A DNA stretch of 64,000 nt from Petasospora fabianii (lineage: Eukaryota; Ascomycota; Saccharomycetes; Phaffomycetales; Wickerhamomycetaceae), in contig CP048723.1 in assembly GCA_022641835.1 (NCBI GenBank), forward strand, positions 1-64,000, in the 5' to 3' direction. The stretch's first letter is position 1. Every line of letters begins with the position of its first letter. A program made the position numbers and the translations under genes. Below are positions 1 to 64,000 of the stretch, in pieces. Below the pieces are notes generated by a model. The model had not been told where the DNA came from. It saw only the letters and a list, made by a program, of their open reading frames with translations, and ran no database searches.

Positions 1-315
1 AGTAGATACTGTTTTTTTATTACATCTTTACACACGCATAACTGCTCTCATGGATAGTAGAAGAGCTCTTCATGCCTTCAGGAGCCTGTAAGAATTTTCT
101 ACAATGTTTTTTTTACATACAATTGTCAACAAATTATCTGTAAAGTTTTCATGATAAGAATGTGAGTTAAAAATTGTCTGAAGGGTTTTAGTTTTGTCGA
201 ATAGATCGTTATTATTCAGATGTTAGTTAATTGAAACTATAGGGCATTTCTCTTATTCAACCCTCAGAAGCCGTTAGTGCAGCTGATAACTAACGCGTCT
301 CGTAAGTGGTACAGT
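1..315. other. Intergenic, nothing recognised
   Basis: This AT-rich stretch lies downstream of the leftward hydantoinase A-DUF917 gene and should hold its 3' untranslated region. I see no convincing reading frame, tRNA, telomeric repeat or mobile-element end in it. Confidence 0.5.
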
Positions 316-3225
316 TCAGGGATTAGCGAACTCATCAATCACAGATAATGGTTTCGAGTAGGTGCTTAGTGGCTTGTACTCAATATCAATCAGGTCAAAC
401 CCTTTTGGTCCACCAACCTCAATAGCACGAGCGGTGTCTGTCCATTTGTTACTTGGGGCAATTCCCAAAACAAACACTATCAGCCCATATCGATAGTCTG
501 GTGTACCAACAGCCTCACCTGTATCAGCATCAATAACAGCAATAAGATCTGGGACTGTGCATACAACTTCGTCATCGATAGTTGCCAAAATATTCTCGTT
601 CTTGAATGGTATCCTCATCATCTTTCTCTTTTTTCCATCGAGCTCTTCAATGGTAACCTCACCCCAGACGTGACCCTTCATGAGTTTTCTCTCCACACCG
701 ACGATCTTGCCCTTGAAAAGAAGCTCGCCAGATCCATTGACAGCATCTAAAATGATCTCCGGTAATCTGTAAACCTCAGATGTTTGTCTCGATATTCTCA
801 CAGCTCTTCCAATTTTCCAAGAAAGAGACAGTGAGCCATGGATGGTATTTTTCTGAACATCCTCTGCAGACATTGGTGGATTCACAAGATCAACTGTACA
901 ACCAAGCTCTGATAGAGATGCTCTCATAACCTTTTCCAATAGGAAGTCAGACTTGGACTCCGAGATGATCACCGTATTTCCATTACCATTACTTATCACA
1001 GTTGGTGGATACACTGGCTGACCATCTTTGCTGTATGCACTTGGAATAGTTTGCCAGTGAGTTGGGTAAGCTCTCCCCATCAAGTCACAATCGACAACAG
1101 GAACACCAAGTTTAGAAGACACTCTGAAAGGGCACAGGCCATTCGATCCTCCAATCTCAACAGGAAACACAAGCTGGGAGGACTTCCCACTAAATTTGTC
1201 CATGGTCTCAATACAACTAACCATACCTGGACCTTCAAGCTGTTCGTTAGAGACAGTTGGGGATCCAGCACAGCAAAGCGACCCAACAGTGCCATCTTCA
1301 CCAGTGTACCTCTGAACATCATTCACATCGACAACTAGAAGACTTTCTCCCTGTCTGAGAGCGTTACGAGCAGCCAAGAAGAATGGATATGGATCACCAC
1401 CTCCCCCACAGCCCAAGATGTACGTACCAATTCTCAATAACTCAAGGTCAACCTCAGAGATAACCCATTGTCTCTCGTCATTGATCACTGGTCTGTAATT
1501 GATATAATCGACGGAATCCAAGTTGACACCGGTGGATGTTGGTTGGGCAGATGGTCTCTTGACAACATCTTCAGAGTTGTATGATGTCGATGCTAATGGT
1601 GGAGAAACAGAATGGAGGTGGTGGTAGTCAACATCGGCAATAGTTTTCACAATGAACTCAAAAGTACTATCAACGTATGGGATGGGCTCAGCAGAAACAA
1701 AGACTACTTCAATGGAAGACTCAAGAGCACCCTTTTCCAAGGCAAGGCTTATGGCTTTCTTCTTCAAGTCCGAGAGAACTTCCTCTTTGGTTGTGTCAGT
1801 TAACTTATGGAAGCAATGAACTTCAGAGGAAACTTTGCCCATTGCAGCACCGATTGCATTAGCAACATTGTAAAACTTTGGTCTGATAACCTCGGAAGCA
1901 CCCTTGAGATTAGGGGGAACAATAAAAGAGCCACCGCCAACAGCAAGGACGGCAATCTCTTGAGGGGACGTCTTCATTCTGTCGATGATATTTTCGAGCA
2001 TGGACTCAACACGAGAAGCGAACTTGGATTTGAAGTCATTTGAGAAGAGTGTCGAAACCTTGGAGGGGTCACCTATGGCGAGTGATGGATCTCTAGAGAC
2101 GGCAACATCAGAAGCAGTCACTTCGGAACCATCGCCATCAAAGATGATAGATCTCTTCAATATCTCCGACCCGACAGAGTCAGGACCCACAAAGATATCA
2201 CCATCAATCTCCCTGACAATGGAGCCACCACCTAAACCCATACTCTCCACATGGGGCATGGAGAAGTTGATACGAACTCCAGCGACAGTAGAAAAGGAGG
2301 ATGATTGGCGTGGGAAACCGGTAGGCAAGAGAAGACCAACATCTGCAGTAGTTCCACCGACATCAACAACAATAGAAGTCTTACCAATGACATTACCCAA
2401 AAACGATGCACCTCTCATGGAATTTGTAGTACCCGAAGCAAAAGTCTTGATTGGACAGGACAAGGATTCGATGGCAGGGAGAACAGTACCATCGTTCTGT
2501 GTGAGCAACACTGGGCAATGCAAGCCCATCTTACCGACAGCATCAACAAATGAGCGTATGATCTTTTCAGCAAATGGGAGAATTGAGGCGTTAATGATAG
2601 ATGCGTTTTCCCTCTCAATAAATCCGACACCAGAGATCTGATGGGACATGACAACTTTGCAATCCGGAATCTTATCAACGATAAAGTCTTTGACCTTGAG
2701 CTCTTGCTCATGGTTCAACGACGCAAAGACACCAATAACAACAACAGATTTGATTCCCTTGGAGCGAATCTCTTCAACATGTTGTAGGAGTTCGGCCTCA
2801 TCGATATCTGAGATGGAACGTCCATCGACGTGGTAACCGCCTTTGAGGAAACCAACATGACCCTCCATAATGTGTCTCAACCCAGTTGGGAAATCGGAGA
2901 AAGGTGGAACCTGATGAGAATAAGGACCACAGAGCCTAAGCACAGCAACATTGGCGAGTCTCGACTCATCCTGTTCGATGAGAGCATTGATGAAGTGTGT
3001 GGTGCCAATAGTGACAGAGGCGACCTCTTCTTTCTTTACATCTGGACGTGACTTGAACAGGGAGGTGATACCTTCTTGTATGCCGTCTGATATGTTCCTT
3101 GTAGTGACTGCCTTGTTCCAGCTGATGACTCCCTCATCAGGATTCGAGATGAGGAGCGGATCGATTAGCACGGAGTCTGTGTTGGTGCCTCCGACATCAA
3201 CACCGATGAGGAGCGTTCTTGTCAT
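316..3225 (-). CDS. Hydantoinase A/oxoprolinase-DUF917 fusion protein
   Basis: The protein has 969 residues. The N-terminal half is the ASKHA-fold hydantoinase A/oxoprolinase family. The first phosphate motif GVDVGGTNTD is near residue 8 and a second one, VVDVGGTTAD, near residue 290. A Ser/Pro-rich linker at about 545-600 joins it to a DUF917 domain that opens with GCGGGGDPY. Relatives of the first domain cleave cyclic amides (5-oxoproline, hydantoins), usually with ATP; DUF917 members include S-methyl thiohydantoin desulfurase. The exact substrate cannot be read from sequence. The protein is intronless, starts at the only Met before the nucleotide motif, and has no signal peptide, so it is probably cytosolic. 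It diverges from a 2-oxoglutarate oxygenase gene. The cluster context (hydantoinase, racemase, carbamoylase) supports a role on cyclic ureides or related lactams. Confidence 0.85.
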   Translation of the reverse strand: MTRTLLIGVDVGGTNTDSVLIDPLLISNPDEGVISWNKAVTTRNISDGIQEGITSLFKSRPDVKKEEVASVTIGTTHFINALIEQDESRLANVAVLRLCGPYSHQVPPFSDFPTGLRHIMEGHVGFLKGGYHVDGRSISDIDEAELLQHVEEIRSKGIKSVVVIGVFASLNHEQELKVKDFIVDKIPDCKVVMSHQISGVGFIERENASIINASILPFAEKIIRSFVDAVGKMGLHCPVLLTQNDGTVLPAIESLSCPIKTFASGTTNSMRGASFLGNVIGKTSIVVDVGGTTADVGLLLPTGFPRQSSSFSTVAGVRINFSMPHVESMGLGGGSIVREIDGDIFVGPDSVGSEILKRSIIFDGDGSEVTASDVAVSRDPSLAIGDPSKVSTLFSNDFKSKFASRVESMLENIIDRMKTSPQEIAVLAVGGGSFIVPPNLKGASEVIRPKFYNVANAIGAAMGKVSSEVHCFHKLTDTTKEEVLSDLKKKAISLALEKGALESSIEVVFVSAEPIPYVDSTFEFIVKTIADVDYHHLHSVSPPLASTSYNSEDVVKRPSAQPTSTGVNLDSVDYINYRPVINDERQWVISEVDLELLRIGTYILGCGGGGDPYPFFLAARNALRQGESLLVVDVNDVQRYTGEDGTVGSLCCAGSPTVSNEQLEGPGMVSCIETMDKFSGKSSQLVFPVEIGGSNGLCPFRVSSKLGVPVVDCDLMGRAYPTHWQTIPSAYSKDGQPVYPPTVISNGNGNTVIISESKSDFLLEKVMRASLSELGCTVDLVNPPMSAEDVQKNTIHGSLSLSWKIGRAVRISRQTSEVYRLPEIILDAVNGSGELLFKGKIVGVERKLMKGHVWGEVTIEELDGKKRKMMRIPFKNENILATIDDEVVCTVPDLIAVIDADTGEAVGTPDYRYGLIVFVLGIAPSNKWTDTARAIEVGGPKGFDLIDIEYKPLSTYSKPLSVIDEFANP

Positions 3226-3643
3226 TGAGTGGGTGTGTGCTAATGTGTGTGGTTGTATGATTTGAAAGCCATTGTGTACAACTCCAAAGTCTTATAAAAA
3301 CAAGGCGATGTGAGAAGACGAAGACCATACGTTGCAGGGGTACGCGGTGGCTGTCCCATGCCCTTTTCGGCGGTGGAGGTTTGGTGGCGGTAGCGAATGG
3401 TGGGGACTTGGGGACTTGGTATGGAAAGGGTAATTGATGGTGGAGGAGACACACAACTTCTTATCAGCTAATGCTCATCGTTATACAGAATCTCACACCC
3501 GTAGAGATGAAGAGCCACATTAGATGAGACAGCCAGGAACACCTGATTTTTGATTGGGGGATATATGAGCCTGCTCTTGCCGTGGACTTAATAAGTGATT
3601 GGTTGTAGTCTGTCTAGAACAGCATTTCCAACACACAGACAGC
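3226..3643. promoter_or_regulatory. Divergent promoter, HydA-DUF917 / oxygenase 1
   Basis: This 418-nt spacer separates two divergent start codons. It carries one GGTGGCGG at 3383-3390, inside a G-rich stretch around 3360-3420. The same 8-mer recurs in the next two cluster promoters. No ORF here looks real. Confidence 0.45.
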
Positions 3644-4645
3644 ATGCCGACAAAGACTGAAGAAGCTAGCGTCCCGATAGTCGACTTTGGACCTTTTCTC
3701 TCTGGCACTCCAGAGGGGAAGGCCAAAGTTGGGAGGGAGATGGTCAGTGTCATGAAAGAGTATGGGTTCATGTATATGATTAACCATGGCATTCCAGAGA
3801 AGGACCAAGACCGCATGTTTGAGTGGAGTAAGGCGTTCTTTCAGCTTTCGAATGAGCAAAAGATGAAATGTCCACATCCGAAGCTGGGTGCTCATCATAG
3901 AGGCTACTCTTCAATTGGTAAGGAGAAAGTTTCACAGCTAGTTTATGATGAAGCAGAGCTCGAGCGTCTTCGTCAAGTGCCTGACGTGAAGGAATCGTTT
4001 GATCTTGGTAACGAATCTAACAAGAAGTATTACAACATTTGGCCGGATGAGAATGACATTCCAGGATTTAGGGAGTTTTGTATCTACTATTTCAAGCTCT
4101 GTGATGCTACAGGCAAGAAATTCTTGAGAGCTATTGCCCTCGGTATGGGACTTGATGAGGAGTTCTTTTTGGAGTATCATGATAAATCCGACAACCAGCT
4201 TCGTCTTCTGCACTATCCACCAACTGATGAGGCGAGTCTCAAGAATGGGAAGGCAGAGAGGATCGCTGCGCATACAGATCATGGTACTCTCACCATGTTG
4301 TTACAGGACGAATGCGGTGGCCTCCAAGTTGAGAATCCGTATAACAAGGGTGTTTTCCTCCCAGCACCATTCATCAAGGGGTCACTAGTTGTGAATACCG
4401 GTGACTTTCTCCAGAGATGGTCCAATGATGCGCTTAAGTCTACTCTTCATAGAGTCACAGCTCCACCTGTTGATTCCGAGACTGGCATTTCAAAGGCAAG
4501 ATACTCTATTCCATTCTTCATCTCTGCCAACAAAGACTGTAACATTGACGTTTTAGAGGGAACATACTCTACAGAGTACCCTAAGAAATACGAGGCTATC
4601 AATGCTGGAGATTGGCTTGCTAAAAGAATGAACGCTACGTATTGA
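3644..4645 (+). CDS. Thymine-7-hydroxylase-like Fe(II)/2-oxoglutarate oxygenase 1
   Basis: The protein has 333 residues and belongs to the isopenicillin-N-synthase-like dioxygenases. I chose the ATG at 3644 because the product then begins MPTKTEE, matching the start of its paralogue at 8803; an in-frame upstream ATG at 3599 would add 15 unconserved residues. The iron ligands are visible as H210-x-D212 and H269, and the 2-oxoglutarate-binding arginine is R286 in the RYSIPF motif. The C-terminal NATY tail and the GDFLQRWSND block resemble fungal thymine dioxygenase (about 333 residues), which oxidises the 5-methyl of thymine. Substrate is inferred from family resemblance only; other cyclic N-heterocycles are possible. 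It is probably cytosolic, and diverges from the HydA-DUF917 gene. Confidence 0.85.
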   Translation: MPTKTEEASVPIVDFGPFLSGTPEGKAKVGREMVSVMKEYGFMYMINHGIPEKDQDRMFEWSKAFFQLSNEQKMKCPHPKLGAHHRGYSSIGKEKVSQLVYDEAELERLRQVPDVKESFDLGNESNKKYYNIWPDENDIPGFREFCIYYFKLCDATGKKFLRAIALGMGLDEEFFLEYHDKSDNQLRLLHYPPTDEASLKNGKAERIAAHTDHGTLTMLLQDECGGLQVENPYNKGVFLPAPFIKGSLVVNTGDFLQRWSNDALKSTLHRVTAPPVDSETGISKARYSIPFFISANKDCNIDVLEGTYSTEYPKKYEAINAGDWLAKRMNATY

Positions 4646-4750
4646 TAACAAGAATATATTCTTCCATTTCTGAACATATTCGAATGTAGCAGGATACCAT
4701 CATCTACAAACAGAAATGAAGAAGGCTGTATCGCTGTCTAATTATATCAT

Positions 4751-5704
4751 CTAAGCAACAAGAGGCATCTTACCAGGACACTCCAAGTCTTTGAAGAACT
4801 GATATCCAACAACGTCACCGTAGTCACAGTATCTGACGCTGTGGCCTAGATCGGAGATGGCTTTGAAGTCCTCATCACTCAGTTCGATATTAGTACCAAC
4901 GAGATTCTCTTCAATTCTCGAAGGAGTAACAGACTTTGGGATGACGGAAACACCTCTCTTCAAGGCCCAAGCAACAAGAAGCTGAGATGGAGTATGACCA
5001 GTCTTCTTGGCGATCTCGACAACAGTTGGATGCTCTGAAATTCTTGGCTCATCAGCAAGTTTATAACTTGGGTTCTGGTTACCGAAGGCAGAATAAGCTG
5101 TGACATGAATACCCTTTGACTTGTGGTAGTCCAAGAAGTCTTGCTGCTTAAGATATGGATGCATTTCCATCTGATGGACAGCTGGCTTAATGGTACACTC
5201 GCTCAACAAGTCATCGAGCTCACATTTGGCAAAGTTGGAGATACCAATGGCTTTAGTCTTACCAGTAGCGAGAAGCTTCTCCATCTCCTTCCAGGTCTCC
5301 TTGTAGGAGATGTCACGAACAATGCTGTTGCCCTTTTCAAATTCGGCTCTGTCTTGACAGACTGGGTAGTGCATGAGGTATAGATCGACATAGTCCAAAC
5401 CAAGCTTCTCAAGAGAGGCATCAAGGGCATCAGCTACATCATCTGGATGGTGATGAGAGTTCCACAGCTTGGTGGTGACAAAGAACTCATCTCTGTTAAG
5501 ACCGGCATCCTTGATACCATTGCCAACTTCCGCCTCATTACCGTAGATAGCAGCAGTATCGATAAGATGGTAACCATTCTTGAGAGCGTGAGCAGTGGCA
5601 GTTCTGACAGCGTTTGGTGCAGACTGCCAGGTACCAAGACCAAACAATGGCATTTCGACACCCTCGGCAATAGTAACAGTTGAAACTCCTCCGTACTTTG
5701 ACAT
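4751..5704 (-). CDS. Aldo-keto reductase
   Basis: The protein has 317 residues and is a typical AKR-superfamily TIM barrel. The catalytic tetrad can be read as D49, Y54, K79 and H112, and the NADPH-binding IPKSVTPSR motif is near residue 260. It should reduce an aldehyde or ketone with NADPH, or oxidise the alcohol. It resembles the GCY1/glycerol-dehydrogenase-like yeast members more than xylose reductases, because it lacks the C-terminal RFNDP signature. It ends 105 nt from the convergent oxygenase 1 gene. Its start codon lies directly beside a (GT)n tract that would be in its leader. Substrate unknown; a role in reducing aldehydes made by the neighbouring oxygenases is only an inference. 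Confidence 0.88.
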   Translation of the reverse strand: MSKYGGVSTVTIAEGVEMPLFGLGTWQSAPNAVRTATAHALKNGYHLIDTAAIYGNEAEVGNGIKDAGLNRDEFFVTTKLWNSHHHPDDVADALDASLEKLGLDYVDLYLMHYPVCQDRAEFEKGNSIVRDISYKETWKEMEKLLATGKTKAIGISNFAKCELDDLLSECTIKPAVHQMEMHPYLKQQDFLDYHKSKGIHVTAYSAFGNQNPSYKLADEPRISEHPTVVEIAKKTGHTPSQLLVAWALKRGVSVIPKSVTPSRIEENLVGTNIELSDEDFKAISDLGHSVRYCDYGDVVGYQFFKDLECPGKMPLVA

Positions 5705-5708
5705 ATTG

Positions 5709-5741
<33 letters not shown>

Positions 5742-6172
5742 ATGATGGGTGTCTGGTTGTTGGTGGTGATAAGGCAAGTATATAGGTGGCGACTTTTTCG
5801 AGTTAAATAATTAGCAGACCTCGGATGTTATAGGATGGAACTGACTTGAATTGAAGCTGAAGATCAGTGGAGAAGATCTGGCATGTGTTTCCCGGTGGCG
5901 GAGTGGGGCGGAGACTTGAAGGACTAGACCCATGCACGTTAAAGGTCTTGATGCGATAAGCCTCTCCACTGTCCTGTCCTCCACCGACCGCCACCCGCCA
6001 CCAGATAGTGGATCTTGTACCTTGATTTGCACTTGTGTCTCCATAGAGAGGGAAAGAGGAGTGTGAATAACCGCCACCTGCCATACACAGCAGTCAGGAG
6101 TACAGACAGACATACGGTGTGCGCCTAACCCTCCACCAATCAGCACCACGTCGAGAGACTCTCTTCCCCTTA
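5705..6172. promoter_or_regulatory. Divergent promoter with five GGTGGCGR copies
   Basis: This spacer separates the AKR gene from the C2H2 regulator. It holds GGTGGCGA at 5785-5792, GGTGGCGG at 5894-5901, and on the minus strand GGTGGCGG at 5988-5995, 5995-6002 and 6071-6078. A TATA-like TATATA lies just before the 5785 copy. Repetition of an 8-mer at this density suggests a binding site for a zinc-finger activator. Confidence 0.5.
5707..5741. repeat. (GT)n microsatellite
   Basis: About 35 nt of nearly perfect alternating GT, with one GC interruption near 5714, lie immediately upstream of the AKR start codon. In the AKR transcript this would be a CA-repeat leader. Confidence 0.95.
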
Positions 6173-8560
6173 ATGACCGCACCGACTCTCGTCTACCCCA
6201 ACGACAATGGTAGTGACGCACAGACAACCATAACGAGGTTCACATGCTCATATGAAGGTTGCGGTAAATCCTTCAAGAGAGCTGACTACCTGACACGCCA
6301 TGCTTCGACACACAAGGAGGTTCGTCCACATCGCTGTGAAAGATGTAACATCTCATTCACCCGTCGTGATCTTCTATTAAAGCATCTCAAGTCCAAGACA
6401 CATCGTAATGGGCCAGAAAAGCACCAGATCTTTGTTGACTACAAATCTGGAGAGCCAAAAGCTAAGAAGCTTAAAACCAGACAGACCTCTCCCGCACCTA
6501 TATCGGAGCCACCACATAGCGATGACAATCCGAGTGTCATGAGATCTGGTAGGTTCTCCAACTTGACTAACGCTAAAGAAGATTCATTTTGTTGGCTGTT
6601 TGGTGAAGATGTCATCGACACAGACTTTTTAGAAACCTTTGTTGCTGAAGAGCACCTTAAACGACAATCTGAAATGCCGAGCCCCTTTAACCATCATAAT
6701 GGACCTACAGAAGACCAACAAGACCATACCACAACGATCACCGATGAAACAATACAGCATATGCAAAGTTATCTGACGCATGTTGTGCGCTTGCAAGATA
6801 ACCTTGTCCTTGAAGCGTTTTCTCGTGAAGCCATCTCATCATATCTTTTTAATTACTGGTCTGACTTTGATACTATCTATCCCATCATTCATAGAGGTAC
6901 GTTTGAGACATCAGTCAATAATCCGAAGCTATCGGTGACGTTCCTTCTATCCATATTGACCGTTGGTATGTCTCTGCAGAAGAACCATGGCATGCGTAAT
7001 CTTTCCATTGAGATCCAGAATCACATCAGGTCCGAGATATACAACAAGATAGACACTTTACCAATTGACATAACGGTCATGCCCTTGCAACTCCTCCAAT
7101 CACTACTTCTTTGCAACACCTTCTACATGTACTATGGAGATCAAAGTCAGCAGGCTAAGTTTAGAATTTTCTATCCTCTTGCAATCAATCTTTTCAAAGA
7201 GCTTCGCTTATATGTGGACCTTACCGAACCTAAGAAAGAAGACGACACATTCACAGATGATTATTGGCACGAATGGATCCGGTACGAAACTTTGAAGAGG
7301 CTCGCACTCTTTGGTTATGCACTCGATACGCAGTGCTCCCTTTTCCAGCTTTCAACTCCATCAATATCATTGTTTCATATACAGATTGACATGCCGTACA
7401 CCGACTCCGTTTGGTTGGCACCAACACTTGAAGTGTTCGTTGACGAGTACAGAAAGCTGCCCAGAGACTTTGTTGAACGTGCTCTTAATGAAAGTGACAA
7501 GAGCGGATATGGAAATGCCAGATATCATCTGAACACCCAGGATATTGTATTCAATGGCAACTTGATCCCCAATGTCAAGGCTGAGGGGAAATGGCCTAAT
7601 TTTCTTTGGAGTTTGAGAAGACTTCTACAGCCATTCAGCGATTACCGTGACAAGGAGTACCACTATGACTGCTTCTCTCAGTTCAGCCGCTTCATCTTGC
7701 TTCATGGTGTTCTTGCCTTAGTAAGAGAATTAAGAACCACCAATTTTGTCTTCTCCGATCTGCAAGGTGTCGTCTCTCAAGGAAAGCTCAATACTGTGGC
7801 TGCTAAGATTGAGCAAGGACTCTTCCGCTGGAGATCGTACTTCCAGGTCAATATTGCAAAGTCCAACGAGATATCTACTACTAGGGACTCTGAAGAGTCG
7901 GCAGAATTAATGAATATCTACGATACTTCACCTGTATTTTGGGCAAACATTACACTGCATCATGCAGGACTGCTTGGTCTCTATTGTGATTTCCCTATGA
8001 TACACCGTTACACCCGGATAACATTGTCATCTGGAACCGAAAATTCCACACAACAGGTCCAATCGCCAGGAAAGCTCAAGTTCAATGCTATTGAGATTAC
8101 AAAGACCAAATTACTCGTCCAAACATGGGCTCAATCTAAAGATGGCGAACACTCTGTTGTACAGGCTTGCTCGCTGCTGAGAACAGTGTTTACTGATGAA
8201 GGATTGGTGCCAAAGATCCCACATCTCCCTGTGGTGATGTACCTGGCAGCATTGGTATGCTGGTCATACCACAGAAACACTAGGCCAACAAGAACTCACA
8301 AGTTGGTAACTGCTAATACCAATAATCAGCAGTTTATGAAAGATGAAGCGAACAAGTACATCGCTGCCATGCTGATGAGTGAAGGGGAGAGCCTTCCAGG
8401 AACTCCAAATCCATTTACTGAAGCTGGTGACGATGATGTATGGTTATCTCTGAAGTATCTCATTCTTAACGTTGCCACAGTACTTAAAAACACTTGTGCT
8501 GTTATCACTTCTGATGAATCACTTTATGGTATCCTTGTTTCTGTTGCAGATACTTTTTGA
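6173..8560 (+). CDS. C2H2 zinc-finger transcription factor with fungal_trans domain
   Basis: The protein has 795 residues from the ATG at 6173; the longer frame from 6119 adds 18 unconserved residues. Two tandem C2H2 fingers occupy about residues 24-75 (FTCSYEGCGKSF... and HRCERCNISF...). A fungal-specific transcription-factor homology domain follows at about 215-430, in the WSDFDTIYPIIHRGTFE region. This layout is shared by Adr1-like and other nutrient regulators. Helix residues at -1, 2, 3 and 6 (finger 1 R,D,Y,R; finger 2 R,D,L,K) predict a G-rich site of the type GNGGNG. That is compatible with the GTGGCG core repeated in the flanking promoters, but recognition-code prediction is weak evidence. 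It is likely the pathway-specific activator of the left half of the cluster. Confidence 0.85.
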   Translation: MTAPTLVYPNDNGSDAQTTITRFTCSYEGCGKSFKRADYLTRHASTHKEVRPHRCERCNISFTRRDLLLKHLKSKTHRNGPEKHQIFVDYKSGEPKAKKLKTRQTSPAPISEPPHSDDNPSVMRSGRFSNLTNAKEDSFCWLFGEDVIDTDFLETFVAEEHLKRQSEMPSPFNHHNGPTEDQQDHTTTITDETIQHMQSYLTHVVRLQDNLVLEAFSREAISSYLFNYWSDFDTIYPIIHRGTFETSVNNPKLSVTFLLSILTVGMSLQKNHGMRNLSIEIQNHIRSEIYNKIDTLPIDITVMPLQLLQSLLLCNTFYMYYGDQSQQAKFRIFYPLAINLFKELRLYVDLTEPKKEDDTFTDDYWHEWIRYETLKRLALFGYALDTQCSLFQLSTPSISLFHIQIDMPYTDSVWLAPTLEVFVDEYRKLPRDFVERALNESDKSGYGNARYHLNTQDIVFNGNLIPNVKAEGKWPNFLWSLRRLLQPFSDYRDKEYHYDCFSQFSRFILLHGVLALVRELRTTNFVFSDLQGVVSQGKLNTVAAKIEQGLFRWRSYFQVNIAKSNEISTTRDSEESAELMNIYDTSPVFWANITLHHAGLLGLYCDFPMIHRYTRITLSSGTENSTQQVQSPGKLKFNAIEITKTKLLVQTWAQSKDGEHSVVQACSLLRTVFTDEGLVPKIPHLPVVMYLAALVCWSYHRNTRPTRTHKLVTANTNNQQFMKDEANKYIAAMLMSEGESLPGTPNPFTEAGDDDVWLSLKYLILNVATVLKNTCAVITSDESLYGILVSVADTF

Positions 8561-8650
8561 TAAGCATATGTATCTAATGATTAATGGCTGCGTAACTAAA
8601 TGGCTCATAGTGTAGTCGTTTGTACCTCTGCACTCAGTTAGGAAATCATT

Positions 8651-8680
8651 GGTGGCGGGTGGTGGCGGGTGGTGGCGGGT
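8651..8680 (+). repeat. Three tandem copies of GGTGGCGGGT
   Basis: Three perfect head-to-tail copies of the 10-mer GGTGGCGGGT lie about 120-150 nt upstream of the second oxygenase start codon. They share the GGTGGCGG core with the promoters at 3383 and 5785-6078, so they look like a regulatory array rather than random satellite DNA. Confidence 0.8.
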
Positions 8681-8802
8681 CAAGACGAACGATATCAGTG
8701 CTCTTCAAGGTTACTTAAACAGGCATCTTGCTATTCAAACAGGGTCGATGTGTAGCATGTGTAGTTAATAAAGTGTAAGGTAAAATCTACTGTCCATCCA
8801 CA

Positions 8803-9810
8803 ATGCCAAGTAAGGAGACAGAATCATCAGTTCCAATCGTTGACTTTGCTCCCTTCCTCAATGGTGGACAAGAAGGTAAGGTCAGAGTCGGTAAGCAGAT
8901 GGTATCTGTCATGAAGGAGTACGGATTCATGTATATCACCAATCATGGAATCTTGCAAAAAGACCAAGATGCAATTTTTGAGTGGAGCAAAAAGTTCTTT
9001 GCGATGCCTACTGAGAACAAGATGAAGTGTCCACATCCACCCCTTGGTTCATATCATAGAGGATACTCCTCTTTAGGTAAAGAAAAAGCTTCACAGGCTA
9101 TCTTCATGGATGGAGAAGAGCGGATAAAGACAGAGAATGTTCCAGATATTAAGGAATCTTTTGACATTGGCAATCCAGAAGACAATTCTGTCTACAAAAA
9201 CTTGTGGCCAGATGCTCAAGATATCCCAGAATTTCAAAACTCTATGGAGCAGTATTGGGCCAAGTGTAACGTCACCAGTAAGTTGTTTCTAAGAGCCATT
9301 GCCCTTGGAATGGACCTGGAAGAAGAGTTCTTTTTGGATTATCACAAGAAGTCAGAAAACCAACTTCGTCTTCTTCATTACCCACCAACAGATGAGGCCA
9401 ACTTGAAGACTGGTAAGGCTGAGAGAATTGGTGCACATACTGACTTTGGTACACTCACAATGCTACTTCAGGATGAGTGTGGTGGACTTCAGGTTGAACA
9501 TCCTTACCAGAAAGGCGTGTTTTTACCTGCACCATATATCAAGGGCTCTATAGTTATGAACACGGGTGATTTCCTTCAGAGATGGTCAAATGATACCTTG
9601 AAGTCTACACTGCACAGAGTCACAGCCCCACCTGTCAATTCTGAAACTGGAATATCCAAGGTCAGATACTCAATTCCCTATTTTGTATGCGCTGATGCAG
9701 ATAAAGTGATTGATGCCCTTGAGGGAACTTATGGTGACATGGTTCCAAAGAAATACGAGCCCATCACCTCTGGTGAGTACCTAACTATGAGACTGAATGC
9801 AACATACTGA
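8803..9810 (+). CDS. Thymine-7-hydroxylase-like Fe(II)/2-oxoglutarate oxygenase 2
   Basis: The protein has 335 residues and is a clear paralogue of the product of 3644-4645, alignable end to end by eye. Iron ligands are H212, D214 and H271; the 2-oxoglutarate arginine is R288. The C-terminus again ends in NATY, as in fungal thymine-7-hydroxylases. The main difference is the loop around residues 100-115, just before the PDIKESF motif, which is where substrate specificity could differ. Two such enzymes could act in successive oxidations or on different rings. Its promoter carries the triple GGTGGCGGGT array. It is intronless and presumably cytosolic. Confidence 0.86.
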   Translation: MPSKETESSVPIVDFAPFLNGGQEGKVRVGKQMVSVMKEYGFMYITNHGILQKDQDAIFEWSKKFFAMPTENKMKCPHPPLGSYHRGYSSLGKEKASQAIFMDGEERIKTENVPDIKESFDIGNPEDNSVYKNLWPDAQDIPEFQNSMEQYWAKCNVTSKLFLRAIALGMDLEEEFFLDYHKKSENQLRLLHYPPTDEANLKTGKAERIGAHTDFGTLTMLLQDECGGLQVEHPYQKGVFLPAPYIKGSIVMNTGDFLQRWSNDTLKSTLHRVTAPPVNSETGISKVRYSIPYFVCADADKVIDALEGTYGDMVPKKYEPITSGEYLTMRLNATY

Positions 9811-10120
9811 GTAGGTTGAATGAATTTTTAGTTAAGAAGATGAAAGGCTGTAGACCAGTATTTGGGACAATATATTGTCGTCCAAACGAAAGATACTAGC
9901 CTCTTGAGTATAAGCTGTTTCAGAAAGCTGAATCACAATAGTATCAAGCGGCCGTAAGTCTGGGGATACATATGCGAGCTGGCTATGAGGATATCGTTCT
10001 TCCATTGTCTCTATTGATTATCAAAAAAGAAAGATCAACTAAAAATAAATATAAATCTCATAAAGAAACACCCAATGTCCCAGCTAGGAAAAAGGGTCTA
10101 CCCACTCAAGGTAGCCAGAA
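9811..10120. other. Convergent 3' intergenic region
   Basis: This 310-nt spacer lies between the 3' ends of oxygenase 2 and NCS1 permease 1. It contains A-rich runs around 10020-10060 and no recognisable gene. It should hold both polyadenylation regions. Confidence 0.4.
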
Positions 10121-11842
10121 TTAAACATCATTAACAGCCTTAACCTTAACATGACCAATTGCCTTTGTATCAGAGGAGCTGTCACCAGAAACATCAAGCT
10201 CGATGCCTTCATACTCATCATATACCTTGTCAGTGTAAGGTGCCTCCTCACCTAGACCAGCTGGTGGGAATACCAAGTTGATGAGGTAATGTACAACCAT
10301 TGTTGTCACAATACCAAACAAGTAGGTTAAATTGTAAAGCTTTTCATAGCCTGATGGCATTGGATAGCCACCACCACTGCATATAAGACCCGGTAGAGTT
10401 GGTAAAGAGCCAGCAGCAATAGAGAACATTCCTCTCCAATTGATGCCCCATTTGTAGTTGTAAATCGAGGATTCATCGTTTTGGTAGAGGTCTGGCATGC
10501 GATACTTTTGCTTTCTGACAAAGAAGTAGTCAGCAACAGCGCAACCAACAAGAGGTCCGATAAAGACAGCAAATCCAGAGATAACAGTCAAGAAAACACC
10601 AGAAGTGGAGAGAAGTTTCCATGGTTGACACAAGATACCAATGATAGACATGATGTAAGAACCTCTTCTGATATTAATATATTTTGGCCAGAATCCAGCA
10701 ATGTCCATACCAGTAGAGCAGGCAGTGAGCAAAACAGCTTGCCACAACTGACCAGAGATGATACCAAAAGAGGCAAAGAACACTGCACCACGGGCAGCTG
10801 GACTGAAATCGTAGTGAACAAGCAGTGAAGGCAAGAGGGCCACGGGGTTCCAGTAGATGATACCCAGAACTGGTTCCATAGCAGCTGATGCAAAAATACC
10901 CATAGCAGCAGTGCAAAACCCAGTGATGGGAGCACTGATCAACTGAGACCAGTTTGGAGCGAATCTTGTCTTGGCGTAACGAGTCCAATCACTTTGACCG
11001 AGGATACCAGAATTGGAACCCATAATACTGGTGATCATAAAGAACACTCCCCAAGCAGGATTAAACCCAGTTTCTGTGGAGCTTGGCTTGTCCCAAAGAG
11101 GACCAAGCTTACCACCGTTGGCATGGACAGCCCAGCCAAGAATACCGAAGAAAGACCCACATTGAAGCACAAAGGAGATGTGAACCATGGTCTGCATTTT
11201 CTCTGGTGGAGTCAGCATCACCAAGCAAAAGAGGACGAGAGCTACCATAACACCAATCAGCTCAATCTTGGTCAATGGACTCCAATCGGAGAATGTTTGT
11301 CCCAAGTCACCCGTGATACAACTTGGTGACAGAGCTCCAAAAGCGCCGACAAATCCTTGTCCAATATAGTAAAAATGTGATCCCTGCCAAATACAAGCAA
11401 CAAATGACTTAATGGCAATAGGTAAATAACAACCATAAAACCCAAAAGCAGCACGGGAGGTAACAGTGTAACCAATTCTCCATTTTTGTCCGATAGCACC
11501 AATAGCACAACAGAGAATACCGACGAGGAGCCAGCCGACAGCCATGGCCACGAGGGCAAGCTTACAGTTGAGACCATACGCTAGCGCACTGGATCCCATG
11601 GACCAAGTTGGGATACCCATACCGGCAACGGCCCAGTAGCCAAAGTAGGAGATGGCAGTCCATGTCTGTCTGTCCTTTGGAGTTGGAATGAGGTCTCTGT
11701 TTGTCCATCTCGACTCCTCAAACTCGTCACCTTCTTCCTTTCTGACAGCAAGCAGCTCCGATACTGGGAGCTTGTCTGGGTTGGTGATGACACGCTTGAT
11801 CCATAAGTCGTCATAGAACGCACGTAGATAGAAGCTGGTCAT
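10121..11842 (-). CDS. NCS1-family permease 1 (Fur/Dal4-type)
   Basis: The protein has 573 residues with about 12 hydrophobic segments. It belongs to the nucleobase-cation-symport-1 family, Fur branch (yeast uracil, uridine, allantoin and thiamine permeases). Family marks include the NRDLIPTP motif near residue 50, the conserved GSNSGILGQSDWTRYA block in the middle and the ADYFFVRKQ segment late in the protein. It is a plasma-membrane importer of a nucleobase, hydantoin-like ring or related compound; the bacterial hydantoin permease Mhp1 belongs to the same superfamily. The N-terminal cytosolic stretch is rich in acidic residues and Lys, typical of proteins turned over by ubiquitination. Placement beside ring-cleaving enzymes supports a cyclic ureide or pyrimidine substrate. 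Confidence 0.88.
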   Translation of the reverse strand: MTSFYLRAFYDDLWIKRVITNPDKLPVSELLAVRKEEGDEFEESRWTNRDLIPTPKDRQTWTAISYFGYWAVAGMGIPTWSMGSSALAYGLNCKLALVAMAVGWLLVGILCCAIGAIGQKWRIGYTVTSRAAFGFYGCYLPIAIKSFVACIWQGSHFYYIGQGFVGAFGALSPSCITGDLGQTFSDWSPLTKIELIGVMVALVLFCLVMLTPPEKMQTMVHISFVLQCGSFFGILGWAVHANGGKLGPLWDKPSSTETGFNPAWGVFFMITSIMGSNSGILGQSDWTRYAKTRFAPNWSQLISAPITGFCTAAMGIFASAAMEPVLGIIYWNPVALLPSLLVHYDFSPAARGAVFFASFGIISGQLWQAVLLTACSTGMDIAGFWPKYINIRRGSYIMSIIGILCQPWKLLSTSGVFLTVISGFAVFIGPLVGCAVADYFFVRKQKYRMPDLYQNDESSIYNYKWGINWRGMFSIAAGSLPTLPGLICSGGGYPMPSGYEKLYNLTYLFGIVTTMVVHYLINLVFPPAGLGEEAPYTDKVYDEYEGIELDVSGDSSSDTKAIGHVKVKAVNDV

Positions 11843-12329
11843 GGTTGTTGGTTGTAGACTGTGTGTATGAGTGTCTTGGGAATCAGCTCGGTAGCGTCAT
11901 GCGGTCTGCAATGGATGGTTTTATAGCGGATGAAGCTTTTGAGAACAAATGAGATAGCATAGTGAAGTGTTTCGGTAACGTTGTTCACTGATACGACACT
12001 ATGATTGTTGGTTATGGAGAAACCTCCACCGGTGTTATCCCGATGCGGTTAATGTAGTTTCGCTGTATTTGCTGATGGCTCACTGATAAGAAGCGCAGGT
12101 CTAGCGAGTCTAGAGAGACTAAGGGGGCTAGTCTACTGGGGAAGCCTTCAAGGGAAGCTGGTGACGGGTGCTCTATTTGATCACATGTCTTTCCTTCTCT
12201 TGTGTTGATAGATAAACTGCTAAGCCATTGCAGGGTTGAAAGGGTCGGGAAGGTATACAACTCCGCTAGATAAAGTAAATATTGTTGTTTTGAATTATTC
12301 AAGCCAGCAGTTCCTAAAGAGCACAGCAT
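11843..12329. other. Intergenic: permease 1 promoter and MFS 3' region
   Basis: This spacer should contain the promoter of permease 1 at its left and the 3' region of the sugar-porter gene at its right. A leftward frame of 105 codons begins beside the MFS stop, but it has no recognisable domain and I do not call it. Confidence 0.4.
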
Positions 12330-13919
12330 TCAAGGAGTCTCATCTTGCGTCTTCTCCTCCTCAGATACACTAACAACATGCTGAACGCTTGGCTTGGAGC
12401 TAAAATTAAGTGCGTTCTCTTCATCACCGCCACCACATACGTAGACCGAAGTATCCACAAAGCCCATCATGACTCTTCCATGGTCCATAAACAGTGTGTC
12501 AACAGACTCCAATGTCAGACCTTTAACCTCTGGATAAAAAAGATAGAACATCACAGCAAATGCCAGATTGGTTACTGTGAAGATGATGTACGATCTGTAG
12601 GTGATGTTGGAAATGATTGTTGGTGTGATCTCAACAACAAAGAAATTCCACAACCAGTTAGCAGAGACACCCAAAGCTGTCCCCCTGCTACGCTGTGACA
12701 GTGGCAGAAGTTCTGGGACAATTACCCATGGGATACAGTTGGCCGTTGCACCAAACACCAATTGGAAGAGGAAAAAGAAGGCAACAGAGGCAGCACCAGT
12801 GCTTTTAGATTTCGAAGGATCATCTTGGAAACTCAGCAAGATGGTAACCATCATCATGCACAATCCACAACAGGCATGGCCAAACGCAGATGGTAAACGT
12901 CTTCCGAGTTTGTCACTGTAGAAGGATGGGACAAGAGAGCCAATGGTGAAACAGATGACACAACATCCGCCTAAGATCATAGCCAAATTTCTGTCAAGAC
13001 CAACATTTTGAATCAACACAGTGGTGATGTAGTAGTTAATCAAATTGATACCAGATAATTGTTGGGCAAACATCGACATGTATGACAAGATCATTCTTTG
13101 CCGTGTACGAACGGCATCTCTCTTGAATATCTGTGACCAATTGCCGCCTTCCAGATCCTCGATCAGCATTGATTGCTCAATTTCATTGTACAATGACACA
13201 ATCTCTGGATCATTAGCAGGCTTACCAAAGACGTAAGCCAGGTTCTTTCTGCAAACATCCTTCTTGCCAATCTTGTAAAGATATCTCGGAGATTCACAGA
13301 CAGTGATACATAATGCAAAGACAATAATGGCAAAGATCATCTGAGTAGCAATTGGAAGACGCCATTTCAAGTCACCAGATACGAAGGATAGACCATATGT
13401 GACCCAGTAGGCATAGACAAGGCCAATACCAACAAAGAGAGCTTCTGAGCACACAAGACGACCTCTCATGGACTTGTGACAATTTTCAGATTGGTACATA
13501 GGTACAGTTGAGGTCTCCAGGCCCGTCCCGACCCCAGATAAGAATCTTCCAATCATGAGCTGAGGAACACCAAAGGCACTGGTTTGAAGGGCAACACCAA
13601 TGAGAATCATGACCATAGCTAGCATGATATTGAGACGGCGACCCAAAATGTCTCCAACGAAAAAATTCAAGATACAACCAAAGAAACAACCAAGTGTGTA
13701 GATAGAGACAACGATACCAAGGAAGGAACCAGTCGGATGATTGAAAGTGTCGAGAAATTCATCACCATCAATCAAGTTACCCATAACACCTTGCTCGATA
13801 CCAAAGAGGATGAAAGCTAGCTCACATGTTAAGGTGATTGCCCAACTAATCTGCTTTCCAGAGCTCCAGAAAGATCTTCCTTCCCCGATAAGTGTATTCA
13901 CAGCGTTCAGGACCCCCAT
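12330..13919 (-). CDS. MFS transporter, sugar-porter family
   Basis: The protein has 529 residues with twelve predicted membrane spans. Sugar-porter signatures are visible: a GRR motif after TM2 (ILGRRLNIM), CESPRYL at the end of TM6, QQLSGINLINYY in TM7, DKLGRR in the second half and YPEVKGLTLESVD after TM12. It should be a plasma-membrane proton symporter or facilitator, but the substrate is uncertain; family members also move polyols, organic acids and quinate. It lies inside the hydantoin/pyrimidine-type cluster, so a non-sugar carbon product is conceivable. Intronless. Its promoter region (13920-14656) ends at the Zn2Cys6 regulator gene. Confidence 0.85.
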   Translation of the reverse strand: MGVLNAVNTLIGEGRSFWSSGKQISWAITLTCELAFILFGIEQGVMGNLIDGDEFLDTFNHPTGSFLGIVVSIYTLGCFFGCILNFFVGDILGRRLNIMLAMVMILIGVALQTSAFGVPQLMIGRFLSGVGTGLETSTVPMYQSENCHKSMRGRLVCSEALFVGIGLVYAYWVTYGLSFVSGDLKWRLPIATQMIFAIIVFALCITVCESPRYLYKIGKKDVCRKNLAYVFGKPANDPEIVSLYNEIEQSMLIEDLEGGNWSQIFKRDAVRTRQRMILSYMSMFAQQLSGINLINYYITTVLIQNVGLDRNLAMILGGCCVICFTIGSLVPSFYSDKLGRRLPSAFGHACCGLCMMMVTILLSFQDDPSKSKSTGAASVAFFFLFQLVFGATANCIPWVIVPELLPLSQRSRGTALGVSANWLWNFFVVEITPTIISNITYRSYIIFTVTNLAFAVMFYLFYPEVKGLTLESVDTLFMDHGRVMMGFVDTSVYVCGGGDEENALNFSSKPSVQHVVSVSEEEKTQDETP

Positions 13920-14656
13920 TTTCTTTTTTGATGGAGTCTGGTTAATGGGTTTCTGACGAGCTCAAGTGTATACATGGGGCCCTAGGTTCTCTTATAAAAC
14001 ACCAGGGCTTGGATATATGCTGGAGGAGACAAAGACATGATAGACAGCTCTCCCCACATGATTCACGTAACGCCAATGACTCCACTATTGTTGTTGATCG
14101 GCTATGGACAAGGTTTTGCCATAGTGTGCGGCTAAACGGCACCGACACTCAGGGTTGGCATGGTATAGACGAAGTTCTTTAATCATGCGTCATCTTGCTC
14201 CGTCGAACCGCGGGTGCCAGCACCTTGGGCTAAAAAAGGAACCAAAGAAGATCAAAAAGTGTGATTTGACATCGGTGTGCTAAGCTGAGGGCCAAGTTGC
14301 TATCTTGTGTCCAGGGTAGATCAATGGTCGGTCTTGCCGACCGAAGCATGAAACTATTTTATATGTCTCGCTAACGTTTTCGCAGCAACTACTACTTGTG
14401 TGAAGCCCCCTTCTACCTACAGCTCGGGTGTTGCTACACTACAGTACATATCAACTGTATAGACTCACAATTAGCGACCCGTACTGGCCAATTGCCGACA
14501 ACCGACTCCGACGAGCAGACCTACAAAGGTTAACCGTATCCGCAGGCACCCCGTGTATTCGCTACGTCATTAGTTGTTGGTGCTTCTGTGTTTCTTTTAT
14601 TTGCTTTTACTCGGGATTGTTAGGTAATCATACAATGACTGAAGCTATAATCATAA
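13920..14656. other. Long intergenic region upstream of MFS gene
   Basis: This 737-nt region lies between the MFS start codon and the 3' end of the Zn2Cys6 regulator. It contains a perfect GGTCGG-N5-CCGACC inverted repeat at 14326-14342, but no ORF, tRNA or element I can support. Confidence 0.4.
14326..14342. promoter_or_regulatory. Inverted repeat with CGG-N5-CCG core
   Basis: GGTCGG and CCGACC are separated by TCTTG, which gives inverted CGG triplets spaced by five bases. Zn2Cys6 dimers bind such layouts. The site is about 400 nt upstream of the sugar-porter gene and next to a Zn2Cys6 gene. Confidence 0.4.
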
Positions 14657-16399
14657 TCACCCAACAGAGTCCCACGTCTTCAAGTTGTTTGTGATGCTCT
14701 TCCAGACATCTTCCGGAAGCTCCTTCGATAACGGCTGGAATAGATCAAGGAATCCGTCGGTCTTCTGTTCGAGAGGTGACAGTGAGAAGGTGTTTGTGAT
14801 GGAGTCCAGCAACACAGTGTTTGGACTCGTTTCCGTTGTCTGGAGTGCTAAATTTGGTAGAGGTGTTGCCGTTGCACTTTTCACACTTGTGTCTTTGATC
14901 TTGTCGAAGAGGGCATCGAGCTCCTTGAGTCTAATCTCATTCTCCAATGCAGTGAAGTTACCGGAATCACACATCGCCTTGTTTAGGTCCCTTCCAAGTG
15001 CAATCAATGAGTCGTGTCCAGAAGTCATGTAGAGCACAAGTAGAGATGAGAACAAGTATCTGGCATCCCAGAATCCAAATTCTGAAAACATACCAATCTC
15101 TCGAAGTTGATGAAGGATATTGATATTAGATGCGGCAGCACTGACACATTTTTTAATTGCCTGTTGGTATCCAGTACCATTGTGTTGTCCCATGAATGTA
15201 GAAAGAAGCAGTGGACGCACGGTGATGATCATAATCTGATTCAATCTCAGATACAAGTTTGCATTGGTCCTATCGTTAGGTATAATGATAGAGAACTTCA
15301 TCTCATCGGGCAGTCCTTGTTGGAAGTTAGACAGTTTTGTCATACATATGAGAAGTTGCGAGATCGTCTTTTTAGTTGTTGGCTTGTAAATGGTCTTCAT
15401 AACATAGACGATGATGTCACTAAGTTGACCAGTAAGTTCAAGGATTTCCGTCTTGAAACCATCATTTAGATCAGCCAATGGTTTAAGAGGTGCAGTGACA
15501 TCGGCAGTTTCGACATGGATTGGAAGACCCAGCTTGGCGGACCAGATTACATCCATACAATGACAAGTCCACCAAAGTCTTCTGCGACGTTCCTGTTCCT
15601 CAATTGAGAGGTAGGTAGCTCGGCGGTGGAGACCTAAAACGAGACATGCCCTAACTGCAAGCCCATAGTATGCGTATGAAGTGTTTGATCTGTTGAGACC
15701 TTGTAGATAGAAGGCCATCAAAAGAAGTGTTTGAATGAATTTTGTAGTTGGCTCCTCATGATTTGGCTGAAAATGTCTGAGAGCCATATTGAAGAAGCAG
15801 ATCCCCGGTACATCTTCACCTGTCTTGACATTCATATACTGCTGCCCGATGGCAAGTGTAACAAACAAGAAACATAGATCCTCTCCTGTATCATATATCC
15901 GATCAACCTGTTTGTTTAACGTCTCACTCTGGTCAAATAGATAGTATTCTTGTCCAAGAAAGAGCATCACTTTCCCCATCAAAAACAAAGCATAGTCCTT
16001 ACCCGGTAAAGGGATGTTTGGAGTTTCCACCTCTTTATAATAAAACTTCATCGCTGAGGTCTGATCGACATCGATGTCCAGAAACGAATAGAGCGATGAG
16101 TCTGTTGTTCCCTCTGTTTGGAAGACGTTCTCATCGAGAACATCCTCGGGGGGAGTTGAACCCGAGCGTACTTGTTCGAGTTGATGGATGCGCCGCTGGA
16201 GCTTTAGAATGTCAGACTCGTGCACAGTGACCACTCGGTCTCTTTCCGGATATTCACATGTCTTGCCTGTCATTGAACAATTGCGACACACGGGTCTCTC
16301 TCCAGAACACTTAATCTTATGGGATCTGCACCAATGACAGGCGAGATGGGCCCTTCCTCTAGACTTAACGGAGATGTACTCGATTTTGTCGGTGACCAT
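14657..16399 (-). CDS. Zn2Cys6 transcription factor 1
   Basis: The protein has 580 residues. Its N-terminus carries a canonical binuclear zinc cluster of spacing C-x2-C-x6-C-x6-C-x2-C-x6-C at about residues 21-48 (ACHWCRSHKIKC ... CSMTGKTC). A short coiled-coil-like stretch follows at about 58-75 (DILKLQRRIHQLEQV), then a fungal_trans homology region containing RRRRLWWTCHCMD near residue 275. It should act in the nucleus as a dimeric DNA-binding regulator. It sits immediately 3' of the hydantoinase gene in the same orientation, and its own promoter holds CGG/CCG triplets. This makes it a strong candidate for the regulator of the hydantoinase-racemase-carbamoylase genes. Confidence 0.88.
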   Translation of the reverse strand: MVTDKIEYISVKSRGRAHLACHWCRSHKIKCSGERPVCRNCSMTGKTCEYPERDRVVTVHESDILKLQRRIHQLEQVRSGSTPPEDVLDENVFQTEGTTDSSLYSFLDIDVDQTSAMKFYYKEVETPNIPLPGKDYALFLMGKVMLFLGQEYYLFDQSETLNKQVDRIYDTGEDLCFLFVTLAIGQQYMNVKTGEDVPGICFFNMALRHFQPNHEEPTTKFIQTLLLMAFYLQGLNRSNTSYAYYGLAVRACLVLGLHRRATYLSIEEQERRRRLWWTCHCMDVIWSAKLGLPIHVETADVTAPLKPLADLNDGFKTEILELTGQLSDIIVYVMKTIYKPTTKKTISQLLICMTKLSNFQQGLPDEMKFSIIIPNDRTNANLYLRLNQIMIITVRPLLLSTFMGQHNGTGYQQAIKKCVSAAASNINILHQLREIGMFSEFGFWDARYLFSSLLVLYMTSGHDSLIALGRDLNKAMCDSGNFTALENEIRLKELDALFDKIKDTSVKSATATPLPNLALQTTETSPNTVLLDSITNTFSLSPLEQKTDGFLDLFQPLSKELPEDVWKSITNNLKTWDSVG

Positions 16400-16814
16400 T
16401 GTGGGACTTGGACAGGCACCTATTCGGGCTGTCCGGGGGAACTAGCTGCACTTGATATTACTTCGTGTACTTGGAGTACTTCGAGACGGTCTGTTTGTTT
16501 ATTCAGTGATGAATTTGCGGAAAAAACTGTTCACTTTCTCTGACAGTGGTCTGAGTCCTCATAGCCATTCCGATAGGAAAAGCGGAGACTAAATCCGTCG
16601 GGGGCCTAGCTTATCGGCTATCAGCGGAGATCCCACAATAGTCTTGGGCTAGACCTAGACCTAGAGCGAAACTCATAAGGGGCCTGATGACCTAAGTTTT
16701 AGCACTTTGATAGTGCATCGGTAAGACTTCTGGGGTCATGGGTCTTGATGCCCTGATCCCTGATATAATGTTTACACCCGACTCTATAATGGGAATTCTA
16801 TATATATATGATAG
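16400..16814. promoter_or_regulatory. Zn2Cys6 factor 1 promoter / hydantoinase 3' region
   Basis: This spacer contains CGG-N9-CCG at 16583-16597 and a 12-mer ATCAGCGGAGAT at 16620-16631 that recurs exactly at 24257-24268 in the carbamoylase promoter. A short TA-repeat beside the hydantoinase stop codon is probably part of its 3' end signal. Confidence 0.45.
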
Positions 16815-18296
16815 TCAAGCAAAGATTGGGTTCAATTCACCTTTTGGACCAGCAAGGGTGGATGGGCCTCTCTTGAGATAGTTACCAGACCCGAGCTTGT
16901 TCAGCACTCCACCGTTGTCTCTGTCCCAGGCAATTTGTCCTCTCAACACGGTATATCTTGGCCAATTTGTGAAAGTCATACCTTCAAATGGAGAGTAATC
17001 AATGTCGTGATGCAACATTTTATTGTCAAGCTCGAATGGCTTCATCTGGCCCTTTGGATACCAAATAGTGAAGTCAGCATCATATCCGATTCCAATGGTA
17101 CCTTTCTTATCACTTAAACCGTACAACTTTGCAGGGTTTGTCGAGCATAGCTCAACAAACTTCTGTGGTGTGATGCGTCCAGTCTCAACACCATAGCAGA
17201 ATAAGAGAGGAAGACGCGTCTCAATACCTGGAAGACCATTTGGAACCTGCTTGTAATGTGGAAGTCCATTAACGATACCGAGCTTTTTACCTTTTGGATG
17301 GTCGTATTTGGAAGGTGCATGATCAGAGGAGAAAACAGTGACGGTACCATTAATGATAGATCTCCATACACCTTCAAGCTCCTTTTGATCCTGTCTCAAT
17401 GGAGGAGAGCAGATGTACTTGGCTCCTTCAAAGCTATCATCAGCGTGCTTATGGTTGCAACAACCCTGCTTGAGATAGTCACTAGTGAGGAAGAGGTATT
17501 GTGGACAAGTCTCAGCATAGATTGGCGTAAGCTGCTTCTGTGCGTTTTCAACATGAGAAAGGGCAAGCTCAGAAGACATGTGAACAATTAATATTGGAAC
17601 GTCAATGATCTTGGCCAAGGAGATCACTCTATAAGATGCCTCCTCTTCCGCCTCAATCGGTCTAGACATCGAGTGGTAGTATGGGTCTGTCATCTTCTTC
17701 TCTTGAAGCTTTTCGTTGATGAAATCAATCACATCAGAGTTTTCAGCGTGAATCATTGTTGTCATCTCAAGCTTTCTAGTCTCGAGCAAGATATCCAGGA
17801 GCTGAGAGTCGTTGAGTTTGTAACGTGGATAAGTGGTGTATACCTTAATCGATGTGATACCTTCCTGACTGACGATCTCTGGAAGCTGCTTGAGCATTGT
17901 GGCATTTGGATCTGAGACAATGAGATGGAATCCATAATCACAGTAAGCACCAACCGAGGCCCTCTTGTGGTAATCTGCAACAACTGCTTTCAGATCATAA
18001 GATCCCTTTGGCTGGATAGCGAATGGTAAAATCGTTGTATTTCCACCTGCAATAGCAGATCGGGAACCGGACTCAAAGTTATCACCAGTTGGAGCATTGT
18101 CCTGATCGATATGAACGTGTGAGTCAACACCACCCGGCGTAACGTAGCCACCTTGGGCATCGATGACCTTGATACCTTCGAGAGGCTCGGTGGTCATTGT
18201 CTGGATTATACCATCTTTGATACCGATGTAGACAGATGGTGGGAGAATGTCAGAGGCAGTGACGATGTAGCCGTTGTGTATAACCAAGTCAAACAT
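16815..18296 (-). CDS. Hydantoinase/dihydropyrimidinase-type cyclic amidohydrolase
   Basis: The protein has 493 residues and belongs to the amidohydrolase superfamily, D-hydantoinase/dihydropyrimidinase branch. The complete binuclear metal site can be read: H60 and H62 (SHVHID), the lysine that becomes carboxylated K151 (SIKVYTT), H183 (MIHAEN), H239 (IVHMSS) and D325 (SSDHAP). It should hydrolyse the C-N bond of 5-substituted hydantoins or dihydropyrimidines, giving N-carbamoyl amino acids. Length matches bacterial D-hydantoinases (about 460-490) better than Lachancea PYD2 (about 540). It is divergent from the hydantoin racemase gene and next to a matching carbamoylase, which favours hydantoins over reductive pyrimidine breakdown. 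No dihydropyrimidine dehydrogenase is present in the window. Confidence 0.9.
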   Translation of the reverse strand: MFDLVIHNGYIVTASDILPPSVYIGIKDGIIQTMTTEPLEGIKVIDAQGGYVTPGGVDSHVHIDQDNAPTGDNFESGSRSAIAGGNTTILPFAIQPKGSYDLKAVVADYHKRASVGAYCDYGFHLIVSDPNATMLKQLPEIVSQEGITSIKVYTTYPRYKLNDSQLLDILLETRKLEMTTMIHAENSDVIDFINEKLQEKKMTDPYYHSMSRPIEAEEEASYRVISLAKIIDVPILIVHMSSELALSHVENAQKQLTPIYAETCPQYLFLTSDYLKQGCCNHKHADDSFEGAKYICSPPLRQDQKELEGVWRSIINGTVTVFSSDHAPSKYDHPKGKKLGIVNGLPHYKQVPNGLPGIETRLPLLFCYGVETGRITPQKFVELCSTNPAKLYGLSDKKGTIGIGYDADFTIWYPKGQMKPFELDNKMLHHDIDYSPFEGMTFTNWPRYTVLRGQIAWDRDNGGVLNKLGSGNYLKRGPSTLAGPKGELNPIFA

Positions 18297-18566
18297 TGTA
18301 ATGCCTTACTAACTCAGAGGAAAGTGAATGACGGTTCTTTACTGGGAAAGTGCGCACTCTTGTCCTTTTATTTAGTGGGGTCAATAACGTCGATCGGGGA
18401 AGTTGTGCGCGTTCGCCGAGTATCTTTCAACTCCGCAATCCACGCGGAGTTCTTAATTAGAAAGCACGCTAATCAAGTTGAATTTCTCTTCTATAAAAGT
18501 CCTGAGTGGGTCCCCTACTTGATTATTATGCCTACCGACAAGAGCATAGATAACAACATAGATACA
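18297..18566. promoter_or_regulatory. Shared divergent promoter, hydantoinase / racemase
   Basis: This 270-nt region drives hydantoinase leftward and racemase rightward. It contains TCGGGGAA at 18394-18401, the inverted repeat AACTCCGC-N7-GCGGAGTT at 18428-18450, and a TATA box CTATAAAA at 18491-18498 about 70 nt before the preferred racemase start codon. Confidence 0.55.
18428..18450. promoter_or_regulatory. Candidate Zn2Cys6 operator, AACTCCGC-N7-GCGGAGTT
   Basis: The 8-bp arms are perfectly complementary across a 7-nt spacer, giving everted triplets CCG-N9-CGG. The repeat is central in the hydantoinase-racemase promoter, so one dimeric regulator could control both genes. Similar CTCCG/CGGAG repeats lie upstream of permease 2 and of Zn2Cys6 factor 2. 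Confidence 0.5.
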
Positions 18567-19355
18567 ATGACTATTAGCAGTCTCAACAACCTTCCGTTCG
18601 TCGGGGTTAACGATAAGATCAAGGTTCTTCTGTTGAACCCCAACTCCACAGAGATCATGACAATCAACTGTCTCAAGATGGCAAAGGAGCACCTTGCACC
18701 AGACGTTACTGTTTACGGATTTACTGCATCAAAACCCGCCCCAACTACAATCGAGTGCCATCTTGATGGTGTTCTCTCGGCAGCAGCAGCCTTCAGAGAT
18801 GCCTACGATTACATCGGTCAAGTTGATGCCGTTCTTGTTGCTTGTTTCTCTGACCATCCATTGACCAACTGCATTCGTGAGGAGTTTGATATCCCAGTGT
18901 GTGGCATCTTTGAGGCTAGTATCTACACTGCAAGGCTCCTTGGTGGTAAATTCGGTATACTCACTACCGTACAGAGATCCTCTATCAGACATGGCCATGC
19001 TGTCAAGGCCATGGGTCTTGATGGCTTCTGTGCAGGTCTTTTGAGTACCAATTTGAAGGTGGCTGAGCTCCACACGAAGCCAAGAGAGGAAGTGCTGGCA
19101 CTTCTTGCTGATCGTGCTACTAAGCTTGTTGAGCAGGGTGCCGACACACTGATCTTGGGATGTGCTGGTATGTCTGATATGCAGCAGGCGGTGACGGAGG
19201 CTATTCAGGATAAAGGTGTTCAGGTCATTGATGGCGTTGTCTCAGGTCTAAACCTGTTGACCGGAGTCGTGAGAAGTGGTCTGAAGACTTCCTCATTTGG
19301 TCTCTTCTGCAGTAGCAAGGAGTCTAGGGAGACGAGAGGCCAGGAATATCTCTAA
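18567..19355 (+). CDS. Hydantoin racemase (Asp/Glu/hydantoin racemase family)
   Basis: The protein has 262 residues from the ATG at 18567. An in-frame ATG at 18528 would add 13 residues, and the open frame back to 18153 overlaps the hydantoinase antisense and is not credible; the TATA box at 18491 and the conserved strand VLLLNPNST starting at residue 20 favour 18567. The two catalytic cysteines of the family are C93 (VACFSDHP) and C199 (LILGCAGM). HyuE-type enzymes interconvert D- and L-5-substituted hydantoins, so both enantiomers can feed a stereospecific hydantoinase. S. cerevisiae DCG1 is a distant relative of unknown role. Divergent coupling with the hydantoinase gene is strong contextual support. 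Confidence 0.87.
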   Translation: MTISSLNNLPFVGVNDKIKVLLLNPNSTEIMTINCLKMAKEHLAPDVTVYGFTASKPAPTTIECHLDGVLSAAAAFRDAYDYIGQVDAVLVACFSDHPLTNCIREEFDIPVCGIFEASIYTARLLGGKFGILTTVQRSSIRHGHAVKAMGLDGFCAGLLSTNLKVAELHTKPREEVLALLADRATKLVEQGADTLILGCAGMSDMQQAVTEAIQDKGVQVIDGVVSGLNLLTGVVRSGLKTSSFGLFCSSKESRETRGQEYL

Positions 19356-19534
19356 ATTCATGTCATTCAAACTTGTATTAACGTAGTAGGGACTCGTGCG
19401 CCGATAATGTCCGTCCTGGGCGCGCATGAGGTTGCGTCTCCCCCGGCTCGCGGGAAAGTATAAAGACCTTCCCGATGTACCATTCTTCCAACCAGCTACT
19501 CATTGTCCCATACATCAGAGAGAGAGGGAAGACA

Positions 19535-20584
19535 ATGGTTGCAACAAAGCCACGCGTTCTATACGTCCCTTGGGACAATCCTGTCCACGATGAGGAGGCA
19601 TGGAAGACTTTAAACGACAACTTCGATCTTATCATCTACGACTTTGATACCGTGGAGGAGTACATGGACGAGCTTCGTAAGCCAGGACATGGTCGAATCG
19701 GTTACATCGATGCCATCTGCCGCTCAACATGGCTGAAATCTAATCCATACATTCACCATTACATCCTCAGAGACGAGGCCGTGAGACTCTTGCCGGACTC
19801 TTGTAAGCTCATCTGCCAATCTGGTCACGGGTTCGACATTGTCGATGTTGAGTACTTGACATCGAGAAATGTTGTCTTTTGCAACTCTCCAGACTCATGC
19901 ACACGTGCCACTGCCGATGTCGGTGTGTTCCTCATCTTGAATGCCTTCAGATACTTGACTCTGGCTGAACACTGTGTGAGGACCCCAGGTAAGTACTACG
20001 ATTCACAGGAAATTGCCAACATTGCCGATGATCCAAATGGTAAAACACTCGGTATTGTTGGTTTGGGTGACATTGGTATCCTTGTTGCTAAGACATGCCA
20101 ATCTCTAGGTATGAGAGTGGTGTATCATAACAGAAAGAACAAGAATATTGAAGGTATGGAATATTGTGCCACAGTGGATGAACTATTTGCACAGGCCGAT
20201 TGTATCTTTATTGCCTGTCCATACACGCCACAAACACATCACCTTGTCAATGAGGAGTCCTTCAAGAAGATGAAGCCTAAAGTCCGCATTGTAAACATTG
20301 CAAGAGGACCAATTGTGAAGGAGAGTGCTGTCATTGATGCCATCGAGAGAAATCAGCTTGTCGGTGCTGGTTTCGATGTTCATGAATTTGAGCCAAAGAT
20401 TGATGAAAGACTATTGAATAATTGGAAGATTACTTTGACCCCACATATTGGCGTCTGCACTAGGGATTCTTTCCAAAACTTTGAAAAGAAGTGTGTCAAG
20501 AACATGATGCAGTTCTTCTATCAGGAAGAGAAACCACACACCGCAGTTAACCCTGAGGTCTATGATAAACTTTACTCCAAATAG
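19535..20584 (+). CDS. D-2-hydroxyacid dehydrogenase (D-mandelate dehydrogenase-like)
   Basis: The protein has 349 residues from the ATG at 19535, which is preferred over the frame start at 19475 because the preceding 20 residues are not family-like. It has the D-isomer-specific 2-hydroxyacid dehydrogenase fold. The Rossmann motif GLGDIG is near residue 175, with the active-site triad Arg in NIARGP, Glu in VHEFEP and His in LTPHIG. It should interconvert a D-2-hydroxyacid and a 2-oxoacid with NAD(P)H. The GFDVHEFEP block resembles yeast and fungal D-mandelate dehydrogenases. In this cluster it could reduce the 2-oxoacid left after deamination of the D-amino acid product, but that is inference. 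It is co-directional with the racemase and 180 nt downstream of it. Confidence 0.85.
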   Translation: MVATKPRVLYVPWDNPVHDEEAWKTLNDNFDLIIYDFDTVEEYMDELRKPGHGRIGYIDAICRSTWLKSNPYIHHYILRDEAVRLLPDSCKLICQSGHGFDIVDVEYLTSRNVVFCNSPDSCTRATADVGVFLILNAFRYLTLAEHCVRTPGKYYDSQEIANIADDPNGKTLGIVGLGDIGILVAKTCQSLGMRVVYHNRKNKNIEGMEYCATVDELFAQADCIFIACPYTPQTHHLVNEESFKKMKPKVRIVNIARGPIVKESAVIDAIERNQLVGAGFDVHEFEPKIDERLLNNWKITLTPHIGVCTRDSFQNFEKKCVKNMMQFFYQEEKPHTAVNPEVYDKLYSK

Positions 20585-21186
20585 ATGATATTCTATAGAC
20601 CAATAAACATATTTTACCTAACGGATCTGTACTCTTCCCCCACAACTATGCTTTAAACAATGCTCGGGGAACTTGTGGGATTACACCGAGACTCGTCCGC
20701 ATCGCGGAAGCGGAAATGTGAGGCGCTTGGACTAGATCGGGGAAACCTCAAGACTTCTCCGAGTCTCTCTAATTATACTTTAATGCAGGGACTAAAGGTA
20801 AGAGATTGAGTTAGAGGCATACCATCTGAAGCCTATCTTTTGTTATTCAAATGCTTTCAGTCAAAGAAGAGTAATCGATGGATATTTGGCAGTAGATAGT
20901 TAATCTTCGTAGAGCAGACCCTATTCTAGGACCCTGGCCTCTCGCGTAGACCTGCTCCAATCATACCACGGCTCAAGTTCTTTTTTTTTTTTCTAGCAAC
21001 TGTCCGCTACTGGAGACCAAGATACTCCCGTATCAGCTCCGCGAGTTTTCGGAGAGTGGACAGATACGGAAGGTGTCACAATCAGGCTGCATCAATAGGC
21101 TTATATAAGACGTTGTTGATCTCCCTCGATGATGACTCCGCACTCTCAAACTTTTTACAGGGAGATACCACCACAACTTTACCGAA
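20585..21186 (+). promoter_or_regulatory. Promoter region of NCS1 permease 2
   Basis: This 602-nt region holds TCGGGGAA at 20664-20671 and 20737-20744, a T12 run at 20981-20992, the inverted repeat CTCCG-N8-CGGAG at 21037-21054 and a TATA box TATATAA at 21102-21108, about 80 nt before the permease start codon. No gene is visible. Confidence 0.5.
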
Positions 21187-22833
21187 ATGGTGTCCTTCAG
21201 AAACATACACGACAGGGTCAAGTTACCTCTTGCCCAAGGTACATACTCTGATGGTGTTCTTTACTCCAACAGAGACTTAGACCCAGTTCCACAGTGGTCT
21301 CATGAGAGAAAATGGAACTGGTTCTCTAATCTGGGGTTTTGGATCGCTGAGGCCATGTCCATTTCCATGTATCAAGTTGCTTCATCTTCAATTACTCTTG
21401 GTCTTTCTCCAGGTCTCGCTGTTTGTGCTATCATTGTCGGTCACGTCATTGTTTCTATCCCTGCTATGCTCAACGCAATGTATGGAGCCAGATATGGACT
21501 TGGGTTCCCTGCTCTTATGAGAGTCACTGCTGGAGCTTCGACTGGTATTTGCGGAGCCCACATTATGGTTGCAATCAGAGGTATTGTGTGTATCTTGTGG
21601 ACTGGTACCCAAACACTCTTGCTTGGTCAGTGTATCCAGTCTATGCTGACTGCAATCTGGCCATCTTTTGCTCACTTCCACAATGCTCTTCCCGAGAGCG
21701 CTGAAATTACAAGTGCTGGTCTACTGTGCTTTTTCCTTGGTGTTATTGTGCAAATTCCTGCCCTGTATCTCACCGTCAATCAGTTGCGTTGGCTCTTCAC
21801 TATCAAAGTCGTTGTCGGTATCTGCTTCACCATTGTTCTCTTTGCCTGGGCAGTACACGGTGCCAAGGGTTTTGGACCAATCTTCCGTCAGGGAAACAAC
21901 ATTACTGATGGAACTCCAACTGTTGTTGTTTTCTTCAGATGTATGGTGTCTGCTATTGGGCCAAAAGCTACACTTGCACTCAACATCTCTGACTTCACAA
22001 GATATGCTAAGAAGCCAAAGCAAGTTTGGTGGCCACAATTTGTCGGCCTTGTTGTTCTTGTCACAATTTGTGGTCTCTTGGGTATCATTGTGACTTCTGC
22101 TACAAAGGTTATCTATAATGAAACCACATGGAGTCCGCTTCAAGTTGAAGCTCTTTGGCAAAATAGAGCCGGTCAGTTCTTCGCATCTTCCGTTTGGGCG
22201 TATTCTACCCTTCTCACTAATATTAGTGCTAACACTGTTTCTTTCTCATACGATCTCAGTTTGCTTTTCCCTCGCTATGTCAACGCTAGACGTGGTGCCT
22301 ATATTTGTTTGCTTCTCGGTATCTTGTCCTGTCCATGGTATGTCCAGAATTCCGCAGCATCTTTTTCTGCTTTCCTCGGTGGTTACTCTATGTTCTTGGG
22401 TCCAATTGCCGGTATTATGTGTACAGATTACTGGATTTTGAGAAAGAGACAGATCAATGTGCCAGGTATTTACAAGCACGATGGACCTTATAGATTCTTC
22501 CATGGTTGGAACCCAGCTTGCTTTATCGCCTTCATTATTGGTATTGCTCCAAATTTACCAGGCCTTGCCTACATTTGTGGTAACAAGAGTGTTCCGATTA
22601 TGGCCTACTATGTTTACTCATTCTCCTATGTTACTGGTATTGTGTTAGCAGCCATTGCTTACTATTTGATATGCACTTTATTCCCGTCGATTTGGATGGC
22701 AGATATGAAGAACTTTGTTAATGATCCAGGATACACTTTCGAAAGACCGATAGATGAACTTGAAGGTGTGGAGCTGGGATTCACCTCTTCTGTATCGAAG
22801 GACCAGGTTGTGGTTCATACGAAGGGTGCATAA
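21187..22833 (+). CDS. NCS1-family permease 2 (Fur-type)
   Basis: The protein has 548 residues and about 12 membrane spans. It starts with a short cytosolic tail that includes NRDLDPVP near residue 34, equivalent to NRDLIPTP in permease 1. Conserved family blocks follow: AEAMSISMYQVASSSI in TM1, GPKATLALNISDFTRYAK in the TM6-loop region and GIMCTDYWILRKRQ late in the protein. It should be a plasma-membrane proton symporter for a nucleobase, nucleoside, allantoin- or hydantoin-like ring. It is quite diverged from permease 1, so the two probably differ in substrate rather than being a recent duplication. It sits between the D-hydroxyacid dehydrogenase and the carbamoylase, with cluster-type motifs in its promoter. 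Confidence 0.88.
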   Translation: MVSFRNIHDRVKLPLAQGTYSDGVLYSNRDLDPVPQWSHERKWNWFSNLGFWIAEAMSISMYQVASSSITLGLSPGLAVCAIIVGHVIVSIPAMLNAMYGARYGLGFPALMRVTAGASTGICGAHIMVAIRGIVCILWTGTQTLLLGQCIQSMLTAIWPSFAHFHNALPESAEITSAGLLCFFLGVIVQIPALYLTVNQLRWLFTIKVVVGICFTIVLFAWAVHGAKGFGPIFRQGNNITDGTPTVVVFFRCMVSAIGPKATLALNISDFTRYAKKPKQVWWPQFVGLVVLVTICGLLGIIVTSATKVIYNETTWSPLQVEALWQNRAGQFFASSVWAYSTLLTNISANTVSFSYDLSLLFPRYVNARRGAYICLLLGILSCPWYVQNSAASFSAFLGGYSMFLGPIAGIMCTDYWILRKRQINVPGIYKHDGPYRFFHGWNPACFIAFIIGIAPNLPGLAYICGNKSVPIMAYYVYSFSYVTGIVLAAIAYYLICTLFPSIWMADMKNFVNDPGYTFERPIDELEGVELGFTSSVSKDQVVVHTKGA

Positions 22834-23153
22834 TGTACAATAAAATTGCTCAATATCATATAATTTGATCTGTTCTTAACTTCAGCATTGGTGGTGTAAC
22901 GTAGATTTCGCTTAAGAGACGTTTTCAAAGTAGCGGAGGGCTCAACTCACAAACATGCTTACGTACGTACTTTAACAATGAATGATTGTGGATTATTTAA
23001 GAGGATTGTGTTCATCACCTTTGCGCTTTGCGGGTTTTGAGTCGTTTGAGTTGCATATGTTATGTGTCTATATAGTATTTAGTATAAATTAACATTATAT
23101 TATGGATTTATTTTAATTATTATTATTTGTATATAGTGATTTAATAGTTTCCC
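22834..23153. other. Convergent AT-rich intergenic region
   Basis: This 320-nt spacer joins the 3' ends of permease 2 and the carbamoylase. The part from about 23060 to 23150 is very AT-rich (ATT repeats). I find no gene and no clear replication-origin consensus. Confidence 0.4.
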
Positions 23154-24119
23154 TTAACCCTTGTATGGAGTCTCGATAGCACCTTTCTGTTCCACCAATC
23201 TTCCGTAGAGTTCTGGACGACGGTGTCTGGAGAAATCGAACATTTTCTTCTTACCATTGATAGCTTCATCCAAGTCAATCTCCGCTGTGATGATCTCATC
23301 ATCTTCTGTCTCAGCTCTGGCTATGACCAATCCATTTGGATCAACGATAATAGATCCAGCGATCAACTCTTGCTCGTCCTCAACACCACACTTGGCAACA
23401 GAGACAGCGAAACAGGAGTTGAAATAGGCGTTGGAGATTGTAGATAAATCACTATGGTGAAGTCTCACAGTCTTGTTCTCCTTGGCACCGAACAAAGCTG
23501 TACCGTTAGCCGTTGTGTTATAACCGTTCAAACACAAGTCCATACCTTGGAGCGCATAACATCTCCAAGCTTCTGGCCATCTTCTATCGTTGCAAATAAG
23601 CATACCAATAGTGGCATCAATCCATTCTGGGTTAGAGTGGTAGGCTGGGAAGCCCAGGTCACCATATTCAAAGTATCTCTTTTCAAGCTGCTGGAAGGCG
23701 ATACCTGGTGTTGGATCATCAAAACCGGGCAGATGAGCCTTTCTGTACTTCTGTACTAGCTGGCCCTGGTTGTCCACAAGGATATAGGTGTTGAAGTGAT
23801 GGCCATCGTCAGTGAGTTCTGCATAACCTAGTACGAAACCACAGTTGAACTCTTTAGCCGCATCGAACAATGGCTTGACAACCTCATTCTTGGTGATATC
23901 ACCCTTCTCAAAGTAGGAGTCGACCTCCTCCTGTGACTCAATAAACCAACGTGGGAAGAAAGAAGTGAGGGCAAGTTCAGGGAAGACAGCGAGCTTAGCA
24001 CCTTTCTCTGAAGCCTCTTTGAGGAGCTTGATGAGACGAGCAACAGTCTCTGTCTTTGGAGTAGCCTTTTGAATTGGCCCGAGCTGGATACCGGCAATGG
24101 TGAATTTTCTGACGGACAT
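23154..24119 (-). CDS. N-carbamoyl-D-amino-acid amidohydrolase-like (nitrilase superfamily)
   Basis: The protein has 321 residues from the ATG at 24119; an upstream in-frame ATG at 24170 adds 17 unconserved residues. The nitrilase triad is complete: E48 (FPELALTSFFPRW), K127 (KYRKAHLPG) and C176 (ICNDRRWPEAW). These blocks, and LEKRYFEYGDLGFP just before the cysteine, match the Agrobacterium D-carbamoylase family closely. Bacterial members are about 304 residues. The reaction is N-carbamoyl-D-amino acid + H2O to D-amino acid + CO2 + NH3. Together with the hydantoinase and racemase this completes hydantoin conversion and releases nitrogen. The strong bacterial resemblance raises the possibility of horizontal transfer. 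No signal peptide or membrane span is seen. Confidence 0.9.
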   Translation of the reverse strand: MSVRKFTIAGIQLGPIQKATPKTETVARLIKLLKEASEKGAKLAVFPELALTSFFPRWFIESQEEVDSYFEKGDITKNEVVKPLFDAAKEFNCGFVLGYAELTDDGHHFNTYILVDNQGQLVQKYRKAHLPGFDDPTPGIAFQQLEKRYFEYGDLGFPAYHSNPEWIDATIGMLICNDRRWPEAWRCYALQGMDLCLNGYNTTANGTALFGAKENKTVRLHHSDLSTISNAYFNSCFAVSVAKCGVEDEQELIAGSIIVDPNGLVIARAETEDDEIITAEIDLDEAINGKKKMFDFSRHRRPELYGRLVEQKGAIETPYKG

Positions 24120-24606
24120 TGTAACACTGGTGTGTAAGTATTTCATCACCAGTGTGTGACTACTACCCATTTGGAGCCGATGTTTGGGTTATATTGTTCA
24201 TCAGCGATGCACCCCACTAACCGATAAGCTCGGAGAAGTGCTCGAGTTTCCCCGAATCAGCGGAGATGGACACCATACAGCACAGCCTGAGACTCCAGAG
24301 TTTCCTCTGTGAGCTCGGGAAAAGAGTATTAGCACTCCGAGACTGTTACTATCGAGAGGTATCTTATATGGTTCATACATCAATTTTATGACCCAGGAAG
24401 TCCGCTTTAAAGAGAGATCTGGACAAAGGTGCTCTTCGGTCTTGTCGCGACCCTTTGCCGAAGCCAGGCTGAATCGGGAAAGCAAAGCGGACAGAAGTGA
24501 AATAACTCAAATGTTTCGCATTTAGAAGCGAAAGATATCTTTCAAGAGTCATTTTATCATCAGTACAAAGTTCAAAGACAAGGCTAATGGCTACGCAGCA
24601 CCGAAA
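24120..24606. promoter_or_regulatory. Divergent promoter, carbamoylase / DHA1-type MFS
   Basis: This region holds the reverse complement of TCGGGGAAA at 24247-24255 and the 12-mer ATCAGCGGAGAT at 24257-24268, both shared with other cluster promoters. Additional CTCGG/CTCCGAG half-sites occur between 24225 and 24340. Confidence 0.5.
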
Positions 24607-26088
24607 ATGAGCGAGAAGAAGCTATCCCTCGAGAAGGAAACGCTTCGCCGGTCACCGGCATTGAAATCGACACCTGAAGGAGATGTGTTAGAGGTTGTAC
24701 ACGATACACAGGAGGATGACATCCAAGATGTTCGAACTGACCTAGAGAAGATGGACGATGATGACTTCTATGCCCGTTTCTCACCCATGAGGAAGAAGTT
24801 AATTGTGCTCATAGTGTCGCTATCATGCTTCCTCTCACCCCTCTCCTCCATGTCCTTCCTTCCGGCAGTCTCCATCATCGCTGATGAGTTCAACACAACA
24901 GGAACAATGATTAATGTCACCAACGCAGTTTATAATCTCATGATGGGTCTATCTATGCTCCTAATCTCACCAATGGGATCGATCTACGGGAAACGTAACA
25001 CCTTCATCGTGTGTCTAACATTTTTCCTCATCACAACCTTACTCACTGGCCTCTCAAGGAACCTCCCCATGTTCTTCGTATTTCGTGCACTGGCTGCCCT
25101 CTTTGGTACTCCACCATTCTCCGTGGGGTCCTCTACACTAGGTGACATCTATAAACCAACAGAGAGAGGAACCGCGTTGGGACTATCCCTCCTGGGCTCA
25201 CAACTCGGCCCAGCTCTGGGACCTGTCATTGGGGGGCTCGTTGTGACGTACACATCATGGAGAGTAATTTTTTGGATCCAGGTTGGATTAGCAGCCGTGG
25301 ATATGGCTCTTGCTATTATGTTCCTCCCAGAGACATCACGTGTCACCGAGCTGACACTCAAGAGAAGAAGAACCGGTAAGAAAGAATGGTGGGTGTCATA
25401 CAACCCGCTTAGAGTATTAATCAACGTGTTCCGTTACCCCACACTCACTCTTGCTGGGATTGTCGCAATGTCAATGCATTTCAACATGTTCTCGTTACTC
25501 ACACCGATCCGTTACGTTGTTGATCCGAGATTCAACTTGACAGAGCCGGTGTATGGTGGATTATTCTACTTAGCCCCAGGATTTGGCTACGTTATTGGGG
25601 CAGTATTTGGTGGACGCTTTGCTGATTACCATGTGAAAAAGTATATGCAAATTAAAGGACGCAGAGTACCCGAGGATCGACTAAGAAGTATGATTGTGGC
25701 GATGGGTATTGTCTTGCCCGTGTCTGTGATGATCTATGGGTGGTGCCTCGAGAAAGAGAAAGGAGGCATTGCTGTACCCGTTATAATGTTGTTCCTTGGA
25801 GGTGTTGCACAAACTGTGTGTTATCCGAGCATCAACACATATTGTGTCGACTCGATGCCACAACTGCGAGGCGACGCCATTGCAGGTAACTACTGCGTGC
25901 GGTTCATCGCTGCTGCAGTGAGTTCGGCGTCATGTTTGCCCGAGCTTCATGCATTGGGAGTCGGTTGGATGTGTACAATCTCTGCACTATTCCTTTTTGC
26001 AGGGTTTGGGTCGAGTCTGACCCTCATCAGGTTTGGTGAACGTATGCGTCTCGGGAAGAGTGCTGCAGGAGATGCCAAGACCGGTTGA
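24607..26088 (+). CDS. MFS transporter, DHA1 (drug:H+ antiporter)-type
   Basis: The protein has 493 residues and twelve predicted spans after a charged 65-residue N-terminal tail. Marks of the DHA1 group include SPLSSMSFLPAVSII in TM1, GSIYGKR in loop 2-3 and the antiporter motif C-like GPALGPVIGG in TM5. Homologues in yeast export drugs, organic acids or polyamines. Substrate is unknown. It diverges from the carbamoylase gene, so it may share its regulation and export a pathway product or toxic substrate; equally, it may only mark the cluster edge. Confidence 0.82.
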   Translation: MSEKKLSLEKETLRRSPALKSTPEGDVLEVVHDTQEDDIQDVRTDLEKMDDDDFYARFSPMRKKLIVLIVSLSCFLSPLSSMSFLPAVSIIADEFNTTGTMINVTNAVYNLMMGLSMLLISPMGSIYGKRNTFIVCLTFFLITTLLTGLSRNLPMFFVFRALAALFGTPPFSVGSSTLGDIYKPTERGTALGLSLLGSQLGPALGPVIGGLVVTYTSWRVIFWIQVGLAAVDMALAIMFLPETSRVTELTLKRRRTGKKEWWVSYNPLRVLINVFRYPTLTLAGIVAMSMHFNMFSLLTPIRYVVDPRFNLTEPVYGGLFYLAPGFGYVIGAVFGGRFADYHVKKYMQIKGRRVPEDRLRSMIVAMGIVLPVSVMIYGWCLEKEKGGIAVPVIMLFLGGVAQTVCYPSINTYCVDSMPQLRGDAIAGNYCVRFIAAAVSSASCLPELHALGVGWMCTISALFLFAGFGSSLTLIRFGERMRLGKSAAGDAKTG

Positions 26089-26343
26089 ATAGAGAACAAT
26101 AGATAACACCAAAGTCCAGGCGTAAAAGTCAATTGTTTCAAATACAATACTGTTTTACAATCTAGATCTCCATGTTGTAACTCGTAACAGACTAAACTAT
26201 AAACGTGGCTCGGGCAAGTTGGGCCTAGGGTATTGTTGACCACCGAGAATCTCAACGAGCCCGGGGCACATAAATACCCGGTGATTAGGCGTTTCTTTCC
26301 CCACGCTTCACACTCCACCCATACTCTACACTACCGCAGCCAT

Positions 26344-28836
26344 ATGGATGTTGACAACGTACTTTCCCAGCTTACGACCCCCGAGAAGATCTCTCTCGTC
26401 TCAGGTGGTGATTACTGGCACATCAAGGCCATTCCACGTCTCAACGTGCCGGCAATCCGCACATCGGACGGACCAAATGGTATAAGAGGCCTTCACCACT
26501 TCAACTCAACACCAACAGCGTGTGTCCCAGTCGGCACTGCCCTTGGATCAACCTGGAACAAGAAGCTCCTGTACGACGTCGGAAGACTGCTAGATCTGGA
26601 GGCAAGGGCTAAGGGAGTCCATGTCCTTCTCGCCCCCACAGTGAACATCCAACGTATCCCGAACGGTGGCCGTGGCTTTGAGTCCTTCTCCGAGGATCCA
26701 GTACTCTCTGGTGAGCTTGCTGCAGCATATATCAACGGTTTCCAAGAAGACGGTCTTGCTGCCACTATTAAGCACTACGTCTGTAATGACCAGGAGAATG
26801 AACGTTTCTCCTCCGATTCCATTGTGTCAGAGCGTGCCCTCAGAGAGATCTATCTTAAACCCTTCGAGATTGCCATCAAAAAGTCCAACCCAAAGGCATT
26901 GATGACCTCCTATAACAAAGTCAATGGAACACATGCAAGTGAGAACCAGCATCTCTATAACATTTTAAGGAAAGAGTGGGGGTGGGACGGTTTGGTGATG
27001 TCCGATTGGACTGGTACATACTCCACAAGTGAGGCCATCAACACCGGTCTCGATTTGGAAATGCCAGGAACAGGCCGTTGGAGAGGTGCTGCCCTAAATC
27101 ATGCGTTATTCTCCAAGACAGTTACTGATGAAAAGCTGGATGAAAGAGTACGCAATGTGTTGAACTTGGTAAAGAGTGTTGAGAATAGTGGTGTTCCTGA
27201 GAATGCTCCTGAGAAACAGAGAAACACGCCAGAGGATCAGGCATTTTTGAGAATAGCTGCTGCGGAATCAGTGGTACTGCTGAAGAATGACAATAAGGTG
27301 TTGCCCCTTGACCCACAGAAGAAAGTCCTTGTCGTTGGTCCAAATGCCAACTACGCTGCCTATTCAGGTGGAGGTTCTGCTCTTGCTACTCCATACTACG
27401 CTGTACCACCATTGGATGCCATCAAGCAAAAATGTGGTGATGACAATGTCAAATACGAGATTGGAGCCTTCAACCACAGATATATGCCAACTTTAAAGAG
27501 TCAGCTATACATCAAAGGGACCAATGTCAACGGAACACTGATTGAGATCTACAACGAACCGCCAACGGATCGTGATCGCAAGCCATTTGACGTTGTCAAA
27601 CTTTCAAACATTCACTATTTCCGTATGAATGACTATGTTCATCCAGGTTTGAAGGACAGTAACGTCTTCTACGCTGATTTGACCTCCACATTCATTCCGG
27701 ATCATGATGGAGAGTACGAGTTTGGTGCTGCCGTCTTTGGTACCGCAAAGGTGTTCATAGATGGCAACTTAGTCATAGATAACTGCACTAAGCAAGAGGT
27801 TGGTGAGTCCTTCTATGGCCTTGGTACACCAGAGGTAACAGGTACTTACAAAGTGTCCAAGGGTAAGGAATATAGGCTGAAGATTGAATTTGGTTCTGGC
27901 GCAACTTCTCCGCTCAATGGTAAAGTGAACTCCACTTTCTACGGTGGTGGTGGTCTAAGATTTGGTGGTGTTTTGAAAATCTCTGATGATGAGGCTATCT
28001 CTAGGGCATTGTCACATGCTAAGCAATACGACCAAATTGTCTTCATCACTGGCCTCAATCAAGACTGGGAATCCGAAAGTGCTGATAGAAAAGACTTGGA
28101 AATCCCAGGTGCCTCTGGTAAGCTGATTGAGGAACTTGTCAAAGTCAACGAGGATGTTGTCGTCGTGGTTCAAGCCGGTACACCCGTGGAGATGCCTTGG
28201 GTTGATAAGTTAAAGACCTTGGTGTACACTTCATATGGTGGTAATGAGACCGGTAATGCAATTGCTGATGTCTTGTTTGGTGATGTGAATCCATCTGGTA
28301 AGCTCCCATTGACATTCCCATATAGGTTTGAGGATACACCATCTTTCATCAATAACACCACCAACTTGGGTAAAGTGCTATATGGTGAAGATGTCTATGT
28401 TGGCTACAGATACTTTGAGAAAACCAAGAGAGAGGTGATGTTCTCCTTCGGCCATGGATTGTCGTACACTGAGTTCAAGTTTTCTGATCTGAAAGTCACT
28501 GCTAATGGTGATGACTTGAACATCTTGTTAACAGTTCAGAATACTGGATCCAAGTCTGGTGCTGCTGTGGTCCAGTTGTACATTCAGGCTGGACCATCCA
28601 AAACCCAAAGACCTATTAAAGAGCTTAAAGGCTTTGAAAAAGTGTTCATCAATGCTGGTGAGAAGACTCGAATAACTTCTAACCTCAACATTAAGGAAGC
28701 GACTTCCTACTACGATGACGAAAAGAACAAGTGGGTCTCTGAGGAAGGTGTCTACACATTGATTGCAGGTCAATCTAGTGTCGACGAGGAAGCATTGACT
28801 CATGAATTCTGTACTGAGAAGACAATACTCTTTTGA
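26344..28836 (+). CDS. Beta-glucosidase, glycoside hydrolase family 3 with PA14 insert
   Basis: The protein has 830 residues from the ATG at 26344, whose product (MDVDNVLSQL) aligns with the start of Kluyveromyces marxianus BglI; the frame extends upstream to 26233 without conservation. Domain order is GH3 N-terminal barrel, GH3 C-terminal domain interrupted by a PA14 domain (about residues 380-530), then a fibronectin III-like domain ending near 825. The catalytic nucleophile is D221 in VMSDWTGTY. No signal peptide is visible, so it is probably intracellular, acting on imported cellobiose or aryl glucosides. Its length and architecture match yeast BGL enzymes. Confidence 0.92.
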   Translation: MDVDNVLSQLTTPEKISLVSGGDYWHIKAIPRLNVPAIRTSDGPNGIRGLHHFNSTPTACVPVGTALGSTWNKKLLYDVGRLLDLEARAKGVHVLLAPTVNIQRIPNGGRGFESFSEDPVLSGELAAAYINGFQEDGLAATIKHYVCNDQENERFSSDSIVSERALREIYLKPFEIAIKKSNPKALMTSYNKVNGTHASENQHLYNILRKEWGWDGLVMSDWTGTYSTSEAINTGLDLEMPGTGRWRGAALNHALFSKTVTDEKLDERVRNVLNLVKSVENSGVPENAPEKQRNTPEDQAFLRIAAAESVVLLKNDNKVLPLDPQKKVLVVGPNANYAAYSGGGSALATPYYAVPPLDAIKQKCGDDNVKYEIGAFNHRYMPTLKSQLYIKGTNVNGTLIEIYNEPPTDRDRKPFDVVKLSNIHYFRMNDYVHPGLKDSNVFYADLTSTFIPDHDGEYEFGAAVFGTAKVFIDGNLVIDNCTKQEVGESFYGLGTPEVTGTYKVSKGKEYRLKIEFGSGATSPLNGKVNSTFYGGGGLRFGGVLKISDDEAISRALSHAKQYDQIVFITGLNQDWESESADRKDLEIPGASGKLIEELVKVNEDVVVVVQAGTPVEMPWVDKLKTLVYTSYGGNETGNAIADVLFGDVNPSGKLPLTFPYRFEDTPSFINNTTNLGKVLYGEDVYVGYRYFEKTKREVMFSFGHGLSYTEFKFSDLKVTANGDDLNILLTVQNTGSKSGAAVVQLYIQAGPSKTQRPIKELKGFEKVFINAGEKTRITSNLNIKEATSYYDDEKNKWVSEEGVYTLIAGQSSVDEEALTHEFCTEKTILF

Positions 28837-29005
28837 TAAGTCATACTAAGTATAAGACTTGGTCAAATCATAATCATGGGGTATAACACATCAATGCAGC
28901 CTATGCACCATAGTATGACTCGCTCTACAAGCACAACTTGTTTAACATTTACTTACCATTAAGTCATGAATTAAAATTATTTTTCAAAACGTGTCATAGC
29001 TCTTA

Positions 29006-30889
29006 TCATATCTGATCCCAATATTCCATTAGGTCCTTGGCTCTGAACTTCATATACCAACCAGTGGTTCTCTCAATGGTGTCGAGGAGTTCCAAGACTA
29101 TTTTGTGCTCATCCTTGTGGGTTAATAGCTTACCAGCAACGTACAAGCTTTGAACCGAGTTATTCCAGCATCCGTGGTGATCATTATGGATCGAGATAGC
29201 ACATACTTGTTTGGCATGCCACGTTGCCGGCTTGAAAGTTTTCATATCAATCTTGAACCCTCTAGGTTTAACTTCATAAAGCAATATTATAGCCATGTGA
29301 TAGAGCTGGTTGCTCGAAATGGCTGGACCATTATCATATAGCACTTCGGGGAAAGGGCTGCTATCAAATTCAATAATGGACTGCATTTGAGTTGGACGCT
29401 CAGAATGCCATTGGTTCACCTCATTCCATAATTTTTCCCATTCCTTATCAAAGTCACCGGCATCCTCAGTTGCGATAAGGTTCAGGACACGTGAGCATAG
29501 GAAAACCATGTAGTTAGCATACATGTCGATGGACTTCTCATGAACAAATAAATCATGTGCATCATAGACGGAAACACCTTGAGGAAGCCATTTATCACTC
29601 TGGATCATAGTCTTTTGTTCACCAACAACCCCACTATTAACGTCCATACGTGCAAAGCACCAAAACATGGCACGTTCATATTTTGAGCTGAAGCCATTAA
29701 TACCCATTGCTTTAAATAAAGCAGCACAACCTTCAATGTGATATCTCCATTTTTCTGGAGCAACTGACATCATTTCAATGACGCATAGAAGCACGCATGT
29801 AGAGATGGCCGTGATATCTGGTGTGTTCTTGACTGATGGGATGAGATGTTTAAGAGAGAGTTGGTACAGAATTTTGGATTTGGATGGGTCGTATGAGGCA
29901 TCAAGCTTCTCCTTTTGACGGGCACTTAGTGCCAAGAGAGCATATCTAAGTCCCTTGGATGTCTTGCTGAGTTGTGTAGTTTCGAGACCAAACTGTCTGG
30001 AGAGGTCAAACATATCTAGCCAGGGCGCAACGTTGTATAGATAATTTTTGAGGAGCATCTTCGTCTCGTACATGGTGAGCCATACCGGTGTTTCTTGTTC
30101 GGAAGTTCCCGGGGAGCTTGTTTGTGCCATACTGAGAGGCAGGGCAGATCCTGCCTCTAGATTGGTGGCATTTGCAAACATGTAGTCTCTGAGAGTCAGC
30201 TTGAGATCGTCGTAATCCATCAGATCGAATTCAGGTGGGCTGAATGCAAAAGGGAAATCAACTGGAGCCTGTGGAACTTGATCACCATCACCACCACCTG
30301 CTCCTCCTACTCCTCCATTCACATTGTGCTCATCTTGTAAGGGCTGATGTATTGACTGTTGGTCACCACCTTGTGCTGATAGGGATCCTCTAGTGTGGTG
30401 GCTATTTGGGCCCGGTGAGATCCCGGAGGAGATGCTGCGTTGGTGGGAGTGATCCGATAGGTAGTGATCCTCGGGGGAGTTTGAAGCATTCCCAATTACG
30501 TTGTTCCAATGATTCGGCTGTACAGTCTCCGTAGCGAGAGAGTTATCAAGATTCTCGAGGTTCTTGGAGTACGTATCGATGGCTTCGAGTTCCGCCGAGT
30601 ATGGTGAAGCGGAGTTGTTAGAGTTGAACTTGTTGTTGGCGCGTCTGCGCTTGTTCTTATTAGCACTAGTCGATTCTGGCCATCTGCACTCCTCGGTCCT
30701 CTGAGCACACGCCTTGCAAATGGGTTTCTGCTCATCACACTTCTTGTGTTTCTTTCGACAGTTGAAGCATCCTGTTCTGACACGGCGCTTAACCTCGCGG
30801 AGTCCGTCTGAAGATGTGTTTCTAACACTCTTGTCCTCCAAACGCGCCGCCGTTTGGGCCATCCGTGCTGCGGCAACGCTAGTCGACAT
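29006..30889 (-). CDS. Zn2Cys6 transcription factor 2
   Basis: The protein has 627 residues. The zinc cluster at about residues 41-68 reads GCFNCRKKHKKC ... CKACAQRTEEC with C-x2-C-x6-C-x6-C-x2-C-x6-C spacing. It is followed by a basic stretch (KNKRRRANNKF). Residues about 85-220 are low complexity (Asn, Ser, His, Gly). The C-terminal half is a fungal transcription-factor regulatory region. It should be a nuclear sequence-specific regulator. It lies between a beta-glucosidase and a DAS-like transketolase, so a carbohydrate role is plausible. Its own promoter carries a strong ATCTCCGC-N13-GCGGAGAT repeat, suggesting autoregulation or control by the neighbouring Zn2Cys6 factor. Confidence 0.87.
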   Translation of the reverse strand: MSTSVAAARMAQTAARLEDKSVRNTSSDGLREVKRRVRTGCFNCRKKHKKCDEQKPICKACAQRTEECRWPESTSANKNKRRRANNKFNSNNSASPYSAELEAIDTYSKNLENLDNSLATETVQPNHWNNVIGNASNSPEDHYLSDHSHQRSISSGISPGPNSHHTRGSLSAQGGDQQSIHQPLQDEHNVNGGVGGAGGGDGDQVPQAPVDFPFAFSPPEFDLMDYDDLKLTLRDYMFANATNLEAGSALPLSMAQTSSPGTSEQETPVWLTMYETKMLLKNYLYNVAPWLDMFDLSRQFGLETTQLSKTSKGLRYALLALSARQKEKLDASYDPSKSKILYQLSLKHLIPSVKNTPDITAISTCVLLCVIEMMSVAPEKWRYHIEGCAALFKAMGINGFSSKYERAMFWCFARMDVNSGVVGEQKTMIQSDKWLPQGVSVYDAHDLFVHEKSIDMYANYMVFLCSRVLNLIATEDAGDFDKEWEKLWNEVNQWHSERPTQMQSIIEFDSSPFPEVLYDNGPAISSNQLYHMAIILLYEVKPRGFKIDMKTFKPATWHAKQVCAISIHNDHHGCWNNSVQSLYVAGKLLTHKDEHKIVLELLDTIERTTGWYMKFRAKDLMEYWDQI

Positions 30890-31194
30890 CTCCCCTATGT
30901 GTCTATGTCTATGTGTTGCGACTTGACACGTCTGATGATGTTACCTATGTTTCTACATCTGGGGAAAGAGAGAAAAGAGAGCCTATAAAAATTAGCCGCT
31001 GAGATTCACCCCGCGAAGTAAAAACACGCGCCCCCCACATCTCCGCATTCTGCAATTGAGCGGAGATTGTGCACGTGAGTAGTCACGTGCTATGTATATA
31101 AATTGTATTCCATGAGGTCAACGTTATACACTACACAGACATTGGTTTGATGGGAAAAAAACCTTAAAAAGCTCAGAACTATACAACCAAGGGC
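30890..31194. promoter_or_regulatory. Zn2Cys6 factor 2 promoter / transketolase 3' region
   Basis: The region contains the perfect inverted repeat ATCTCCGC-N13-GCGGAGAT at 31039-31067, adjacent CACGTGA and CACGTGC E-box-like sequences around 31073-31090, and no gene. Confidence 0.5.
31039..31067. promoter_or_regulatory. Inverted repeat ATCTCCGC-N13-GCGGAGAT
   Basis: Perfect 8-bp arms flank a 13-nt spacer about 150-180 nt upstream of the Zn2Cys6 factor 2 start codon. The arm AGCGGAGAT also occurs in the promoters at 16622 and 24259. Confidence 0.5.
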
Positions 31195-33276
31195 TCATTC
31201 TCCCTTAGTGTTCAGATCCTGGAATTCCCACATCAACTCTGGCTGCTCCTGGACCGCTTTAAAGTATGCCTTGACCTCATCAGCAATAACATCACCATTA
31301 AAGCCAAAGAAGTCATAACATGCAGCACCTGGGAGCGACTTACCAAAACTGTGCATACTGATACCAGCAGTGGCGTATCTCTCCCATCCATTTGGAGCAT
31401 AAGCTTCAACGACGACAGTTGGGATACGACCTCTCTGCAAGATCTTACGCTTATACTCCAAAGATTGCTTCTCAAACAAGGTCTGACATGGGAACGAGAT
31501 CAATCTTGTTCTAATTCCCTGCTCATTCAATTTCTGTGCAGCATCAAAGGCAAACTTCATCTCTGGCCCAACACCGATGATGCTGATCTGTGGATTTTCA
31601 ATATCCTTGAAAATGTAGGCACCTTTGGCGACTTCATTGCGCTTAGAATACTGTGGGTACTGAGTCAATGTCTGTCTGGAAAGTGACAATATGGAGACCT
31701 TGTTCTTGGCATTGATAGCTATTTTCCAAGCACCAGCAACCTCCTCATTATCAGCCGGGCGGATGTAAAGCAAGTTAGGCATGGAACGATAAAGTGCTGC
31801 GAGGGCAATTGGTTGATGAGTTGGACCATCCTCACCGGTACCAATCGAATCATGTGTGGCAACATGGATGACTTGAAGTTCAGAAAGGGCACCATATCTC
31901 ACCGCTGGGGCAGCATAGAGGTAAAACATGAAGAAAGTGGATGTTACTGGAATGAAAGTTCCCTTAGAGTATGCTGCGATACCATTAGAAATGGCAGCCA
32001 TTGCATGCTCTCTGATACCATAATGAATGTAACGGCCCTTATATGAACCATTCTGTCCACACGCTGTTTGTATATTTGGGTTCTGGAAGTCTGATTTCTT
32101 ATCCCACATCATGTTAACCGATGGAGATAAATCAGCGGTACCAACAATAAAGGAGTTGACTTCCTTGGCCACTGGATTGAAGACAAGACCAGATGCCTTT
32201 CTTGAAGCAGTAGCAGATTCTGGGAGAGTTTCTGGAATGAGAGACTCCCAATTGTCTGGAAGTTCACCTTTGATACGACGCAGGAGCTCTTCTCCTTCCC
32301 TTGGATACTTTTGAGTATAATTGTGGAGAAGCTCCTCCCATTGTGCCTTGATTGCATCACCCTTGGCTGGGATATCACTAAAGAAGTCATAGACTGGTTG
32401 TGGGATGTGATACTTTTGCTCGACAGGGAAGTCATTGATCTGATGAAGTCTATCAACTTCGGCCTGGCCAAATGCCGCACCATGCGCAGCAGCTTGACCT
32501 TCAACATTAGATCCAATTCCAATTCTTGTGTGAATGTTGACCAAAGTTGGCTTTTTGTTAGTCTTGGACTTGGCCAAGGCGGCAACAATAGCATCAATAT
32601 CCTCCGAACCGTTGAAAACTTCAATAACATCCCAGTTACAAGCGTTAAACTTGGCATTAATATCTTCTGTGTTGGTCAAATCGACTGATCCATCACACGT
32701 AATTTGATTATTGTCATACATCACAGTTAAGTTATTCAATCCAAGATGACCAGCAAGAGAAATGGCCTCGAGGGTAACACCTTCTTGCAGGCAGGCATCA
32801 CCAACCATACAAAAAGTGTGGTTTGAGACGACTGGGAAATCTTCCTTGTTATAAGTGGCACCAAGATTCTTAGCTGCAATGGCAAGGCCTACAGCGTTAG
32901 TGATACCTTGACCGAGAGCACCAGTGGTGATCTCAATCCCTGGAATCTCAATCTCAGGATGTCCCGGACAAAAACTGTTAGGGTCGGTGGAGTGGTAAGT
33001 CTTAAGCATATCCATGGTCATATGCTTGTATCCCACCAAGTGCTGGAATACGTATTGGAAAAGACATGTATGTCCATTTGAGAGGACAAAACGGTCTCTG
33101 TTAAAGTAATCTGGGTCATTAACGGAGAATTGAAGGGTGTACTTCCACAGAGCGATACCAATTGCAGCCATATCCATAGCACCACCAGGGTGACCACCAT
33201 TGAACTGCTGAACGAGATCAGCAATGAGAACACGAATAGATCTGAGGGCAAGGTCGTGGATGTCCGTAGTTGTCAT
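31195..33276 (-). CDS. Dihydroxyacetone-synthase-like transketolase
   Basis: The protein has 693 residues. It aligns more closely with methylotrophic-yeast dihydroxyacetone synthase (about 705-710 residues) than with TKL1: examples are NRDFVLSNGH-type, SYHSTDPNSFCPGHPEIE and TSTFFMFYLYAAPAVR segments. The thiamine-diphosphate motif runs from GDACLQEG to NN near residues 160-188, and the pyrimidine-binding domain follows at about 360-530. DAS transfers a glycolaldehyde unit from xylulose 5-phosphate to formaldehyde in peroxisomes. This copy ends in LNTKGE, with no SKL- or NKL-like peroxisomal signal, so it is probably cytosolic and may use another acceptor. It is the nearest neighbour of a xylose reductase gene, consistent with pentose metabolism. 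Confidence 0.88.
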   Translation of the reverse strand: MTTTDIHDLALRSIRVLIADLVQQFNGGHPGGAMDMAAIGIALWKYTLQFSVNDPDYFNRDRFVLSNGHTCLFQYVFQHLVGYKHMTMDMLKTYHSTDPNSFCPGHPEIEIPGIEITTGALGQGITNAVGLAIAAKNLGATYNKEDFPVVSNHTFCMVGDACLQEGVTLEAISLAGHLGLNNLTVMYDNNQITCDGSVDLTNTEDINAKFNACNWDVIEVFNGSEDIDAIVAALAKSKTNKKPTLVNIHTRIGIGSNVEGQAAAHGAAFGQAEVDRLHQINDFPVEQKYHIPQPVYDFFSDIPAKGDAIKAQWEELLHNYTQKYPREGEELLRRIKGELPDNWESLIPETLPESATASRKASGLVFNPVAKEVNSFIVGTADLSPSVNMMWDKKSDFQNPNIQTACGQNGSYKGRYIHYGIREHAMAAISNGIAAYSKGTFIPVTSTFFMFYLYAAPAVRYGALSELQVIHVATHDSIGTGEDGPTHQPIALAALYRSMPNLLYIRPADNEEVAGAWKIAINAKNKVSILSLSRQTLTQYPQYSKRNEVAKGAYIFKDIENPQISIIGVGPEMKFAFDAAQKLNEQGIRTRLISFPCQTLFEKQSLEYKRKILQRGRIPTVVVEAYAPNGWERYATAGISMHSFGKSLPGAACYDFFGFNGDVIADEVKAYFKAVQEQPELMWEFQDLNTKGE

Positions 33277-33837
33277 GGTTGTTTATCTTGTCTGTGGGAA
33301 AGGGAGAGAGAGAGATGGGGCTCTGGGGTAGTTTCTCTCTAGTACAACGGTGGAAACTAATGAAAAAGACCTATCCAACCAATGGTGAGGTAGGGGGATA
33401 TCTCTCTAGAGATATACCCCAGATCCAGAGCTGCTAACAAGCCATTTTAAGTAATTCTATGACGATCGGATTATACGTACTGCGGTTAACCGGTGGTACT
33501 TAAGCGCACTTTTTGTGGGGAAGCGCGAGGGAGACGACAATAAGCGATGGCTTACGTCTTTCTCTTAAACGGTTCTATCGAAAGAACCAAGCGTCTCTTT
33601 CAGGCTCGTGCTAGTGATACAGTAAGCTTGTCGTGGCTAACCGGTGGGACTCGCCGAGAGTTCGAGCGTGACTTAACTGGAGTCACCAGATACCTCTACT
33701 ATCTCCACTAATTCCATACATCGACTAATCGCACAACACTAAAGTATCTAGGCTTATCAAGTCTCCGAAAGAAGCAATCATGTATTCGAGATTTTATAGT
33801 AGGGCTATAGTTTGTAGGTAGTGTCGTTTGGATCTAA
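33277..33837. promoter_or_regulatory. Transketolase promoter and xylose reductase 3' region
   Basis: This 561-nt region contains a GA-rich leader beside the transketolase start codon and a 26-bp imperfect palindrome at 33395-33420. The rest shows no gene or repeat that I can support. Confidence 0.45.
33395..33420. promoter_or_regulatory. 26-bp imperfect palindrome centred on CTAG
   Basis: The sequence is a GGG/CCC-flanked dyad with 11 of 13 pairs matching around TCTCTAGAGA. It lies about 120-145 nt upstream of the transketolase start codon, a usual activator-site distance. Confidence 0.45.
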
Positions 33838-34821
33838 CTAGGCAAAGATTCTGAGTGGGTGATTTGGCAAGTAGTAACCAGGGTCGTTGAATCTCAAACC
33901 CTTGTTCAATCCAGAGATGGACTTCAATTCCTCCTCAGTCATATCAAAGTCTGTGTGGTTCAAGTTCTCAGCCAGTCTTCCCTGGTTGTTGGACTTTGGA
34001 ATGACACAAATTTCTCTCTGTGTAGACCATCTGAGAAGCACCTGAGCTGGTGACTTACCATACTTGTCAGCTATGGCAGTGATGGCTTCGTGCTTGAGAA
34101 GTGGAGTTATCTCAGTAGCAAGCTCGGAGAAGACACCTGGCAACTCGAGGAATGACTGTGGTCCGTAGGAGGAGTATGCAGTGACGATAATGTTCTGCTC
34201 CTTGCAAAGTTGAATCAACTCTGGTTGGACAAGATATGGATGGTGTTCGATCTGGAGAGAGGAAATTGGGTACTTGTTGTATGTCTGAATGTCATAAAGC
34301 GATTGTGCAGAAAAGTTGGAGACACCAATGGAGCGAGCAATTCCTAGATCAACAACTTCCTCGAGGGCTTCCCATGTTTCTCTGATTGGGACACGAGCAG
34401 ACTCCACAGTGGTACGGTCGGCATCCATCCACCAGGCAGGGAACTCGAGTTTGGATGGCTCAATGTACTTGAGTGCAGTTGGGAAGTGCATGAGGTACAG
34501 ATCGATATATCCAAGCCCCCATTTCTCATTTTGAAGCTTGGCCATCTCGAGAGCCCTCTTCTTCTCATGATAGTTATTCCATAGCTTGGTAGTGATGAAG
34601 ATCTCCTCGCGGGTCACAATTCCCTCCTCAATGGCACGACGAACGCCGGCACCAGCCTCGATCTCATTCTGATAGTCGTAGGCACCATCAATAAGACGGT
34701 ATCCGGACTTGATGGCATTGTAAACTTGCTCAGCACAGGTCTCGCGTGGCACTTTCCAAATACCGAAACCAACCTGTGGAATGTCGTAACCGGAAGCGAG
34801 CTTAAGAGTAGCAGTGGTCAT
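33838..34821 (-). CDS. XYL1: NAD(P)H-dependent D-xylose reductase
   Basis: The protein has 327 residues from the ATG at 34821; the frame extends nine codons further but the product MTTATLKLASGYDIP matches known xylose reductase starts. The AKR tetrad is D45, Y50, K79 and H112. The cofactor motif IPKSNNQGRL and the C-terminal LRFNDP signature are diagnostic for yeast xylose/aldose reductases (usually 318-324 residues). It reduces D-xylose to xylitol in the cytosol with NADPH, in some species NADH. The tail after RFNDP (GYYLPNHPLRIFA) differs from the common form. Adjacent DAS-like transketolase and GH3 enzyme fit a plant-sugar theme. Confidence 0.88.
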   Translation of the reverse strand: MTTATLKLASGYDIPQVGFGIWKVPRETCAEQVYNAIKSGYRLIDGAYDYQNEIEAGAGVRRAIEEGIVTREEIFITTKLWNNYHEKKRALEMAKLQNEKWGLGYIDLYLMHFPTALKYIEPSKLEFPAWWMDADRTTVESARVPIRETWEALEEVVDLGIARSIGVSNFSAQSLYDIQTYNKYPISSLQIEHHPYLVQPELIQLCKEQNIIVTAYSSYGPQSFLELPGVFSELATEITPLLKHEAITAIADKYGKSPAQVLLRWSTQREICVIPKSNNQGRLAENLNHTDFDMTEEELKSISGLNKGLRFNDPGYYLPNHPLRIFA

Positions 34822-35220
34822 TTGGTATATGTATTGTGGTCGGCTCAAGTGAATTATTGACCGTCATGAATTTCAATTGAAAAGAATGTCAGGGACAGAT
34901 CTCTATATTTATACCTGGGAGCCCCATGCAGAGCTAGTCGACCTCGCCTTGGTGCATTTGGTGCTTCTCGGTTTAGCCGACGACAGTGCAGTTAAGCGCA
35001 CGTTGTTACTGTTGAGAAACTTCACAGTTTCAAGGGCAAATATGTTCGTACTCCCTGCAGACCAGTTATTAGCATCCATATTCGTGTTCTTAATGGTCGA
35101 AAAAGATGAATTATGAGGAGTCCAATGGATAAACAAACGGTCTAAGGCATCGCTGGTTATGTGGCCGTGTGATGTTCATTATGTGTATAATCTACTAGTT
35201 TTAATATCTTAACATGGAGC
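34822..35220. other. Xylose reductase promoter / YeeE-like 3' region
   Basis: This 399-nt region sits between two leftward genes. It should hold the xylose reductase promoter, with a TATA-like TATATTTATA around 34900. A 79-codon frame at 34877-35116 has no family resemblance and is not called. Confidence 0.4.
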
Positions 35221-36189
35221 TTAGAGAAACTGGCCCAGCCATTGGCCACCCAAGAATGCCACTAACCAGTAGATAGCGGTGCTTGGATAATGCACAGTGT
35301 TCAAAAGTCCCGGACCAGGGCAAACACCGAGTAAACCCCATCCGATACCAAATAGGGCAGATCCAAAGATCATACGAAGTGGAATCTCCGTTGAAGTAGC
35401 ACAGTTAAACTTCTCCGTGAGCAATGGCTTGGAGATGCGTCTCCATACGAAGATGTTCGGAAGCACTGCGAAGACCATGATCAGTGCCAGGGATGGATCA
35501 AAATACTCTGGTGTTGGCAGGGCAAGGAACCCAATAGTCTTTGCCGGGTTGAGCATTCCAGCAATGTGGAGCCCCACACCAAAGAGGAATCCACTGAGGA
35601 GACCCGAAACCCATTCAAAGGCAGTAGTGAGATGCTTACTTTGTGCCCTCTTAGATAAGTAGGGAAGAACGAGGTACACCAATGCGGTACTCGAAGCGAG
35701 AAGAGCCTGGATGACAACATTCTCTGTAAGCAACGACATGTTAACCTGTGGAAGATAGTTTGGAGTTGAAGTTGCCAGGGAAGCACCAGCACCGGTGAAG
35801 TAAACCACTGCCATGGCAGTGGAGGCAAAACTGGCAGTGGCCACTAGGGATCTGAGACGGAGACGTGAAAGGCCGGCAATCATGTGTCCTGAGGTGCAAC
35901 CTTGGCCCAATTTTGTGCCTAATCCAACGATGAATCCAACGAGAGAGAGATATGGCACAGAGGAGGATAGGGCTGGTGGTGGGATAAACTGTGGGAGGAA
36001 CCTGTTGACGAACACGCTAGAGAGAAGCATACCCGTCACGATCTGGACAGCATTATGAGAAAGCTTAGAGAAGCACTGGAATATTGCTGAGGAGAATCCG
36101 ATGGTTTGGCCCCGTTGCCAATAAAAATTAGTGGTGGCGAGCTGGATGAGCACAGCACCTATCGATGTCTCAACAGGAGTAAATGCCAT
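35221..36189 (-). CDS. YeeE/YedE (TsuA-type) sulfur transport family membrane protein
   Basis: The protein has 322 residues and about nine hydrophobic segments. Two family motifs with conserved cysteines are visible: GCTSGHMIAGLSRL near residue 117 and GWGLLGVCPGPGL near residue 290. Bacterial relatives move thiosulfate or related sulfur species across the membrane; fungal members are common but little characterised. It is likely a membrane transporter or channel for a small sulfur compound. It is a stand-alone gene without sulfur-assimilation neighbours here. It marks the right border of the accessory region. Confidence 0.85.
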   Translation of the reverse strand: MAFTPVETSIGAVLIQLATTNFYWQRGQTIGFSSAIFQCFSKLSHNAVQIVTGMLLSSVFVNRFLPQFIPPPALSSSVPYLSLVGFIVGLGTKLGQGCTSGHMIAGLSRLRLRSLVATASFASTAMAVVYFTGAGASLATSTPNYLPQVNMSLLTENVVIQALLASSTALVYLVLPYLSKRAQSKHLTTAFEWVSGLLSGFLFGVGLHIAGMLNPAKTIGFLALPTPEYFDPSLALIMVFAVLPNIFVWRRISKPLLTEKFNCATSTEIPLRMIFGSALFGIGWGLLGVCPGPGLLNTVHYPSTAIYWLVAFLGGQWLGQFL

Positions 36190-36517
36190 TGTGTGTCTGA
36201 GTGTCTGACTCGGTGTGAAGGGGTGTAGGAGAACGGAGAAAATGCTTTACGAAGTTTATAGTTTTCTCTAGTTCCTAAAGCAAACCCCGGTCGGACATTT
36301 CCACTCGGAGCAGAACCGAGAACCGAATCCCGAAGCAATAAGATCTGCGGTGATGGCACATTCTATTTGTCCTAGTGTCTATCATTGACCTATTGTGACT
36401 CTTTGTCAATTGCTATTAGAGGCATTGAATGCACTACTACGCCATACGCCAGAGATATAGTCGTACTCGTCATATGCATGCATTAAGTAGTCTTCTCAAG
36501 GACCCTCTTGCCCGAAC
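36190..36517. other. YeeE-like promoter / VPS9-protein 3' region
   Basis: This 328-nt region lies between two leftward genes. I looked specifically for a CUE-domain exon belonging to the VPS9 gene and found neither a CUE-like frame nor a CTAAC branch point. Confidence 0.45.
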
Positions 36518-37294
36518 TCACGCCTTCTGCTCGTCTCCCAGCTTCCTCACATACTCTGCTGCTGCTGTTAGCGATACCAAATAGTAATCTACTTCACTGT
36601 TCTTGGTAAAGGAGAACCTCTCAACGTATTTCAGGTTGGAATACAGATGTTCAACTTTACCCTTTAGTACCGTGTATACCATGAGGGGCAAAAACTCATC
36701 AGCATTCTGGTGCTGTTCTCCACTTTCAATCAACTTGAACAGAATCTTACATGCGTTCAATATGCATACGATCTTTGCCCTGGGGGCCTTGAATTGCACC
36801 ATTTTATTGAGTTCCCCTGCGGCATGTGTCAGGAACTGATCTCCATGTTCCACAAGAACACGATCCACATCGAGCTCCTTCGCCGTCAGATGGGCAAATG
36901 CCTCATAATTCTTTTCAAGTGCCTCATCGAATTCCACATCCTCCCTATGAGACTCGTCAAGCTGAGCTCGTGGTATCGCTGGCGAGTACGTTAGCTCATA
37001 CACCTTGGTCATAACGAGCTTCTCAACACCGGCCCTTGCATTCTCATAATCACCTTCATCCATGAGCGAAAAGGGCTCAAAATCACGCATCCTTTGTGTT
37101 ATGAACTGCTGGAAGTCAGCAATGACGGTCTGTTGCTCAGATGTGGTGAACTTGCGTGCCTGGAAAGATTTAAGGAAGGACTTGATGTATCGTAGCACCG
37201 GATCCGCCTTCCGAGAGCGCAGTTGGCGCAGGAAAAGCTCAAAATCAAACCGGGCAGCCCGTGTGCGTGTGGATTCCTCAGATGGACGATCCAT
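36518..37294 (-). CDS. VPS9-domain Rab5 GEF-like protein without CUE domain
   Basis: The protein has 258 residues from the ATG at 37294; an in-frame ATG at 37318 would add eight. The N-terminal 110 residues look like the helical bundle before the VPS9 domain. The VPS9 domain itself spans about 125-255 and includes the conserved ADEFLPLMVYTVLKG ... LYSNLKYVERF block whose Asp and Tyr contact the GTPase. Such proteins activate Rab5-type GTPases (Vps21) on endosomes. S. cerevisiae Vps9 has about 451 residues with a C-terminal ubiquitin-binding CUE domain; here the frame ends right after the VPS9 domain. It is therefore either a short paralogue or a lineage with a CUE-less Vps9. Confidence 0.8.
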   Translation of the reverse strand: MDRPSEESTRTRAARFDFELFLRQLRSRKADPVLRYIKSFLKSFQARKFTTSEQQTVIADFQQFITQRMRDFEPFSLMDEGDYENARAGVEKLVMTKVYELTYSPAIPRAQLDESHREDVEFDEALEKNYEAFAHLTAKELDVDRVLVEHGDQFLTHAAGELNKMVQFKAPRAKIVCILNACKILFKLIESGEQHQNADEFLPLMVYTVLKGKVEHLYSNLKYVERFSFTKNSEVDYYLVSLTAAAEYVRKLGDEQKA

Positions 37295-37494
37295 TCTCTC
37301 TTGTGTCGTATTTCTCAAGCTCCTTTAAAGTCTTGGGTCTTTTAACTCTTTGTTTGTGTGTTTAAACTGTGGTGGTGATGGTTTTTTTTTTTTTTTCCTC
37401 ACCTCCGCGATGTCCGAGGACTAACTTATATACCATTGAAATACTTCCTGTTTAGGGACATTCTCCGGATCTAATAGTGTTCTAACTGATCTAC

Positions 37495-38955
37495 ATGTGT
37501 GGTATTCTACTCTACACAGATCCCACGCGGGACTTCACATACCTCCAACAACAGATCGCTCACCGAGGCCCAGATTCCACCCAGCTCATCACTCATGACG
37601 GCATCGCCTTCTTCAGCTCGGTACTCTCCCTCAGATCACCTTTCACTGCACAGCCATTGATAGATGAGGACTTTGTTCTCCAATTCAACGGAGAGCTCTA
37701 TAACGATGAAATCAGCGGCAACGACACACGATGGATCCAACAAATGCTGCAAGAGACTGGCGATGTAGTGCCTACTATACGCAGTCTTGATGGTGAGTTT
37801 GCATATGTCATTTACCAAAGATCCACAAGGACAATCAGCTTCGGTAGAGACCCGGTCGGAAAGAGAAGTCTAGTGTGGTCTACTGCAGGTGATCAGCTTG
37901 TTGTGGCGAGTGTTCATCCTATAGAAGACAGAGAGCAGTATAGGGACTGTCTCAATGGGGTCATCTACCAGTACAATGTCGATACCCATGCACTCACAAT
38001 GATACCGAACGACACGCATTACAACATCAACCCGAACACAGATAAGGACTTGACACATATCTCTGAGAGGGTCTCTCAACTGCACTCTGTGCTCTCCAGA
38101 TCTGTCGCACAACGTCTTAAGACCATCCATCCACTCCATACATCTTCCACACCGTTTTCAATTCTCTTCTCTGGAGGGCTTGACTGCACAGTAATAGCAT
38201 CACTCTGTGCCCAACTCTCCCCTGCAGACACCACCATCGACCTCCTTAATGTTGCATTCGACAATCCACGTACGGGACTCACCGCATCTGAGGCTCCAGA
38301 CCGTCAACTTGCCATTCAAACTTGGCTTTCGTTATGTAAGACGCATCCAACCACAACTTTCAACCTCATCGAAATCGACGTCCCATACTCTGAATACCAA
38401 GATATAAGGCCAAAAGTTATCGAGCTAATGTATCCCAAGAACACAGAGATGGATCTTTCAATCGCTATTGCATTCTACTTTGCCTCTCGTGGACGTGGCT
38501 CGCTTCTCTCCTGTGGTGATGATGGTAGTACTGCCTCAATTCTCCGTCAACCTGGATACAAATCCACGGGTAAAGTACTATTCAGTGGACTTGGTTCAGA
38601 TGAGCTTTATGGTGGATATCACAAATTTGCTAATAAGGACTCCACGACGCTTGTCCCAGAATTAGAGAAACAGATCAATGGGATTCATGAAAGAAACTTG
38701 ATGAGAGATGATAAGGTGATTAGTGATAACGGTGTCGAAGTGAGATATCCCTTCTTATCGCATGATGTGATTAAATTCTCGACAGAAGAGATCGAGATCA
38801 ACTACAAGGTCAATAAACTTATCTTGAGGGAGTTGGCCAAGACGTTAGGATTGGGGTTTGTTGCTGAAGAGCCAAAGAGAGCTATTCAATTCGGCTCAAA
38901 GAGTGCAAAGATCACACAAGGTGGTAGAACCAAGGGCACAGACTCGTTGAGTTGA
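37495..38955 (+). CDS. Asparagine synthetase-like protein (ASNSD1/YML096W family)
   Basis: The protein has 486 residues. It starts MCGILLY, so the N-terminal Cys2 nucleophile of a class-II glutamine amidotransferase is present; HRGPDS is near residue 24. An asparagine-synthase ATP-pyrophosphatase domain occupies about 190-470, with the PP-loop-like SILFSGGLDCTV near residue 220 and FSGLGSDELYGGY near 365. The C-terminal AIQFGSKSAKI motif is typical of the ASNSD1 branch rather than ASN1/ASN2. S. cerevisiae YML096W (about 525 residues) is the likely counterpart; its biochemical role is not established. It is divergent from the VPS9-domain gene, with a T-rich tract at 37381-37397 in the spacer. 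Confidence 0.87.
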   Translation: MCGILLYTDPTRDFTYLQQQIAHRGPDSTQLITHDGIAFFSSVLSLRSPFTAQPLIDEDFVLQFNGELYNDEISGNDTRWIQQMLQETGDVVPTIRSLDGEFAYVIYQRSTRTISFGRDPVGKRSLVWSTAGDQLVVASVHPIEDREQYRDCLNGVIYQYNVDTHALTMIPNDTHYNINPNTDKDLTHISERVSQLHSVLSRSVAQRLKTIHPLHTSSTPFSILFSGGLDCTVIASLCAQLSPADTTIDLLNVAFDNPRTGLTASEAPDRQLAIQTWLSLCKTHPTTTFNLIEIDVPYSEYQDIRPKVIELMYPKNTEMDLSIAIAFYFASRGRGSLLSCGDDGSTASILRQPGYKSTGKVLFSGLGSDELYGGYHKFANKDSTTLVPELEKQINGIHERNLMRDDKVISDNGVEVRYPFLSHDVIKFSTEEIEINYKVNKLILRELAKTLGLGFVAEEPKRAIQFGSKSAKITQGGRTKGTDSLS

Positions 38956-38994
38956 TTGTAATAGTATTTAATAGATAGCATTAGCATTATAACA

Positions 38995-39666
38995 TCATGG
39001 CTCCGCAGGCGCTTTTCTCTTTATCACCTTTGACGGAGTTGTAGCCATAAATGAGATATATTTGCCCGCCTGCTCGAACGTAAATGCCAATATCAAAGTA
39101 AACTCATTGAACAAGCATAACTTGTTGAGCTCTCGTATTATCTGTTCACTGTTCTCAACATCAACCACAGTTAACAAGATGGCATTTCGCCTCATGAGAG
39201 CCTTCATCCTGTTCCCAATGTACTCTGGGTGAAGTTTGTGGTACCTTAAAGACAAGAATATCACTTCTCGGTTATTCACTAGGTAATCGTATGGATTTCT
39301 CGCTTCAGTATAAGCCCAATTGACATTCTTTATTGCCTGAAGAAGCGGATTGCCCTCTTGTGACTTATTGACAGATATCTGGCTGGGCTTTTTAGACCCA
39401 CGTTGATCAATCTGTGGGGAACCGGCTCGTGTTCGGTCTTGATTAAAGGCATTTACACGTTTCGTACCAATGGAGGGGTCGGGACGAGGTTGTGCTTGTG
39501 GTCTTTGATGAACCACTGGTGCCTGTGTCTGTTGTTGGGGAGGTCGTTGTGGTGTAGGTTGGCTAGGTGGCGCTGAAGAGCCAGCTTCTTCACCACGCAA
39601 TCGTTGAACACCCGCTAAGATACTTGCAAATGATGTCGAGTCTGTATTTTTCTGTTCTTCGGGCAT
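38995..39666 (-). CDS. RAD10: RAD10/ERCC1 subunit of the structure-specific endonuclease
   Basis: The protein has 223 residues (S. cerevisiae Rad10 has 210). The first 100 residues are Pro/Gln-rich and disordered. The conserved central domain begins with NPLLQAIKNVNWAY near residue 108 and includes YDYLVNNREVIFLSLRYHKLHPEYI, a near-signature for Rad10/ERCC1. It pairs with Rad1 to cut the 5' side of DNA lesions in nucleotide-excision repair and to trim non-homologous tails in single-strand annealing. The protein ends soon after the central domain, without the long tandem HhH region of human ERCC1. It is divergent from GIM5 with 222 nt between start codons. Confidence 0.9.
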   Translation of the reverse strand: MPEEQKNTDSTSFASILAGVQRLRGEEAGSSAPPSQPTPQRPPQQQTQAPVVHQRPQAQPRPDPSIGTKRVNAFNQDRTRAGSPQIDQRGSKKPSQISVNKSQEGNPLLQAIKNVNWAYTEARNPYDYLVNNREVIFLSLRYHKLHPEYIGNRMKALMRRNAILLTVVDVENSEQIIRELNKLCLFNEFTLILAFTFEQAGKYISFMATTPSKVIKRKAPAEP

Positions 39667-39888
39667 TTTTATACTTCAATCAACACATGAATCAAGTGTA
39701 AAGGCTTTTTATGGAGAAGAATAGATCAAAATGTGGAGTATTAGTTCAATGCTGATGGTGTTTGGATGTTTCTCACGTTAAAAAATCCGTCGCTTGTAGA
39801 AACGTCGAGGGTACTAACTTCTTATACTCGAAATCATAACAGATTCTTTGGGTATACCAAGTCTAATTGATATAATAGAACAGCTGCA

Positions 39889-40435
39889 ATGTCTACAGAG
39901 AACAAAAGTACGTCTCGAATTGTCTTCGTTATTTGAATTCCTTGAACGGCCCCACTAACTTCGCAACACAGTCGACATCACCAAACTCGAACCAGAGCAG
40001 ATCATCCAGCTAAGAAAGCAGTTTGAATCGGAATTGGAACATTTCACCACATCACTCGATGCCCTCAACATGGCTCTCACAAAATTCCGTGAATGTGTGC
40101 GCAATATCAAACAAGTTGGTGACAAATCAAGCGAGGGAAAGCAGATACTTGTCCCATTGTCCGGTTCGCTTTATGTCCCTGGTAAGATCAAAGACAATGA
40201 TAAATTCCTAGTGGATGTCGGTACGGGATACTTTGTCGAGAAGAATGCTGAAAATGCTGTCAAGTTTTACGAAGCCAAGATAACACAACTGAATAGCGAC
40301 TCGTTAAAAGTCACAGATATCATCAAGGAGAAGAGTGCGACTATCCAAAGGGTGGATCAAGTATTGAGAGAGAAGGTCCACCAGCAACAGGTGGAGCAGC
40401 AAAAGGCTGGTACCACTGCTGCTTCCACTGCTTGA
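39889..40435 (+). CDS. GIM5: Prefoldin subunit 5, spliced
   Basis: The gene has two exons: 39889-39907 (19 nt, MSTENK plus one base) and 39972-40435. The 64-nt intron has a GTACGT donor, a CACTAAC branch point and ends in ACACAG. Splicing gives 160 residues (S. cerevisiae Gim5 has 163) and restores the frame into ITKLEPEQIIQLRKQFESEL. The protein is an alpha-class prefoldin: two coiled-coil helices (about 8-60 and 105-145) around a beta-hairpin region containing VPLSGSLYVPG. It acts in the cytosol, handing unfolded actin and tubulin to the TRiC chaperonin. The C-terminus is Gln/Ala-rich. Confidence 0.93.
39908..39971 (+). other. Intron of GIM5
   Basis: 64 nt, donor GTACGT, branch point CACTAAC, 12 nt from the end of CTAAC to the 3' AG. 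Confidence 0.92.
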
Positions 40436-40829
40436 TAACTCGCTCAATATAATGATATCTTTTGCATCAATAATGGGCAGGCCAACTATGAATATGGTCC
40501 AAAGTTCCTGTAGTCAACTGACAACACCAGCTGGATGCGCCATCAACTACCATGGTGTACACAGTGGGATTCACTGGGCAATCTGAAGAGTGTAAACCAG
40601 GAGTGCCATACTATTTTCAAAGAGAGCCTTGAATATTAGCTTAAAGAAAGAAGGGCCTATATCTATTACCCTCGGGATTCCCCTTCTATAGTGTGGGGAT
40701 TAATTGGATCACGTGACTGATCTTTCCTAGTTCCGGCTCATCGCACAAAATTTTTGAAGCGCGAGACTTAATACCCCAGGACTCTCATATCTCTTTCCAA
40801 GAGGTAAAACACCTGATTCTAGTCTTATT
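40436..40829 (+). promoter_or_regulatory. UTP14 promoter with PAC and RRPE elements
   Basis: Upstream of UTP14 lie GCTCATCGC at 40736-40744 (reverse complement of the PAC motif GCGATGAGC) and AAAATTTTTGAA at 40747-40758 (reverse complement of an RRPE-type TTCAAAAATTTT), only two bases apart. This pair is typical of yeast ribosome-biogenesis genes. A CACGTG box is at 40710-40715. The left part holds the GIM5 3' region. Confidence 0.8.
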
Positions 40830-43529
40830 ATGGCCAAGAAGACTAAACAGATCAAGGCTTCAAAGCCTCAGAAGCCCAAGACCAAGGCCAAGTCTGCGAA
40901 GCGTGTGCAGAACGCCTTCGAGATTGCTGCTGCAGAAGAAAGAGCACGTAACGGAGACGACAGTGATGATGAGAGCGATGGAGCCATCGTTAACGCTAGA
41001 AGAAGATTCAAAGGGTCTGATGACGAAAGTGGTGATGATGAGGAGGATTTTGAAGACGAAGAGATTGATTCGGATGAGGCTCTTGGATCAGATGATGAGT
41101 TTGATGTGCTCAACTCCAAGTTCTCTCAGACTCTCAGAGACAAGGCTACGGCACAGAAAAAGAAGGGCAGTAAGAAGGCTGCTGAATACAGTGATAGTGA
41201 GGATGAAGGCTATAACAGTATAGACGAGAATGACTTGCTTCCACTTTCTGCTGTTTGGGATATGGATGATAAGGATCTTAAGGCCACAACAAAGAAATCT
41301 CAGAAGGATGGCCAAGCTCAAGATATCGTCCTTGATGACAACTGGGAGACCGAGTCAAGTGAAGATGATGAAGAGGACGACGAGAGCGAATCCGGGTCTG
41401 AGTCTGAGTCTGACGATAGTGAAGAAGAAGAAGGTGTTGAAGGTGAAGACGAGTTCCCATTCGATGAACCAAACAGCGACGAAGAAGACGAGGTTGAGCT
41501 CACAACGTTGAAGAAGTCCCTCCAGAAGAAAGAGAAGAAGTCAAAGAAAAACTACGAGAATCTAAACATCGCAGAGAACGAACTCTCCCTTCCAGGTGGT
41601 GGTAATGATATCACATTGACAGATATGATCTCGATTGTGGATCAAGATGCCTCTAAAAGGGCTATCCTTATCGATAAGGAAGAGACCGATACAAGTGGTA
41701 AATCCTTGGCCATCCCTCTACCAAAGAGAATTCAGCAGAGACACGATAGAAAAGCTGCTTACGAGATCTCCAAGGATGAAGTCAACAAGTGGAAAGATAC
41801 CGTTAAACAAAACAGAGAGGCCGAAGTGTTGTCCTTCCCAATGAATCCAACTGTGGAGCACAACGCTGTATCAACATTTGCCCCAACACCAGCGCTCACA
41901 GATCTCGAAAAGAAGGTCAACAGCCTTTTAACTGAGTCTTCCTTACTCGATGATAAGCAGGAGTCCAAGTTTGAAGAGATCAAAACCGCTAAGATGTCCC
42001 CAGAGGAGATGAAGAAGCGTACTGCTGAATTGAGAAAGATGAGAGAGCTCATGTTCAGACAAGAGCGTGAAGCCAAGAGACTCAAGAAGATCAAATCCAA
42101 ATCCTTCCGTCGTATTAAGAAGAAAGAAATGCTTAAGAACAAGGAGATGATGGGTGATGATGACAGTGACGATGACGAGCATGATCGTAAGCGTGCTCAG
42201 GAGAGAATGTCGCTTAAGCATAAGAACAACGCATATGCTAGATCGTTGGTGAAGAGTGGGTTGAGTAAAGATGCTGAATCAAGAGAAGAAATGGAGGCCA
42301 TGCTTAGACGTGGTGAGAGTCTCAAAGCTAAGATCCTCGATCGTGATGATGACGATGATGAATTTGATGATATGAAGAACATGGAACTTGGAAATGAGGA
42401 TGAGGATCAACAAAATGATTCCGAAGAGCTGGAGAAGGTTGGTAAGACAGGTGTCTTGAACATGGCCTTCATGAAGAATGCTGAGGCTCGTCAAAAGATA
42501 GCCAATGCCGAGATGAGAGCCAACTTGAGAAAGCTTGAGTCCACAGGCGACCTTGAAGAGTTTGAGAACCAGGAAGAGGAGTCAGCTGTTAACGTTACCA
42601 TCAACCCAGGAAGAAGAGTTTATACCCCAGGCGCTGCTGATGCAAACTCAGGTATGAAAGAGCTCAATCAGCAGGTTCTTGAGGAGTACGAAGAGGATCA
42701 GGAGAAGACCTTGTCCAAGAGACTTGAGAAGGGTCACAAGAAATCCATTATGGATGGATCTTCCAAGGAGAATGATTCCTCTGAGAAGTCTGAGGTCACT
42801 GCAAATGAAGATGTTGAAGAAGTCAATCCATGGGCAATTGCTGACGATGATAACAAGACACAAAAGAGCAGAAAGATTAAGGTTGTCGACAGAGACAGCT
42901 CAAAGATGGAGAAGTCTGCTGCAAAGTTGTCAAAGCAGAAGCAAAATAAGCGTAAGGCTGCTGAGATGGATGACGCTGATGAGATTTTGGAGATGGATGA
43001 CATTGTGAAGGTTGTTGATCCACATGGAGATGACTCGGCTGAGGATTCTGGTGATGAGAACCCAGGTAAGATCCGTATGTTCAAGCAGACCGATCTCATG
43101 AAGCAAGCATTTGCTGGTGATGATGACATCATTGCGGACTTTGAAGCTGAGAAGAAGGAAACTGTTGAAAAGGAAGGTGATCAGGTTGAAGATTTGACAC
43201 TTCCTGGTTGGGGTGACTGGATTGGTGGTAAGAACAAGGTGAAGAAGAACAAATTTGTGAAAAAGACCAAGGGTGTTGATGTCAATAAGAGAAGAGATAA
43301 GAACCTGAAGGGTGTCATCATCAATGAGAAGATCAACAAGAAGAATGCTAAGTACCAGTCTTCTGCAGTTCCATTCCCATATGAGAATAGAGAGCAATAT
43401 GAGAGATCTCTCAGAATGCCGATTGGTCAAGAATGGACTTCTAGAGAGACACATCAAAGACTTACGATGCCAAAAGTCATTGCTAAGCCAGGTGTTGTTA
43501 TTGATCCTCTCAAGGCCCCATTCCAGTGA
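40830..43529 (+). CDS. UTP14: U3 snoRNP/SSU-processome protein Utp14
   Basis: The protein has 899 residues and matches S. cerevisiae Utp14 in length. It is highly charged, with acidic tracts at about 45-90 and 175-235. The Utp14 domain extends over the rest, including the MNPTVEHNAVSTFAP segment near residue 337 and the C-terminal LPGWGDWIGG motif near residue 790 followed by a lysine-rich stretch. It acts in the nucleolus in 18S rRNA maturation, where it stimulates the DEAH helicase Dhr1. Its PAC/RRPE promoter supports ribosome-biogenesis regulation. Intronless. Confidence 0.94.
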   Translation: MAKKTKQIKASKPQKPKTKAKSAKRVQNAFEIAAAEERARNGDDSDDESDGAIVNARRRFKGSDDESGDDEEDFEDEEIDSDEALGSDDEFDVLNSKFSQTLRDKATAQKKKGSKKAAEYSDSEDEGYNSIDENDLLPLSAVWDMDDKDLKATTKKSQKDGQAQDIVLDDNWETESSEDDEEDDESESGSESESDDSEEEEGVEGEDEFPFDEPNSDEEDEVELTTLKKSLQKKEKKSKKNYENLNIAENELSLPGGGNDITLTDMISIVDQDASKRAILIDKEETDTSGKSLAIPLPKRIQQRHDRKAAYEISKDEVNKWKDTVKQNREAEVLSFPMNPTVEHNAVSTFAPTPALTDLEKKVNSLLTESSLLDDKQESKFEEIKTAKMSPEEMKKRTAELRKMRELMFRQEREAKRLKKIKSKSFRRIKKKEMLKNKEMMGDDDSDDDEHDRKRAQERMSLKHKNNAYARSLVKSGLSKDAESREEMEAMLRRGESLKAKILDRDDDDDEFDDMKNMELGNEDEDQQNDSEELEKVGKTGVLNMAFMKNAEARQKIANAEMRANLRKLESTGDLEEFENQEEESAVNVTINPGRRVYTPGAADANSGMKELNQQVLEEYEEDQEKTLSKRLEKGHKKSIMDGSSKENDSSEKSEVTANEDVEEVNPWAIADDDNKTQKSRKIKVVDRDSSKMEKSAAKLSKQKQNKRKAAEMDDADEILEMDDIVKVVDPHGDDSAEDSGDENPGKIRMFKQTDLMKQAFAGDDDIIADFEAEKKETVEKEGDQVEDLTLPGWGDWIGGKNKVKKNKFVKKTKGVDVNKRRDKNLKGVIINEKINKKNAKYQSSAVPFPYENREQYERSLRMPIGQEWTSRETHQRLTMPKVIAKPGVVIDPLKAPFQ

Positions 43530-43777
43530 TGCTATAACTTGTTGTTTCCATTACCCTCATTGTCATGTCTTTGCATCTACAGTCATATAATCTTAACGAA
43601 ATTTGTAATCTAGGAGCTTTTCGTAGCAATGTAAGACATGTAGCAAGCACAATAACAGTGTTTCGTCCCTAACTTTTACGAACCTACAATGGACCAATCT
43701 TGGGGCAAACCCTATAATCTAGTGTACACACAGTGTAACGCGGGAGTCAATCCCGAACAAAACACATAATTTGATGC

Positions 43778-44730
43778 TCATAAACTCTCCAATCTGTCAT
43801 TGATCTCCTGTGGTGAGAGTTTTCTAAATCTTGGACCCTGTTGGTCCTTAACACCTTGGAAACCCAACATTTTATCGTTTGGTTCACCAACAACGGCGAT
43901 CTCAACGGTATCACCATTCATATCACCTTCGATAGATTCCTTGAGTGTGAGCAGGGCAATGTGGATAGCATCTTCAAGCTCCAATTCATCGTTCCATCTC
44001 TTCTCCAAGAAAGTCTTTGCAGCGACGGCACCTTTACCAATGGCGGTAGCCTTCCATGGGAAGTATGAACCAGAAGGATCAACCTGATAGAGGCCAAACT
44101 TGTTATGTTCATCGTGGCCAGCTATGAGAAGAGAGACACCGTAAGGTCTAACACCACCAGATTGAGTACTCTCCTGCATGATCTTGGCCACTTCTGACAC
44201 GAGAATCTTTGTTGGTGGGTATTCGTTATAGATACGCTTGTAGTTTGTGTGTGCGATCTTTCTAGACTTGTCAACGAGAACACGGAAATCTGGACCCATA
44301 CCTGAGTACACAGCACCAATATCAGGTGTGATCAGTGAGACTTTAGAAAGAGAGTCGGTGTTGAGAAGCGTGGAGTTGGCCTTCTTCTCGGTGGCAAGGA
44401 CGACACCATTGGTGGCTGTTTGGTGGCGTTAGTCTGAGAGCATGAGGGGGAAGAAATTGAGTAGAGAAGAATTAGCATACCTTTGATACCGAGTGATGTG
44501 ACACCTTGTTTCACGGCATTGAGTGCATACTCAATCTGCACAAGCTTTCCACTGGAGTTATAAGTTAGTGATCTGTCAAAGGGTGGCGAGTTCTCTGTGG
44601 AGGAATCCAACTTAAGAGGCTAAAGACCCAATGGACTCATACGAGCGCGCGCGCGCCGTCGAAAGAGTAAACTACTATGAACATACCTTGGTGAGAATGT
44701 TGTGAGGGAGAATGAGTATCTATCAGCCAT
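43778..44730 (-). CDS. PRE8: 20S proteasome alpha-2 subunit, two introns
   Basis: There are three exons on the minus strand: 44687-44730, 44481-44551 and 43778-44415. The introns are 135 nt (44552-44686, donor GTATGT, branch CACTAAC) and 65 nt (44416-44480, donor GTATGC, branch GACTAAC). The spliced product has 250 residues, exactly the length of S. cerevisiae Pre8. It reads MADRYSFSLTTFSP, then SGKLVQIEYALNAVKQG, the N-terminal alpha-subunit signature, and ATNGVV across the second junction. The body is near-invariant (GGVRPYGVSLLIAGHDE, ATAIGKGAVAAKTFLEKRWNDELELEDAIHIAL). It forms part of the outer ring of the 20S core. GGTGGCG sequences resembling the Rpn4 PACE site occur upstream at 44877 and within the gene. 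Confidence 0.95.
44416..44480 (-). other. Intron 2 of PRE8
   Basis: 65 nt, donor GTATGC, branch point GACTAAC, 12 nt from CTAAC to the 3' AG; A/C-rich rather than pyrimidine-rich before the AG. Confidence 0.92.
44552..44686 (-). other. Intron 1 of PRE8
   Basis: 135 nt, donor GTATGT, branch point CACTAAC, 12 nt from CTAAC to the 3' AG. It includes a short alternating GC run at about 44644-44656. Confidence 0.92.
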
Positions 44731-44941
44731 TGTTTATGGTATCCTTGGGCTCTTATTGTGTGAGATTATCGCCTATATCGACCTTAACTAAGACCTTTTG
44801 TTAACGATTTTGAGATTCGCGAAACAGCTGCTTAGTGACACGTGTAGGGATGGCAGCTCTGTTTACATTTTCCAGCGGTGGCGGACTCTTCACTTACTTT
44901 CTATGGAGTAAAATCAGTAAGAACAAGGGCTTCCAAGGAAG
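44731..44941. promoter_or_regulatory. Divergent PRE8 / RAD24 promoter
   Basis: This 211-nt spacer contains GGTGGCGGA at 44877-44885, close to the proteasome-associated control element GGTGGCAAA bound by Rpn4, and a CACGTG-like box near 44838. Confidence 0.45.
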
Positions 44942-47020
44942 ATGGTGCAGCAGGATGGAGACCCTATGGGCTCTGGTGACTCACCTGCGAGACGGTTGAG
45001 GCGAAGTACGCGCGAGAGAAGGCGTAAGGAACCACAAGTGGAAGTGGTTCCTGAAGTGGTGGAGATCAGCAGTGGGGAAGACGAAGCCATTGAGAAGCCA
45101 TTAGTGAAGAAGCAGAAGATTTCGCACCTGACAAGCAGGTTCAAATCCACGAGGTCACGATCTACGACGCCTGTGTCGTCACTGTCACGGCAGTCCTCGG
45201 CCATTGATCGTGGGCCCGTGGGTCACGAGACACATCATGAACAAGAACAAGAACAAGAACAAGAACAAGTCCCCCGCAAAAGTGATGACGAGGACCAACT
45301 ATGGACCACCAAGTACTCGCCAACGTGTCTTTCAGAAATAGCAGTTCACAAGAAGAAATTGACAGAAGTGCGAGAGGTACTTCAAGAGATGCTTCGACCC
45401 CAGTCCACCTCACAATACAAGATCCTTCTACTCACTGGAGCTGCCGGTACATCAAAGAGTACAGTCGTCAAGCAGCTTGCCATTGAGCTCTCCAACCCAC
45501 GATCTGCCAACAAGCCATACATTGAGTGGATCAATCCGATTGATGGAGGTATGAATCTGTTTCCTGACTTTCTCAATTCGGTCAAGATGAAAGTTGGAAC
45601 TTCGAAGGCTGTGATCTTAGTTGAGGACTTACCAAATGTGTTCCATGAAGAGACGAGGACCAAATTTCAACAGGCACTTCTTGAGTGGAGTTATACTGAC
45701 TATGAACTTCCACCATTGGTCATTTGCTTGACAGAGTGTGATGTGACCGGTGATGAAGATTGTAAAAGAGGATATAGCATTGAGAATAACTATGTGGCAG
45801 AGACGGTGTTGGGAAGAAGATTACTCAATTCTCCCGGTTTGAAACGTATTAAGTTCAACCCAGTGAACTTTACACTCTCTAAGAAGTTTCTCAAAGAGAT
45901 TGTGAAGAAAGAAAGTGAAATCTTTGGAAAGATCCCCAAGAGGGAGATTGATGAGAACGTTGACAAGTTTGCCAAGTTTGGAGATATTAGATCCTCAATC
46001 TCAGCTCTTCAATTTTGGGCCAGATGGAGATCTATCAACGGTGACGAGGTTGGACTCCCGAACTTGGATAAAGAAAGCTCCATCTCAATATTTCACGCTA
46101 TTGGGAAATGCATGTTCGGATCCAAGAATGAAGGTGAAGATACAAACGATACCCTCAACTTTGTCATTAGTGACTACTCCAACAGGGCCACACTCTTGAA
46201 ATTGGGACTATTGGAGAACTACACGAGTTTCGGCAAGGGTGAATATGATCTTGAACATGCTGTGTCCATTGCTGATAGTATCAGCTCAGCAGATTTAGTG
46301 CATCCAGATTATATATCTCTTGAACTCACCGTGAGATCTGTCCGTGAAGGGCTCAAAGATCAGAAGGGTAGTCAACACCAAGGATCAACATTCCCACGTG
46401 ACTGGAAAGTCAATCGGATCTCAACTGCGGTACATAGAGATGTGGAGAGATATATGGAGTTGGAGTTTAAGAAATCAATTGCATTGAGAACGTTTGCAGA
46501 TTCGAACTTACTATATGGGTTCTATGAACCTCTTATCAATAACTCCAGGGCTTTCAAGAACAAATCGAAAATTGCATATTACAACTCTATCAACAAGTCA
46601 CCAACTTCAGATATGTTATTGCCGAGATGGCCATACTTGCAAGAGAGACTAGGTGGTAAGTTTAATGAAATTTATGGTGATGACGGTGTTGCTGCAGATG
46701 ATGACGCCTTGACAGTATCAACGAATAATGGTGCTTATTTCAATGACCCCTTGTTAACTACCAATGATTATGATGTTGATGATTCTGGTCCTGAAGATGA
46801 TGAGGACCCAATTGTGGACTCCGATGGTGAAACTCTTGGTGATGATACTTTTGAGACGGAACTTGTTGCTGTTTCGCAGAGGCCAAGCTCCTCAAGACCA
46901 CGTACAGCTAATAAGGCCACACAGGTATTGAGAGCCACTTTAGAGAAATCACATTCAAACATGCAGGAGTTCCTTAACGATTTTGATGACGATAATGACT
47001 TTGATGACTCAGATCTTTGA
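44942..47020 (+). CDS. RAD24: Checkpoint clamp loader subunit Rad24/Rad17
   Basis: The protein has 692 residues (S. cerevisiae Rad24 has 659). After a charged, disordered N-terminus comes the AAA+ module: WTTKYSPTCLSEIAVHKKK near residue 121, Walker A GAAGTSKST near 165, and a Walker B-like VILVEDLP near 222. A Rad17-type lid and collar region follows. The C-terminus is acidic. It replaces Rfc1 in an RFC-like complex that loads the 9-1-1 clamp onto damaged DNA. A (GAACAA)n-type run at about 45239-45268 encodes alternating Glu-Gln (HEQEQEQEQEQEQ), likely length-variable between strains. Confidence 0.9.
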   Translation: MVQQDGDPMGSGDSPARRLRRSTRERRRKEPQVEVVPEVVEISSGEDEAIEKPLVKKQKISHLTSRFKSTRSRSTTPVSSLSRQSSAIDRGPVGHETHHEQEQEQEQEQVPRKSDDEDQLWTTKYSPTCLSEIAVHKKKLTEVREVLQEMLRPQSTSQYKILLLTGAAGTSKSTVVKQLAIELSNPRSANKPYIEWINPIDGGMNLFPDFLNSVKMKVGTSKAVILVEDLPNVFHEETRTKFQQALLEWSYTDYELPPLVICLTECDVTGDEDCKRGYSIENNYVAETVLGRRLLNSPGLKRIKFNPVNFTLSKKFLKEIVKKESEIFGKIPKREIDENVDKFAKFGDIRSSISALQFWARWRSINGDEVGLPNLDKESSISIFHAIGKCMFGSKNEGEDTNDTLNFVISDYSNRATLLKLGLLENYTSFGKGEYDLEHAVSIADSISSADLVHPDYISLELTVRSVREGLKDQKGSQHQGSTFPRDWKVNRISTAVHRDVERYMELEFKKSIALRTFADSNLLYGFYEPLINNSRAFKNKSKIAYYNSINKSPTSDMLLPRWPYLQERLGGKFNEIYGDDGVAADDDALTVSTNNGAYFNDPLLTTNDYDVDDSGPEDDEDPIVDSDGETLGDDTFETELVAVSQRPSSSRPRTANKATQVLRATLEKSHSNMQEFLNDFDDDNDFDDSDL

Positions 47021-47113
47021 GATGATGCCTTACTACATATCAAAACCTTTTTGAAAGGATAAATTATCATTTAGCATTAGATATTTGATCAACGTAAAAC
47101 TGTAAAGGCATAA

Positions 47114-47875
47114 TTATGCGTTGATAGCGTTCTGGAAGAAGTCTGGGTCCTCTTCAAGGTTCTCCTTGATGATATCGAGACCACCTTGGAACTCACCGTT
47201 AATGTACAATTGTGGGAAAGTTGGCCAATCAGAGTATGTCTTTAGTCCCTGTCTCACGCTATCGTCCTTAAGGATATCAAAGAAACCAAATCTCACCTGG
47301 TTCTCTCTAAGGATGGCCACCAGCTGTCTAGAGAAGCCACACTGTGGTGAGGCGGGTGTTCCCTTCATGAACAGCATGACGGGCGATGCCTCGGTGAGCT
47401 GCTTAAGACGGGCGTTGAGTTGTTCCTCGGTCTCCTCTTCCTCCTCATCGGCACCTCCCTGCTGTGGGACAGATGCGAGTGGAGCTTGAGCAGGAGCAGC
47501 AGCTGCTGAAGAAGATGAAGCTGATGGAGCAGCCTGCGCAGTTGTGTTGGAGTTTTGAAGTTCAGCAAGAGCAGTGACAAATTCGTTTGGATCAGCACCA
47601 GAAATCTCCTTGAGGATGGTGTCATCTCTGATGAGTACAAAGTATGGCACAGCACTCACTTCAAACAACTCGGAGATGTCTGGGAACTCGTCTGCATTGA
47701 CTGAGATGAAGAGCACGGAGGGGTTTTGCTCTGCCAGTTGGGCGTAGACGGTGTTGATCTGGATACATGGAGCTGCCCATGATGTGTGGAAATACACCGC
47801 AAGCAGCTTATCCTTAGCGACGTTGGATGTGAGATCAGAGAACTGATCCTCTGAGGATATTTCAACAACGGACAT
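47114..47875 (-). CDS. GRX3: Multidomain monothiol glutaredoxin (Grx3/Grx4)
   Basis: The protein has 253 residues, as in Grx3/Grx4. The N-terminal thioredoxin-like domain (1-105) has HTSWAAPC with C37 at the active-site position. An Ala/Ser linker with an acidic patch (about 115-150) leads to a C-terminal glutaredoxin domain holding the monothiol motif CGFS in PQCGFSRQ near residue 177 and [11 protein letters not shown]. Such proteins bind a bridging [2Fe-2S] cluster with glutathione, deliver iron intracellularly and, with Fra2/BolA, signal iron status to transcription factors. Whether this is GRX3 or GRX4 cannot be decided, as that duplication is specific to Saccharomyces relatives. Confidence 0.92.
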
Positions 47876-48094
47876 GATTATTTCTATATGGAACTAGGCC
47901 CTGTTATTCGGTGTCCTCAGTGCCACCTGCCACTGTGGCTGATGGTTCAGATAAACCGAAATTTTCCGCCGACGCGATAAACCCAAACACCACACAATAC
48001 TCTTCATTTAGTAATCAATAGTTAATAGTTATTTGTTTCAAAGGCTGTTAATGTATAATATTGATTGAAAAAATATATAACAGTCTTCGATGCT

Positions 48095-48931
48095 TTACAG
48101 ACGCCTCTTGGCAAGCTTCAACACGGTTAACCACTCAATGTTAACCACTGTCTTTGGGGTCCATCCCATCTTTGCCTGTAACTGCTTGATGTAGATATCA
48201 GAGATGTCCTCCTGGTTCTGATGGGCCTCTTTCCAACGGTGGTAGGAACTCCAAGTCTTGACATAGTGAGAGTAATACTCCAATGGGATCTGTCTCTTGA
48301 TCTCTAACGGTGAATCACCTGAGACACCTGGTCTGCGTTCCCATGTCTTCTTCTGATCAAACAGCTCATCTGGGGCATTAACATCCTTTAACAAGTTTCT
48401 GAGTAAATCTCTTCCAGGCTGTTCCCAATATGGACCAAGCTTTGTTGGATCATCATATGTGAAATCCATTGCCATCTTATCAGCAACGACATCGTTAAAT
48501 ACGGGATCAGCATACCCCCAGAAAGCCAAGGTTCCACCTGGCTTAAGTACACGGGCAACCTCTTTAAAGAACTTGGTATGATTAAACCAGTGGATACACT
48601 GTGCAGCAGTGATTAGATCAACAGAGTTATCTGCCAAAAATCCCAACTCTTCTGCTGGAGAGACTCTAAACTCGAGCTTGTCGACATAATCACCACTAAC
48701 CTTCTTGTTTGCTGTCTCAATCATCTTGGCACTAAGGTCTGTGCCGATGACCTTGTCAAAGTAGGTGGAAAGAGGGTATGCTGCCTGTCCTGAACCACAA
48801 CCAATGTCTACAGCAAGCTTGGATTCGCCCGTGTGGTAGTTGTGGATGAAGTCAAAGAGGGAATCATCATAGTTGGGACGAAACTGAGCGTAGCCTTCTG
48901 AATTGAAATTGGCCGAGGAAAAGGCAGACAT
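48095..48931 (-). CDS. TMT1: SAM-dependent methyltransferase, Tmt1/Crg1-like
   Basis: The protein has 278 residues. It has a class-I methyltransferase fold with motif I VDIGCGSGQA near residue 42, GTDLSAKMI as motif II, and the acceptor-region block HWFNHTKFFKEVARVLKPGGTLAFWGYADPVF at about 122-154. These and GPYWEQPGRDLLRNLLKD match S. cerevisiae trans-aconitate methyltransferase Tmt1 (299 residues), and more distantly Crg1. The probable reaction is methyl esterification of trans-aconitate or 3-isopropylmalate, or a small-molecule detoxification. Cytosolic. It is divergent from the Na+/H+ antiporter gene. Confidence 0.86.
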   Translation of the reverse strand: MSAFSSANFNSEGYAQFRPNYDDSLFDFIHNYHTGESKLAVDIGCGSGQAAYPLSTYFDKVIGTDLSAKMIETANKKVSGDYVDKLEFRVSPAEELGFLADNSVDLITAAQCIHWFNHTKFFKEVARVLKPGGTLAFWGYADPVFNDVVADKMAMDFTYDDPTKLGPYWEQPGRDLLRNLLKDVNAPDELFDQKKTWERRPGVSGDSPLEIKRQIPLEYYSHYVKTWSSYHRWKEAHQNQEDISDIYIKQLQAKMGWTPKTVVNIEWLTVLKLAKRRL

Positions 48932-49369
48932 TGTATAGCTAGGAGGTTAGTTCGGTGGTTGTGCAACTCGATAAATGAGTGTATAGTAGCTTTATGTCTA
49001 CTGAATATGGTGATCCTGACCTCTTTTTATCTAATGCGGGGTCATAATCATTAGGCTTCTCCGAGATCGCACATGATCCAACTCGCGATCAAAGAGTACA
49101 GTTAGAGCTCGATGACTTGAAGCGATATCGGATCCTTTTCATGCCTTTTTATCCTTATCTGTTGACTGTGACGTGCGACTTTGTCATCCTCGGAGCCGTT
49201 AAGCTGGTCATGGTGGACGCGGTTGGCCCATAGCCCTCATATCCTCATACTCCCCAAAGCAATGGGGGAAGAAGAGGAAAAAGAAAATTTATTAGCACAA
49301 TCTCTATGACTCAAAACAGCTAGGACACAATCTCCCATCACAACACCCACCACACTTAAATCCCAGGGA
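48932..49369. promoter_or_regulatory. Divergent promoter, TMT1-like / NHA1-like
   Basis: This 438-nt spacer lies between two divergent start codons. It has scattered CGGAG/CTCCG half-sites (around 49059 and 49190) but no clear paired operator, and no gene. Confidence 0.4.
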
Positions 49370-51130
49370 ATGGCCGTATGGTCCCAGCTCGATGTCCATG
49401 ACCAGACCCATCGTGCGTATGCCATAATTGGCGTGTGCTCTACGCTCTTCTGTCTCTTCTCGCTAGTGCTAAAGGAGCGTCTCTTCATCGGTGAAGCTAT
49501 CACTTCCACCATCTGTGGAATCATCGTCGGCCCACACGCTTTGAACTGGATAGATCCTTTGACATGGGGAAACACGGAGTACATCACTCAGGAAGTATCT
49601 CGGGTTGTACTCATCATCCAGATCTTTGCCATCTCCGTCGAGCTTCCTCGCAAATACATGAAGACAAACTGGGTCTCTGTACTCATCCTCCTCTGCTTCA
49701 CCATGATCCTCGGGTGGCTCGTCACCAGTGCCTTCGCCTTTCTCCTCTTCCCAAGACTTAACTTTGCCCACTCTCTCGCCGTCACTGCAGCCATCACAGC
49801 TACGGATCCCGTCCTAGCTGCTGCCATCGTGGGTAAGGGCAAGTTTGGTGAACGTGTTCCTTCTTACCTCAAACACCTCATCTCTGCAGAGTCTGGTGCC
49901 AATGATGGACTCGCTTTCCCCTTCGTCCTGCTTGCAGTGAACTTACTCACCAACAGGGGTCATCCAGGGATCATCGTCCGTGATTGGATCTGTGTCTCGC
50001 TTCTTTGGGAATGCGTGTTTGGTGTCTGCCTCGGTGTGGTGATTGGATTTGTCGGTCGTAAAGCGATGCAATTCTGTGAAAACCGTGGATTTATTGATCG
50101 GGAGTCCCTATTGGTCATCTATATCATGCTTTCGCTCATTTGCACAGGGTTTGGAACCATATTGGGTGTTGATGACCTCCTCGTGTCCTTTGCTGCCGGT
50201 GGTGCATTCGCATGGAACGGTTGGTTCACCTCAAAGATTGATGGTCAATACCTCTCTAACGCAATTGATCTCCTGTTAAACACAGCATACTTTCTCTACT
50301 TTGGTACAATCATTCCTTGGTCTGATTTCAATAATCACGAAATTGGTCTCGATTGGTGGAGACTTGTCATTTGGGCATTGGTGGTTATCTTCCTAAGACG
50401 CATTCCAGCAGTGATAATGGCTAAGCCATTCGTTCCAGCCATAACAACTTGGTCTGAAGCTGTCTTTGTTGGACATTTCGGTCCAATTGGTGTCGGTGGT
50501 ATCTTTTGCTGCTTTGTTACAAAGACCCTTATCGAGGCCCATCTAGGATATGACCTTGGTGAAGTTGACATTGAAACGACTCCTTATTACATCGTCTTGA
50601 GATGCATTTGGCCAATTGTATCCTTCACAGTTGTCACAAGTATCATCATTCATGGTTTCAGTGTCACTCTCATTGTGCTCTTCTCAGATTATGATATCGT
50701 CAAAGTCAGACGCAAGCAACGCCGTGGATCTGGTATGATAACCTCGGGACAATTGACTGAGGCAACCACGATGGTTGACACGATTCATCTTGATGATTTG
50801 ACAAAAGATGGGAAACAAAGAGCACAAACATGTAATACTGTAGAAGTGGGAGAAGGTTCAAGTACAATTCACCAACGTCCGGCAGGTCATAGACGTGTCC
50901 TTGTCGGTTCCACACAATCTGATGATCTCAAGTTCTTCAGAATTGGTCATGAATTGATTGTGGAAGATGCTAATGAAAACTTCATCAAGAAGTACCGTTT
51001 GGTACATGATGATGATCATGAAATGAGACTACAGGGACTTGATGTTGGGTTTGAGACTAGCTCTTCAAACAATTACGATGAGGAAGAATTGAGAGCTTGT
51101 ATCCTGGAAGCTATGGCAAAGCAGAAGTGA
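49370..51130 (+). CDS. NHA1: Plasma-membrane Na+(K+)/H+ antiporter, Nha1/Sod2-like
   Basis: The protein has 586 residues. About 12 membrane spans occupy residues 15-445. Conserved CPA1 motifs are present: TAITATDPVLAAAIVGKGKFGERVP-type loop near residue 143, and AESGANDGLAFPFV near 180 with the transport acidic residue. The cytosolic tail (about 450-586) is short compared with S. cerevisiae Nha1 (985 residues) and closer to S. pombe Sod2, but keeps the HGFSVTLI-type start of the tail. It exports Na+ or K+ in exchange for protons and helps set cytosolic pH. Intronless. Confidence 0.9.
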   Translation: MAVWSQLDVHDQTHRAYAIIGVCSTLFCLFSLVLKERLFIGEAITSTICGIIVGPHALNWIDPLTWGNTEYITQEVSRVVLIIQIFAISVELPRKYMKTNWVSVLILLCFTMILGWLVTSAFAFLLFPRLNFAHSLAVTAAITATDPVLAAAIVGKGKFGERVPSYLKHLISAESGANDGLAFPFVLLAVNLLTNRGHPGIIVRDWICVSLLWECVFGVCLGVVIGFVGRKAMQFCENRGFIDRESLLVIYIMLSLICTGFGTILGVDDLLVSFAAGGAFAWNGWFTSKIDGQYLSNAIDLLLNTAYFLYFGTIIPWSDFNNHEIGLDWWRLVIWALVVIFLRRIPAVIMAKPFVPAITTWSEAVFVGHFGPIGVGGIFCCFVTKTLIEAHLGYDLGEVDIETTPYYIVLRCIWPIVSFTVVTSIIIHGFSVTLIVLFSDYDIVKVRRKQRRGSGMITSGQLTEATTMVDTIHLDDLTKDGKQRAQTCNTVEVGEGSSTIHQRPAGHRRVLVGSTQSDDLKFFRIGHELIVEDANENFIKKYRLVHDDDHEMRLQGLDVGFETSSSNNYDEEELRACILEAMAKQK

Positions 51131-51285
51131 GAAAAAAAACTTTTATAACTACTATGTTCACTTGTCTTAAAACCCGTATTATCATGTATATGTATTCGTA
51201 AACCCGTCAAAACGTCAGAGTAATGGAATCTTCAAGATCCACAATACTCACAAATAAATAGTGTAATGTCATCAAAGGTGTAAAG

Positions 51286-53520
51286 TCAGTGCTTAACCTC
51301 CTCGATCAATGCAATTGCCTGCTTAACCATCTCTCCGCAGTGCTCCGTGTCAACCTCCTCCTGCAATCTCATAAAGTAATCAGTCAATGTCAACTTCAAG
51401 TCTAACACCTCCTGGGATGGCAGCTGTGCATAGTACGAGTTCAAATCGTGGAACTCAATTAAAAGTGGGGCACAAACCTCCATCATCTCCATACTCATTT
51501 CACCAACGTTGAAAACACTTGACCAAACCTGAAGGAATCCATAAAGGTCCCTTGGTGTGTAGCTGTCCAAACTGAACTCATCAATCAAGCGTTTAAAGAA
51601 CTGAGTCTTGGAAATGTCAAAGATCGGCAAGTTGGCAACGTTTGATGAAAGGAAGGACAAAAATTCAAACCCGTCAGTCATTTGCAATCCGTGTGTGTTA
51701 ATTATTCTAACGCAAAGGTCATCATTAGAGAGGTATTGGAAAAGAGGTGGATAAGCCTGGTAGGCAAAGTGTGATTTTCTCACAAAGGACTCCTTGAGCA
51801 TCTTCAAGACAGTCGACTTGTCATCATGTTCAATGGCACGAAGAAGGAAGTTTGAAAGGGAGTCAATTCTTCTTGGTGTGATGAGCAAAGTTGAAAGAGA
51901 GTACTCATCAGCTGCAAAGTTTGATCTTGGTAAGGCAGTCATGTAGTTGTAAAGTCTAAGAGACTCCTCGTAAGGCACAGAATGGAGAGAATCCTGTAAG
52001 AGATGGAGGTAGAACTCATAAGAAAACTCTGGGATCCAATCAATTCTGTTGAACTGGGACCAAATTTCGAGTGCCTTTGGATAGTTAGTCTTAGATAGTG
52101 TCAAGAGATAAGATGAAAGCAACATGGTCACCTTAGCTTCATAGTCCTGATAGTTCTTGATTGATGTCAAGAGCTTGTCCAAAAACTTTGTGGCAAGAGC
52201 AATCTCACCAGTGGCAGCCAGTGTAGAGATGAAAGTCGAGTAGATAATGAATTGAGATTTCTTCAACTCATCATTAGCCTCACAGTCAACCTTGAACTGC
52301 TCGTACAGAGAAATGGCGAGCTCAGAATCGTTGGTGAACTTGCAATAGTTGATCAACGAAGTGTAGTAGATGACATTCTTCTCAACCATATTCTGCTGTT
52401 CCAAGATCTTCATGAATGATGTGTTGTTAACAAGTCCTGGGTATAAGTTCATTCCAATGAGAACAAGATCTGTAATGTTGGAATTGAAATGCTGGAGATG
52501 AGTACAATTGGAGGCGTTGAAGATGTCGATTGCAATCTTGAAGAAGTCGACACCAGACACCGATACACCTGGGACAACGGCAGCCTTGACGGCACCTTCA
52601 AGAAGAGCAGAAATGACTGTGCTGTAGATTTCGACATCTGGTTTGATCTTGTTGGAAATGAGGTCCTGGTAGACATTAAGCATTGTGGAGAGTTTCTCGT
52701 CAAGTGAGTCATCAATGGTTCTGCGAACAATAGAGGAGAGCACAAGGGAGTAAACCTCCCTGGATGGGACTAAGTCGTTTCTCTTGATGGCCATGTATAA
52801 GGAATTGACTTTTTCAAACTGACCGGATTGGTATGCTGAATTGATCGCCTTAGTCTGTGACAAAAGGAATGTACGATCTGAGAGCTCAACCTCTTCGATC
52901 TCGCCAGGGGAGAAATACTTAGTGGTCTCTGGTACCACTAGCGTTGGCGACGAGCCAGGAGATGGTTCCTGCTGTGGTAGTTTCTCTTTCTTCTGATGCT
53001 GTTGCTGTTGCTTCTGCTGTGCTGATGTGTGTAGTTGTTTCTTGTCAATCTTCGCCTGTTGTGTCTGAAGTTGTGAAGTGATCTTACTGCTGTTAATGAC
53101 GGAAACTGGGAAAGTCTTTAGCACCTCATGATAATTAGTCTTATTCACTGAGAGAATAACATTGTCCTGATTGAAAGGTAGCACAATATTGATTGGATTC
53201 TTTAGCGCTGGCACGGCGGCATTAGCGGAGATGTTGTTGTTGTTCTGCTCATCATCCTGAGCGACAGACTGGGTAAGGGCAAAGTCATACTGAAGATAGT
53301 TCGTAGCAGCAGCATTGGCCGGATGAGGATGAGGGTAACGTTTTGCACCTTGTCCCAAGGCTTCCACCGTCTGAAGCTGAGAGTTCTGACGGATATGATT
53401 GAAAGTGGAGTCAAAGAAGGCGGCAGAGTGTTTGGCCGCCGTATGGTAGCGCTTCGACGAGAGCGTGAAGCCCGGGTACTTGAAGCAACTGAAGGGCATT
53501 CTAGCAAGGTAGGAGTCCAT
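51286..53520 (-). CDS. PPR-like mitochondrial protein
   Basis: The protein has 744 residues and I cannot assign it to a named orthologue. The N-terminus (MDSYLARMPFSCFKYPGF) is basic, hydrophobic and short of acids, as in mitochondrial targeting peptides. Residues about 150-200 are Gln/Lys-rich. From about 215 on it is a series of helical pairs with PPR-like patterns, for example AYQSGQFEKVNSLYMAIKRNDLVPSREVYSLVLSS and NVIYYTSLINYCKFTNDSELAISLYEQF. Yeast proteins of this type bind mitochondrial mRNAs and support their stability or translation. A role in mitochondrial RNA metabolism is inferred from fold and targeting only. Confidence 0.75.
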   Translation of the reverse strand: MDSYLARMPFSCFKYPGFTLSSKRYHTAAKHSAAFFDSTFNHIRQNSQLQTVEALGQGAKRYPHPHPANAAATNYLQYDFALTQSVAQDDEQNNNNISANAAVPALKNPINIVLPFNQDNVILSVNKTNYHEVLKTFPVSVINSSKITSQLQTQQAKIDKKQLHTSAQQKQQQQHQKKEKLPQQEPSPGSSPTLVVPETTKYFSPGEIEEVELSDRTFLLSQTKAINSAYQSGQFEKVNSLYMAIKRNDLVPSREVYSLVLSSIVRRTIDDSLDEKLSTMLNVYQDLISNKIKPDVEIYSTVISALLEGAVKAAVVPGVSVSGVDFFKIAIDIFNASNCTHLQHFNSNITDLVLIGMNLYPGLVNNTSFMKILEQQNMVEKNVIYYTSLINYCKFTNDSELAISLYEQFKVDCEANDELKKSQFIIYSTFISTLAATGEIALATKFLDKLLTSIKNYQDYEAKVTMLLSSYLLTLSKTNYPKALEIWSQFNRIDWIPEFSYEFYLHLLQDSLHSVPYEESLRLYNYMTALPRSNFAADEYSLSTLLITPRRIDSLSNFLLRAIEHDDKSTVLKMLKESFVRKSHFAYQAYPPLFQYLSNDDLCVRIINTHGLQMTDGFEFLSFLSSNVANLPIFDISKTQFFKRLIDEFSLDSYTPRDLYGFLQVWSSVFNVGEMSMEMMEVCAPLLIEFHDLNSYYAQLPSQEVLDLKLTLTDYFMRLQEEVDTEHCGEMVKQAIALIEEVKH

Positions 53521-53943
53521 GATCGGAAGGCTCCCTTAATCTCTATAAGCCGATGAAGAAGTGTAAAAGAAGTATTAAGGAAAGAAAGACTTAAGAAAGT
53601 GGCCACTCACAGGTCAAAGAAACACGATGCAGCGCCGCGACAGCGCGGAAGCGACCGATTTCAGCGGTACGGCCACACTCTCCCTATACAAAAAAGTCAA
53701 AGCCCGCGTACCGGCTTTGTTTCCGTGGCTTCTGATTGGCTGAGCGGAAATATACCAGTTTGTGTAGGGGGTGTTCGGGTTTTTATGAGCATAACTATGT
53801 CTCTCTCTACACAACAACTCTTAAAAATGCCATCCATTAACAAGCGAATAAAGTGTACAGTAGCAACTAGTCATTAATTTTTCACCTTCATCTCTCTCCT
53901 CCTTCTTCTTTCTTCTTTTTATTTTCTATTCTTTAGCTAGACT
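53521..53943. other. PPR-gene promoter / ERG13 3' region
   Basis: This 423-nt region between two leftward genes has a CT-rich tract at about 53883-53935 next to the ERG13 stop (GA-rich in the transcript's 3' UTR) and GC-rich CGCG elements around 53630. No gene recognised. Confidence 0.4.
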
Positions 53944-55287
53944 TTACTCCTTAACAGCGTAAGAACGGTGGAATCTATCATCAACCTCAGTCAAGTAGTA
54001 GACACCAGAGCCAACGTTCTCAAGCGAACCTGTTGGCTTGAAGCCCTTCTTCAAGTGAGCAGCCTCTCTAAGAGCAAGGGCAGCCTCGTACTCCTCTGGG
54101 GTAGCGATCTTTCTAGAAGACAACACATGATCAAAGTTCAACTTGTCAGTGATATAAGAGATGTCACCCTTAACAACACAAGAGAACATAGAAGCAGCAA
54201 GACCGGAACCGTATGAGAACATACCGATACGCTTACCTTGAAGCTTTTCGTTACCAACGTAGTAAAGCAAAGAAGCCAAAGAGGCATACACGGAACCAGT
54301 GTACATGTTACCAGTGTTAGTTGGAACTTGCAAAGCTGGCTGGACTCTTTCCTTGGTCAAATCCTTAGCAAGAGCAACGAATGTCTTCTCAACAGTCTTG
54401 TCAACCAAGGACTGCTCGTAATCCATCTCAGCAAGGGCCTTGTCAACTTCTGGGAAAAGTTCAGGGTTAGCTCTGAAATCGTTGTAGAAAATTCTAGCAT
54501 AAGATTTTGTGACAAGCTTACAAGTTGGAACGTGGAAGGCGTTGTAGTCGAATCTCTTGGTAGCACCAACAGTGGTAGCAGTGGCACCTTCAACACCAGC
54601 CTTGAGGGCCTTCTTAGAGTAAGCGGCATAAGCCTTATCCAAGGCCTTAACGTAACAGGACAAGGAGAAGTGACCATCAACGTATGGGTACTCAGAAGTG
54701 AAATCTGGCTTGTAGAAGTCATAAACGTGCTCCATGTAGGTACCTCTAGTTGAGTCAAAGACAATTGGGGCATCTGGACCGATCAAGAGGGCAACGGTAC
54801 CGGCACCACCAGTTGGTCTAGCAGCACCCTTCTCGTAAATGGCAATATCACCACAGACAACAACGGCATCTCTACCATCCCAAGCGGAGGACTCGATCCA
54901 GTTAAGAGAGTTGAAAACGGCGTTGGTACCACCGTAACAAGCGTTAATGGTATCGATACCTTCAACATCCAAGTTGTCACCAAGCAACTGTGTAAGAACA
55001 GACTTGACAGACTTAGACTTATCCAACAAGGTTTCAGTACCAACCTCAAGTCTTCCAATGTTGTTGACATCGATGTTGTAGTTCTTGATCAAACGGGAGA
55101 AGGCAGTGAGGGCCATGGAGTAGATATCTTCTCTATCGTTGACAAAGGCCATGTTGGTCTGACCGAGACCAATGGTGTACTTTCCGGCAGAGACACCGTC
55201 AAATTTCTCGAGCTCAGCCTGGTTGACAGCCTGACCTGGGATGTAGACCTCAATGGCCTTAATACCGATGTTCTGTGGACGGCTCAT
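53944..55287 (-). CDS. ERG13: 3-hydroxy-3-methylglutaryl-CoA synthase
   Basis: The protein has 447 residues from the ATG at 55287; the frame extends 31 codons upstream without conservation. HMG-CoA synthase hallmarks are complete: general base E85 ([13 protein letters not shown]), acyl-accepting C117 ([10 protein letters not shown]) and the His of FHVPTCKLV. It condenses acetyl-CoA with acetoacetyl-CoA to HMG-CoA, the committed supply for mevalonate and ergosterol. Cytosolic. Codons look strongly biased towards preferred yeast triplets (GGT, AAG, ACC), as expected for a highly expressed gene. The upstream region carries two ACGCGT elements and a long T tract. Confidence 0.95.
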
Positions 55288-55717
55288 GATATGAATTGAT
55301 TCTTCAAGGGGTAAAAGTAGTTGGTTGAACAGTTGAAAGTGGAGCTTAGTTTGAGAATAAGTGTAGTAAGCTGAGTGCAAGTATGCGGATCAGAACAACG
55401 AATTCAAAAACGTGCAAAAGGCGGATAAGCGACAGTACGGGGAGATTGTGTGCTCGTTTAAAAAGGTTGATGGGAGAGAAAAAGTGGAGAGGTTTTGGCC
55501 AACGTTTTTCCAAGACAACGCGTCGTTTGACAACTCTCGTTTAAGATCTCGATCGCGACAGTTTTTTTTTTTTTTTTCGCGTTTTGTTGAGCGCGTTTAC
55601 GCGTTTATATGATACTGGGAGTTTATCTTATCTACAGGCTGAACTTTTCATTAGCAAAAGTCGTTTGATTTGCTCCCTATATAGCACATAGTCACATTCA
55701 TGTGTGGCCCTCTAATA
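55288..55717 (-). promoter_or_regulatory. ERG13 promoter with MCB-like boxes and T tract
   Basis: The region upstream of ERG13 contains ACGCGT at 55518-55523 and 55599-55604 (sequence of the MluI cell-cycle box), a T16 run at about 55562-55577 flanked by CGCG sequences, and the RSC9 3' region on the right. No sterol regulatory element is obvious. Confidence 0.45.
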
Positions 55718-57247
55718 TTACTCCTGCAAGTGCTTCAATACGTCCACAAGTTCGTCAAACAGTGCAGGAAATGCCTCCATCTTCTTAAAGATCACCTCTT
55801 CTAATGGTTTGTACAAGTCACTTCCACTAGGATGATTGACCAGAGAGGTCAGAAGCATTACAGTACTGTTGTTGACATCATTAAGTGTTGTTGGAGGATG
55901 GTATTCCTCTGGTTTCTCCTGATGAGATGGTGTAGAAATCTCTGTAGCGCTGTACTCGGTGTTTTGAACCTCACTGAAGGCCTCGTAATCACCAGTCTTG
56001 ATATCAACGGATGAATAACGTGGCTCAATACCCTTAATGATGAACTTTCTCTGTCCATTAGCCAAACTGATCACCATCGCACTAGAGTTTGTAAATGCCT
56101 GTGACACATTCTTAATGAAGTCCACAGCTGGAAGTAACTTCTTAGAGGCAATATCCTTCTCAAATTGGGATTCATATGCCTTCCAAAGAGAGATTTGCGT
56201 CACTTCAGACTCGGCAACGGAACGATAACAACATCTCATCCATGCTGTAGCACGAAGTGGCTCTTGAAGTTGTGAGATAGCAGCATAGTGCTCATCTGAA
56301 AGTTTTGGTGCTGTAGTTGGCACTGGAGGTTTCGTACGCTTGATAAGCTTCAATGGTTGCAAGTTCTCAATATCATTTGGATTACCCTTGATGTTTTGTT
56401 GGAAAGTGAGCAGTTGTGGTAATCTGTTTCTGAGAATGTCTCGTCTTGTGCTTGATTTGAGAAGATGAGATATTCTGGTGTTTCCCGGGAGTGTATACTG
56501 ATAGATAAAGTCGAGTGAAGTTAGCACAAGATCATAATCGTCTGTTAAAATGAATGATGTGATCTTGTCAAGCATCTGTTGGGTAAAGTTAGATGCACAG
56601 TTTTCAGTAGAAAGTTCAGAACGAACAAGAAATCTTGCAAATGATCTCATGATGGAGATAGATAGAGACCGGTCAACAGTATCCATGAAGATCTTCGTCA
56701 ATGACATAAAGAGATCATCATCCTTTGGAGCTGGGGCATAGTATGAAGAAACACTTTCAACGATATCAACAGTATACACCAAGAGCTCATTATCAACAAC
56801 TTTTCCTGTTTGTTCCGTTAACTCAGTTGGGACACCCTTATAGTTTTTAAGCACTTCTGAAAGCACAAGCTTGGTCTTTGGATGAAGTGCCAACATTTGT
56901 GTAAAATCGCTATCCTGTGACAAGTTTCTCAATGAGAGTGCACTTGTCTTGTCAAACTTTGTCTGGAGCTGTTCGAGAAGGTAATCAAGCGCCCATGGTA
57001 GCTTAATGAGATATGTTGCATTGTTACTAAGATGCAAAATCGTCTTGTCGCACCACTCGAGGTTTATCTTGGCCTTAATGCTGAATTGGAGATGCGTAAT
57101 GAGATCAAGCCCTTGGACGTTGGTTCCCGGAAGCCCATACACGGCCGGCGAGTACTGGAGGGCCTGACCCGGTTGTGGTACGTTATCCGATGGTATTATC
57201 ACCGGGATCGGGACTATCTGTGGCATAAGCTGTTCCTGGCCATTCAT
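55718..57247 (-). CDS. RSC9: RSC chromatin-remodelling complex subunit Rsc9
   Basis: The protein has 509 residues (S. cerevisiae Rsc9 has 581). It has a Pro-rich N-terminus and a helical-repeat (ARM-like) middle region. Near residue 335 it carries the RFX-like segment RATAWMRCCYRSVAESEVTQISLWKAYESQF, which is diagnostic of Rsc9/ARID2-related subunits and followed by a winged-helix-like region. It acts in the nucleus as part of the RSC nucleosome remodeller and is involved in stress-responsive targeting. The N-terminal ARID region seen in animal ARID2 is absent, as in yeast. Confidence 0.85.
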   Translation of the reverse strand: MNGQEQLMPQIVPIPVIIPSDNVPQPGQALQYSPAVYGLPGTNVQGLDLITHLQFSIKAKINLEWCDKTILHLSNNATYLIKLPWALDYLLEQLQTKFDKTSALSLRNLSQDSDFTQMLALHPKTKLVLSEVLKNYKGVPTELTEQTGKVVDNELLVYTVDIVESVSSYYAPAPKDDDLFMSLTKIFMDTVDRSLSISIMRSFARFLVRSELSTENCASNFTQQMLDKITSFILTDDYDLVLTSLDFIYQYTLPGNTRISHLLKSSTRRDILRNRLPQLLTFQQNIKGNPNDIENLQPLKLIKRTKPPVPTTAPKLSDEHYAAISQLQEPLRATAWMRCCYRSVAESEVTQISLWKAYESQFEKDIASKKLLPAVDFIKNVSQAFTNSSAMVISLANGQRKFIIKGIEPRYSSVDIKTGDYEAFSEVQNTEYSATEISTPSHQEKPEEYHPPTTLNDVNNSTVMLLTSLVNHPSGSDLYKPLEEVIFKKMEAFPALFDELVDVLKHLQE

Positions 57248-58142
57248 TATGATAGTTCTGAGCTATTGCAACACGCTTTGAAGTAACAAACTTGATAGAT
57301 CCCAACTAAGAGAACTCGTTGTTTACGCTCGAAAACAACCTTTTGACAAAACTTCGCGACCAGCGCCTACACCTGGACATCCGGTAGTAATCACACCCAT
57401 GCACCAGTACACCAATAAACTCTCAATTTATACCTCTGGGTATATTGGAACTTAAATTATATTGAAAAGGGTGAACCCTTGGATCCTTCAGTAATCTTTA
57501 GTTATTTTGGATCCTGTTATTGAGGGCACAGTATATATCTTCTTTTATAAGAATAACGAATATGTTTTTTTTCCTTGGATTATTCTTTATAAGAAGATTA
57601 TAATTCTAAAATCTGAGGAATAGATGTCTACTTTTCTCAAAATGAGAACTTTTTTGATCAATTGAGGTCTGAAACTCCATTTTTTAAACAAATTAAATAT
57701 ATTAAGTATAAAACATCCATTTTTATCTACTAAACACCATAATTACCCCTACAATTGGATCAATTGGCCTAGCGCAAAGTGTGGCTAGATCTGTTAAGCG
57801 CGGGGTTGGAACAACACTTCACAACGAACAACAGATTGTACGTCTACGCAGATCCAACATAGTCCTTCAATCTTATAGAAGAAGGATTCCTCCATAGTTT
57901 TCGAAACTAATCTGTGGGTGTGCGCTTGTGATGCCGCTTATTATGCGTCTCTGACCAAAGTGCGCCTCCAGATGTGGAGTTACCCCATGCCTTGCACGTT
58001 TGCTTGCTGTTTCACTCTATTGCTTGCTCTGAGCGCCACCCGAGACATAAAAGGCTCGAACACCGCCGGGTTATATACTTCATCGATTTGTAGTAGATTC
58101 AACTTTTCCCTGACGTTAACCAACTAAACATTTTCATTAATC
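57248..58142. other. Long AT-rich intergenic region, RSC9 / MSC1
   Basis: At 895 nt this is the longest gene-free stretch in the window. The part from about 57440 to 57760 is strongly AT-rich. It lies between divergent RSC9 and MSC1 promoters. A stress-element-like CCCCT occurs near 57748. A weak solo-LTR candidate is discussed separately. Confidence 0.45.
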
Positions 58143-59786
58143 ATGAAATTGTTACAACCATTGACACTCGCGTTGCTCTCCACCAGCGTCGCTGGATCGT
58201 TGTTTAAGACCAACGTCATTGACGCTTGGGACATTAACGATCTTAAGCAATACCTTAAGGATAACTCAATTTCATTTGATGAAAAGAAGGCTACAATTAA
58301 TGAGCTTAAGGACCTCTCTGCAAAGCAGTACAAGCTTCGTAATCAGCCAACTGTTGATCAGAGTGGATGGTACCATCCATCCAATTTGAAGCAGAAGGTG
58401 CTCAATTTGTACAATGGAGCAACTGATACTGCATACTCCACTACTGAGTCTTTATCGGACTCGTCATATGTCGATTATGACAACATTAAGAATTGGGTAT
58501 TCAGCACTTGGTCTACCAAGGAGCTTGAGAAGTTGCTTAAGAAGTCTGGTGTCAAGTATGAACCAACATCGAAGCGTTCTGAGTTGATTGCCACTGCTCA
58601 GAAGAACTATGATGATATTGCTAAGCACTTTAAGGCTTCTGGTAAGTACCCTGGTGACTGGTTGTACTCTTCTTGGGACAAGAAGGACTTGAAGAAGTGG
58701 CTTGATGACTATGGTGTTGACTACAAGTCTTTGAGAGACTCGAAGGAGGATTTGGTCAAGAAGGTTCGTGAGAACTCGTATAAGGCTTCTGTTTATGCTC
58801 AGGAGGAGAAGGATGATGTCTTGGATTCCCTTGACCTCACATCAAAGTCCTTGTACGATAAGGCTGGTTCTTTGAAGGATGACGTGTTTGAAGCATGGAC
58901 TGCCTCTCAGCTTTACAAATGGCTCAAATCTCACAAGGCTGATATTGACGAGAAGGCCAAGTTGAATAAGGAGGAGTTGAACTCTGTCGCTTTGAAGTAC
59001 AGAGATGATCTCAAGTCTGATATCGATGCTTGGTCTTCCAAGGCTGCTAAGACTACATCTCCATACCTCGAGAAGGGTTCCAAGCATGTTGATAACCTTG
59101 TCAATGACACTTTCTTTGTTGGTATTGAGTCATGGTCCCGTGATCGTCTCAAGGCTTTCCTTGAGGCCCGTGGTGTTTCCATCCCATTGTTTGCTACCAA
59201 GAGCGAACTGAGAAAGCTTGTTAAGGCCAACAAGTACAAGCCAATCACCAACTTTAACAGTGACTGGTTCTTTGAAGGTTGGAACAAGGATAACATTCAA
59301 AAGTGGGTTCAGGAGCAGTCAGACGCCGCCTCTCAGAGCTCTAAGGATGTATGGGGTAAGGCTAATGAGCTTTATCATGCCTTTGTTGCTAACCTTGCTC
59401 ACTACACCCACAAGGCCTCCAGTGCTGCCTCTGACGCTTATGATTCTGCTGCTGAGAATGTCAACACTGCTGCTGATAGCATCTCCAAGAAGGTTGGAGG
59501 TGATGTCAAGTCAAACAAGGATGCATTCTTTGATTACTGGTCAGACGTTGAGTTGAAGAAGTACTTGGCCTCCTTTGGTATCTACAACACCAAGGCCACC
59601 AAGCGCGAGGATTTGATTAACTTGGCAAAGAAGAACACACTCTGGTTTGTCGGTGGTGCTCAGAATGAGGCTAAGAAGCAGTGGGATTACTCCAAGCTTG
59701 TTGCCTTGGACCACCACAATGTGTTCTGGGCTAAGTTGAAGAACTGGTACAACCACTTGATCTTTGCCATTACTGGCAGAGTTTGA
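58143..59786 (+). CDS. MSC1: Msc1/Ish1-like secretory-pathway or membrane-associated stress protein
   Basis: The protein has 547 residues. It begins with a signal peptide (MKLLQPLTLALLSTSVAG). Seven Ish1-type helical repeats of pattern W-x4-L-x2-[WYF]-L follow, starting near residues 29, 121, 177, 245, 328, 375 and 470 (for example SSWDKKDLKKWLDDYGV). S. cerevisiae Msc1 (513 residues) and S. pombe Ish1 share this design; Msc1 affects meiotic recombination choice and Ish1 is a stress-induced nuclear-envelope protein. The protein is rich in Lys, Asp and Ser. Codon choice suggests high expression. No transmembrane segment beyond the signal is obvious. Confidence 0.87.
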   Translation: MKLLQPLTLALLSTSVAGSLFKTNVIDAWDINDLKQYLKDNSISFDEKKATINELKDLSAKQYKLRNQPTVDQSGWYHPSNLKQKVLNLYNGATDTAYSTTESLSDSSYVDYDNIKNWVFSTWSTKELEKLLKKSGVKYEPTSKRSELIATAQKNYDDIAKHFKASGKYPGDWLYSSWDKKDLKKWLDDYGVDYKSLRDSKEDLVKKVRENSYKASVYAQEEKDDVLDSLDLTSKSLYDKAGSLKDDVFEAWTASQLYKWLKSHKADIDEKAKLNKEELNSVALKYRDDLKSDIDAWSSKAAKTTSPYLEKGSKHVDNLVNDTFFVGIESWSRDRLKAFLEARGVSIPLFATKSELRKLVKANKYKPITNFNSDWFFEGWNKDNIQKWVQEQSDAASQSSKDVWGKANELYHAFVANLAHYTHKASSAASDAYDSAAENVNTAADSISKKVGGDVKSNKDAFFDYWSDVELKKYLASFGIYNTKATKREDLINLAKKNTLWFVGGAQNEAKKQWDYSKLVALDHHNVFWAKLKNWYNHLIFAITGRV

Positions 59787-59947
59787 GAAGAGTGAGTTTG
59801 AATGTAAATCTAAATGTAAATGAAAAGAAACTCTGAACTGAATAAATTGCGTGTTTTTTATTGAGAAGTAGACCTGACGAATCAATTAAAGAAGAGAATG
59901 AAGAGGTTGAATAGGTGAGATGGTTACTCAGCCCTGGCCATTTTCGC

Positions 59948-59974
59948 GAAGCCCGAGGCAAAATTTCGGGCTTC
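59948..59974. repeat. Perfect 9-bp inverted repeat followed by TTTT
   Basis: GAAGCCCGA and TCGGGCTTC are separated by nine bases and followed by TTTT. The repeat is 64 nt upstream of the COX14 start codon, in either its promoter or its 5' leader. Confidence 0.75.
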
Positions 59975-60037
59975 TTTTATGACAGAGATGCTCATGATGC
60001 CGATTATATCCTTTCTATTCACCAATAACTCATTAAA

Positions 60038-60279
60038 ATGCCATACAAATACCCTTGGTACACAAAGGTTGCTGACGCCGTGCACAGACTCACAGTTCTA
60101 TCCCTCGTTGGAGGTTCCCTCTACATCATCGGAGGTCTCAGTTGGACCATCTATAAGAATGGAAGAAACTACGAGAAGAAGGTCACTGAGCAACCAGTAA
60201 GTCATATCCTTGCTTTTGTTCTCTTGATACATGTGTACATGTCACTAACTCATCACAGGCTAATGAGGAGACCAACTAA
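60038..60279 (+). CDS. COX14: Cytochrome c oxidase assembly factor Cox14, spliced
   Basis: There are two exons, 60038-60196 and 60259-60279, giving 59 residues (S. cerevisiae Cox14 has 70). The 62-nt intron has donor GTAAGT, branch point CACTAAC and acceptor CACAG. The unspliced frame would run on without homology. The first 53 residues match Cox14 well: [22 protein letters not shown], then a single membrane span ([17 protein letters not shown]) and [12 protein letters not shown]. Exon 2 adds ANEETN. It sits in the mitochondrial inner membrane and couples Cox1 synthesis to assembly with Mss51 and Coa3. Confidence 0.93.
60197..60258 (+). other. Intron of COX14
   Basis: 62 nt, donor GTAAGT, branch point CACTAAC, 9 nt from CTAAC to the 3' AG. 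Confidence 0.9.
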
Positions 60280-60468
60280 ACTCACTTATACTCCACAACA
60301 TCACGCCACTGGGGGACCCCCTTGATTTGATAACTACAAGTCGCGTCCCTTACACTTACATCATTTGTCACGATTTCACACGCTATTTTCTCACTCTCCT
60401 GTATATTTATTCACTTCATGTTGATGATCAGACATACGACCCATCACTGATGACAATACATCTTGTAT

Positions 60469-61192
60469 CTAGTTATGTTGCTTCTTTGATAGACTTTGCT
60501 GTTGATCCTTGTCTTCATCCTCAGCTTTACGTTTCTTCTTGTCGCCTGATTTCTTCTTCTTTGACTTCTTGACACTAAGGGAATGAGGCAGCCCTGACTT
60601 TGTAAGAGTATCCATCCTCGTTTGTAGTTTCTTCAAGTCTTCTGTACTGGGATTTATCACTATAACATCGTCAGCTTCGAAGGTAGTGCTGCAAAGCGGA
60701 CACGTCTTTTCCTTGGGCGAGATTTCTCGTAAACACTTTTCAGCAAATACACAGTGACATCTTACGAGATAGACGTACTTGATACCATTGCTCCCCAGAG
60801 TGTTCCCCGTGATAGGACATACAAAGTGGTCATCTTGTTCTGTGAGCTTAAGTTGTACCACGTCCTTGAGCGATGTGATGTGTGATACTAGTTCTCGTTG
60901 CTTATCGGAGTATGGCTTAGGGTCCACCAACAGTTCAAGAATAGCTTCCTTATTGTAAAGCTGGCCTCTGTAGTCACTCACCACGGGTTGTTGAAGGACC
61001 TTGTGAGTTAGAAAACAAGTTTGCCACCGTCCATGTTTGTTATACTCGGCTGCGGAGTGCTCATCTTCTGCGGAGCCATGTTTAGCCTTCTTAACTAGAT
61101 CTTTTCTCTGGAGCTTGACTCCTCCGTCCGCCTATGACGAGGGTTAGTACTTATCCAATGAGAGCAAAGAACATGGAGAAACTTACACCCAT
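60469..61192 (-). CDS. RTF2: Replication termination factor 2 (Rtf2), spliced
   Basis: There are two exons on the minus strand: 61187-61192 (ATGGGT only) and 60469-61131. The 55-nt intron has donor GTAAGT, branch point TACTAAC and acceptor CATAG. The product has 222 residues and starts MGADGGVKLQRKDLVKKAK, the expected Rtf2 N-terminus. A modified RING (C2HC2-like) lies at about residues 105-155 (FVCPITGNTLG ... VRCHCVFAEKCL ... CPLCSTTF). The tail is Lys-rich (KKSKKKKSGDKKKRK), a likely nuclear signal. S. pombe Rtf2 stabilises paused replication forks at RTS1 and influences splicing; S. cerevisiae lacks a clear copy. Confidence 0.93.
61132..61186 (-). other. Intron of RTF2
   Basis: 55 nt, donor GTAAGT, branch point TACTAAC, 11 nt from CTAAC to the 3' AG. 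The first exon codes for only two residues. Confidence 0.9.
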
Positions 61193-61366
61193 TATGTATT
61201 ACCCGTGCTTGTATTATGGTCTATAGTATGTCCAATACCGGAGAACTGAGCCTTGATAGATTTTCTGCGGGGGGCGAAAATATAATAAAAAAAATGGCGG
61301 CACAGAAGATCAACTACACCAACATCGCCAAATAGAAGAACTACGCCACAAGATCAGTTAAAAGCC

Positions 61367-62069
61367 ATGTCAGACTCAGTTACATGGTAAGTTCTATATA
61401 TTTCATGACTCTGGAACATTTACTAACACACAAAACAGCCAGTTCTATACCAAGATCGGTGCCTGTCGCCACGGAGAGAAGTGCTCGAGAAGACACATCA
61501 AGCCAACGCATTCCCGTACAATCATCATGACAAACCTTTATCAGAACCCAGAGGTTGAATTCCAACCGAGAAGAAAGACCGACACGGAAGAAGACACAGA
61601 ACAAACACAACCAACGCGTCCTACACTGCCCAAGAAGGAGATTGAAGAGCAGTTTGAAGCTTTTTATAAGGATATCTTTGTGGAGTGTGCGCTGATTGGT
61701 GAAGTTGATGAGATAACTGTATGTGAGAATCACAATGACCATCTTAATGGTAACACATATGTCAGATTCCGCACTGAAGATGCTGCACAGCGTGCCAGGG
61801 ACTCATTCAGTTCTCGTTGGTACAATGGAAGACCAGTTTATTGTGACCTTTCCCCCGTAGGGGATCTTAGGGACGCTTCATGTCGTCAACATGACACCCA
61901 GAGCTGTGAGAGAGGTGGTATGTGTAACTTTATGCATGTTAAGAGACCAAGTAGAGCGCTGTTGAAGCAACTAAAGCTGTCACAGAGAAAGTTCTACGAG
62001 GATCAGCACAAGAACAAGACAACAACGAATCAGCCAGAGGAGTCAAAGGTGGAAAATGTGCGAGTCTGA
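61367..62069 (+). CDS. U2AF small subunit (U2AF35/U2AF23), spliced
   Basis: There are two exons: 61367-61386 (MSDSVT plus two bases) and 61439-62069. The 52-nt intron has donor GTAAGT and branch point TACTAAC. The product has 216 residues, like S. pombe U2AF23 (216). The first CCCH zinc finger crosses the junction (CQFYTKIGACRHGEKCSRRH, residues 7-26). A U2AF-homology RRM follows (about 45-140, with NGNTYVRFRTEDAAQRA and SRWYNGRPVYCDLSPV), then the second CCCH finger (CRQHDTQSCERGGMCNFMH). There is no RS domain. It binds the 3' splice-site AG together with the large subunit. S. cerevisiae has lost this gene, so its presence is informative about splicing here. Confidence 0.94.
61387..61438 (+). 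other. Intron of the U2AF small subunit gene
   Basis: 52 nt, donor GTAAGT, branch point TACTAAC, 11 nt from CTAAC to the 3' AG. Confidence 0.92.
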
Positions 62070-62392
62070 TAATGAGCTAGCTCTTCCTATACACAATGCA
62101 AACCACAACGTATTGTAGTTATCGCATAAAGGCACCAAAAGGAAAGCGTAATCGAAGTCATATATGTATATATATCAATGAGTCTGCCATATATCATCGT
62201 GCCAATAGTCCATCTCATCTACGCCTTACACCCGGACATCTTCGCGAAACTGGTGTTGCCCCGACGAAAACCTGGAGCTGGCGGAAATTGGGTGCATCGA
62301 ACGATCAGCTCAAAGGTCTGGATGTCTCTTCATTATCTCGGAGTTGATTTATTTCAATAAACACTTTCTTGTTTGACTCTTGAACTATTACA
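62070..62392. other. Intergenic, U2AF35 3' region and KDM4 promoter
   Basis: This 323-nt region contains a short TATATATATAT run near 62163-62175 and no supported gene. I checked it for tRNA-like T-arms and found none convincing. Confidence 0.45.
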
Positions 62393-64000
62393 ATGACAGA
62401 TCCAGCAGAGATTGTTGACGGTGTCCCCGTTTTCCGGCCGTCGATTGACGAATTCCGAGACTTTTATCGCTACATGACCTCCATTAACAAGCATGGGATG
62501 AGATCAGGTATCGTTAAGGTCATCCCTCCAGCAGAATGGAAAGAGTCGCTTCCAAAACCTACACGTGAGCAGCTCATGTCTATCAAGATCAGAAACCCAA
62601 TTACACAACACATCTCTGGAAGTGGTGGTGTCTTTGCCCAGCAGAATGTGGAGAAGGCTAGATCCTACAACATTGTTCAATGGAAGGCACTCAGTCAAGA
62701 GTCACAGTATCAGCCACCTGCACCAAGAGGGAAGCCCCGTGCCTCAATAACCAGTGCTGAGATGAAGAAGCACAAACATATCCTAAACCATAAACAACTG
62801 AATGATACGGCGTTGTTTGACGACTTTGACTACAACATTGACACATCAGAGTTTACTGATGAGCGATGTGAGCAGCTAGAGAAAGTTTATTGGAAAAGTT
62901 TGCTTTACGCAGAACCCATGTACGGTGCCGATATGATTGGATCAATATTTGACGACTCTGTTAAGGAATGGAACGTCTCGCATCTGCCCAATGTGCTTGA
63001 CTACATGGATGAGAAGCTCCCAGGTGTCAATGATGCTTACTTGTATGCTGGGTTATGGAAGGCCACTTTTTCATGGCACTTGGAGGATCAAGACTTGTAC
63101 TCAATCAACTATTTACACTTTGGTGCCCCGAAGCAGTGGTATTCAATCTCACAATGTGACAAGGAGAAGTTTGATATCGTGATGAAGGAAACATTCCCGA
63201 GAGAAGCTGCCAACTGTCCAGACTTCTTGAGACACAAGACATTCCTTGTCTCACCGTCTTATCTCGAGGCTCGCGGGATCAAAGTCAATAAAATCGTTCA
63301 CAGAGAAGGTGAGTTCATGATCACTTACCCATTTGGATATCATGCAGGTATGAACTTTGGTTATAACGTTGCAGAGTCGGTTAACTTTGCCCTTGAAGAA
63401 TGGTTTGAGTTCGGGCTAAAGACTTCAAAGTGTCTCTGTGTTACAGATGCTGTTGGTATTGATGTTCCAAAACTGATAAGACGTTTCAGAGGTGAGCCGG
63501 AACCAGAAGTTGTTGAGGATGAAGAGGATGAAGAGGAAGAAGAAAAGGAGGAGGAGTCAGACGTCAAGCCACCAACACCATCACCCGAGAAGAAAGTTAA
63601 GAAGACAGAACCAAGGGTTCGCAAGAGATCTGCATCGTCATCAATATCATCATCATCGTCATCATCACAAAAGGAGATCAAAAAGCTGAAAGCTGACAAA
63701 GCATCAGCACCACAAGCACCACCTTCTCCACCATCAACGGTCACTAAGAAACATAAGGGCCCACAGTGCATCCTCTGTCCACATAATCTCTCAGATTCTC
63801 AGTTGACATTCCCTAAATTTACAATCATCCCGACAATTGAGCATATTGAAGGCGGGAAACCACAGTTTTGTCACTATCTCTGTGGTCAACTCATCCCGGA
63901 AGTGTCCATTGAGAAACATGGTAAGACCGATTGTCTCAAGCACTACCCGGAGATCCCTAATGCAAGAAAGAAACTCAAGTGTGTCTATTGTCATCAGGCT
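62393..64000 (+). CDS. RPH1: KDM4/Rph1-type JmjC histone demethylase, 5' part (runs off window)
   Basis: The frame opens at 62393 and is still open at the right edge, giving 536 residues of an incomplete protein. JmjN is at about residues 9-55 (VPVFRPSIDEFRDFYRYM). JmjC is at about 185-345 with Fe(II) ligands H229, E231 (SWHLED) and H317 (YHAGMNFGYN). A long acidic/Ser-rich linker follows (about 370-450). From about 463 an extended PHD begins (CILCPHN ... FCHYLCGQLIPEV ... KKLKCVYCHQA), similar to that of animal KDM4. The expected activity is demethylation of H3K36me3/me2 and possibly H3K9. S. cerevisiae Rph1/Gis1 are the closest yeast proteins. Confidence 0.9.
   Translation, partial: MTDPAEIVDGVPVFRPSIDEFRDFYRYMTSINKHGMRSGIVKVIPPAEWKESLPKPTREQLMSIKIRNPITQHISGSGGVFAQQNVEKARSYNIVQWKALSQESQYQPPAPRGKPRASITSAEMKKHKHILNHKQLNDTALFDDFDYNIDTSEFTDERCEQLEKVYWKSLLYAEPMYGADMIGSIFDDSVKEWNVSHLPNVLDYMDEKLPGVNDAYLYAGLWKATFSWHLEDQDLYSINYLHFGAPKQWYSISQCDKEKFDIVMKETFPREAANCPDFLRHKTFLVSPSYLEARGIKVNKIVHREGEFMITYPFGYHAGMNFGYNVAESVNFALEEWFEFGLKTSKCLCVTDAVGIDVPKLIRRFRGEPEPEVVEDEEDEEEEEKEEESDVKPPTPSPEKKVKKTEPRVRKRSASSSISSSSSSSQKEIKKLKADKASAPQAPPSPPSTVTKKHKGPQCILCPHNLSDSQLTFPKFTIIPTIEHIEGGKPQFCHYLCGQLIPEVSIEKHGKTDCLKHYPEIPNARKKLKCVYCHQA

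Follow-up and report, generated by a model that had tools for sequence, protein, structure and literature searches.

Does a yeast carry the hydantoin-degrading gene set that is familiar from bacteria, and if so, where did its parts come from? Bacterial hyu operons hold a hydantoinase, a carbamoylase, a hydantoin racemase and an Mhp1/HyuP permease, and act on hydantoins, small nitrogen compounds with a ring. Hydantoinase, carbamoylase and racemase, which industry employs to make amino acids in the 'hydantoinase process', are best known as bacterial enzymes. The original prediction was that a comparable set lies between positions 14657 and 24119 of the window, the 64,000-nucleotide stretch of DNA analysed here, which comes from the yeast Cyberlindnera (Petasospora) fabianii or a strain almost identical to it.

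We put the probability at roughly 0.7 that this locus is a catabolic cluster and regulon whose substrates are 5-substituted hydantoins, or the N-carbamoyl-D-amino acids that arise from them. The NCS1 permease would bring a hydantoin into the cell, the racemase would convert its two forms into each other, and the hydantoinase would open the ring of the D-form to give an N-carbamoyl-D-amino acid. The D-carbamoylase would split this into ammonia, CO2 and a D-amino acid. From the latter, a D-amino-acid oxidase whose gene is outside the cluster may then release a second ammonia and a 2-oxo acid, and the D-2-hydroxyacid dehydrogenase could reduce this 2-oxo acid, giving a D-2-hydroxy acid. The genes would be activated through CGG-N18-CCG by a Zn2Cys6 dimer, for which the product of the gene at 14657 is the simplest candidate. 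The reading draws on protein families, catalytic residues, the common motif and the bacterial affinity of the carbamoylase, all taken from sequence, and less directly on linkage; from these we infer the substrates, which way the flux runs, what the oxidase does and that the regulator binds CGG-N18-CCG.

If true, the same pathway evolved in eukaryotes, its complete set of genes being joined in one yeast regulon, and the locus is an example of a metabolic gene cluster built from fungal parts and one bacterial gene. It would also be a source of new enzymes already suited to a eukaryotic cell, and one would have to ask for which natural hydantoins these enzymes exist. With few genes, a defined motif and a culturable yeast, it is directly testable. 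No hydantoin-utilisation cluster of a fungus was described among the literature matches listed, and there may be earlier physiological work on hydantoin in yeasts. One paper reports that fungi have received racemases and D-amino-acid oxidases by transfer, and the accessible part of it does not contain 'carbamoyl' (PMC5169069); the accessible part of another describes dihydropyrimidinase as probably present in many fungi and does not contain 'hydantoin' (PMC9585004).

Gene content

On contig C9 (412,426 bp) the cluster occupies a region 15-24 kb in from one end. It holds six open reading frames, all intact, and Pfam matches agreed with the predicted family in each case, including the permease, the dehydrogenase and the regulator. 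The candidate regulator (14657..16399, minus strand, 580 aa, PF00172 and PF04082) has a zipper-like stretch after its zinc cluster, as read by eye. The D-2-hydroxyacid dehydrogenase (19475..20584, plus strand, PF02826/PF00389) has D-mandelate dehydrogenase 2w2k as its nearest solved relative (187.9 bits); that alignment begins at residue 25, and the start codon is more likely M21, at 19535. In an NCBIfam profile search the racemase, dehydrogenase, permease and carbamoylase passed no cut-off.

The putative D-hydantoinase/dihydropyrimidinase (16815..18296, minus strand, 493 aa) passes TIGR02033, a model named D-hydantoinase and described as dihydropyrimidinase, with 424.7 bits against a cut-off of 393.25. 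It scores higher, 543, with the NCBIfam dihydropyrimidinase subfamily, yet stays under that model's cut-off of 647. The predicted complete set of metal ligands (H60, H62, K151, H183, H239 and D325) is present, and invariant in 31 of 31 relatives. Its closest solved structures are dihydropyrimidinase 2fty, the best match, which we take to be the Lachancea kluyveri enzyme, and D-hydantoinase 1k1d. The protein is identical at 491 of 493 residues to a C. fabianii 'Dihydropyrimidinase', and its family is fungal, with named members mostly annotated as dihydropyrimidinase among the matches listed. A genome search with it returned, besides its own gene, one close paralogue on contig C6 and an allantoinase.

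The putative N-carbamoyl-D-amino-acid hydrolase (23154..24119, minus strand, PF00795) has a reading frame open to 24170, with M18, at 24119, as the more likely start. Its closest solved structures are N-carbamoyl-D-amino-acid hydrolases (282.4 bits to D-carbamoylase 6lei), and its best NCBIfam model is N-carbamoylputrescine amidase, at 114.7 bits and below the cut-off of 410.25. The E-K-C triad that had been read from the sequence (E65, K144, C193) held up: 26 of 26 yeast-clade relatives share these residues as well as R196 and R197, and the triad also occurs in 94 of 94 other relatives among the matches listed. In D-carbamoylases a double arginine following the catalytic cysteine binds the carboxylate; R196 and R197 occupy that position here, and the CNDRR motif is found equally in the aligned solved D-carbamoylases.

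The best solved match of the hydantoinase invites another reading, that of dihydropyrimidine (uracil/thymine) catabolism, in which it would be a Pyd2-type dihydropyrimidinase and the carbamoylase would act on N-carbamoyl-beta-amino acids. With two hydantoinases in the genome, one may well serve pyrimidines. We consider it unlikely for the cluster, since the carbamoylase bears the C-N-D-R-R motif and scores only 27.9 bits with beta-ureidopropionase 8pt4 and 68.7 with nitrilase 3ivz, against 282 with D-carbamoylases. It is weakened further by two M20-family genes, on contigs C5 and C11, whose best match is beta-alanine synthase (449.2 and 435.4 bits); the cluster itself has no gene of this type. 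Dihydrouracil, moreover, offers a racemase no stereocentre, although dihydrothymine has one. In Lachancea kluyveri the dihydropyrimidine pathway genes are PYD2 and PYD3; the cluster hydantoinase belongs to the same enzyme family as 2fty, whereas the carbamoylase is a nitrilase-family enzyme and not of the M20 type. For the cluster hydantoinase the best solved match points to dihydropyrimidines, and the gene context favours hydantoin as its candidate substrate. The nitrilase 3ivz is called beta-ureidopropionase in some entries.

The racemase, an Asp/Glu/hydantoin racemase family protein (18528..19355, plus strand, 275 aa, PF01177), has both expected cysteines, C106 and C212, as do 37 of 37 yeast-clade relatives. 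Against solved structures it scores 83.3 bits with an allantoin racemase and 79.0 with a putative hydantoin racemase (5lfd, 3qvj). The permease (21187..22833, plus strand, 548 aa, PF02133), a candidate hydantoin/ureide importer, scores 334.4 bits with the general NCS1 model TIGR00800, under its cut-off of 353.1, and resembles Mhp1 weakly, at 57.7 bits. Judged by these two scores, it is outside the Mhp1 subgroup of NCS1. W117 and Q121, which have a recognised role in Mhp1, align by eye with W138 and Q142 of the permease.

These two genes could also be taken for the core of an allantoin/ureide cluster, with the remaining enzymes secondary: the best solved match of the racemase is the allantoin enzyme, and the permease matches allantoin permease models, far under their cut-off (191.2 against 620 bits). 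This we regard as improbable, since contig C6 encodes an allantoinase that passes TIGR03178 (462.5 against 357.85 bits) and another racemase-family gene, 35% identical to that of the cluster, lies on contig C1. To our knowledge allantoin breakdown has no place for a D-carbamoylase or a D-2-hydroxyacid dehydrogenase. The yeast DAL cluster, which holds the allantoin nitrogen-scavenging genes, likewise serves nitrogen scavenging in yeast and likewise combines an NCS1 permease with a gene of the racemase family, and differs in its ring-opening and decarbamoylating enzymes; in this genome the allantoinase lies elsewhere.

A shared promoter motif

Seven copies of CGG-N18-CCG occur in the 1,917 bp of the five cluster promoter stretches. 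They occupy four promoter regions, those of the five structural genes, all of which are covered; the regulator's own promoter has no such site. The hydantoinase and racemase genes are divergent, and the copy at 18395..18418, between their start codons, is 98 bp from the first and 109 bp from the second; that at 19451..19474 lies 60 bp ahead of the likely dehydrogenase start. The permease start is 498 bp downstream of 20665..20688 and 425 bp downstream of 20738..20761. The remaining three share the region between the carbamoylase and an MFS transporter gene (24607..26088, plus strand, PF07690): 24231..24254, 111 bp from the carbamoylase start, 24316..24339, and 24437..24460, with the MFS start 146 bp downstream. 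Through this region the MFS gene may be a further member of the cluster.

The 23 control intergenic stretches of the window (8,527 bp) contained no copy, and 5,000 dinucleotide shuffles of the cluster promoters never gave more than four copies at any spacing from 0 to 30. The motif by itself is not rare, with 3.23 copies expected in the window and single copies at several other loci of the genome. The five structural genes are joined by the common motif, apparently under one common switch. GATA-factor control was considered and rejected, GATAAG not being enriched.

An extended motif, CGGRRAA-N10-TTYYCCG, was derived from the cluster's own sites. It has two exact matches in the genome, both in the cluster (20738..20761 and 24231..24254); with at most one mismatch there are 21, four of them in the cluster, against 13 for a reversed-pattern control. 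The shorter CGGRRW-N12-WYYCCG has 17 exact sites in the genome (control 15), four in the cluster and one 141 bp upstream of a D-amino-acid oxidase gene outside it. That site is one of 13 outside the cluster, against a control of 15, and could be chance; the chance estimate is about 0.003 for the five oxidase genes alone and about 0.016 for some 30 potentially relevant genes. It is no more than suggestive that the oxidase gene, the predicted next step, may be a member of the regulon.

The hydantoinase paralogue on C6 sits between two D-amino-acid oxidase genes, and its promoter region has no CGG-N18-CCG. All four C6 promoter stretches tested lacked the motif, and the C6 locus was rejected as part of the regulon; a one-mismatch match to the extended motif at C6:575639 falls within a DnaJ gene. 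An NCS1 permease gene at C1:589862 has three CGG-N18-CCG copies, 1.1-1.6 kb upstream, and is a lead only.

The extent of the motif also bears on the proposal that the cluster scavenges one natural hydantoin, such as hydantoin-5-propionate (from histidine or ergothioneine), by way of N-carbamoyl-D-glutamate to D-glutamate. About 13.6 kb left of the hydantoinase is a gene for a HyuA/S-methyl-thiohydantoin-desulfurase fusion, and the hydantoinase matches hydantoin-5-propionate hydrolase models of ergothioneine utilisation, far under their cut-off (208.5 against 650 bits). The window has no CGG-N18-CCG left of 18395, which leaves the fusion gene without a link to the regulon, and PF00221, the histidine/ergothioneine lyase family, was unmatched in this genome while the same search was positive in 5 of 14 control genomes. 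We judge this proposal slightly less probable still than the pyrimidine one.

Linkage in other yeasts

Linkage in relatives was inferred by pairing proteins on contigs of equal size, with one contig shown per protein cluster. This gave 11 pairs of carbamoylase and racemase, six of carbamoylase and hydantoinase, and ten of hydantoinase and yeast-clade racemase, against three in a control with non-yeast carbamoylases. Fifteen of the 26 yeast-clade carbamoylases had no equal-sized racemase partner, including that of Priceomyces carsonii, whose contig is 2.6 Mb long; the matches listed contain neither a hydantoinase nor a racemase from this species. In Ogataea philodendri the hydantoinase and racemase have adjacent locus tags (OGAPHI_004912 and OGAPHI_004913), and the carbamoylase (OGAPHI_003157) is on another contig. 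The pairs suggest that the three genes share contigs in other yeasts, although not universally. Against the original prediction it would have counted if the genes were never linked in relatives; apparent common contigs speak for linkage, and O. philodendri shows a carbamoylase apart.

Since subterminal regions are prone to shuffling of their gene content, the position of the cluster might suggest a chance neighbourhood of unrelated genes. The common promoter motif and the apparent linkage in other yeasts make this the least probable explanation, and on the same two grounds the gene set is judged to exceed chance association. The predicted hydantoin pathway is supported by that linkage and motif, together with the D-carbamoylase signature and the separate beta-alanine synthase-like genes.

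Origin of the genes

Among the matches listed, the carbamoylase falls in a yeast clade of 26 rows, three of them from named species, and the next relatives, about 56% identical, are all bacterial where named. Given this affinity, a bacterial source of the gene is probable. Its composition shows no trace of transfer: its GC3 of 0.494 is within the range of 0.417-0.553 of the 30 open reading frames measured. The named relatives of the hydantoinase and racemase are all fungi among the matches listed, and, with bacterial affinity confined to the carbamoylase, transfer of a whole operon was rejected.

Instead, the regulon may have been assembled: fungal hydantoinase, racemase, permease and dehydrogenase genes would have been gathered round a D-carbamoylase acquired from Roseococcus-like alphaproteobacteria and brought under a single long-spaced Zn2Cys6 site, with an oxidase gene on another contig included, and the cell would thereby make D-amino acids and burn them for nitrogen. 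We hold this account tentatively, at a little short of even odds, and with it the view that the cluster arose convergently to the bacterial hyu operon. The same four functions are adjacent in both, the permease being of another NCS1 subgroup, and the yeast carbamoylase belongs to the bacterial D-carbamoylase family. Unlike an operon, the yeast genes lie on both strands with their own motif-bearing promoters and not as one polycistronic unit; they come with a Zn2Cys6 regulator and CGG-N18-CCG sites, fungal relatives of the hydantoinase and racemase, and an extra D-2-hydroxyacid dehydrogenase. Among the bacterial carbamoylases closest to one from Roseococcus (best 80 of 353), 40 have a hydantoinase-like gene nearby (about 25% identical), 14 a racemase, four the dehydrogenase and none the permease, many of the loci being short contigs.

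A separate bacterial origin of filamentous-fungal carbamoylases was considered and set aside for weak support. Four carbamoylase tails bearing on this question score higher against non-yeast rows than against the best yeast row; by identity the difference is small, and absent in one of the four. Under the assembly account, carriers of the carbamoylase would occur in at least three budding-yeast orders, and a carbamoylase-racemase pair in apparent filamentous fungi.

Gene content and competing functions

The P. fabianii genome comprises 12.34 Mb in 16 contigs, and the window takes up the first 64 kb of contig C9 (412,426 bp). Positions 14657-24119 hold six intact open reading frames with no other large one in between, and all six were given Pfam families: a regulator (14657-16399, minus strand), a hydantoinase (16815-18296, minus), a racemase (18528-19355, plus), a D-2-hydroxyacid dehydrogenase (19475-20584, plus), an NCS1 permease (21187-22833, plus) and a carbamoylase (23154-24119, minus). 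The original prediction of this gene set is thereby borne out, as are its claims of a hydantoinase with all metal ligands, a racemase with both cysteines and a D-type carbamoylase with an E-K-C triad. The hydantoinase scores above the TIGR02033 cut-off (D-hydantoinase/dihydropyrimidinase), shares 491 of its 493 residues with a database entry, "Dihydropyrimidinase [Cyberlindnera fabianii]" (P0121; the species is now Petasospora fabianii), and has six metal ligands that are conserved without exception in 31 relatives (30 listed proteins and a paralogue on contig C6). In the racemase, which is 99% identical to a read-archive protein (P0241), both cysteines are kept in all 37 yeast-clade relatives. 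The carbamoylase matches solved D-carbamoylases with 282 bits, against at most 71.5 bits for other nitrilase-family entries, and its triad, like the arginine pair that follows the cysteine, is unchanged in 26/26 yeast-clade and 94/94 other listed relatives.

The dehydrogenase has D-mandelate dehydrogenase (2w2k) as its nearest solved structure. The permease is one of at least 12 NCS1 matches in the genome, and its similarity to Mhp1 is weak. None of the racemase, dehydrogenase, permease or carbamoylase passed a cut-off in NCBIfam, a library built for bacteria and archaea. The hydantoinase and racemase have database matches of 100% and 99% identity, but the best listed carbamoylase match is only 88% identical; the database seems to lack the C. 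fabianii carbamoylase, whether because of gene prediction or because strains differ.

The main competing reading is that the cluster serves pyrimidine catabolism. Yeast dihydropyrimidinase belongs to the hydantoinase's family, and a genome search with the hydantoinase gave only itself, the C6 paralogue and an allantoinase. However, for two M20-family genes, on contigs C5 and C11, beta-alanine synthase is the best match (449.2 and 435.4 bits), and the carbamoylase in the cluster is of the D-carbamoylase type. A role in allantoin use is weakened by the allantoinase encoded on C6 and by a second racemase-family gene on C1, and a role in ergothioneine or histidine breakdown by the finding of no PF00221 match in the genome. 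The sequence evidence supports and extends the view that this budding yeast carries a hyu-like cluster with a predicted catabolic role and a motif that would mark a regulon. A literature search, which most subscription journals lay outside, listed no description of a fungal hydantoin-utilisation cluster.

On C5 (stretch L121, 2244-5585) and C11 (stretch L122, 2048-5361) the beta-alanine synthase-like gene lies beside a Zn2Cys6-like regulator gene. The two regulators have a similar start by eye, and the regions resemble a locus that has been duplicated, with two NCS1 permeases next to the C5 copy.

The second hydantoinase, about 71% identical, is encoded on C6 (G000:C6:461464-465927; stretch L124, 464-4927; stretch L007, 2505-5806) and flanked by a pair of D-amino-acid oxidase genes with 86% identity between them. 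Further on are an amino-acid permease gene and an M19 dipeptidase gene.

Promoter motif and candidate regulon

Nine promoter stretches, five from the cluster and four from the C6 locus, were scanned for CGG-Nx-CCG with x running from 0 to 20. At spacing 18 the cluster promoters hold seven copies: one between hydantoinase and racemase, one before the dehydrogenase, two before the permease and three between the carbamoylase and the adjoining MFS gene (24607-26088, plus). CGG-N18-CCG is absent from the regulator's own promoter, from the four C6 stretches and from 8,527 bp of control DNA made up of 23 intergenic stretches of the window. When the five cluster stretches (1,917 bp) were put through 5,000 dinucleotide shuffles, no more than 4 copies arose at any spacing from 0 to 30. 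Across the window as a whole there are 9 copies, where 3.23 would be expected, and the two outside the cluster promoters (19699 and 30783) fall within coding sequence.

The copies share the extension CGGRRAA-N10-TTYYCCG, whose two exact matches in the genome are both in the cluster, a result partly built in, as the pattern was derived from the cluster sites themselves. Allowing up to one mismatch gave 21 matches, 4 of them in the cluster, against 13 for a reversed control pattern; the remaining 17 are near background. The pattern CGGRRW-N12-WYYCCG has 17 exact sites (4 in the cluster) and its control 15, so there is no genome-wide excess. A looser half-site pattern matched 27 distinct sites in 29 rows, with 4 of the sites in the cluster; its control gave 21 rows.

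One of the 13 CGGRRW-N12-WYYCCG sites outside the cluster, C1:2266542, lies upstream of a D-amino-acid oxidase gene (C1:2266707-2267747; best solved match 1c0i, 164.8 bits), 141 bp from its start codon; the gene is one of five such matches in the genome. By our own arithmetic, the chance of a site within 500 bp of any of the five oxidase genes is about 0.003; it rises to about 0.016 when the count is widened to some 30 relevant genes. This oxidase would join the expected product, a D-amino acid, to its oxidation, which would supply the D-2-hydroxyacid dehydrogenase with substrate. The site is suggestive, not decisive, of the oxidase gene as a further regulon target.

Three CGG-N18-CCG sites lie within 560 bp at C1:588206-588762 (stretch L133, 706, 1044 and 1239), 1.1-1.6 kb upstream of an NCS1 permease gene (589862-591571), possibly a second permease of the regulon. 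At C6:454276 (stretch L006, 276-299), CGGAGAA-N14-CCG lies 225 bp upstream of an acyl-CoA:6-aminopenicillanate acyltransferase family gene, at a distance of about 7 kb from the oxidase locus on C6. Another motif site, C2:19061 (stretch L130, 1501), is 92 bp upstream of a fumarylacetoacetate-hydrolase family gene, and several further half-site matches also lie near contig ends.

Linkage and origin

Linkage in other yeasts was inferred from longest contigs of equal size across three protein searches, with the best 120 matches listed for each. Among these matches, the 26 yeast-clade carbamoylases and 37 yeast-clade racemases gave 11 equal-sized pairs, nine on contigs of about 61 kb or smaller; the other 15 carbamoylases had no racemase partner by this measure. 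Carbamoylase and hydantoinase gave 6 pairs among the matches listed (5 with the 30 yeast-clade hydantoinases, 1 with the 90 others), and hydantoinase and yeast-clade racemase 10 (9 yeast-clade hydantoinases, 1 other), with one more hydantoinase-racemase pair outside the yeast clades. Five contig sizes are common to all three lists (9,272; 11,882; 21,640; 25,305; 61,292). As a control, 94 non-yeast carbamoylases were compared with 239 hydantoinases and racemases; 3 pairs were of equal size.

In Candida jaroonii the carbamoylase-racemase pair is on a contig of 621 kb, which shows no more than that the two genes share a contig. Priceomyces carsonii has a carbamoylase, with no hydantoinase or racemase among the matches listed. 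The expectation that the genes would be linked in relatives held in part: equal-sized contigs and the adjacent hydantoinase and racemase tags of Ogataea philodendri (OGAPHI_004912, OGAPHI_004913) speak for it, but the carbamoylase of that yeast (OGAPHI_003157) is on a different contig. Linkage of the three genes in other yeasts appears common, not universal. Four racemase proteins, probably from filamentous fungi, begin as read-through from a carbamoylase tail, and therefore the two genes are neighbours in those fungi too.

The 26 yeast-clade carbamoylases among the matches listed are 66-88% identical to the window's, and their carriers with a species name are C. jaroonii and P. carsonii (Serinales) and O. 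philodendri (Pichiales). In the tree, a branch with full support (100/99) sets them and the window's protein apart from 27 of the 94 others; the program warned that a long row, P0061, meets this branch. Identity drops to about 56% in the next relatives; the 16 with organism labels among the matches listed are 15 from Roseococcus and its kin and one Hyphomicrobiaceae bacterium. Roseococcus belongs to the Acetobacterales. This pattern fits an old transfer of the carbamoylase from bacteria, its composition since fully adjusted. The carbamoylase tails read through into the four racemase proteins, probably of filamentous fungi, had slightly higher scores against non-yeast rows than against yeast ones.

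Around the 80 bacterial carbamoylases nearest to a Roseococcus protein (P0028), a hydantoinase-like gene was found in 40, only about 25% identical to the yeast hydantoinase, a racemase in 14, a dehydrogenase in 4, and a permease or regulator in none. From this comparison the yeast genes appear to have been brought together convergently rather than acquired as one operon.

Left of the cluster, at 316-11842, is a group of further genes: a fusion of hydantoinase/oxoprolinase A and S-methyl-thiohydantoin-desulfurase domains (316-3225, minus), two 2OG-Fe(II) dioxygenases (3644 and 8803), an aldo/keto reductase, a C2H2 regulator and a further NCS1 permease (10121-11842). This group is possibly a second ring-opening cluster.
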